DNA of 30,308 nt from Acetobacteraceae bacterium (GTDB lineage Bacteria > Pseudomonadota > Alphaproteobacteria > Acetobacterales > Acetobacteraceae). This document shows positions 1-30,308 of this stretch, one piece after another (the stretch's first letter is position 1; each line of letters starts with the position of its first letter). The position numbers and the translations under genes are program-made. Under the pieces are notes generated by a model that saw only the letters and a program-made list of their open reading frames with translations, had not been told where the DNA came from and made no database searches. The stretch lies in NCBI GenBank assembly GCA_947478535.1, contig CANJXD010000007.1, positions 1 through 30,308 of the forward strand, given 5' to 3'.

Positions 1-720
1 ATCTGGACCTTCAAGTTCAACCCTTCCGACGCCACCATGGCGGTGGCGATGGTGGATTGGCTGGCGCGGCAGGGGATTTCGGACGGCATCGCCTTTCTGG
101 GTGAGGACACGGATTTCGGCCGCTCCGGCCAGCAGGGCTTCGCCGATGCGCTGCGCCCGCGCAGCCAGCGGCTGGTGAGCCAGGACTTCTACCAGCAGGG
201 CACGGCCGATTTCTCCGCCGCGCTGACCCGGCTGCGGATCAGCCGCCCGAAGGTGCTGGCGCTGTATTCCCTGGCGAATGACCAGCGCAACATCATCAGC
301 CAGCTGATGGCGATGAACCTGCGCATCCCGCTGACGGGACGGCTGATCACCGATGTGATCCCGGCCGAGATCCTGGCCTCCGGCGCGCTGGATGGCTCGA
401 CCTCCGTCCAGCCGTACTCCCCGGAGATCGACACGCCGGCGAACCGCGCCTTCGTCGCCGCCTTCAACGCCCGGCATGGGCGGGAGCCGAATTCGATCTC
501 CTATTCCGCCTATGACGCGATGCGGACGCTGATCGATGCCATCGGCCGTGCGCCGAGCCTCGACCGCGCCGCGGTCAGGGAGGCGATCAAGGCGACGAAC
601 ATGACCTCCCTGCTCGGCGGCAGCATCGTCTTCGACGCCAACAACCTGGCACACAACATGGCGGTGATCGTGCGGATCGAGAATGGCCGCGCCCGGGTGG
701 TGGGGCTGAGCCCGACCTGA
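1..720 (+). CDS. ABC transporter substrate-binding protein, Leu/Ile/Val (HAAT) type, 5'-truncated by window edge
   Basis: This is the C-terminal 239 residues of a periplasmic type-I binding protein. The frame is open from base 1, so the N-terminus, including any signal peptide, lies outside the window; the ATG at 37 is internal. Visible family features are the segment GISDGIAFLGEDTDFGRSG, typical of the second lobe of LivJ/LivK-like receptors, then QQGTADFSAALTRLR, a lobe-crossing part around NDQRNIISQL, and the late SYSAYDAMRTLIDAI helix. The protein would capture the ligand and deliver it to the LivHM permease encoded directly downstream (16 bp gap, then livH). HAAT receptors bind amino acids, amides, urea or aromatic acids, so the ligand is not determined. 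The intact stop at 718-720 and the context make it a real gene cut by the window rather than a pseudogene. Confidence 0.9.
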   Translation: MWTFKFNPSDATMAVAMVDWLARQGISDGIAFLGEDTDFGRSGQQGFADALRPRSQRLVSQDFYQQGTADFSAALTRLRISRPKVLALYSLANDQRNIISQLMAMNLRIPLTGRLITDVIPAEILASGALDGSTSVQPYSPEIDTPANRAFVAAFNARHGREPNSISYSAYDAMRTLIDAIGRAPSLDRAAVREAIKATNMTSLLGGSIVFDANNLAHNMAVIVRIENGRARVVGLSPT

Positions 721-736
721 CGGGGAGCGCCGCGCC

Positions 737-1612
737 ATGGATGCGGGCCTGCTGCTGCAATTGCTGGTGAACGGACTGGTGATCGGCGCGATCTACGCGC
801 TGGTCGCCTCCGGCCTGTCGCTTGTGTTCGGCGTGCTCGGGATCGTCAACTTCGCGCATGGCGAGTTCTACATGGCGGCCGCCATGCTCGCCTATTTCGT
901 CAGTGCGGATCTGTCGCTGCCCTATGGCGCGATGATCCTGGCCGTCGTGCTCTCGGCGTTCTGCATCGGCTTCGTGCTGTATGAGGCGCTGCTGCGGCAC
1001 CTCGCGGGGAAGGATTTCGAACGCAGCGTGCTGGCGACGATGGGCCTGGCGATGGTGTTGCAGAACGGCGCCATCTTCCTGTTCACCACCACGCCGCGTT
1101 CCGTCGCCAGCCCTTACGCCTATGTCGCCTACAGCTTCGGTGAGGTGTCCGTCCCCGTGCTGCGGCTGGCGGCGCTGGCGATGACGGCGGCGGCCCTCGG
1201 CCTGGTGTGGTTCGTGTTGCAGCGAACGCAGTTGGGGCGGGCGATGCGCGGCGTGTCGCAGAACCCGGAAGCGGCGGCGATGGTGGGGATCGATGCGCGG
1301 GCCATCGCGCGGCTGGCGGTGGCGATCGGCATCGCGCTCGCGGGGCTTGCCGGTGCGGCGCTGGCGCCGGTCTATGCCGTGCATCCCGCCATGGGCGTCG
1401 CCTTCGTGTTCAAGGCCTTCGCCATCGTCATCATCGGCGGCCTTGGCAATTTCGGCGGCTCGATCCTGGCGGCGCTGATGGTCGGGGTGGTGGAAAGCGT
1501 GGCGGGGACGCTGCATTCGATGGTGGTGGCGGATGGCATCAGCTTCGCCTTCATGATCCTCGTGCTGCTGCTGAAGCCGGAAGGGCTATTCGGGCGCGGG
1601 GTGCGGCTTTGA
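737..1612 (+). CDS. livH: Branched-chain amino-acid-type ABC permease LivH
   Basis: Inner-membrane permease subunit of a HAAT-family ABC importer, 291 aa, the usual length for LivH (about 290-300). It opens with a hydrophobic segment including LVNGLVIGAIYALVASGLSL, followed by the characteristic GVLGIVNFAHGEFYMAAA motif near residues 30-50. Further hydrophobic segments follow, and there is a cytoplasmic loop around residues 155-185 (TQLGRAMRGVSQNPEAAAMVGI) that contacts the ATPases. The ATG at 737 is preceded by GGGGAG (722-727) at suitable distance. The gene lies 16 bp after the receptor gene and 14 bp before livM, so the five liv genes form one operon. The substrate is inferred only from the family. 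Confidence 0.95.
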   Translation: MDAGLLLQLLVNGLVIGAIYALVASGLSLVFGVLGIVNFAHGEFYMAAAMLAYFVSADLSLPYGAMILAVVLSAFCIGFVLYEALLRHLAGKDFERSVLATMGLAMVLQNGAIFLFTTTPRSVASPYAYVAYSFGEVSVPVLRLAALAMTAAALGLVWFVLQRTQLGRAMRGVSQNPEAAAMVGIDARAIARLAVAIGIALAGLAGAALAPVYAVHPAMGVAFVFKAFAIVIIGGLGNFGGSILAALMVGVVESVAGTLHSMVVADGISFAFMILVLLLKPEGLFGRGVRL

Positions 1613-1626
1613 GGGCCCAGACTTTG

Positions 1627-2589
1627 ATGAAAACGCTGGCGCTGCTGGCAGGGCTGCTGGGCATCATCCTGCTCGGCCTGTTCGGCACCACGCACGCGCT
1701 GACGCTCGGCATCACCGCGGCGCTCTTCGCGACCATCGCGACGGCCTTCAACCTCGTCTATGGCTATACGGGGCTGCTGTGTTTCGCACAGGTCGCCTTC
1801 CTCGGCATCGGCGCCTATGGCGCCGGCATCCTGACGAGCCAGCATGGCTGGTCCTTCTGGCTCGCGGCCCCCGTGGGCGGGCTGTTCGCCACGGGATTCG
1901 GGCTGATGGTGGGCTATGCCTCGCTGCGCCTGTCCCGGCATTCCTTCGGGATCGCGACGCTCACCGCCTCTCTCCTCTGCGTCATCGTGGCGCGGGACTG
2001 GGTGGAGTTGACGCGGGGTTCGATGGGCATCCCCGGCCTGCCGCCGCCCTGGTTTGCGCTGGCGGGGGTGGAGATGGCGCTGGACCGCCCTTCCCGCCTC
2101 TACTGGCTCGCCGCCGGCTTCGCCGTGCTGGCCATCGGCGCGATACGCCTGCTGGTCACCAGCCGGATCGGGCGCGGCTTCCTCGCCATCAAGTGGAACG
2201 AGCCGCTGGCGCGATCCCAGGGCATTCCGGCGCTGCCGCTGAAGCTGCTCTCGCTGGGCGTGTCCGCCTTCATCACCGGCATGGCCGGCGCCGTGCTGGT
2301 GACCTACCTGACCATCGTCGATCCCTCGATCTTCGACTTCTACTATACCGAGACGATGCTGATCATGGTGGTGGTCGGCGGGCTCGGGCATTTCTGGGCG
2401 GTGATTGTCTCCGCGCTCGTGTTCAGCGTGCTGCCGGACCTGCTGAGCTTTTCCGCCGATCTGCGGATGGTGCTGTATGGCGCGCTGCTGGTCGCGGCGA
2501 TGCTGGTGTTTCCGCGCGGCATCGCCGGGGTGTTCCGCAACCGCAGCGTCGCCGCCTGGCGCCGCCGGCTGACGCAAGCCGCGCGATGA
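1627..2589 (+). CDS. livM: Branched-chain amino-acid-type ABC permease LivM
   Basis: Second membrane subunit of the HAAT importer, 320 aa, matching short LivM proteins. It begins MKTLALLAGLLG, a hydrophobic N-terminal helix. The conserved core NLVYGYTGLLCFAQVAFLGIG falls near residues 42-62. The cytoplasmic coupling loop IGRGFLAIKWNEPLARSQGI lies near 180-200, and VVVGGLGHFWAVIVSALVF is near the C-terminus. The ATG at 1627 is the best start because the hydrophobic N-terminus starts there; a TTG one codon upstream is possible, and the open frame further upstream is a shadow of livH. The TGA stop overlaps the livG ATG (ATGA at 2586-2589), showing translational coupling. Confidence 0.95.
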   Translation: MKTLALLAGLLGIILLGLFGTTHALTLGITAALFATIATAFNLVYGYTGLLCFAQVAFLGIGAYGAGILTSQHGWSFWLAAPVGGLFATGFGLMVGYASLRLSRHSFGIATLTASLLCVIVARDWVELTRGSMGIPGLPPPWFALAGVEMALDRPSRLYWLAAGFAVLAIGAIRLLVTSRIGRGFLAIKWNEPLARSQGIPALPLKLLSLGVSAFITGMAGAVLVTYLTIVDPSIFDFYYTETMLIMVVVGGLGHFWAVIVSALVFSVLPDLLSFSADLRMVLYGALLVAAMLVFPRGIAGVFRNRSVAAWRRRLTQAAR

Positions 2590-3365
2590 CCGACCAGTTG
2601 CTGGAGGTGTCGCGCCTCACCAAGCGCTACCAGGGCACGGTGGCGGTGGATGACCTGTCCTTCTCCGTGCGGCGCGGCACCATCACGGGGCTGATCGGGC
2701 CGAACGGGTCCGGCAAATCCACCACCATCGACTGCATCAGCGGCTTCACCACCACCGAAGCCGGGACCTGGTCGCTGGATGGCGTGGCGCTGCGCGGGCA
2801 GTCTCCGGAAGCGCATGCGCGCGCGGGCTGCATGCGCAGCTTCCAGATGGTCCGCACCTATGACGACCTGACGGTGCTGGAGAATCTGCTGGCCGCGGTG
2901 CAGTCCCAGCAGGGCATCGGCTGGTGGGCGAGCCTGCTGCGCACCCCGGCGCTGCGGCGGGCGGAGGATGCGGCGCGGCAGGGCGCTCTGGCGGCGCTGG
3001 CGGCGGTGAACCTCTCGCCCTATGCCGATGCGCCGGCGCAGGTGCTCTCCTATGGCCAGCGGAAGTTGCTCTCCATCGCGGCGATGCTGCTGGCGCGGCC
3101 GAAGCTCGCGGTGCTGGACGAGCCGGTCTCCGGCATCAATCCGACGATGATCCTGTCCGTCGTCGCCGCCATCCGGCAGTTGCGGGACGGCGGCACGACC
3201 ATCCTGCTGGTCGAGCACAACATGGATGTCATCATGTCCGTCTGCGACCACGTCATCGTGCTCGTCGGCGGGCAACTGCTGCTGGAAGGACCACCTGCGC
3301 TGATCCGCCATGACCCGCGCGTGCTGGACGCCTATCTCGGCGGTGGCATCGAGGACCTGGTATGA
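2586..3365 (+). CDS. livG: Branched-chain amino-acid-type ABC ATPase LivG
   Basis: Cytoplasmic ATPase of the liv importer, 259 aa. Walker A GPNGSGKST is at residues 38-46, the Q-loop is in RSFQMVRTYDDLTVLEN near 84-100, the signature LSYGQ at 154-158, Walker B LAVLDEP at 174-180, and the H-loop histidine at about 211 (LLVEHNMDVIMSVCD). The variant signature LSYGQRK and the C-terminal LGGGIEDL tail are usual for LivG rather than LivF. The ATG overlaps the livM stop as ATGA, and its own TGA overlaps the livF ATG the same way (3362-3365). It pairs with LivF to power the LivHM permease. Confidence 0.95.
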   Translation: MTDQLLEVSRLTKRYQGTVAVDDLSFSVRRGTITGLIGPNGSGKSTTIDCISGFTTTEAGTWSLDGVALRGQSPEAHARAGCMRSFQMVRTYDDLTVLENLLAAVQSQQGIGWWASLLRTPALRRAEDAARQGALAALAAVNLSPYADAPAQVLSYGQRKLLSIAAMLLARPKLAVLDEPVSGINPTMILSVVAAIRQLRDGGTTILLVEHNMDVIMSVCDHVIVLVGGQLLLEGPPALIRHDPRVLDAYLGGGIEDLV

Positions 3366-4093
3366 ACGGGCCGGTGCTCGCCATCCGCGATCTCTCCGCC
3401 GGGTATGGGGAGGAGCCGATCGTGCAGGGGGTGAACCTCGATATCGCGCCGGGGTCCATCACCACGCTGATCGGCGCGAATGGCGCGGGAAAATCCACTT
3501 TGCTGAAGGCGCTCTATGGCCTCAACCGGCGCTTCTCGGGCAGCGTGATGCTGGATGGTGTCGCCATCGATGCGCTGGTGCCGGCCGCCAGGCTGCGAGC
3601 GGGGTTGGGCTTCGTGCCGCAGGGGCGGTGCAATTTCCCGCAGATGACGGTGGAGGAAAATCTCCGCCTGGGCACCTGGACCCTGCCGCCGGCCAAGGGT
3701 CGCGACGCGATGGCGCGGATGCGGGCGCTGTTCCCCGTGCTGGGCGAAAAGGCGCGCGTCGCCGCGGGCAATCTCAGCGGCGGCGAACAGCAGGTGCTGG
3801 AGATGGCGATGGTGCTGATGACAGCGCCGCGCGTGCTGCTGCTGGATGAGCCTTCCATCGGCCTGTCGCCGAAGAACCTCGGCATCGTGCTGCGCACCAT
3901 CCGGCAGGTATGCCGGGAAGGCACGACCATCGTGATGGTGGAGCAGAATGTGAAGGGCGCGCTGGCGATCAGCGATACGGCGGTGGTGATGGAACTCGGC
4001 CGCATCGTGGTGCAGGGGCCGGCCGCGACCATCGCGGCCGACCCGGCCATTGCCCAGGCCTATCTCGGGGCTCTGCCCAGCCCCCGGGCCTAA
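3362..4093 (+). CDS. livF: Branched-chain amino-acid-type ABC ATPase LivF
   Basis: Second ATPase of the liv importer, 243 aa. Walker A GANGAGKST is at residues 38-46, PQGRCNFPQMTVEENL with the Q-loop at about 86-101, signature LSGGEQQ at 138-144, and Walker B VLLLDEP at 158-164. The H-loop position reads MVEQN, with Gln in place of His as in typical LivF proteins. It is translationally coupled to livG through ATGA and is the last gene of the operon. Its TAA stop (4091-4093) overlaps the stop codon of the converging receptor gene on the other strand, so no terminator fits between the two genes. Confidence 0.95.
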   Translation: MNGPVLAIRDLSAGYGEEPIVQGVNLDIAPGSITTLIGANGAGKSTLLKALYGLNRRFSGSVMLDGVAIDALVPAARLRAGLGFVPQGRCNFPQMTVEENLRLGTWTLPPAKGRDAMARMRALFPVLGEKARVAAGNLSGGEQQVLEMAMVLMTAPRVLLLDEPSIGLSPKNLGIVLRTIRQVCREGTTIVMVEQNVKGALAISDTAVVMELGRIVVQGPAATIAADPAIAQAYLGALPSPRA

Positions 4094-5070
4094 TCAATCG
4101 TGACGCGGGCGCGCGTCACGATATCGCGCCACCGCGTCTGTTCGGCCCGCATGAAGCCCGCAAAGGCGGCGCGCGGCATTGGCATCGGCACGGCACCGAT
4201 GGCGACGAGCGCCTGGCGGAAATCGGCATCGTCCAGCATCGCCGCCAGCGCATCGGACAGCGCCGCCAGGATGGGCTCCGGCGTGCCGCTGCGCGCGGTC
4301 AGCCCGAACCAGGTGGTGACGCTGAAATCGGGCAGGCCGCTTTCCACCATCGTCGGCAATTCCGGTGCCAGCGGCCACCGCGCCGGGGAGGTGACGGCCA
4401 GCGCCCGCAGATTGCCGGCGCGCACGGCGCCGATGGAGGAGGGAAAATTGTCGAAGGAGAATTGCACCGTGCCGGACATCAGGTCCGTCACCATCGGCCC
4501 CGATCCGCGATAGGGCACGTGTACGACATCGAGCCCCGTCAGCAGCTTGAACAATTCCCCCGCGAGATGCACGGACCCGCCGCTGCCGGCGGAGGCGAAG
4601 TTCAGCTTGCCCGGATTGGCGCGGGCGTAGGCGATGAGCTCCGCGACGGAATTGATCGGCAGCGCCGGATTGACGACAAGGATATTGGCGCTGGTGCCGA
4701 TGGGGCCGACCGCGACGCTGTCGCGATCCGCGTCGAAGGGCGAATCCTTCACCAGCACGGCGTTGATCGCATGGGTCGCGACATTCGCCAGCAACAGCAC
4801 ATGGCCATCCGCCGGCTGTTGCGTCACCCATTCCGCGGCGCGGGCGCCGGAGGCACCGGGGCGGTTGTCCACCACGAAGTTCTGCCCGAAGCGCCGGCCA
4901 AGGCGGTCCGCCACCAGGCGGGCGACGATGTCATTGCCGCCACCCGGCGGCGCGCCGACGACAAGCCGCACCGGACGCACGGGAAAGGCGGCACCCTGGG
5001 CGCGGGCAAGGCCGGGCAGGGCCAGCGCAGCGCCGGCGGTGGCGAGAAGTCCGCGTCGTGTCGTCGTCAT
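4090..5070 (-). CDS. Tripartite tricarboxylate transporter (Bug/TctC) family substrate-binding protein
   Basis: Periplasmic receptor of 326 aa, the standard length for Bug proteins. Residues 1-25 look like an export signal (MTTTRRGLLATAGAALALPG, then LARAQ) with twin arginines at 5-6, but without a full TAT consensus. The mature start FPVRPVRLVVGAPPGGGNDI followed by ARLVADRLGRRFGQNFVVDNR and PGASG is the family hallmark. Later Bug elements include GSVHLAGELFKLLTG, VPYRGSGP and LPTMVESGLPDF. The start at 5070 is preferred over the in-frame ATG at 5079 because the AAAGGA ribosome site lies immediately in front of the latter and about nine bases in front of the former. TctA/TctB membrane subunits are absent here, as for most Bug receptors. 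It sits 19 bp downstream of the RraA-like gene, probably as one operon. Bug ligands are usually organic acids; the ligand here is unknown. Confidence 0.9.
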   Translation of the reverse strand: MTTTRRGLLATAGAALALPGLARAQGAAFPVRPVRLVVGAPPGGGNDIVARLVADRLGRRFGQNFVVDNRPGASGARAAEWVTQQPADGHVLLLANVATHAINAVLVKDSPFDADRDSVAVGPIGTSANILVVNPALPINSVAELIAYARANPGKLNFASAGSGGSVHLAGELFKLLTGLDVVHVPYRGSGPMVTDLMSGTVQFSFDNFPSSIGAVRAGNLRALAVTSPARWPLAPELPTMVESGLPDFSVTTWFGLTARSGTPEPILAALSDALAAMLDDADFRQALVAIGAVPMPMPRAAFAGFMRAEQTRWRDIVTRARVTID

Positions 5071-5089
5071 CGGTCGCATCCTTTGCGGA

Positions 5090-5785
5090 TCACGCCTGGA
5101 GGGAAGCGCGATAGGCTTCCATCGTCGCGGCATCGGGGGGGTAGGTGGTCTCCAGCGGATAGCCGGCGCGGATGCGGGCGACGAGGAAGGCTTCCAGCGC
5201 CTCCTGCTTCGCGGCCGTCTGCGCCACCTCCAGCGCGATGCCGGCGGGGATGCAGACGGCACCCGTGGCATCGCCAAGGATGACATCGCCGGGATAGACG
5301 GCGACGCCGGCGCAGCCGATGGGCTGTTCCCAATCCACCACGGCGATCTGCGTCGAGCCCGGCACCGGCGCGGAGCCGAGGCAGAAGACGGGCAGGCCCA
5401 CCTCGACGATGCCCGGCACATCGCCGGCGCCGCTATCGGTGATGAAGCCCGCGATGCCGCGCTGCTTCAGGGCGAGGGCGATGATGTCCCCGAGGGGGGA
5501 GACACCGGCGGCGCCGCGCGCATCCATCACGATGATGTCACCGGGCTGCGCCGCCGCCATCGCCTGACGATGCAGGTTCGGCGCACGGCCGGCATTGCCG
5601 GCATCGCGCAGATCCTCCCGCACCGGGATGGTGCGGATGGTGAAGGCGCGGCCGAGGATGCGGGCATTGCCGCCGTCGATCGGACGCAGGCCCGTGAAGA
5701 AGCGCGTGCGCAGACCGTGCTTCGTCAGCACGGCGATGACGGTGGGCACGGAGACGGCACGAAAGGCGTCGAGGACTTCATCCAT
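5090..5785 (-). CDS. RraA-like / 4-hydroxy-4-methyl-2-oxoglutarate aldolase family protein
   Basis: A 231-aa protein of the RraA / HMG-CHA aldolase superfamily (often mis-annotated as demethylmenaquinone methyltransferase). Family features are SVPTVIAVL near residue 12, GRAFTIRTIP near 45-54, AAAQPGDIIVMDARGA at 77-91, GVSPLGDIIALALKQRGIAGFI at 94-115, and GVAVYPGDVILGDATGAVCIP at 160-180. In characterised aldolases the central loop reads like DGAVRD, with an Arg binding the oxo-acid and an Asp binding the metal. Here it reads TDSGAGD at about residues 116-122, so the Arg position is Gly while the Asp is kept. Aldolase activity on the classic substrate is therefore doubtful. The ATG at 5785 is the only start codon near the conserved N-terminus. 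The gene diverges from the first LLM gene and precedes the Bug receptor gene. Confidence 0.82.
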   Translation of the reverse strand: MDEVLDAFRAVSVPTVIAVLTKHGLRTRFFTGLRPIDGGNARILGRAFTIRTIPVREDLRDAGNAGRAPNLHRQAMAAAQPGDIIVMDARGAAGVSPLGDIIALALKQRGIAGFITDSGAGDVPGIVEVGLPVFCLGSAPVPGSTQIAVVDWEQPIGCAGVAVYPGDVILGDATGAVCIPAGIALEVAQTAAKQEALEAFLVARIRAGYPLETTYPPDAATMEAYRASLQA

Positions 5786-5855
5786 GATGCGCGTGGCCCT
5801 GTGACGAAAGCGGTGGAGCCAAGCTTCCCGCAGTCTCCGCCTCGCGTCCACAGCC

Positions 5856-5884
5856 TTGACAGCATGGTGGCATCGGCCGGTGAT
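5856..5884 (+). promoter_or_regulatory. Candidate sigma-70-type promoter for the first LLM oxidoreductase gene
   Basis: A perfect TTGACA (5856-5861) is followed after 17 bases by GGTGAT (5879-5884), a weak -10 with three consensus positions. Transcription would begin near 5891, leaving a leader of about 24 bases that holds the GGAGG ribosome site. The spacing and position are good, but the -10 is poor and nothing else supports it. Confidence 0.35.
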
Positions 5885-5914
5885 GCCACGGGTGTGGCGG
5901 AGGTGGCAGGCACG

Positions 5915-7246
5915 ATGGCCAAGCGGCAGATGAAACTGGGCGCCTTCCTGCACGGCTTCGGGCACCATCAGGCGGGCTGGCGGCATCCTTCCACCGCGAT
6001 CGACCAGGAATTCAGCTTCGCGCACTACGCGCGGATGGCGCAGACGGCGGAGCGCGGCTGCTTCGACCTGGTGTTCCTGGCGGACAGCACGGGCATCCGC
6101 GATTTCGAGCTGGAGGCGCTGAGCCGCACGGCGCGCGCGGCGGTGTTCGAGCCGATCACGCTGCTGGCGGCACTCAGCGTGGTGACGACGCATATCGGCC
6201 TGATCGCCACGGCCTCCACCACCTATTCCGAGCCCTATACCATCGCGCGGAAATACGCCTCGCTCGACATGCTGAGCGGCGGGCGCAGCGGGTGGAACCT
6301 CGTCACCTCCGCCACGGATTCGGAGGCGAAGAATTTTCACCTGGACCGGCAGGTGCCGCATGGCGATCGCTACGCGCGGGCGGGGGAATTCGCCGATGTC
6401 GTGATGGGGCTTTGGGATAGCTGGGCGCCGGACGCCTTCCCGCGTGACAAGGACAGCGGCCGCTTCTTCGATCCGGAGAAGCTGCGCTTCCTGAACCATC
6501 GGGGCGAGCATTTCGGCGTGCGCGGCCCGCTGAACGCGCCGCGTTCGCCGCAGGGCCGGCCGATCATCGTGCAGGCGGGATCGTCCGAGGACGGCAAGAA
6601 CCTCGCGGCGCGGACCGCGGATGTGGTGTTCACGGCGCAGCCGACGCTGGCGGCGGGCAAGGCTTTCTACGCCGACCTCAAGGGCCGCATGGCGCAATAC
6701 GGGCGGGACCCGGACGCGCTGAAGATCATGCCCGGCCTGCTGCCGATCGTCGGCGCGACGGAAGCGGAAGCGCAGGCGAAGTTTCAGGAATTGCAGGAGT
6801 TGATCCATCCCTCCATCGGCCTCGCGCAACTCTCGGAACTGCTCGGGCGGTTCGACCTTTCGCCCTATGATGTGGATGGCCCCCTGCCGGAGATTCCGGC
6901 GACGGATGGCGGGGTTTCCCGGCGCCAGGTGCTGATCGACATGGCGCGGCGCGACAACCTCACGATCCGGCAGTTGTGGCAGCGCGTCGCGGCGGCGCGG
7001 GGCTTCCTGCCAGCGATCGGCACGGCCACGCAGATTGCCGATACGCTGGAACAATGGATCGAGGAAGGGGGCGCGGACGGGTTCAACCTGATGGCCCCCG
7101 TCGCGGCGCGGGACCTGGAGGAATTCGTCGAACACGTCGTGCCCGAATTGCAGCGGCGCGGCCTGGTGCGGACCGGCTACTCCGCGACGACGTTGCGCGG
7201 GCATCTCGGGCTGGCTGAGCCGGCCAGCGCGCATGCGGTGAAATAG
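5915..7246 (+). CDS. LLM-class flavin-dependent oxidoreductase 1 (NtaA/SnaA/DszA-like monooxygenase)
   Basis: A 443-aa bacterial-luciferase-fold protein of the NtaA/SnaA/DszA group. Known members use reduced FMN from a separate reductase to oxidise C-N or C-S compounds such as nitrilotriacetate or dibenzothiophene sulfone. Marks seen: the N-terminal strand MKLGAFLHGFGHHQAGWRHP, GCFDLVFLADS at about 48-58, and the long flavin-site block from IGLIATASTTYSEPYTIARK through YASLDMLSGGRSGWNLVTS near 94-132. Then come GDRYARAGEF, RGPLNAPRSPQGRPIIVQAG, and the C-terminal VPELQRRGLVRTGYSATTLRGHLG. The ATG at 5915 follows GGAGG at 5899-5903 and starts just before the conserved first strand; an earlier ATG at 5864 falls inside the candidate promoter. 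No flavin reductase gene is nearby. The substrate is unknown. Confidence 0.9.
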   Translation: MAKRQMKLGAFLHGFGHHQAGWRHPSTAIDQEFSFAHYARMAQTAERGCFDLVFLADSTGIRDFELEALSRTARAAVFEPITLLAALSVVTTHIGLIATASTTYSEPYTIARKYASLDMLSGGRSGWNLVTSATDSEAKNFHLDRQVPHGDRYARAGEFADVVMGLWDSWAPDAFPRDKDSGRFFDPEKLRFLNHRGEHFGVRGPLNAPRSPQGRPIIVQAGSSEDGKNLAARTADVVFTAQPTLAAGKAFYADLKGRMAQYGRDPDALKIMPGLLPIVGATEAEAQAKFQELQELIHPSIGLAQLSELLGRFDLSPYDVDGPLPEIPATDGGVSRRQVLIDMARRDNLTIRQLWQRVAAARGFLPAIGTATQIADTLEQWIEEGGADGFNLMAPVAARDLEEFVEHVVPELQRRGLVRTGYSATTLRGHLGLAEPASAHAVK

Positions 7247-7252
7247 CCGGCT

Positions 7253-7296
7253 TGCCGAAACGGCATCCCCCTTCGCGACATTCGGCACTTGCCGAA
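7253..7296. promoter_or_regulatory. Two inverted repeats forming a candidate operator between LLM 1 and LLM 2
   Basis: In the 93-bp gap between the two LLM genes there are two related dyads. The right one is a perfect palindrome, TTCGGCA-CT-TGCCGAA (7281-7296). The left one is TGCCG-AAA-CGGCA (7253-7265). The 13-mer CTTGCCGAAACGG occurs twice, at 7251-7263 and 7288-7300, with a 37-bp period. Repeated dyads just upstream of a start are typical of repressor or activator binding sites. No regulator gene is present in this part of the window. The role is inference. Confidence 0.45.
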
Positions 7297-7339
7297 ACGG
7301 GGGTGGAGGATGCTGCATGGGGGTTCACGGAGATCGCGC

Positions 7340-8638
7340 ATGAGCAGCCATCCCTTTCACCTCGCCTGGTTTCTGTCGCGCGGCTATGGGCCGAAAGCCT
7401 GGCGGCAGGACTGGGGTGGCGACCAGCGGCGGTGGATGATGCCGGACCTCTTCGTCGATATGGCGCGCAGCATGGAACGCGCCTGCTTCGATTACCTCAT
7501 CATCGAGGATAGCTCGAATGTCCCCTACACCTTCGAAGGCTCGCACGACACCTATCTGAAATACGCCGCCGCCACGCCGAAGCTGGACCCGGCGGTGCTG
7601 GTGCCCTGGCTGGCGATGGCGACGCAGCGGCTGGGCATCGTGCCGACCCTGTCCACCAGCGAATACCCGCCCTATCTGCTCGCGCGGCTGGTGAATTCGC
7701 TGGACCATGTGACGGAAGGGCGGGTGGGGTGGAACATCGTCACCGGCAGCAATGACGGCGGCGCGCAGAATTACGGGCGGGAGAAGCACTTCCCGCATGA
7801 CGAACGCTACGACATCGCCGATGAATTCACCGATGTCGTGACCCGGCTGTGGGAAAGCTGGGAGCCGGATGCGGTGGTGCTGGACCGGGAACGCGATGTC
7901 TTCGCCGAGGGCGGCAAGGTGCATCCCATCCATCACCAGGGGAAATACTTTACTGTTCGGGGGCCGTTGAATGCGCCACGCTCGCCGCAGGGGCGGCCGG
8001 TGCTGTGCCAGGCGGGTGGGTCGCCGCGCGGGCAGCGCTTCGCGTCCCGCTGGGCGGATACCATCATCACCAATGCCGCCTCCGTCCCCGCGATGAAGGC
8101 CTTCCGGCAGGAGGTGCGCGGCCTGGCCGCCGCGCAGGGGCGCGACCCCGATGCCATCAAGGTGCTGTTCCTCGCCTATCCCATCGTCGATGTCTCGATG
8201 GAAGCGGCACGCACGCGTCGGGATGCGGAGGCGGCGGATGCGGCGGCGCATCTGACGATGAACCTCGCCATGATCTCCCGCATCAGCGGGATCGACTTCT
8301 CGACATTCGACCTCGATGAGCCGTTGCCGGCGCTGACCACCAATGGGCATCAGTCGAGCGTGGCGAAATACGCCGGGCGCACGCCGCGCGCGGTGGCGAT
8401 GGGCGTCGCGACCAAATCGGGCATCGACTACACCGGCACGGTCGATCACGTCGCCGGCATGATGCAGGAGATCATGCAGGAGGTCGGTGGCGATGGCTTC
8501 CTGCTGTTCAACGGCGATTTCACGCGCCGCTATGTCGCGGAGATCTGCGACGGGCTGGTGCCGGAATTGCAGCGGCGGGGGCTGACGCGGAAGGCCTACG
8601 CGCACGCGACCTTCCGCGACAACCTGCTGGCGTTCTGA
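7340..8638 (+). CDS. LLM-class flavin-dependent oxidoreductase 2 (divergent NtaA-like monooxygenase)
   Basis: A 432-aa luciferase-fold protein, clearly in the same superfamily as LLM 1 but the most divergent of the five. The N-terminus is HLAWFLSRGYGPKAWRQDW rather than LGAF...GWRHP. The acidic strand is CFDYLIIEDSSN at 49-60. The flavin-site block reads LGIVPTLSTSEYPPYLLARL followed by VNSLDHVTEGRVGWNIVTGS at about 98-137. Shared elements are HDERYDIADEF, the RGPLNAPRSPQGRPVLCQAGG turn, and the C-terminal VPELQRRGLTRKAYAHATFRDNL. The ATG at 7340 has GGAG (7329-7332) at good spacing, and the upstream in-frame extension has no family similarity. It follows LLM 1 by 93 bp, with a candidate operator between. 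It likely needs an FMNH2-supplying partner encoded elsewhere; the substrate is unknown. Confidence 0.9.
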   Translation: MSSHPFHLAWFLSRGYGPKAWRQDWGGDQRRWMMPDLFVDMARSMERACFDYLIIEDSSNVPYTFEGSHDTYLKYAAATPKLDPAVLVPWLAMATQRLGIVPTLSTSEYPPYLLARLVNSLDHVTEGRVGWNIVTGSNDGGAQNYGREKHFPHDERYDIADEFTDVVTRLWESWEPDAVVLDRERDVFAEGGKVHPIHHQGKYFTVRGPLNAPRSPQGRPVLCQAGGSPRGQRFASRWADTIITNAASVPAMKAFRQEVRGLAAAQGRDPDAIKVLFLAYPIVDVSMEAARTRRDAEAADAAAHLTMNLAMISRISGIDFSTFDLDEPLPALTTNGHQSSVAKYAGRTPRAVAMGVATKSGIDYTGTVDHVAGMMQEIMQEVGGDGFLLFNGDFTRRYVAEICDGLVPELQRRGLTRKAYAHATFRDNLLAF

Positions 8639-8691
8639 ACGGCCTGAAGCGAGGTGCTTGACGCGGCGGGCCGTGCTGGCGATGACGGGCC

Positions 8692-9909
8692 ATGAGCACA
8701 CCCGCCGAGACCATCGCCCGCCTTCGCGCCAATCCCCGCTTCCAGGCCGCCCTCGCGGTGCTGGACCGGGATCATGACCGGATGGTGGAGGAGATCATCC
8801 GCCTGACGGAAATCCCCTCCCCGCCCTTCAAGGAGGAAGCGCGCGCCGCCGCCTATCTCGCCCTGCTGGGCCAGCATGGGCTGGAGGAGGTGGAGCAGGA
8901 TGCGATCGGCAATGTCATGGGCCGGCGGCGTGGCACGGGCAACGGGCAGACCGTGGTGGTCGCGGCGCATCTCGACACGGTGTTTCCCGAGGGCACGGAT
9001 GTGCGGGTGCGGCGGGACGGCACAAAGCTGTTCGCACCCGGGGTGGGTGACGATACGCGCAGCCTCGCTGTCAACCTCGCCTTCCTGCGGGCGATGGATG
9101 AGGCAGGGATCACCACGCGGAGCGATATCCTGTTCCTCGGCGATGTGGGCGAGGAAGGGCTGGGGGACCTGCGCGGCGTGCGGCACTTCTTCCGCGAGGG
9201 GCGGCACAAGGACCGCGTCGCGGCCTTCTTCACGGTGGATAGCCCGGAGGTCGATCGCATCGTCACGACCGGCGTCGGCAGCAAGCGATTCCGCGTGACC
9301 TTCCGCGGCCCGGGCGGGCACAGCTTCAACGCCTTCGGGCTGGTGAACCCGGCCTATGCCATGGCGCGGGCGAGCCTGACGCTGGCGGCGATCACGGCGC
9401 CTGCAGACCCTCCGACGACGCATTGCGTGAGCGTGCTGGGCGGCGGCACCTCGGTGAATGCCATCCCGAACGAGGTGTGGATGGAGGTGGATCTACGCAG
9501 CCAGGCGCCCAGCGAACTCGCGCGGATCGAGCGGGAATTCCTCGCGGGCGTGGAGGCGGCGGTGGCCGCGGAAAATGCGGCGCGCTCGACGCGGGATGGC
9601 GCCATCACCGCGCAGGTCGTGGCCATTGGCGACCGGCCCGCGGGCAGCACGGCCACGGGCTCGGCGCTGGTGCAGCTCACCGCCGCGGCGGTAGCGGCGA
9701 TGGGCTACACGCCGCGCTTCGAGGCTTCCTCCACCGATGCGAATATCCCGATGAGCCTCGGCATTCCCGCGATCAAGATCGGCAGCGGCGGGCGCAGCGG
9801 GCGCGCGCATTCGCTGGAGGAATGGATCGACGTGGAGAAGGGCGAGAGCCTGCGCGGGATGGAAGCGAGCCTCGCCGCGATCCTCGCCGTGGCGGGGATG
9901 GAGGAGTGA
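8692..9909 (+). CDS. M20-family zinc metallopeptidase / amidohydrolase
   Basis: A 405-aa cytoplasmic metallopeptidase or amidohydrolase of the M20 (PepT/ArgE/carboxypeptidase G2) clan. The expected metal and catalytic residues are present: AAHLDTVF with His93 and Asp95, GVGDD with Asp120/121 (bridging metal ligand), GEEG with Glu154/155 (general base and ligand), TVDSPEVD with Asp183, and a late His in RAHSLEEW near residue 376. The dimerisation-domain motif GPGGHSFNAFG starts near residue 207. Members hydrolyse peptide, N-acyl-amino-acid or carbamoyl bonds; which one applies here cannot be told. The ATG at 8692 has only a weak ribosome site (GACGGGCC). The gene follows LLM 2 by 53 bp in the same direction, which suggests a shared pathway in which an amide or N-acyl bond is cleaved. 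Confidence 0.9.
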   Translation: MSTPAETIARLRANPRFQAALAVLDRDHDRMVEEIIRLTEIPSPPFKEEARAAAYLALLGQHGLEEVEQDAIGNVMGRRRGTGNGQTVVVAAHLDTVFPEGTDVRVRRDGTKLFAPGVGDDTRSLAVNLAFLRAMDEAGITTRSDILFLGDVGEEGLGDLRGVRHFFREGRHKDRVAAFFTVDSPEVDRIVTTGVGSKRFRVTFRGPGGHSFNAFGLVNPAYAMARASLTLAAITAPADPPTTHCVSVLGGGTSVNAIPNEVWMEVDLRSQAPSELARIEREFLAGVEAAVAAENAARSTRDGAITAQVVAIGDRPAGSTATGSALVQLTAAAVAAMGYTPRFEASSTDANIPMSLGIPAIKIGSGGRSGRAHSLEEWIDVEKGESLRGMEASLAAILAVAGMEE

Positions 9910-9960
9910 TGCCGCGCCGCGCGGCGTGACATCGCGATGGCAGAACAGCCGTTTTTGGGC

Positions 9961-9989
9961 TTGGCAGCCTTGCCGCGCTGGGAAAGGAT
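9961..9989 (+). promoter_or_regulatory. Candidate promoter for the ABC transporter-LLM operon
   Basis: TTGGCA (9961-9966), 17 bases, then AAGGAT (9984-9989). The -35 has five of six consensus bases and the -10 three of six. It would start a transcript near 9996, about 35 bases before the small reading frame at 10031. Suggestive only. Confidence 0.3.
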
Positions 9990-10030
9990 GACCGGCAGCG
10001 ATGGATCACGTTGAGAAGGACAGGCCAGGC

Positions 10031-10081
10031 ATGTGGCCGCCCAGGAATGCCGTGGCGCCGAGTTCCATGACCAGGCCATGA
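10031..10081 (+). CDS. Candidate 16-residue leader peptide coupled to the ABC ATPase gene
   Basis: A short frame MWPPRNAVAPSSMTRP begins with ATG at 10031, ten bases after an AAGGA (10016-10020), the only good ribosome site in this leader. It ends with TGA at 10079-10081, overlapping the ATPase start codon as ATGA (10078-10081). The ATPase start itself has a poor ribosome site, so terminating ribosomes could re-initiate on it. This may be simple translational coupling or a regulatory leader with two consecutive prolines near its start. It may also be chance; conservation in relatives has not been checked. Confidence 0.3.
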   Translation: MWPPRNAVAPSSMTRP

Positions 10082-11163
10082 GCATCGAGGTCACGGGGCT
10101 CATCAAGCGCTTCGGCGCCGCCACCGCCGTCGCCGGCGTGGATATCAGCCTGCCCGCGGGGTCGATGCTGGTGCTGCTGGGGCCTTCGGGCTGCGGCAAG
10201 ACGACGACGATGCGCTGCATCGCCGGGTTGGAGAACCCGGATGAGGGCGTCATCGCCATCCACGGCACCACGGTCTTCGACCGCCGCGCGGGCATCGACG
10301 TGCCCGTTCATCGCCGCCATGTCGGCATGGTCTTCCAGTCCTACGCCATCTGGCCGCACCTCACGGTGTTCCAGAACGTGTCCTTCCCGCTGGAGATGCA
10401 GCGCACGCCGAAGGCGGAGTTGCGCGACCGCACGATGGCGATGCTGGAGAAGGTGGGCCTCGCGGATTACGCGACGCGCGGGGCAAGCGCGCTGAGCGGC
10501 GGGCAGATGCAGCGCGTGGCACTGGCGCGCAGTCTGGTGATGCGGCCCGGCGTGCTGCTGTTCGATGAGCCGCTGAGCAACCTCGATGCACGGCTGCGGG
10601 ACCGCTTGCGGGTGCAGTTGCGGGAATTGCAGACGGAACTCGGCATCACCGGCATCTACGTCACGCATGACCAGCAGGAGGCGCTGGCACTGGCGGACAG
10701 CATCATGGTGATGGATCACGGCGCGGTGCGGCAGACCGGCGGACCGGTGGAGCTGTATCACGCGCCCACCACCGCCGCGATCGCCGCCTTCCTCGGCTAT
10801 TCCAACATCTTCCCCGCGGCCGAATGGCGCCGCGACGGCGAACAGACGGCGGTGGTGCTGGCATCCGGGCGCCGCTTGCTGGCGACCGGCGCGGCACCGT
10901 CCCCGGGCACGCCGTCCAGCCTCTGCGTGCGGCCGGAGGATCTCTCGCTGCGGGCGCAGCGCGCGGAGGAACCGCCGGAGGCCATCGCGGGGGAGATCAC
11001 GCTGGCGAGCTTCCTCGGCGCCACCATGCTCTACCGCGTCCGCACCCCCGGCGGCGAGGTGTGGGAAGTGCTGGCGGACAAGGTGCTGGCGGGGCTCGCC
11101 AAGGGGTCCGCCGTGGTGGTGGAGGCGCCAGCCGCGGCGCTCCGCCTGCTGCCTGACGCATGA
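10078..11163 (+). CDS. ABC transporter ATPase, Fe3+/spermidine (FbpC/PotA-like) type
   Basis: A 361-aa importer ATPase with a C-terminal TOBE-type regulatory domain. Walker A GPSGCGKT is at residues 35-42, the Q-loop at VFQSYAIWPHLTV (85-97), signature LSGGQMQRVALA at 139-150, Walker B VLLFDEPLSNLDARLR at 159-174, and the H-loop at YVTHDQQEA (His197). From about residue 225 the beta-rich TOBE part carries RPEDLSLR. The length and QSYAIWPH/LSNLDA features fit the ferric/polyamine/2-aminoethylphosphonate transporter group. The ATG at 10078 begins right before the conserved IEVTGLIKRFG strand; an in-frame GTG at 10033 is a possible longer start. The next gene starts inside its stop codon (ATGA, 11160-11163). 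It energises the fused permease encoded downstream. Confidence 0.92.
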   Translation: MSIEVTGLIKRFGAATAVAGVDISLPAGSMLVLLGPSGCGKTTTMRCIAGLENPDEGVIAIHGTTVFDRRAGIDVPVHRRHVGMVFQSYAIWPHLTVFQNVSFPLEMQRTPKAELRDRTMAMLEKVGLADYATRGASALSGGQMQRVALARSLVMRPGVLLFDEPLSNLDARLRDRLRVQLRELQTELGITGIYVTHDQQEALALADSIMVMDHGAVRQTGGPVELYHAPTTAAIAAFLGYSNIFPAAEWRRDGEQTAVVLASGRRLLATGAAPSPGTPSSLCVRPEDLSLRAQRAEEPPEAIAGEITLASFLGATMLYRVRTPGGEVWEVLADKVLAGLAKGSAVVVEAPAAALRLLPDA

Positions 11164-12860
11164 TCGGGGCCTCCACCCTCTCCCGCCTCGGGGGCTTCGC
11201 CGTGATGGCGGCGCTGCTGGGGATCATTGGCCTGCTCGTGCTCTCGCCGCTGGTGATGACGGCGATCGCCTCGTTCTCCACGGAGGTGCCGTTTTCCGGC
11301 GGGCCGCCGGGGCGCTTCACGCTCGACAACTACCGCAACCTGTTTGTGCCGGAACTGGCGACGGCGACGTGGAACACCCTGGTGATCGCGGCGGGCGGGA
11401 CGGTGATTTCCGTCAGCATCGGCTGCTGCCTCGCCTGGCTCGCGGCACGGACGGATGTGCCATGCAAGCCGCTGGTGCATCTGGTGGGGCTGATGCCGTT
11501 GTTCGTCTCGCTCGTCGTGGCCTCCGTCACCTGGTCGGTGCTGGGCTCGGGTCGCAGCGGCTATCTCAACATCATCCTGCGCAGCCTCGGCGTGGATTGG
11601 CAGATCGATATCCGCTCCCTCGGCGGGATCACGCTGCTGCACGGGCTCTACTACGTGCCCTATTCCTACATCATGCTGTATGGCGCGCTGTCGCTGATCC
11701 ATCCGGAGATGGAACAGGCCGCGAGCGTGCATGGCGCGTCCAATTTCCGGATGATGCGGCGCATCACCTTCCCGCTGGTGAAGCCGGCGCTGTTCGGCGC
11801 CATCCTGCTGAGCTTCGTCGCGATGGCGGAGGAATTTCCGGTGCCGGCCGTGCTGGGCGGACCGGTGGGGATCGAGACGCTGTCGACGCGCATCTTCAAC
11901 CTGATGACGCGCGTGCCCGGGGAGCCGAACCAGGCCGCGGCGGTTGGCATCCTGCTGACGGCCATCGTGTCCGTGCTCGTGTGGATGCAGCGGCGGCTGC
12001 TGCGGGGGCGGGATTATCGCACCGTCACGGGCAAGGGCATGCGGCCGCAACTGCTGCGGCTCGGCTGGTTCCGCTGGCCGGCGCTGGTGCTGGTGCTGGT
12101 CTATGCCTTCATCGCCCTCGGCCTGCCGCTGCTGGCGCTGGGCGTCGGCGCGCTGCGGCAGGGCATGTTCATCCGCAACGCGGCGGCGCTGTTCGATGTC
12201 TCCACCTTCAGCCTGAATGCCCTGCGCAGCACGCTGACGGATGAGCATGTGGCGCAGGCCGTGGTGAATACGCTGGTCACCGGCATCGCCACCGCCATCG
12301 GTGGGACGACGCTGTATTTCATCCTCGCCTATGTCGCGCAGCGCACCCGGCTCGCGGGGCGGCAGACGCTGGAATATCTGGCGATGGTGCCGCTGGCGCT
12401 GCCGGCGCTGGTGATGGGCATCGGCACGCTCTGGACCTGGCTGGCCATGCCTGTGCCGGTCTATGGCACGCTGATGGTGCTGGTCATCGCCTATACGGGA
12501 AGGCTGATGCCGCAGGGCGTGCGGGCGATCGGCGCCAGCATCGGGCAGATCCATGACGACCTCGAACACGCGGCGATGGTGTCCGGTGCCACGCGGGCGC
12601 AGGCGGTGATGCGCATCACGCTGCCGCTGATGCGCGGCGCGGTGGTGTCCTCCGCCTTCCTCACCCTGGTGCTGGCGACGCGGGAGCTGACCTCCTCGCT
12701 GCTGCTCTACACGACCAATACGCGGGTGCTCTCCGTCGTGATCTATGAGGCCTATGAGCAGGGGCTCTGGAGCTTCGTGGCCTCGATCAGCCTGGTCTAT
12801 ACGGGACTATTGCTGGTGCTCACCCTGATCGGGCGCCGATGGATGCGAACCTCCTTCTGA
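11160..12860 (+). CDS. Fused double-domain ABC permease, Fe3+-type (FbpB/ThiP-like)
   Basis: A 566-aa polytopic inner-membrane protein with two BPD_transp_1 permease domains in one chain, as in FbpB/SfuB and ThiP; it is about twice the length of a single-domain permease. Each half carries an EAA coupling loop: EMEQAASVHGASNFRMMRR followed by ITFPLVKPALFG near residues 181-210, and DLEHAAMVSGATRAQAVMR followed by ITLPLMRGAVVS near 467-497. About twelve hydrophobic segments are visible, starting with GFAVMAALLGIIGLLVLSPL. The start codon overlaps the ATPase stop, so stoichiometric expression is likely. It would carry the ligand delivered by the binding protein encoded next. Confidence 0.92.
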   Translation: MIGASTLSRLGGFAVMAALLGIIGLLVLSPLVMTAIASFSTEVPFSGGPPGRFTLDNYRNLFVPELATATWNTLVIAAGGTVISVSIGCCLAWLAARTDVPCKPLVHLVGLMPLFVSLVVASVTWSVLGSGRSGYLNIILRSLGVDWQIDIRSLGGITLLHGLYYVPYSYIMLYGALSLIHPEMEQAASVHGASNFRMMRRITFPLVKPALFGAILLSFVAMAEEFPVPAVLGGPVGIETLSTRIFNLMTRVPGEPNQAAAVGILLTAIVSVLVWMQRRLLRGRDYRTVTGKGMRPQLLRLGWFRWPALVLVLVYAFIALGLPLLALGVGALRQGMFIRNAAALFDVSTFSLNALRSTLTDEHVAQAVVNTLVTGIATAIGGTTLYFILAYVAQRTRLAGRQTLEYLAMVPLALPALVMGIGTLWTWLAMPVPVYGTLMVLVIAYTGRLMPQGVRAIGASIGQIHDDLEHAAMVSGATRAQAVMRITLPLMRGAVVSSAFLTLVLATRELTSSLLLYTTNTRVLSVVIYEAYEQGLWSFVASISLVYTGLLLVLTLIGRRWMRTSF

Positions 12861-12877
12861 CCGGAAAGGCAGCAGCG

Positions 12878-13954
12878 ATGACCAAGACAGGATGGCAGGC
12901 CGGACGCCGGACACTGATCGCCCTCGGCGCGGGCATGGCGCTGGCGGCACCACGGGTGGCGCGGGCGCAGGCGCTGACGCTGGGCGGCGAGACCATCGCC
13001 GATGCGGAACACTGGGCCGCGGCGAAGCGGGAGGGCACGATCACCATGTACGGATCGCTGCCGACGCGGAACTGGCAACTGGCCGGCGAGGGTTTCCAGC
13101 GCGATACCGGCATCCGGATCAACTACATCAACCTGATCTCGCCCCGCATCTTCGCCCGCGCCAATGCCGAATTCGCCTCCAACCGCCTGGAAGCGGATTG
13201 GGTCGATACGACGGAAGTGCTGATGGCGAAGGATTGGCAGGATCGCGGCCTGCTGCGCCATGCCTACAAGGTGCCGCTGTTCGACCGTCTCGCGCCGGAA
13301 CTGCGGGATGCCGAGGGTCATTGGTATTCCATCTTCCGCACGCCCTATGTCTTCGGGCTGAACACGGAAGTTGTTGCCGCCGACGAGATCCCGAAAAGCT
13401 GGCGTGACCTGCTGCATCCGCGCTGGCGCGGCCGGCTCGGCCTGCCGAGCATCGATGGCGGCGGCGCGCCCTTCAACGCCTATGCCTTCCTGCGGGAGAA
13501 ATTCGGCGAGGAATACCTGCGCGCGCTCGCGGCGCAGCGGCCGAAGATCTACCCGAGCTCGACGCCGCTGCTGACGGACCTCGTGCGCGGCGAAGTGGCG
13601 CTGACCTTCGTGGCGCCGGCGTCGATCCGCAGCCAGTTGGAGCAGGGATCGCCGCTGAAGGGGGTGTACCCCGAGGAGGGCGTCAGCGCCTATGCGACCT
13701 CCGGCGGCATCACGACGTCGGCACCGCATCCCAACGCCATCCGCCTTTACCTCAACTGGATGACAAGCCTGCACGGCAGCAACATCATCGCCTCCTCCGG
13801 CATCTACGGCACGCACCCGCAGGCGACTGCACCGGTAGCGCCGGGCTTCACCCTGCCGGATTCGTCGGGCATCTGGACGTTGCCGCTGGACCGCTGGGTG
13901 GCGAACCGGGAAGCCTACATCACGCGCTGGCGCGCCCTGTTCGGCACCAGATAG
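12878..13954 (+). CDS. Periplasmic substrate-binding protein, Fe3+-type (FbpA/PotD-like fold) with probable TAT signal
   Basis: A 358-aa extracellular solute-binding protein. Residues 1-31 form an export signal with twin arginines (GRRTLIALGAG), a hydrophobic core and an ARA-Q cleavage site near 30-31. The mature part opens with WAAAKREGTITMYGSLPTRN near 46-65, the usual first strand of type-II receptors of ferric or polyamine transporters, and continues with TPYVFGLNTEVV, PKSWRDLLHPRWRGRL and AYLFLREKFG-like segments. The start at 12878 is chosen over the in-frame ATG at 12839 because GGAAAGG lies eight bases upstream and the signal then begins correctly. It follows the permease by 17 bp. 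The tyrosine pair that binds iron in FbpA is not obvious, so the ligand may be a chelate or another anion. Confidence 0.9.
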   Translation: MTKTGWQAGRRTLIALGAGMALAAPRVARAQALTLGGETIADAEHWAAAKREGTITMYGSLPTRNWQLAGEGFQRDTGIRINYINLISPRIFARANAEFASNRLEADWVDTTEVLMAKDWQDRGLLRHAYKVPLFDRLAPELRDAEGHWYSIFRTPYVFGLNTEVVAADEIPKSWRDLLHPRWRGRLGLPSIDGGGAPFNAYAFLREKFGEEYLRALAAQRPKIYPSSTPLLTDLVRGEVALTFVAPASIRSQLEQGSPLKGVYPEEGVSAYATSGGITTSAPHPNAIRLYLNWMTSLHGSNIIASSGIYGTHPQATAPVAPGFTLPDSSGIWTLPLDRWVANREAYITRWRALFGTR

Positions 13955-13966
13955 GGAACGACGACC

Positions 13967-15310
13967 ATGGCTGGCCGCAAGCTTCGGCTGGGTGCCTTCT
14001 TTTCGATGCCCGGCAACCACCTCGGCGGATGGCGACACCCGGATGCGGTGCCGAATGCCAATACCGATTTCGCGACCTATCTGCACCTCGCGAAGGTGGC
14101 GGAGCGCGGGCTGTATGACACCATCTTCTTCCGCGACACGGCGGCCGTCGCGGGGGCGGATGCGATGTTCGCGGGCGATCGCAGCCGGGCACGGCTGGCG
14201 CGTCTGGTGGCGCTGGAGCCGGTGATGGCGCTGGCGGGCATGGCCGCCGTCACCAGCCGGATCGGGCTGATCGCGACGGCGACGACGACCTATAACGAGC
14301 CCTACAACCTCGCGCGGCGCTTCGCGACGCTGGACCATATGAGCAACGGGCGCGCGGGGTGGAACCTCGTCACCTCCCAGTTCGAGGATGAGGCGGCGAA
14401 TTTCGGGCTCGCGCAGCATCCGGACCATGCCTCCCGCTACGCGCGCGCCGAGGAATTCTACGATGTCGTCGCCGGGCTGTGGGATAGCTGGGAGGAAGAC
14501 GCCTTCCTCTATGACAAGCAGGAGGGGATGTATTTCGACTTCGACAAGATGCATTTCCTGGAACACAAGGGCGCGCATTTCGACGTGCGGGGGCCGCTGA
14601 ACCTGCCGCGCACGCCGCAGGGAAGGCCCGTCGTGGCGCAGGCCGGATCCTCCGGCCCGGGGATGGACCTGGCGGCGCGCACGGCGGACCTGGTGTTCAC
14701 GGCGCAGTTGGAAATTCCGGAAGCGGCGGCCTTCTACAAGGAACTCAAGGGCCGCCTCGCGCAGCATGGGCGGGAGCCGGGGGATCTGCTGATCCTGCCG
14801 GGGCTGACGCCGGTCGTCGGGCGGACGATGGCGGAGGCGCAGGCGAAATACGATGAGTTGCAGGAGCTGATGCCGGATGATGTCGCGCTGAATTCGCTGG
14901 CGCGGCTGTCCGGTGGGCTGGACCTGCGACTGTTTCCGCTGGATGGGCCGCTGCCGGACCTGCCGCCGACCAATTCGGGCAAGAGCCGGCAGCAATTGGC
15001 CATCGACCTCGCGCGCAAGAACAACATGACGCTGCGGCAGATCGCGCGGCACATGGCCTCCGCCGCCGGGCATCGGGTGCTGGTGGGCACACCCACCTCC
15101 ATCGCGGATGAGATGCAGGCCTGGCTGGACGCGGATGCGGCGGATGGGTTCAACGTGATCTGCAACCACTACCCCGTACCGTTCGAGGAATTCACCGACA
15201 TGGTGATCCCCGAATTGCAGCGGCGCGGTATCTTCCGCACGGAATATGAGGGCATGACGCTGCGGGAGAATCTCGGCCTGCGCGTGCCGCGCAATCGCTA
15301 CGCCGCGTGA
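13967..15310 (+). CDS. LLM-class flavin-dependent oxidoreductase 3 (NtaA/SnaA/DszA-like monooxygenase)
   Basis: A 447-aa luciferase-fold monooxygenase encoded 12 bp after the ABC binding-protein gene, with a good AGGGA ribosome site. Family marks: LRLGAFFSMPGNHLGGWRHP at 6-25, RGLYDTIFFRDTAAV at 47-61, and the flavin-site block from IGLIATATTTYNEPYNLARR through FATLDHMSNGRAGWNLVTSQ near 99-138. Then come SRYARAEEFYDVVAGLWDSW, RGPLNLPRTPQGRPVVAQAG, PTNSGKSRQQLAIDLARKNN and the C-terminal IPELQRRGIFRTEYEGMTLR. It is very similar to the next gene, notably in the TTTYNEP and GRAGWNLVTSQFE stretches and the C-terminus, so the pair probably arose by tandem duplication. Its stop overlaps the next start. 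Being in one operon with the importer suggests that it acts on the imported substrate; a reduced-flavin partner is needed but not seen. Confidence 0.92.
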   Translation: MAGRKLRLGAFFSMPGNHLGGWRHPDAVPNANTDFATYLHLAKVAERGLYDTIFFRDTAAVAGADAMFAGDRSRARLARLVALEPVMALAGMAAVTSRIGLIATATTTYNEPYNLARRFATLDHMSNGRAGWNLVTSQFEDEAANFGLAQHPDHASRYARAEEFYDVVAGLWDSWEEDAFLYDKQEGMYFDFDKMHFLEHKGAHFDVRGPLNLPRTPQGRPVVAQAGSSGPGMDLAARTADLVFTAQLEIPEAAAFYKELKGRLAQHGREPGDLLILPGLTPVVGRTMAEAQAKYDELQELMPDDVALNSLARLSGGLDLRLFPLDGPLPDLPPTNSGKSRQQLAIDLARKNNMTLRQIARHMASAAGHRVLVGTPTSIADEMQAWLDADAADGFNVICNHYPVPFEEFTDMVIPELQRRGIFRTEYEGMTLRENLGLRVPRNRYAA

Positions 15311-16635
15311 GCAGCGCGCCGGATCGGCTGCGGCTGGCCGCCTTTTTCACACCGCCGGGCTCGGCCTATGCGGGCTGGCGGATGCCGGAAGCGCGCGCCG
15401 CCGACATGGAGTTCGAGGACTACGCCGAGATGGCGCGGCTGGCCGAGACCGGCAAGCTCGACATGCTGTTCTTCCAGGACACCGCCGCCGCCGCCGCCGC
15501 CGCGCTGGATGACAGCGACCCGGAAGTGCAGACCGGCGCCGCGCGCGTGACGCGGATCGAACCGCTGACGCTGCTGGCGGCGCTGGCGGTGGTGACAAAG
15601 CATCTCGGCCTCGTCGCCACGGCCACCACGACCTACAACGAGCCGTGGCACATCGCGCGGCGCTTCGCCTCGGTGGACGCGATCAGCAAGGGCCGCGCGG
15701 GGTGGAACCTCGTCACCTCCCAGTTCGAGCAGGAGGCGTTCAACTTCGGGCAGGACGAGCATGCCGCGCATGGCGACCGGTATGAGCGCGCCGCGGAATT
15801 CTACGAGGTCGTCGCCGGGCTGTGGGACAGTTGGGACGCGGATGCGATCATCCGCGACAAGGCGAGCGGGCGCTACTTCGAGCCCGCGGGGATGCGCGTG
15901 CTGCGGCATGAGGGGAAGCACTTCAAGGTGCGCGGGCCGCTCAACGTCGCCCGCTCCCCGCAGGGGCGGCCGATCGTGGCGCAGGCCGGGTCATCGCCCA
16001 CCGGGCGGGACCTGGCGGCGCGCATCGCGGACCTGACCTTCACGGCGCAGACCGACCCGGCGGAGGCGCGGGACTTCCGGCAGGAGATGCGCGGGCGCGT
16101 GGTGGCGCATGGCCGGCATCCGGAGGCGCTGAAGGTGCTGCCGGGGCTGAACTTCATCGTGGCGGAGACGGAAAGCGAGGCCCGCGCGCTGCAGGAACAG
16201 CTGATGTCGATGATGGTGGACCGCATCATCCTGCCGACGCTGTCGCGCCTGACCGGCGGTGTGGACCTGCGGCAGTATCCGCTGGATGGCCCCCTGCCCC
16301 CGCTGCCGCCGACGAATTCCGGGCAGAGCCGGCAGAAGATGCTGGTGGAACTCGCGGCGCGGGAGGGGCTTTCGATCCGCCAGCTCGCACGGCGCTACGC
16401 GACGTCAAATGGGCATCTGATCTTCGTCGGCACGCCGCGCGCGATGGCGGAGCTGATGGAGGAATGGCTGCGCGCGGAAGCCGCCGATGGCTTCATGCTG
16501 CTGCAACCCTATTTCCCGACGCCGCTGGCGAATTTCGTGCGGCTCGTCGTGCCGGAACTGCAGCGGCGCGGCATCTTCCGCACGGAGTATGAAGGGCGGA
16601 CGCTGCGGGAGAATTTGGGGCTGCCGCCGTTGTAG
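15307..16635 (+). CDS. LLM-class flavin-dependent oxidoreductase 4 (tandem paralogue of LLM 3)
   Basis: A 442-aa luciferase-fold protein starting at GTG 15307, which overlaps the preceding TGA as GTGA. No separate ribosome site is evident, so translation is probably coupled. Family marks: LRLAAFFTPPGSAYAGWRMP at 8-27, KLDMLFFQDT at 50-59, and the flavin block from LGLVATATTTYNEPWHIARR to GRAGWNLVTSQFE near 100-141. Then come GDRYERAAEFYEVVAGLWDSW, RGPLNVARSPQGRPIVAQAG and RRGIFRTEYEGRTLRENLGL at the end. A run of seven alanines (residues 60-66) directly follows the QDT motif and is encoded by six GCC codons and one GCG. LLM 3 has a longer, different insert there. Whether the two copies form a heteromer or have split substrate ranges is unknown. 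The stop lies two bases from the stop of the converging LLM 5 gene. Confidence 0.92.
   Translation: MSSAPDRLRLAAFFTPPGSAYAGWRMPEARAADMEFEDYAEMARLAETGKLDMLFFQDTAAAAAAALDDSDPEVQTGAARVTRIEPLTLLAALAVVTKHLGLVATATTTYNEPWHIARRFASVDAISKGRAGWNLVTSQFEQEAFNFGQDEHAAHGDRYERAAEFYEVVAGLWDSWDADAIIRDKASGRYFEPAGMRVLRHEGKHFKVRGPLNVARSPQGRPIVAQAGSSPTGRDLAARIADLTFTAQTDPAEARDFRQEMRGRVVAHGRHPEALKVLPGLNFIVAETESEARALQEQLMSMMVDRIILPTLSRLTGGVDLRQYPLDGPLPPLPPTNSGQSRQKMLVELAAREGLSIRQLARRYATSNGHLIFVGTPRAMAELMEEWLRAEAADGFMLLQPYFPTPLANFVRLVVPELQRRGIFRTEYEGRTLRENLGLPPL
15482..15503 (+). repeat. GCC trinucleotide run inside LLM 4
   Basis: A run of GCC repeats (six consecutive GCC codons followed by GCG, framed by CC on the left) encodes an alanine tract in LLM 4. 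Such runs can slip in replication; changes would be in units of three bases and keep the frame. It lies in a loop-forming region next to the conserved FFQDT strand. Confidence 0.75.
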
Positions 16636-16637
16636 CG

Positions 16638-17930
16638 CTATCCCCGTCGCGGCGCGGGGCGCGGGATGCCGAGGTGGTCGCGCAGCGTCGTGCCGGTGTA
16701 GTCGCGGCGGAAGATGCCACGCCGCTGCAGGTCCGGCACCACCTGTTCGACGAACAGGTCGAAGGGACCGGGATACCAGGGCGGCATCAGCATGAAGCCA
16801 TCGGCGGCGCCGGCGCGATACCACTCCTCGATCGTGTCGGCGATGTCGCTGGGCGTGCCGCACACCATCAGTTGGCCCATGCCGCTGGCGACCATGCGAT
16901 ACAGGTCGCGCAGCGTCATGCCCTGCCGGCGCGCATACTCCGCGAGCATGACGGCGTGGTGCTGCAACGTGTCCGAGGGCGGCAGCACCGGAACCGGCCC
17001 ATCCAGCGGATAGCCGGAGACGTCATGGCCGAGGCGATGCTGCAGCGCGCCGTAGGCCGTCGCGGGCGGGATCTCGTCGGTCAGCCGGGCGAGGCTGTCC
17101 TGCGCTTCCTGTCGCGTGCGGCCGATGAAGGGGACAAGGCCGGGCATCAGCGCGACGCTGCCGGGCTTCCGCCCAAAACCGGCGACGCGGGCCTTGAAAC
17201 CCGCGTGGAAGTCCCGCGCGCTGTCGAGCATGAGCTGGGAGGTGAAGACGATATCCGCCGTGCGCGCGGCCAACGCCTGGCCGACACCGGATGACCCCGC
17301 CTGGATGATCACCGGCCGGCCCTGCGGGGACCGGCTGATGTTGAGCGGACCCTTCACGCTGAAATGCGCGCCCTGATGGTTCAGCGGATGCAGCCCGCCA
17401 GGATCGACGAAGCGGCCGCTGGCCTTGTCGAGCACCAGCGCATCATCGTCCCAGCCATCCCACAACCCGTTCACGACATCGACGAATTCCTCCGCGATGG
17501 CGTAGCGGTCGTCATGCGCGGGATGGGCCTTGGTACCGAAATTCACGGCATCCCCGGGGACCGAGCCGGTGACGACATTCCACGCTGCGCGGCCGCCGCT
17601 GAGATGGTCGATGGAGGCGAAGGCGCGGGCGAGGTGGAAGGGCTGGCAATAGGTGGTGGAGGCGGTGGCGCCGATGCCGATGTGGCTGGTGGTGGCGGCC
17701 AGCGCGCCGAGCAGCGTCAGCGGCTCGAACCGCGCGACCATGGAGGGATGGCCCTCCGGCCGCGCGCCGTAGCTGTCCGCGAAGAACACGAAATCGAACT
17801 TGCCGCGCTCCGCCGTCAGGGCGATGCGGCGGATCAGGTCGAAATCCTGCGCGCGGGTGGCGGCTTCGGGGTGCCGCCAGCCGGCGGCGTGGCTGCCGGG
17901 GACCTGGATGTAGATGCCGAGATGCAGCAC
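16638..17930 (-). CDS. LLM-class flavin-dependent oxidoreductase 5 (NtaA/SnaA/DszA-like monooxygenase)
   Basis: A 430-aa luciferase-fold monooxygenase on the minus strand. From the GTG at 17930 the protein begins VLHLGIYIQVPGSHAAGWRH, which aligns with the first strand of the other LLM proteins. The GTG lies one base after the TGA of the tautomerase gene with no strong ribosome site, so coupling is likely. Other marks: KFDFVFFADSYGARPEGHP at 44-62, the flavin block from IGIGATASTTYCQPFHLARA through FASIDHLSGGRAAWNVVTGS near 84-123, DDRYAIAEEFVDVVNGLWDGW, KGPLNISRSPQGRPVIIQAG, and the C-terminal VPDLQRRGIFRRDYTGTTLR. It is separate in strand from the other four and converges on LLM 4. Open frame upstream of 17930 overlaps the tautomerase gene and is not family-like. 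Confidence 0.9.
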   Translation of the reverse strand: MLHLGIYIQVPGSHAAGWRHPEAATRAQDFDLIRRIALTAERGKFDFVFFADSYGARPEGHPSMVARFEPLTLLGALAATTSHIGIGATASTTYCQPFHLARAFASIDHLSGGRAAWNVVTGSVPGDAVNFGTKAHPAHDDRYAIAEEFVDVVNGLWDGWDDDALVLDKASGRFVDPGGLHPLNHQGAHFSVKGPLNISRSPQGRPVIIQAGSSGVGQALAARTADIVFTSQLMLDSARDFHAGFKARVAGFGRKPGSVALMPGLVPFIGRTRQEAQDSLARLTDEIPPATAYGALQHRLGHDVSGYPLDGPVPVLPPSDTLQHHAVMLAEYARRQGMTLRDLYRMVASGMGQLMVCGTPSDIADTIEEWYRAGAADGFMLMPPWYPGPFDLFVEQVVPDLQRRGIFRRDYTGTTLRDHLGIPRPAPRRG

Positions 17931-17931
17931 C

Positions 17932-18159
17932 TCAGGGGGTGTAGCCGGGCTTCTTGTAGAGCTTGTCCCAGTTCGCCTGGATATCCGGCGCATAGACCTT
18001 CTCCGCCCAGTCTTCCCGCGCCACATCCTCGATGGCGACGGAGAGGGAGGCATCGGTGGAGCCGGCGGTCTCCTTGAGGGCATTCGCGACAGCGGCCGCG
18101 ATCTGGGCCTTCAACTCCTCACTGCGTCCCGCGTAGAGCTTCACGATGATATGCGGCAT
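17932..18159 (-). CDS. 4-oxalocrotonate tautomerase-family protein
   Basis: A small 75-aa protein beginning MPHIIVKLYAGRSEELKAQI. The family uses an N-terminal proline, exposed after Met removal, as catalytic base. The ATG at 18159 places Pro directly after Met and has GAGGGA about eight bases upstream; an ATG five codons earlier (18174) would bury the proline and is rejected. The beta strand PHIIVKLYAGRS, the helix EELKAQIAAAVANALKET, and a second strand SLSVAIEDVAREDW with a C-terminal WAEKVYAPDI match tautomerase_4-like monomers. Members isomerise enol/keto or dehalogenate unsaturated acids. It heads a probable two-gene unit with LLM 5, suggesting that a keto-enol intermediate arises from the oxidation. 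Confidence 0.85.
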   Translation of the reverse strand: MPHIIVKLYAGRSEELKAQIAAAVANALKETAGSTDASLSVAIEDVAREDWAEKVYAPDIQANWDKLYKKPGYTP

Positions 18160-18261
18160 GGTCGCGTCCCTCATTGATCGCCCAGGCTACGCGGCAGGAC
18201 GCCGCGGCGGAGGCGGGGACTGTAGGCCGCGATCCGCGCGGACGGGAAGACAGTGGTGCCT

Positions 18262-18630
18262 TCAGGGGCCGCGCGCTGGCGTGCGCTTGCCATTGTCGTT
18301 GCCGCTGGCGGCGCCCAGGACGAAGCGGCCGATGGCGTCGCAGGCGGCTTGCGGCTGCTCGATGACGAGGTAGTCGCCGCAGCCCGGCAGCATGGTGTGG
18401 ATCTGGGTCATGCCGACGCCGCTTTCCGCAGGGTGGCAGGGCGTCATGTTGTCCTCCTGCCCCGCGAGCAGCAAGACCGGCGCGGTGATCCGCGGCACGA
18501 GGGGGCTGAGGTCGGTGGCCTCGATGGTCTCGGTCGCGGCGAGTTGCACCTCGGCGTCCCGACTTTCGTAGAAGCCGCGCGCGAAGCCCACCACGGAGGT
18601 CGGGTCTGGCCCATGTCCGGTCAGCCGCAA
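18262..18630 (-). pseudogene. C-terminal remnant of an alpha/beta hydrolase
   Basis: About 120 residues resemble only the last third of an alpha/beta-hydrolase: a helix RGFYESRDAEVQLAATETIE, then LVPRITAPVLLLAGQEDNMT, the usual strand with the acidic catalytic-site residue (Asp in GQEDN), then LPGCGDYLVIEQPQAACDAIGRF. In this family the GCG motif is normally followed by the catalytic His; here it is Asp (GAC, one base from CAC). The lid, the nucleophile GxSxG and the whole N-terminal half are missing. The frame stays open upstream but turns into unrelated, AT-richer sequence and then into the tRNA gene. No good start codon exists; 18630 is merely a TTG. I call it a truncated, decaying gene cut at a junction next to the tRNA. 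Confidence 0.6.
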
Positions 18631-18694
18631 AGCCCCGGACCAGACAACAATGCCGAAGCCGCACTCAAAACATTGATGTATCAGGAAAAAGCAT

Positions 18695-18771
18695 TGGTAG
18701 CGGCGAGCGGACTTGAACCGCTGACCCCGGCATTATGAGTGCCGTGCTCTAACCAGCTGAGCTACGCCGCC
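18695..18771 (-). tRNA. tRNA-Met (anticodon CAU), elongator type
   Basis: Read on the minus strand, the 77-base gene starts GGCGGCG, has D-arm GCTCAGCTGGTTAGAGC, anticodon arm with loop CTCATAA (CAU), T-arm with GGTTCAAGTCC, and ends CGCCGCT-A-CCA with the CCA encoded. The acceptor stem pairs fully apart from a G-U at the first pair. The stem lacks the unpaired first base of initiator tRNA and there is no run of three G-C pairs below the anticodon, so it is probably an elongator Met tRNA, although a CAU tRNA whose C is modified to decode AUA (tRNA-Ile2) cannot be fully excluded. Its 3' trailer has a short T-run (TGCTTTTTCC). It lies 45 bp downstream of mnmA on the same strand. Confidence 0.95.
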
Positions 18772-18816
18772 CCAAGCGATCGCGTCACGGCGATGCCGTG
18801 TCGGGAGGCCGCGCGA

Positions 18817-19911
18817 TTACGCCGCCGCCCCGGCCCTGTCAATCTCAGCGGTGCGGAGGAAGCCGCCGCCGAGCAGCCTTTCGCCATCATACAGCACGCA
18901 GGCCTGACCGGGGGCCACGATGTTGGCCTCATCCAGTTGCAGGCGGATCACGCCCGCCGCCGCATCCCAGCTCGCGGTGCCGGGGCGCGGGGATTCGCGG
19001 CCGCGCAGCTTGGCCTGAACGCGGATCGGCGCCTCCGGCGGGGGGCAGAGCCAATTCACCTCCGCCGCCACCACATCCCGGCGTGGCAGTGCGGCGCGGG
19101 GGGCGACGACGATGCGCCGGCGGGGCGCGTCGATGGCGGAGACGAACAGCCTCTCCTCCCCCCCTCCCAGGCCAAGGCCACGCGACTGACCGACGGTGTA
19201 GCGGCCAATCCCCTCATGCCGGCCAAGCACCTGGCCGGTGAGATCGACAATCTCGCCAGCCTCCGCTGTCTCGGGCTGCAACTTCGCCACCAGGCGGTCG
19301 TAGCGGCCCTCGGGGACGAAGCAGATGTCCTGGCTGTCCGGCTTGGCGGCGACGGCGAGACCGAGGCGTTCGGCCGCCGCGCGGACGGCGGCCTTGTCCG
19401 GCATATCGCCGAGCGGGAAGCGGGCGAAATCCAACTGGTCGCGCGTCGTCGCGAACAGGAAGTAGGACTGGTCCCGCAGCGGGTCGGCGGCGCGGTGCAA
19501 CTCGGCACCGCCGGGGCCCTCGACGCGGCGGGCATAGTGGCCGGTGGCCAGCGCCTCGCAGCCGAGGTCCCGGGCGAGGGCGACGAGGTCCTGGAACTTC
19601 ACGGTCTGGTTGCAGCGGATGCAGGGGATGGGCGTTTCGCCGCGCGCGTAGGTGGCGGCGAAATCGTCGATCACGGCGCGGCGGAAGCGCTCCTCCCGGT
19701 CCAGCACGTAGTGCGGGATATCGAGCGCATCGGCGACGCGGCGGGCATCGTGGATGTCCTGTCCGGCGCAGCAGGCGCCCTTCTTCTGGATGGCGGCGCC
19801 GTGGTCATACAGCTGCAGCGTGGCACCGACGACGTCGTGCCCCTGTTCGCGCAGCAGCGCAGCGACGACGCTGCTGTCCACGCCTCCGGACATGGCAACC
19901 AGGATACGCAT
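18817..19911 (-). CDS. mnmA: tRNA-specific 2-thiouridylase MnmA
   Basis: Cytoplasmic enzyme, 364 aa, that makes 2-thiouridine at the wobble base of tRNA-Lys, -Glu and -Gln, using ATP and sulfur relayed from a cysteine desulfurase. The PP-loop SGGVDSS is at residues 8-14. The first catalytic cysteine is in PCIRCNQTVKF (Cys100 region), and the second in KPDSQDICFVPEG (Cys197). ATGHYAR near 122-128 and GRYTVGQSRGLG in the central domain are also family signatures. Its ATG shares a base with the TGA of the upstream tenA-like gene (TGATG), showing coupling. The position in the iscR-iscS-fdx operon fits its need for persulfide sulfur. The tRNA-Met gene follows at 45 bp. Confidence 0.96.
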   Translation of the reverse strand: MRILVAMSGGVDSSVVAALLREQGHDVVGATLQLYDHGAAIQKKGACCAGQDIHDARRVADALDIPHYVLDREERFRRAVIDDFAATYARGETPIPCIRCNQTVKFQDLVALARDLGCEALATGHYARRVEGPGGAELHRAADPLRDQSYFLFATTRDQLDFARFPLGDMPDKAAVRAAAERLGLAVAAKPDSQDICFVPEGRYDRLVAKLQPETAEAGEIVDLTGQVLGRHEGIGRYTVGQSRGLGLGGGEERLFVSAIDAPRRRIVVAPRAALPRRDVVAAEVNWLCPPPEAPIRVQAKLRGRESPRPGTASWDAAAGVIRLQLDEANIVAPGQACVLYDGERLLGGGFLRTAEIDRAGAAA

Positions 19912-20624
19912 CAGCCGGCGGCCTTCACTGCGGCGTCCAGCCCCTGCTGCCAGAACCGCGCCTCGAGCCGCGCGGCCTCCCCGAAGGTGGCGGCGAGCGT
20001 GCGGAAGCGGGCCTGCCCGCCATGGCTTTCGCCGAGCGCGTCGATCCGCGCGGCGGCCGCGCGGGCCATCGCCTGGTAGGCATCGGCTGCGTAGCTGTCG
20101 ATCCAGCTCTGGTAGGGATTGTCGGTCACACGCCGGGCCGGGTCGGCCAGGATACGGAGCGCCACCTCGGCATAGCCGACGGTACAGGGGACAAGCGCGA
20201 CCTCCAGGTCGAGAATATCCCCGGCGAGGCCGCGGTCGATGACGTAGCGGGTGTAGCTGACGGTCTCGGCGCTTTCGGGCGTGGCGCGCACATCGGCCTC
20301 GGGGATGCCCCACTCCGCGCAGTAGCGCAGGTGGAGCGACGTCTCGGCCAGGATGGCGCGGATCGATTCCGTCTTGTCGCGCATCGCCTCGATGCTTTCG
20401 GCCTTGAAGACCGCCAGCGCCTTGGCGCGCGCGAAGTGGATCAGGAACAGGTAGTCCTGGATCAGATAGGTGCGGAAGGCGGCGATCGGCAGCGTGCCGT
20501 CGGACAGGCCGCGCACGAAGGGATGCCAGGTATAGGCGGCCCAATCCGCGGCGCAGTTGTCGCGCAGCCGGCGATAGAGGCCGCCCGGCGCGCCGAAATC
20601 GGTCTCCCAGCGCGGGGCGGTCAT
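19911..20624 (-). CDS. tenA: TenA-family protein (aminopyrimidine aminohydrolase / thiaminase II)
   Basis: A 237-aa all-helical TenA/THI-4 protein. Known members hydrolyse aminopyrimidine thiamin-breakdown products so that the pyrimidine can be salvaged. Visible: WHPFVRGLSDGTLPIAAFRT (33-52), the YLIQDYLFLIHFARAKAL stretch with Asp57, the catalytic-cysteine motif LVPCTVGYAEVA (Cys147), the YQSWIDSYAADAYQ motif near 171-184, and a C-terminal Glu before an aromatic pair (EARFW, 221-225). The start at 20624 has AAGGCGAGG upstream and lies 16 bp after the ferredoxin stop. No TPP riboswitch is present and no other thiamin gene is near, so its placement between ferredoxin and mnmA is unusual. Confidence 0.88.
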   Translation of the reverse strand: MTAPRWETDFGAPGGLYRRLRDNCAADWAAYTWHPFVRGLSDGTLPIAAFRTYLIQDYLFLIHFARAKALAVFKAESIEAMRDKTESIRAILAETSLHLRYCAEWGIPEADVRATPESAETVSYTRYVIDRGLAGDILDLEVALVPCTVGYAEVALRILADPARRVTDNPYQSWIDSYAADAYQAMARAAAARIDALGESHGGQARFRTLAATFGEAARLEARFWQQGLDAAVKAAG

Positions 20625-20640
20625 CGGCCGTGCCTCGCCT

Positions 20641-20970
20641 TCAGCCGCCGGCGTTGCGCGTGCCGGCGGGCAGCTTCACCACCAGCCCGTCGAGCGCCGC
20701 GGTCATGATGAGCTGGCAGCCGAGGCGGCTCGTCTCCTGCAGGTCGAAGGCGAGGTCGAGCATGTCTTCCTCATCTTCCGTGGCGCCCGGCAACTTGCCG
20801 TACCAGGAGGCATCGACGACGACATGGCAGGTGGAGCAGGCGAGGCTGCCTTCGCAGGCGCCCTCGATATCCACGCCGTGCTTGTGCGCGATCTCCAGCA
20901 CCGAAAGGCCGAGCGGCGCGTCGACTTCCTTGTGCGTCCCGTCGCGCTCGATGAAGGTCATCTTCGGCAT
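20641..20970 (-). CDS. fdx: [2Fe-2S] ferredoxin, ISC (adrenodoxin) type
   Basis: A 109-aa cytoplasmic ferredoxin. The cluster ligands are Cys39, Cys45 and Cys48 ([12 protein letters not shown]) and Cys85 (RLGCQL), the exact spacing of ISC/adrenodoxin-type ferredoxins. The acidic segment [20 protein letters not shown] is also typical and mediates partner docking. In the ISC system this protein supplies electrons for cluster assembly on the scaffold. It sits 9 bp downstream of iscS on the minus strand. The scaffold IscU, the carrier IscA and the chaperones HscA/HscB that normally accompany it are absent here. Confidence 0.95.
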
Positions 20971-20979
20971 GTCAGGCCC

Positions 20980-22230
20980 TTACTCCGCCGCGCCCGCCCG
21001 GCGGGGTTGCCCCTGGGCTTCCGGCTTGTCCGAGGATTGCATGGCCTGGCGCCAGGCGCCGGCAAGCGCCGCGGCCGCCAAGTCCACGTCGGCAGGCGAG
21101 GTAAAGCGCCCGATGCCGATACGCAAGGTGGCGCGTGCCCGCGCCATGTCCAGCCCCAGCGCCTTCAGCACATAGGAGGGCTCGACCTCCGCCGAGGAAC
21201 AGGCCGAGCCCGTGGAGACGCAGACCGCCGGCGCCGCCGCCATGATGGCCTGCGCCGTGACGCCACCGGGAAAGGCGAGGGAGAGATTGCCGGCCACCCG
21301 TGCGTCCCGGCTGCCATTCACCTCAAGCCCGGGGATCGCGGCTTCCAGCGCCGTCCGGAAGCGGTCCCGCTGGCCGGCGATGCGGCCGGAATCGAGCAGG
21401 CCTTCGAGCGCGGCGATGCGGCAGGCCTCCCCGAAGCCCACGATCAGCGGCGCCGGCAGGGTGCCGGAGCGCAGCCCCCTTTCCTGCCCACCACCGGAAA
21501 ACAGCGGCGCGAGCCGCACCCGGGGGCGGCGGCGGACATAGAGCGCGCCGATGCCCTTGGGGCCATAGACCTTGTGGCCGGACAGCGAGAGCAGATCGGC
21601 GCGGATCGCCTGGACATCGAGCGGCACCCGCCCGGCGGCCTGGGCGGCGTCGGTGTGGAACAGGGCGCCGTGGCGCTTCGCCACCTCCCCGATCGCGGCG
21701 AGGTCCTGCACCACGCCGATCTCGTTGTTCACCGCCATGACGGAGACGAGCAGCGTTGGCGCCTCGCCCAGCGTGGCGTCCAGCAGCGCGAGGTCGAGCA
21801 ACCCATCGGGGCCGACGGGCAGCACCACGGGCTCGAACCCCTCCAGCGCCAGGTCCTTCACGGATTCGAGGACGCATTTATGCTCGGTCGCCAGGGTGAC
21901 GACGCGCAGGCGCTCAGTTCCCTGCGCTTTTGCGAAGCGGGCGGCGCCCTTGATGGCGAGGTTGTTGGCCTCGGTGGCGCCGGAGGTCAGCACGATCTCT
22001 GACGCCTCCGCGCCGATCAGCGCCGCGATATGGCCGCGCGCTTCCTCCACCGCCGCTTCCGCGGCCAGGCCGAGGGCGTGTTCGACCGAGCCGGGATTGG
22101 CGAAATTCTCCTCCCACCACGGGCGCATCGCCGCCAGCACGCGCGGATCGACCGGCGTGGTGGCGTGGTTGTCGAGGTAGATGGGCCGATTGGGCCTCGG
22201 GATGGGACGGGGGGTGTCTGGACGGGTCAT
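20980..22230 (-). CDS. iscS: Cysteine desulfurase IscS
   Basis: PLP enzyme of 416 aa that takes sulfur from cysteine as an enzyme-bound persulfide. N-terminal YLDNHATTPVDPRVLAAM (18-35), TSGATEANNLAIKG (82-95), HTDAAQAAGRVPLD (192-205), the PLP lysine in SLSGHKVYGPKG (Lys220), RSGTLPAPLIVG (254-265) and the active-site loop STGSACSSAEVEPSYVL (Cys344) are all present. The long loop with Cys and the EVEPSYVLKALG sequence place it in the IscS (group I) class. A strong AGGAGG site overlaps the stop codon of the upstream second desulfurase gene. It probably feeds both Fe-S assembly and MnmA downstream in the same operon. The last 15-20 residues are a charged extension. Confidence 0.94.
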   Translation of the reverse strand: MTRPDTPRPIPRPNRPIYLDNHATTPVDPRVLAAMRPWWEENFANPGSVEHALGLAAEAAVEEARGHIAALIGAEASEIVLTSGATEANNLAIKGAARFAKAQGTERLRVVTLATEHKCVLESVKDLALEGFEPVVLPVGPDGLLDLALLDATLGEAPTLLVSVMAVNNEIGVVQDLAAIGEVAKRHGALFHTDAAQAAGRVPLDVQAIRADLLSLSGHKVYGPKGIGALYVRRRPRVRLAPLFSGGGQERGLRSGTLPAPLIVGFGEACRIAALEGLLDSGRIAGQRDRFRTALEAAIPGLEVNGSRDARVAGNLSLAFPGGVTAQAIMAAAPAVCVSTGSACSSAEVEPSYVLKALGLDMARARATLRIGIGRFTSPADVDLAAAALAGAWRQAMQSSDKPEAQGQPRRAGAAE

Positions 22231-22238
22231 GACCCCTC

Positions 22239-23345
22239 CTATGTGGCGTGTCCGGCGGCCGGGCGCGAGAGGCGGCTGCGCATGGCGGACCAGGCAGCGA
22301 TGAAACGCTCCGCCGCGTCATCGGGCGCGTTCCAGGGCAGGGAGACACGGATGGCGGACCCCGCCCCCTCCCCCAGCCCCATCGCGGCGAGGACATGGCT
22401 GCGCTTGACCTTGCCCGAGGAACAGGCGGAACCGGCGGAGACTGCCATCCCCGCGAGGTCGAGCGCGATGACCTGGGTTTCCGCGGCCACGCCCGGCAGG
22501 AGGAGGCTGCTGGTATTGGGCAGGCGCGGGGCAGTGGCGCCGAGGATGGTGGCGCCAGCCGCCTCGGCCGCCGCCTCGATGGCGTCCCGCAGGGCGGCCA
22601 GCCTCGCCGTAGCACATGGATCGGCCGCGAGGGCGGCGGCGCCCATGCCGGCAATGGCCGGCAGCGCCTCCGTCCCCCCACGCCGGCCGCGTTCCTGACC
22701 GCCGCCGCCGATCAATGGGGGAATATCGAGGCCCGGGCGCAGCAGCAGCGCCCCCGCGCCCTTGGGGCCGCCGAATTTGTGGCCGGACAGCGCCAGGCTG
22801 TCCGCACCCAGCGCCGCGAGGGAGAGGGGCATGCGCCCAGCCGCCTGCACGCCATCCACATGCAGCGCCGCGCCATGCGCCCGGCAGAGAGCAGCGGCCT
22901 CCGCCAGCGGATGCAGCACGCCGGTTTCGTTGTTGGCGGCCATCAGGCAGACCAGGGCCGGCGGGCCGGATGCCAGGGCCGATTCCAGCGCGGTGAGGTC
23001 CAGCGTACCATCCCCCAGCACCGGCAGAAGCGCAGCACCGGTTGCGGCCGCCAGCACTGCGGGGTGTTCGGTCGCGCCGACCAGCACCCGGCGCCCGCGG
23101 CCAAGCGCGAGAATGGCGAGCGCATTCGCCTCCGTCCCACCGGCGGTGAACACCACCTCCCCGGGGTTGGCGCCGAAGCGGGCGGCGATCTGTTCGCGCG
23201 CCGTCTCCAGCACCCGGCGGGCGGCGCGGCCGGCGGTGTGGATGGAGGAGGGATTGCCCGGCAGGTCCATGGCAGCAATCGCCGCGGCGCGCGCCTCGGG
23301 CCGCACTGGCTCCGTCGCGTTGGCATCCAGATAGAGGGACGGCAT
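22239..23345 (-). CDS. Second cysteine desulfurase, NifS/IscS-like (group I)
   Basis: A 368-aa PLP-dependent desulfurase encoded in tandem with iscS. Motifs: SLYLDANATEPVRPEARAA (3-21), TAGGTEANALAILALG (67-82), HVDGVQAAGRMPL (162-174), PLP lysine in ALSGHKFGGPKGAG (Lys190), RRGGTEALPAIAGMG (221-235) and the active cysteine loop AVSAGSACSSGKVKRSHVL (Cys308). It is shorter than IscS and differs clearly from it along the whole length (FGGPKG versus VYGPKG), so it is an old paralogue rather than a recent copy. It starts 5 bp after the iscR stop and ends 8 bp before iscS. The division of labour between the two enzymes is unknown. Confidence 0.92.
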   Translation of the reverse strand: MPSLYLDANATEPVRPEARAAAIAAMDLPGNPSSIHTAGRAARRVLETAREQIAARFGANPGEVVFTAGGTEANALAILALGRGRRVLVGATEHPAVLAAATGAALLPVLGDGTLDLTALESALASGPPALVCLMAANNETGVLHPLAEAAALCRAHGAALHVDGVQAAGRMPLSLAALGADSLALSGHKFGGPKGAGALLLRPGLDIPPLIGGGGQERGRRGGTEALPAIAGMGAAALAADPCATARLAALRDAIEAAAEAAGATILGATAPRLPNTSSLLLPGVAAETQVIALDLAGMAVSAGSACSSGKVKRSHVLAAMGLGEGAGSAIRVSLPWNAPDDAAERFIAAWSAMRSRLSRPAAGHAT

Positions 23346-23350
23346 GGGCG

Positions 23351-23875
23351 CTATGGGGTGGCCTCGGCCGCCAGCGAAGGTCCATCGGTTGGGCCGCCGG
23401 TTGGGCCATCCGCCAGCAGCGGCCTGACGGCCCGGCCGCGCACCTTCTCCGCGATCACATCGGCGAGGGACACGGATTGCAGGAAGAAGCGGATCTGGTC
23501 GCCAAGTTCGGACCAGAGGTCATGGGTCAGGCAACGCTGCCCGGCGAGGCACCCGGGGCCGCCCTCATCGCAGCGGGTGGCGTGGATCGGCTCATCCACG
23601 GCATCGACGATCGCGGAGATCGAGATGGCGGCCGCCGACAGGGCCAGGCGATAGCCGCCGCCGGGACCGCGGGCGGAGGCGATGAGGCCGGCGCGGCGCA
23701 GCGGGCCGAACAACTGTTCGAGATAGGCCAGGGAAAGATGCTGGGCCTGGGCGATCTCCGCCAGGCTGACCTGACGGCGCCCGGCGCTGCGGCCTTCCGG
23801 CGACTCGCCACCTTCCCGGGCGGCGAGCTCGACCATGGCCATGACCGCGTAGCGCCCTCGGGTGGAAAGTCTCAT
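23351..23875 (-). CDS. iscR: Fe-S cluster regulator IscR (Rrf2 family)
   Basis: A 174-aa Rrf2-type winged-helix regulator. The N-terminal MRLSTRGRYAVMAMVELA, the recognition region QVSLAEIAQAQHLSLAYLEQ with LFGPLRRAGLI, and the wing RGPGGGYRLA are classic. Three cysteines and a histidine that bind a [2Fe-2S] cluster in IscR are present as Cys102, Cys109, Cys115 and His118 (RCDEGGPGCLAGQRCLTH). The C-terminus is extended by a Gly/Pro-rich tail (GPTGGPTDGPS). GGGAG lies seven bases before the ATG. As first gene of the operon it very likely controls the operon in response to Fe-S status, but I could not see a clear IscR-type palindrome upstream. Confidence 0.93.
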   Translation of the reverse strand: MRLSTRGRYAVMAMVELAAREGGESPEGRSAGRRQVSLAEIAQAQHLSLAYLEQLFGPLRRAGLIASARGPGGGYRLALSAAAISISAIVDAVDEPIHATRCDEGGPGCLAGQRCLTHDLWSELGDQIRFFLQSVSLADVIAEKVRGRAVRPLLADGPTGGPTDGPSLAAEATP

Positions 23876-24384
23876 CGGTCACTCCCGCAAGGCGTGCAGT
23901 GAGGCGCCGTTCCACTGCCATGCCGGGGGGTAAACCCAGGCTTGTCTGGATCATGAGCCGGGTCTCGCCCGCTCAGACGCAGGAACATACGGGCCATGCC
24001 GTGAATCCGATATGAAACCTGCACCCGTCTCAACTATATTCGCGCCACCCTGGGGATTGGGAGCCCGCCCCGGGGACTCTTTGGGCGCGAGTGCCGCGCT
24101 TGCCAGAGCCAAGAACCGGAGCCGGATGACCGCGACAAGCTGTCGCCACCGCGAAGCTATTATTCCCGACCAGTGCCGTCAACTAACGGCGCCTGGGCGG
24201 GTGTTATCAGGAATTCTGGTACCCAAGTGCCTGAAGTGCGCCGCGGCGGCGGCGTTGGTGGTTCCCCAAACGGCCACGAGGCGGGCGCGCTGCGCCAGCC
24301 CGGCTCGGGCCATGGTACACGGTTGTCGGGCGGGGCTCAGGCCCGGCCAACCGTGGACCCAACATGGACTGGATCGACGGAACG
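23876..24384. other. Divergent intergenic region between iscR and the alpha/beta hydrolase; no recognised gene
   Basis: About 0.5 kb, slightly less GC-biased than its surroundings, separating the minus-strand isc operon from the plus-strand hydrolase. It must hold the isc operon promoter. On the minus strand a weak element, TTGAGA then 17 bases then TCGGAT (about 24035 to 24007), is the best I can find. I see no IscR-like palindrome, tRNA, SRP RNA, tmRNA or riboswitch fold. Short open frames across it lack codon bias and family motifs. The stretch 24040-24360 contains AT-richer patches (for example TATTATTCCC near 24159) that could be promoter or small-RNA sequence, but nothing is supported. 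Confidence 0.4.
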
Positions 24385-25053
24385 ATGCCTGAAGTCATGT
24401 TTGCCGGCCCTGACGGGCGGCTCGAGGGTCGCTACCACCATGCGAAGCAGTCCAACGCCCCGGTGGCGCTGGTCCTGCACCCGCACCCGCTGCATGGCGG
24501 GACCATGAACAACCGCATCGTCCACGCGCTGTACCAGCGTTTCCAGGCGATGGGCTTTTCCACTCTCCGCTTCAACTTCCGCGGCGTCGGCCGCAGCCAG
24601 GGCCGCTATGATGGCGGGATCGGGGAGATTTCGGACGCCGCGGCGGCGCTCGACTTCCTCCAGGCGGTGAACCCGAATGCCTCCTCCCTTTGGGTGGCGG
24701 GGTATTCCTTCGGGTCCTATGTCGGGATGCAGTTGCTGATGCGCCGGCCGGAAATGGGTGGCTTCGTCAGCATCTCGGCCCCCGCCAGCCACTATGATTT
24801 CGGCTTCCTCGCGCCCTGCCCCTGCAACGGCCTGATCCTGCATGGCGCGGATGACGAACTGGTGCCGGAAACAAGCGTGCGAAAGCTTGTGGACAAGCTG
24901 AATACCCAGAAGGGCATCCGCATCGACTACCGCGTGATGCCGAGCGCCGGCCACATCTTCACCCCGCCCCAGGCGGAACAGGTGGCGGATGCGGCGGAAG
25001 ACCACGTGATGGGCATGCTGAACCGCGGCCGCATGGCACTCGCGGCGGACTGA
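24385..25053 (+). CDS. Alpha/beta hydrolase, COG2945-like
   Basis: A 222-aa cytoplasmic serine hydrolase. The protein begins MPEVMFAGPDGRLEGRYHHA, typical for this conserved family. The oxyanion-hole region is LVLHPHPLHGGTMNN, the nucleophile elbow VAGYSFGSYVG (Ser in GYSFG), the acid in LHGADDELVPE, and the histidine in MPSAGHIF. The full catalytic triad is thus present. An in-frame ATG at 24364 would add seven residues; neither start has a strong ribosome site, and the later one matches the family start. No cell process is firmly assigned to this family. A perfect terminator hairpin follows 49 bp after the stop, so it is probably a single-gene unit. Confidence 0.85.
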   Translation: MPEVMFAGPDGRLEGRYHHAKQSNAPVALVLHPHPLHGGTMNNRIVHALYQRFQAMGFSTLRFNFRGVGRSQGRYDGGIGEISDAAAALDFLQAVNPNASSLWVAGYSFGSYVGMQLLMRRPEMGGFVSISAPASHYDFGFLAPCPCNGLILHGADDELVPETSVRKLVDKLNTQKGIRIDYRVMPSAGHIFTPPQAEQVADAAEDHVMGMLNRGRMALAAD

Positions 25054-25102
25054 ACGGCCAGCGTTACGGCGGGACGCGGTTCCACCGAAGGCGCGGCAGA
25101 TC

Positions 25103-25140
25103 GGCCGGGAAGGCAAACCTTCCCGGCCGTTGCTGTTTCT
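25103..25140 (+). terminator. Intrinsic terminator after the alpha/beta hydrolase gene
   Basis: A perfect 11-bp stem GGCCGGGAAGG / CCTTCCCGGCC (25103-25113 with 25118-25128) closes a CAAA loop, followed by the T-rich GTTGCTGTTTCT. It lies between converging genes, so the hairpin may also slow transcription from anmK, although no T-run follows on that strand. Confidence 0.85.
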
Positions 25141-25161
25141 GGCTGATAGCCCAGGCCCCCC

Positions 25162-26259
25162 CTACAGCAGGGACCCGATCAGCCGCCCGCCCGGCAAAGG
25201 CTGCGGCGCGCCGGTGGTGCCGGGAAAGGTCAGCGGCAGCCCATGCCACACGCGCGCGGCCAGCACGCCGAAGGCCTGGGCTTCCAGCGCATCGCCATTC
25301 CAGCCCGCGACCTCCACCGCCCGCACGGGTTCGCTCAATGCGGCGCCGAGGGCCCGCATCATGGCGGGGTTCCGCCGGCCGCCACCGGCCACCAGCCATT
25401 GCACCGGCGGCGCCGGAAAGTGGCGGGCCGCGGCGGCGACGCAGACCGCGCAGAAAGCCACCAAAGTCGCCGCGCCATCGGGGGCGGAAAGCTGGCCAGC
25501 GCCGGCGTCCCGCAGCGCCCGGTCGAAATCCAGCCGGTCCAGGGATTTCGGCGGCGCGGCCAGCAGATAGGGGTGGTCGAGCAACCGGGCGAGCACCCCG
25601 CCATCGGCCTGGCCGGCCAGAGCCAGCTTGCCGTCGCGGTCATAGGCCGCGCCGGTCGATCGCCGCGCCCAGTCATCCAACGGGCCATTGGCCGGGCCGG
25701 TATCGAAAGCCATCAGCGCGCCATCGGCGCCGATCCAGGTGACATTGGCCACGCCACCGAGGTTCAGCACCGCGAGCGGCTTCGGCAGGTCCCGCGCCAT
25801 CGCCGCGTGCACCACCGGCACCAGCGGCGCCCCCTGCCCGCCGGCCGCGACATCGGCGGAGCGGAAATCATAGGCGACGGTCATCCCCGTCTCCCGCGCC
25901 AGGCGCTGGGCATCGCCGACCTGCCAGGTAAAGCCCGCGATGTTGGATCCGGGGCGGTAGGGGCGATGGAGAATCGTCTGGCCGTGGAAGCCGATGACAT
26001 CGGCCGGCCAGCCAATCGCGCGCACCGCCTCCACATGGCGCTCCGTCAGCCGCGCCACGCAATCCGCCAGGAAGGGGTCGTCGGCCGGCAGGCTTGGCGC
26101 GCGGTCCAGCAATTGCCGCAGGTCGCGGCGCAAGGCGGGCTCATAGGGCAGCGTGATGACCGGGCCGAGGCGGCCGATCACCTCGCCATCCGTTTCCACC
26201 CATGCGGCATCCACCCCGTCGAGGGAGGTTCCGCTCATCAGCCCTATGGTTCGCAGCAT
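25162..26259 (-). CDS. anmK: Anhydro-N-acetylmuramic acid kinase AnmK
   Basis: A 365-aa cytoplasmic kinase that cleaves the anhydro ring and phosphorylates anhydro-MurNAc from recycled peptidoglycan to give MurNAc-6-phosphate. Motifs in order: [17 protein letters not shown] (4-20, ATP phosphate loop), [13 protein letters not shown] (88-100), the block [18 protein letters not shown] (131-148, holding the catalytic Asp), [11 protein letters not shown] (165-175), [13 protein letters not shown] (185-197), and a late [10 protein letters not shown] segment. Length and order match the family. It is divergently transcribed from tyrS with only 64 bp between the start codons. Neighbours do not include murQ. 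Confidence 0.95.
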
Positions 26260-26288
26260 TCCGCCAACGTGCTACGTCCCCCGTCCTT

Positions 26289-26312
26289 TCGGAAGCCCCA
26301 TCGGAAGCCCCA
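26289..26312 (+). repeat. Perfect 12-bp tandem duplication just upstream of tyrS
   Basis: TCGGAAGCCCCA occurs twice head to tail (26289-26300 and 26301-26312), ending 11 bp before the tyrS ATG, in the divergent anmK-tyrS promoter region. Being 12 bp it would keep the frame if translation began further upstream. It may affect the tyrS leader or simply be a slippage product. Confidence 0.8.
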
Positions 26313-26323
26313 GAGGCGCCCCC

Positions 26324-27559
26324 ATGACCACGACACGAGATTTCCTCCACGCCGTGCAGGAACGCGGCTTCGTCCACCAGGTGACGGAGGCCGAGGCGCT
26401 GCGCGCCCGCCTGCTCGCCGGGCCGGTCGCGGGCTATATCGGCTTCGACGCGACGGCGGACAGCCTGCATGTCGGCAGTCTGGTGCAGATCATGCTGCTG
26501 CGCTGGATGCAGAAGACGGGGCATCGCCCGGTGGTGTTGATGGGTGGCGGCACGACGAAGGTGGGCGACCCGTCCTTCCGGGATGAAGCGCGGCCGCTGC
26601 TGGACGATGCGCGGATCGAGTCCAACAAGGCCGGCATCCGCCGCGTATTCGACAGTTTTCTTGAGTTCAGCGACGCGCCGAACGGCGCCATCATGCTCGA
26701 CAATGCGGAATGGCTGGACCGGCTGCTCTACATCCCCTTCCTGCGCGATATCGGGCGGCATTTCAGCGTCAACCGCATGCTGACCATGGACAGCGTGCGG
26801 TTGCGGCTGGACCGGGAGCAGAACCTCAGCTTCCTCGAATTCAACTACATGCTGCTGCAGGCCTATGATTTTCTCGAACTGAACCGGCGTGCCGGAGTCG
26901 TGCTCCAGATGGGCGGGTCCGACCAATGGGGCAACATCATCATGGGGACCGACCTGGTCCGCCGGGTGGATGGCAAGGACGCCTTCGGCATCACCACGCC
27001 GCTGATCACCACCGCCTCCGGCGCCAAGATGGGCAAGTCTGCCTCCGGCGCCGTCTGGCTGAATGCCGATCGCGTATCCCCCTACGACTACTGGCAGTTC
27101 TGGCGGAATACGGAGGATGCGGATGTCGGCCGCTTCCTCGGGCTGTTCACGGAACTGCCGATGGAGGACGTGCGGCGGCTTGGCGCGCTGGCCGGGGCGG
27201 AGATCAACGACGCTAAGAAGGTGCTGGCGACCGAGGCCTGCGCGCTGCTGCACGGCCGCGCCGCCGCCGAAGCCGCTGCCGAGACGGCGCGCCGCGCCTT
27301 CGAGGAAGGTGAGGCCGCGGCCTCGCTACCGAGCTTTGTCTCCGTCTTGCCAACTCCGGTGATCGACGTCCTGGTTGCCACAGGCTTCGTGGCCAGCAAG
27401 GGCGAAGCGCGGCGGCTGATCGCGCAGGGTGGCGTGAGGCTCAACGACGCGCCGGTGGCGGACCTGGCGGTTCAGGTGACGCAGGCGGACCTTCGGGACG
27501 GCGCTGCCAAGCTCTCCTTGGGCAAGAAGCGCCATGCGCTGATCCGCCCGGCGCCATAA
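26324..27559 (+). CDS. tyrS: Tyrosyl-tRNA synthetase TyrS
   Basis: A 411-aa class-I aminoacyl-tRNA synthetase. The HIGH-equivalent is SLHVGSLVQ with HVGS at residues 49-52. The tyrosine site includes [10 protein letters not shown] (174-183) and GGSDQWGN (197-204), and the KMSKS-equivalent is [10 protein letters not shown] with KMGKS at 235-239. An S4 RNA-binding domain follows from about 345 ([20 protein letters not shown] then [10 protein letters not shown]). The length agrees with bacterial TyrS. The ATG at 26324 is preceded by AGAGG and starts right before the conserved [15 protein letters not shown] helix; upstream in-frame codons cover the divergent promoter. Confidence 0.96.
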
Positions 27560-27639
27560 TACCCGCCGCCGAGCCCCATATCGGGCGCGGCGGCGCCCTC
27601 GATCCGCCCGAGTTGGGGATCACGGTCTCGCCAGACCGA

Positions 27640-27662
27640 GGCTTCGGATGCGAACCGAAGCC
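27640..27662. repeat. Hairpin GGCTTCGG/CCGAAGCC between tyrS and the next gene
   Basis: A perfect 8-bp stem with a 7-base loop lies 80 bp after the tyrS stop. No T-run follows on either strand, so it is not a standard intrinsic terminator; it may act in RNA end protection or Rho-dependent termination, or have no role. Confidence 0.4.
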
Positions 27663-27702
27663 GCACGGCACGTTCTCACAACCAGACCGCGATCCCCCGC
27701 CG

Positions 27703-27742
27703 GCAGACCGCCGCGCGGGCATGCAGACCGCCGCGCGCTTGC
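27703..27742 (+). repeat. 20-bp-period direct repeat upstream of the DUF6311-like gene
   Basis: GCAGACCGCCGCGCG occurs at 27703-27717 and again at 27723-27737, with a related CAGACCGC copy at 27683-27690. The repeats lie 26-65 bp ahead of the next start codon, where a promoter or regulator site is expected. Function unknown. Confidence 0.6.
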
Positions 27743-27767
27743 GGGGCGGCGACAGGAATGATGCCGC

Positions 27768-29552
27768 ATGTTGTCCGCCGCCCGCCTCTGGTGGGGTCCG
27801 GCCTATCCTTCGGTGTCCCTGCCGCGCTGGGCCGGGGGCCTGCTGGCCGTTCTGCTCGGGTTGGGTCTGGCGGCGGCCTGCTTCGGCATCGCCATCATCC
27901 CGCCCTGGCGGACGGGCTGGATGCTGGAAGGACGGATCGGGCCGGACCCGGTGCAGTATTGGCTGGGTTGGACCTATTTCCGCGACGCGCCCTGGTCCTG
28001 GCCGCCGGGGCTGAACCCGGATTGGGGGATGGAGATCGGCTCCTCCCTTTTCTATGCCGACGCCATCCCTCTGCTGGCCTTCGCGTTCAAGGCGCTGCGG
28101 CCGCTGGCGGATGTGGCGCAGTACTGGGGTCTGTGGATCTTCGCCTGCCTCGGCTTGCAGGCGCTGCTGGCCTGGCGGCTGGTGGGGCTGTTCACGGGGG
28201 ATGCGCTGGCGCGGCTGGCGGGCATCGCCTTCTTCATCGTGCAGCCGATCCTGCTGGCCAGGCTCGGCGGGCATTTTGCCCTGGGCGGGCAGTTTCTTCT
28301 GTTGGGCGCGCTGTATCTTTGCCTGACGGAGGGCGGCGCGCGGCGCGGACTCGCCTGGGCGGCGATGCTCGGCGGGGCAGCGCTGGTGCACGCCTATCTG
28401 CTGCCGATGGTGGCAGGGCTCTGGGTGGCGGATTGGCTGGCCCGGGCCATCCGGCCAAGGCGGGCCTCCGGAGTGCTGGCGGTGGAAGCCCTCGCCGTGC
28501 CGGCGCTGGGGGTGGCCTGCCTGTGGGCGGAGGGGTTCTTCGCGCTGCGCGCCGGCTTCGGCGGCACCTGGGGCGGCTACGGGGCGATGCAGTTGGACCT
28601 GCTGGCCCTCTTCAACCCCGGGGATTGGGGGCGCTTCCTGCCCAGCCTGCCCCATGCGGAGCACCTCGAAGGACAGGATGCCTATCCAGGCCTCGGCGCG
28701 CTGCTGCTGCTCGGCGCCGGGGCGGGGGCCTTCCTCTGGCGGCCGTTGTGGGGCCTCGGGGCGCCGGGCCTCGGGCGACGCTGGCCGCTGCTGGCGATGC
28801 TGGCGCTGATGCTCGGCTTCGCCATCACCCACCGCATCACCATCGGTGGGCAGGTGGTGGCGGTGCTGCCGTTGCCGGAGGCGGTGATCGGCCTCGCGGA
28901 TGCGTTGCGGGCCTCGGTACGGTTCCTCTGGCCGGTGCTCTATGCCGGGCTGATCGGCGCCATCGCCGCGCTGGTGCATGCGGTGGGCGGGCGGCGGGCG
29001 GGGCTGGCGCTGGCGGTGCTGGCGCTGGTGCAGGTGGTGGATATGGGGCCGGGCTTCGCGCGGCTGAAGCACTTCTTCCGCCATACGCCGGCGCAGGTCG
29101 AGTTGCGCCTCGCCGATCCCTTCTGGCGGCAGGCGACCGCCCGGTATGACCGGCTACGCCTGACGCCGACCGACATGCAGGCCCGGCATTGGGAGGAAGT
29201 GGCCGTCCTCGCGGCGACGCAAGGGCTGCCCACCGATGCCGTCTATCTCGCGCGGCTGGACCCCTTCCGGGTCGCCGCGCTGAACGCGGCGACGCTGGAA
29301 CGGCTTGCGGCGGGCCGGCCGGAGCCGGGCAGCCTCTATATCCTCGGCGATGATGCGGCACTGGCGGCGGCGCGCGCGGGTATGGACCCGGCGCGGGACC
29401 GCCTGCTGCGGGCCGATGGGTTGTGGGTGTTGGCGCCGGGCTGGCACCGCACCACCATCTCAGCGCGGGCTGGCATCACGGCGCCGGCTGGGACTGCCCG
29501 ATCCCGAACAGGCCCCGCAGAAATCCGGGCGTCAGCGCCGCCAACGGATTGA
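27768..29552 (+). CDS. Polytopic membrane protein, DUF6311-like
   Basis: A 594-aa integral membrane protein. The N-terminus has a hydrophobic segment near residues 22-45, followed by a conserved non-membrane loop PDPVQYWLGWTYFRDAPWSW then PPGLNPDWGMEIGSS and YADAIPLL, which I recognise as the DUF6311 pattern. About ten further hydrophobic stretches follow up to residue 430. A soluble C-terminal part ends in a catalytically plain alpha/beta-like segment (LPTDAVYLARLDPFRVA, GSLYILGDD). The arrangement of early loop plus many helices resembles GT-C-type glycosyltransferases and O-antigen/teichoic-type enzymes, but no function is established. AGGA lies ten bases before the ATG at 27768. The last 25 codons overlap the converging AsmA-like gene by 77 bp, and the tail is low in similarity to anything I recognise. 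Confidence 0.8.
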   Translation: MLSAARLWWGPAYPSVSLPRWAGGLLAVLLGLGLAAACFGIAIIPPWRTGWMLEGRIGPDPVQYWLGWTYFRDAPWSWPPGLNPDWGMEIGSSLFYADAIPLLAFAFKALRPLADVAQYWGLWIFACLGLQALLAWRLVGLFTGDALARLAGIAFFIVQPILLARLGGHFALGGQFLLLGALYLCLTEGGARRGLAWAAMLGGAALVHAYLLPMVAGLWVADWLARAIRPRRASGVLAVEALAVPALGVACLWAEGFFALRAGFGGTWGGYGAMQLDLLALFNPGDWGRFLPSLPHAEHLEGQDAYPGLGALLLLGAGAGAFLWRPLWGLGAPGLGRRWPLLAMLALMLGFAITHRITIGGQVVAVLPLPEAVIGLADALRASVRFLWPVLYAGLIGAIAALVHAVGGRRAGLALAVLALVQVVDMGPGFARLKHFFRHTPAQVELRLADPFWRQATARYDRLRLTPTDMQARHWEEVAVLAATQGLPTDAVYLARLDPFRVAALNAATLERLAAGRPEPGSLYILGDDAALAAARAGMDPARDRLLRADGLWVLAPGWHRTTISARAGITAPAGTARSRTGPAEIRASAPPTD

Positions 29553-30308
29553 CGTTGACCTGCGGGTCATCGACCGCCCCGCTCAGGCGAAAGGTGGCGG
29601 CGAACAGCCCGCCCCCGGTCTCCGGCGAGAACAGCCGGCCGAGCAGCGGCAGATTGCCCAGCAGCGAGTTGAAGATGTAGGCGGGCACGATGGTGCCTTC
29701 CATCGCGAGCCGCTGCTGGCGGCGGTTGATCGTGCCCTTGGCGGTGATGCCGAGCGAGGCGGAATAGGCCCGCGCCTCCGTCAAGGTCAGCACCTCCGGC
29801 GTCAGCGCGAAGGGGGCGACGAGGCGGGAAAAGCCGAGCCCGGGGCCGGACAGCGCCTCCACCAGCCCGTAGAAGGTCAGCGCCTGCAACAGCTTGGCGA
29901 AGCCGGGCGCCTGGCGGACGGCGAAATCGCTCATCTCCGCGGTGCCGATCAGGGGCGCGCCGGGGCGATTATGGGCGTAGTTGCCGGTTACCGTCAGACG
30001 CCCGCCCTCGAGGTGGCGCAGCACGTCGAAGCTGCCGAGCAGGGCGCCCGCATCCTCCGCCGTGATGCGCACGCTGCGGCCCACGCCTGCGGGGGAGATG
30101 GCGACCTCGAACGGGCCGCGCGGGCCGGCGCGGCCGGCGATGCGGCCTTCCCGCATCACCCCGAAGCCATCGACATTGACCCGCGCCTCCAGCGCACCAA
30201 GCTCCCGCCCGGGACCAAGCAGCGCCCGCTCGAACCGCGCATCCACGGCGAAGGAGGCGCCGGCTGGGGCCTCCCCGGCCGGGGCGGTGATCGGGGTTTC
30301 CTCGGCGA
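29476..30308 (-). CDS. AsmA/YhdP-like protein, C-terminal part (5' end beyond window)
   Basis: 277 residues, open to the right edge of the window, so the N-terminus is missing; the GTG at 30246 is internal. The visible part is a beta-rich repeat region typical of the AsmA/TamB/YhdP (DUF3971) bridge-like proteins: ADDAGALLGSFDVL-type segment (AEDAGALLGSFDVLRHLEGG), LTVTGNYAHNRPGAPLIGTA, FAVRQAPGFAKLLQAL, LVAPFALTPEVLTLTEARAY, GITAKGTINRRQQRLAMEG, and the end IVPAYIFNSLLGNLPLLGRL with FSPETGGGLFAATFRLSG. These proteins span the periplasm and are linked to lipid transport to the outer membrane. The C-terminus ends in a short Pro/Gln tail. Confidence 0.85.
   Translation of the reverse strand, partial: AEETPITAPAGEAPAGASFAVDARFERALLGPGRELGALEARVNVDGFGVMREGRIAGRAGPRGPFEVAISPAGVGRSVRITAEDAGALLGSFDVLRHLEGGRLTVTGNYAHNRPGAPLIGTAEMSDFAVRQAPGFAKLLQALTFYGLVEALSGPGLGFSRLVAPFALTPEVLTLTEARAYSASLGITAKGTINRRQQRLAMEGTIVPAYIFNSLLGNLPLLGRLFSPETGGGLFAATFRLSGAVDDPQVNVNPLAALTPGFLRGLFGIGQSQPAP

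Follow-up and report, generated by a model that had tools for sequence, protein, structure and literature searches.

A stretch of 30,308 nucleotides from an Acetobacteraceae bacterium (hereafter the window, part of a contig of 44,472 bases) carries five genes for LLM monooxygenases, set among genes for importers and hydrolytic or follow-up enzymes and lying beside a tRNA gene. The features are as follows:

4090-5079, minus strand: Bug/TctC-type tripartite tricarboxylate receptor (PF03401, 191 bits)
5090-5785, minus strand: RraA-like aldolase/decarboxylase-type protein (PF03737, 96.5 bits)
5915-7246, plus strand: LLM1, NtaA/DmoA-family FMN monooxygenase (TIGR03860, 578.7 bits), module A
7340-8638, plus strand: LLM2 (TIGR03860, 413.2 bits), divergent, about 35% identical to the other four; an upstream TTG at 7289 is a possible start
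8692-9909, plus strand: M20 metallohydrolase, poly(aspartic acid) hydrolase-like (PF01546; 60% to 7ljh over 391 columns)
10033-11163 (alternative start 10081), plus strand: ABC importer ATPase, PhnT2/PotA/ferric-type (PF00005 and TOBE_2)
11160-12860, plus strand: fused two-domain ABC permease (PF00528 twice; best plasmid match 33.5%)
12839-13954 (alternative start 12881), plus strand: periplasmic SBP of a rare family (SBP_bac_6)
13967-15310, plus strand: LLM3 (TIGR03860, 555.8 bits), module C
15307-16635, plus strand: LLM4 (TIGR03860, 528.0 bits), its first 4 nt shared with the end of LLM3, module C
16638-17930, minus strand: LLM5 (TIGR03860, 531.6 bits), module D
17932-18159, minus strand: 4-oxalocrotonate-type tautomerase (PF01361, 42 bits), one nucleotide before the LLM5 start
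18695-18771, minus strand: tRNA-Met (CAT), at the boundary of conserved and variable DNA

All five LLM genes are full-length Bac_luciferase genes within 5915-17930, and at 413-579 bits they belong to the NtaA/DmoA family as defined by TIGR03860, whose curated cut-off is 279.7 bits. A sequence-only reading had described five LLM monooxygenases in 12 kb with transporters, and this description is borne out by the family scores and by the importer genes present. Its finer points hold in part: the C-terminal ELQRRG motif ascribed to all five is found in LLM1 to LLM4 and reads DLQRRG in LLM5, and the M20 hydrolase, ABC importer, Bug receptor, RraA-like protein and tautomerase said to be interleaved with the LLM genes are all present, the Bug and RraA-like genes (4090-5785) lying just outside 5915-17930. 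The gene cluster is tidy and mostly ordinary. Five LLM genes in 12 kb is dense, yet such arrays recur. Among the matches listed, from which clusters were picked by hand, Neoroseomonas alba has five LLM genes, of which the fourth is partial, within 11.8 kb and next to two importers, and four other clusters hold three LLM genes in 12 kb each. Elsewhere, an SBP_bac_5 gene is flanked by two LLM genes (L075), and LLM arrays accompany two oligopeptide ABC systems and an IclR regulator (L063). The family is abundant in Acetobacteraceae, with 9-60 matches per genome (E <= 0.001, some below the cut-off) in eight genomes chosen for carrying an LLM2 relative. In having many LLM paralogues per genome, they resemble the SAR202 Chloroflexi, for which PMC6946804 gives up to 114 and proposes that these widen the substrate range. 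The SAR202 set is marine and spans COG2141 broadly, whereas the Acetobacteraceae set is of the NtaA/DmoA type and lies beside importers.

Pairwise identity among the five LLM proteins is 35-55%, and in the tree each has its closest relatives outside the set of five, by a slim margin for LLM4 (0.97 versus 1.08). Recent tandem duplication of one LLM gene was rejected on these values; judged by identity and tree position, the five are old, separate lineages. Solved members of the family, including DszA, alkane monooxygenase, DmoA, EDTA monooxygenase and YtnJ, give long alignments to the window proteins, and identity to the two solved members compared, YtnJ and the 3sdo protein, is 34-46%, so that a substrate cannot be transferred from them. 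No literature on NtaA/DmoA-type enzymes in Roseomonas-type bacteria was found among the matches listed, which covered titles and abstract openings with the exact gene layout no search target.

Module A consists of the Bug receptor, the RraA-like protein and LLM1. In one relative, G018, all three lie together (locus L084; Bug 75%, RraA-like 71%, LLM1 72%) between an rpsD-like gene and lrgBA, with the other window modules absent. This is the one relative in which module A was seen as a unit, and its RraA-like gene was the sole match among the comparison loci searched for it. At E <= 1e-170 the 299 family genomes gave at least one LLM1 match (G018, 72%); such counts for LLM1, LLM3 and LLM5 are lower bounds, with up to five candidates scored per genome. 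Genes more distantly like LLM1 (53-57%) lie about 3 kb from LLM3-like genes (60-68%) in nine loci, one of which (L077) has a third LLM gene between, and the tree places the LLM1-like genes of these nine loci outside LLM1's own nearest group. On plasmids, sulfur-named genes neighbour LLM1-like genes in three of seven loci, and TauD/TfdA does so in one. The plasmid neighbourhoods examined (seven LLM1-like, two LLM5-like, two LLM3/4-like and one M20-like) are a small sample beside the match records, which exceed 1000 for each LLM searched and number 22 for M20.

In module C, the ATPase, permease, SBP, LLM3 and LLM4 genes follow one another closely, neighbouring genes overlapping or standing apart by no more than 20 nt (taking the SBP start at 12881). 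The importer is of the Fe3+/phosphonate/polyamine-type class; the nearest specific models for the ATPase are PhnT2 and PotA, both scoring below cut-off, and the equivalog cut-offs for PhnSTU2, the 2-aminoethylphosphonate importer, are missed (318.3 against 457.7, 139.1 against 593.25 and 47 against 392.75 bits). The SBP is rare: at least 16 relatives at 40% or more were found in about 5.8 billion proteins, while none of 299 family genomes gave an orthologue at 1e-60 in a search run with no positive control, and none of 15 genus genomes did, six of these giving merely 24-32% matches. LLM3 has five relatives at 86-93%, four of them on contigs as long as those bearing SBP relatives. Put the other way, SBP and LLM3 relatives sit on equal-length contigs in four of seven cases (4,761, 9,172, 88,544 and 3,103,694), equal size being no proof of adjacency, and the other three SBP relatives have no LLM3 partner on such a contig. 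LLM3 matches of up to 69% occur in at least 27 of the 299 family genomes, and the best plasmid match of LLM4 is 55.5%. The proposed coupling of import to oxidation is supported for module C only, by the shared contig sizes and the tight packing from ATPase to LLM4.

The resemblance of the ABC parts and SBP to Fe3+-type importers raises the question of whether iron, or a metal chelate of the NTA/EDTA kind, is taken up and oxidised here, and the 3sdo protein, named nitrilotriacetate monooxygenase, is indeed the best solved match of LLM5 and the second-best of LLM1. Yet EDTA monooxygenase ranks only 7th to 11th of 12 among the solved relatives, and the SBP is likewise similar to proteins whose names refer to pyridoxal phosphate and aminoethylphosphonate. 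A twin-tyrosine iron site is typical of ferric-binding SBP relatives; the window SBP contains no YY, on which ground an iron importer was rejected. The whole chelate or iron reading is highly improbable.

LLM5 is coupled to the tautomerase and forms module D with it. Its best match in the family genomes is at 57%, with matches in at least four of 299. In three loci (L064, L089 and L090), one 20-kb stretch holds both LLM3-clade genes and genes of the LLM5 clade (support 1.0). All three were chosen for an LLM3-like gene or a cluster of LLM genes rather than for LLM5; none of the four loci fetched for LLM5 itself has an LLM3-clade neighbour. SfnB occurs near one of the two LLM5-like plasmid loci, and LLM5-like genes accompany MmgE/PrpD and an amino-acid ABC system in both loci examined.

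LLM2 and the M20 gene mostly lie apart in relatives. Twenty-seven LLM2 loci (3.7-21 kb long) were compared, a fragment (L027) being left out, and the 26 usable relatives (68-83%) include none beside an orthologue of LLM1, LLM3, LLM4 or LLM5; one lies near distant ABC relatives (45/38/27%; L022). M20 matches at 1e-30 occur in at least 83 of 299 family genomes, a lower bound like the SBP count, with up to six candidates scored per genome. Flanks were examined in 47 of these 83 genomes, several at contig ends, and in 45 the stretch fetched held no LLM gene. The exceptions are L108, where an LLM2 relative (73%) lies 180 bp from M20 (64%), and L112, where another LLM gene lies 198 bp from it. LLM2 and M20 as a conserved pair were rejected, an LLM2 relative adjoining M20 in one of 47 M20 loci.

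The M20 protein is closely related over its full length to the 7ljh poly(aspartic acid) hydrolase (508 bits, 60% identity) and scores 36 bits against the amidohydrolase model TIGR01891. PMC4456602 describes the poly(aspartic acid) hydrolase-1 type as PHB-depolymerase-like; in this the window differs from the 7ljh system, no such partner having been noticed among the scanned window ORFs.

The yxe (scm) operon of Bacillus subtilis likewise has an LLM monooxygenase, an M20 enzyme and an ABC importer close together. The same trio here could suggest salvage of 2-succinocysteine or S-alkylcysteine as in yxe/cmo, by acylation, LLM cleavage and M20 deacetylation, the more so as some LLM3 relatives are automatically named N-acetyl-S-(2-succino)cysteine monooxygenase, YtnJ is among the closest solved relatives (34-44%), and the MmgE/PrpD and amino-acid ABC genes at both LLM5-like loci resemble YxeQ and YxeMNO. 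YxeQ presumably belongs to the MmgE/PrpD family. However, the Pfam-scanned ORFs of the window include neither it nor the YxeL acetyltransferase, the M20 and ABC proteins are of another type, and the LLM, M20 and ABC matches are generic, by family rather than to YxeK, YxeP or YxeMNO sequence. According to PMC9706529, a yxe 2-succinocysteine cluster is defined by at least three of the five components YxeK, YxeL, YxeMNO, YxeP and YxeQ. The missing parts and the M20 type disfavour a known sulfur operon, and this reading is very improbable. We give as little credence as to the chelate reading to a joined-up route for aspartyl or succinyl conjugates, in which Bug would bind a polycarboxylate, the ABC system import it, M20 trim Asp-Asp, the LLM enzymes cleave at C-N or C-S and so yield oxaloacetate, like YxeK, and the RraA-like protein decarboxylate this to pyruvate; candidate substrates would be oligo-aspartate, chelators like iminodisuccinate or ethylenediamine-disuccinate, or S-succinyl thiols.

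The patch adjoins a conserved mnmA-tRNA-Met block, and the far side differs in seven relatives: beyond the tRNA, no gene at 55% or more is shared between the window and these relatives, three of the flanks being short (4.5-6.5 kb) and genes being called by a simple script. Relatives lacking the LLM patch still have the mnmA-tenA-ferredoxin block, and for this reason the ISC/mnmA genes to the right of the tRNA were rejected as part of a sulfur system. The 3' end of the tRNA-Met occurs as a single copy in the window, giving no attachment repeat, and no integrase was found in the scanned window ORFs, the contig running about 14 kb further. A genomic island with an integrase at tRNA-Met is not favoured by these scans, flank variability being the one remaining sign of it. 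Consensus scans for promoters and terminators were no richer than shuffles. LLM1 to LLM4 could be one transcript, since all lie on the plus strand with gaps of at most 171 nt.

The sequence-only reading had proposed a single import-and-oxidation system, with the five LLM enzymes acting sequentially on one complex substrate class supplied by the local importer. The same-strand packing of LLM1 to LLM4, the overlapping ABC-LLM3-LLM4 genes, the LLM2 relative next to M20 in L108, the LLM3- and LLM5-clade neighbours in L064, L089 and L090 and the lack of a clear internal terminator are all consistent with it. Against it, no fetched locus combines close orthologues from two or more modules, the SBP and M20 differ sharply in distribution (0/299 and 0/15 versus at least 83/299), and the LLM proteins are five old lineages rather than recent duplicates. 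A single pathway is unlikely. Because the modules occur apart in relatives, several separate cassettes are favoured. With a probability of roughly 0.58, the locus is a lineage-specific nutrient-scavenging patch of at least three independent cassettes in Falsiroseomonas-like Acetobacteraceae, beside the mnmA-tRNA-Met block. Cassette A would comprise the Bug receptor, RraA-like protein and LLM1; cassette C the ABC importer, LLM3 and LLM4; and cassette D the tautomerase and LLM5, with LLM2 and the M20 hydrolase lying between cassettes. In each, one NtaA/DmoA-type monooxygenase, or two, would be joined by a dedicated protein for uptake or for a follow-up step, and genes within a cassette would be co-expressed.

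In this patchwork of cassettes, each importer would supply a small compound of the organosulfur or organonitrogen kind, which an LLM enzyme with FMNH2 and O2 would oxygenate at the position adjacent to S or N. Cleavage of the C-S or C-N bond would then give an oxo product, perhaps processed by the RraA-like protein or the tautomerase. FMNH2 would be supplied in trans by a flavin reductase encoded elsewhere in this strain. The earlier statement that no flavin reductase lies here is confirmed for the scanned ORFs (30 + 10 + 2) by a domain scan and by tblastn with one Roseomonas ponticola flavin reductase as query, which left the window with no match; about 14 kb of the contig lies outside the window. 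Absence from the patch is expected, since all 15 genus genomes encode PF01613 reductases (2-7 each). A linked reductase is not rare either, because an NADPH-dependent oxidoreductase is linked in three of seven LLM1-like plasmid loci and the LLM2 relative of G001 has a flavin reductase next to it.

The five LLM enzymes probably act on organic nutrients by removing sulfur or nitrogen from them. Among the substrate classes suggested earlier, organosulfur compounds fare best, and organosulfur scavenging would be the likeliest role of the patch because sulfur genes lie next to some of the distant LLM1- and LLM5-like genes. No characterisation was found for the large sets of NtaA/DmoA-type monooxygenases present in many Acetobacteraceae, and the rare SBP with LLM3 offers a clean, testable unit. 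If cassettes travel as importer plus monooxygenase, substrates could be assigned from the ligand of the importer and a test of the linked enzyme.

The sequence-only reading had noticed five clustered flavin-dependent monooxygenase genes (LLM1 to LLM5), and this observation holds: with the NCBIfam model TIGR03860, whose cut-off is 279.7 bits, all five score 413-579 bits and fall in the NtaA/DmoA family.

Gene order in the window (coordinates, strand, feature)
37-4093, +: branched-chain-type ABC system
4090-5785, -: Bug/TctC receptor and RraA-like gene
Next, +: LLM1, LLM2, M20 hydrolase, ABC importer (ATPase, fused permease, binding protein), LLM3 and LLM4, in order
Next, strand opposite to LLM1-LLM4: tautomerase, then LLM5
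18695-18771, beyond tautomerase-LLM5: tRNA-Met
Past tRNA-Met: housekeeping run of mnmA, tenA, 2Fe-2S ferredoxin, two class-V aminotransferases, Rrf2 regulator, anmK and tyrS

The ATPase and permease genes overlap by 4 nt, the substrate-binding protein gene (SBP, start 12881) follows after 20 nt, and a further 12 nt lead to LLM3, which overlaps LLM4 by 4 nt; LLM5 starts one nt from the tautomerase stop. Gaps along LLM1-LLM2-M20-ATPase are 42-171 nt, varying with start choice, and one transcript is thus possible for this run. Promoter and terminator consensus scans of the window, covering some promoter types, gave no signals above shuffles. Between the tautomerase and the tRNA, an ORF of coding-like composition without a Pfam match (18262-18630, -) looks by eye like an alpha/beta hydrolase end. 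A 528-aa ORF at 1779-3365 (+) encodes an ABC ATPase in its C-terminal half, has no Pfam match over its first 290 residues and is possibly a LivM-LivG fusion.

The earlier proposal of a single pathway with five LLMs acting in sequence fits the comparative data poorly, since the enzymes form separate lineages and the modules are mostly apart in relatives; a patchwork of separate import-and-oxidise cassettes is preferred. LLM1, 3, 4 and 5 share 47-55% pairwise identity, with LLM2 at ~35% to each. In a tree of 121 proteins, every one of the five has closer kin among outside proteins than within the set, by a small margin in the case of LLM4, and one supported clade takes in LLM3, LLM4 and 37 others. 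LLM2 relatives (68-83% identity) were found at 27 loci, and orthologues of LLM1, 3, 4, 5 or M20 were absent from all 26 usable ones; an LLM1-like gene (48%) is present at L016, and distantly related ABC genes form a set at L022. M20 was matched in at least 83 of 299 Acetobacteraceae genomes, and 45 of the 47 M20 loci fetched with flanks hold no LLM. The other two are L108, where an LLM2 relative (73%) lies 180 bp from M20 (64%), and L112, where a different LLM lies 198 bp away. LLM5 was matched in at least four of the 299 genomes (best 57% among matches listed) and in none of 15 genus genomes at 1e-140, a search without positive control.

The functional pieces with best support are importer-LLM3(-LLM4) and Bug-RraA-LLM1. 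For the latter, LLM1 at 1e-170 gave one match among those listed across the 299 genomes (72%, G018), where a Bug receptor (75%), an RraA-like gene (71%) and the LLM1 relative keep the window's divergent layout, flanked by an rpsD-like gene and lrgBA; no further LLM was found in the surrounding 20 kb. This locus (L084 5710-12787) also holds a LysR regulator with lrgBA, and a DUF2848 gene near the unit. LLM3 at 1e-160 was matched in at least 27 of the 299 genomes (best 69% among matches listed), and SBP at 1e-60 in none of them, in a search without positive control; genus genomes gave only 24-32% SBP matches, in six of 15. A large protein set contained seven SBP relatives at 66-81%. Four of these match four of five LLM3 relatives (86-93%, below which identity falls to 71%) one by one in contig size. 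Contigs without an equal-sized partner measure 5,868,228, 11,425 and 2,862 for SBP and 5,618 for LLM3. Because contig sizes are shared in four cases, they are read as suggesting importer-LLM3 linkage, short of proof of adjacency. The SBP family (window 12839-13954) is very small: a search of ~5.8 billion proteins listed 16 relatives with at least 40% identity.

Two pairings speak against the patchwork. In L064, L089 and L090, LLM5-clade genes (support 1.0; 53% to LLM5) share a 20-kb stretch with LLM3-clade genes (60-66% to LLM3). These three loci had been chosen for their LLM3-like genes or their LLM clusters; the pairing occurs in none of four loci fetched for LLM5, and no support was found for a clade uniting the LLM3-like genes of L089 and L090 with LLM3. 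At nine loci (L074-L078, L089-L092), a distance of ~3 kb separates LLM1-like from LLM3-like genes, these LLM1-like genes falling outside LLM1's nearest tree group. In two genomes, LLM3-, LLM1- and LLM5-related genes (60-61, 55-56 and 53%) lie inside 6 kb (L089 9333-15032, L090 8951-14694). The pairings indicate that lineages akin to the window enzymes gather elsewhere with other partners.

The LLM patch lies beside a conserved mnmA-tRNA-Met block. In the protein search, the window's own proteins are assigned to a contig of 44,472 bases. The window's MnmA is 83-84% identical to those of Roseomonas ponticola (G001), Falsiroseomonas selenitidurans (G005) and Roseomonas oleicola (G008), and mnmA is followed by the same tRNA-Met in seven relatives (L048-L054). 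On the 3' side of this tRNA, the flanks of the window and the seven relatives, three of them short, have no gene pair of at least 55% identity in common, which indicates that the LLM patch occupies a variable flank. L053 carries transposase genes there and L052 a T7-capsid-like match below cut-off. No integrase was seen in the scanned window ORFs, and the tRNA-Met end is not repeated within the window.

In line with the earlier claim that a local flavin reductase is absent, Pfam showed no flavin-reductase domain among the window ORFs scanned. All 15 genus genomes carry PF01613 flavin reductases (2-7 each), and the simplest reading of these relatives is that the reductase would be supplied in trans. 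In R. ponticola, which has the closest LLM2 relative, that gene and one of the PF01613 reductases (L001 11306-11818, -) are arranged tail-to-tail; the search of the window revealed no comparable neighbour.

Regarding chemistry, LLM1-LLM5 are 34-46% identical to the two solved relatives compared, a distance too great for transfer of substrate. The neighbours of LLM1-like genes (58-62%) were read at seven annotated plasmid loci. Explicitly sulfur-named ones occur in three: sulfite dehydrogenase in two, one of which adds a sulfonate-binding protein, and ssuD in the third. A TauD/TfdA gene occurs in one of the seven and an NADPH-dependent oxidoreductase in three. Both LLM5-like loci read (L101, Roseomonas gilardii; L102, Rhizobium) have amino-acid ABC and MmgE/PrpD genes, resembling part of the yxe cluster, and one has SfnB. 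Because neighbours of LLM1-like and LLM5-like genes include sulfur-named genes, organosulfur substrates are favoured, with organonitrogen possible too. The proposed LLM mechanism is modelled on YxeK-type oxygenation with oxaloacetate release (PMC9706529) and CmoJ-type C-S cleavage (PMC10863075). M20 shares 60% identity with a poly(aspartic acid) hydrolase of solved structure and is only weakly like deacetylase models, which makes a deacetylation step of the yxe or cmo type less likely.

NtaA/DmoA-family proteins over cut-off occur in at least 81 of 130 genomes drawn evenly from the family, and eight genomes with an LLM2 relative have 9-60 family matches each (E <= 0.001, not all over cut-off) among those listed. 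Among matches listed, a stretch of 11.8 kb in Neoroseomonas alba contains five LLM reading frames, of which the fourth is partial, next to two ABC systems of oligopeptide type and an IclR regulator, and four further clusters with three LLMs in 12 kb were picked. R. ponticola has an SBP_bac_5 protein between LLM1-like and LLM3-like genes, and on two Roseomonas plasmids genes for an M20 enzyme, a hydantoinase and an ABC importer are followed by an LLM3-like gene. These layouts make an LLM cassette with a varying importer a recurrent arrangement among the loci examined. This kind of system is already known; its exact gene set here is new within what was searched, and is of modest interest.
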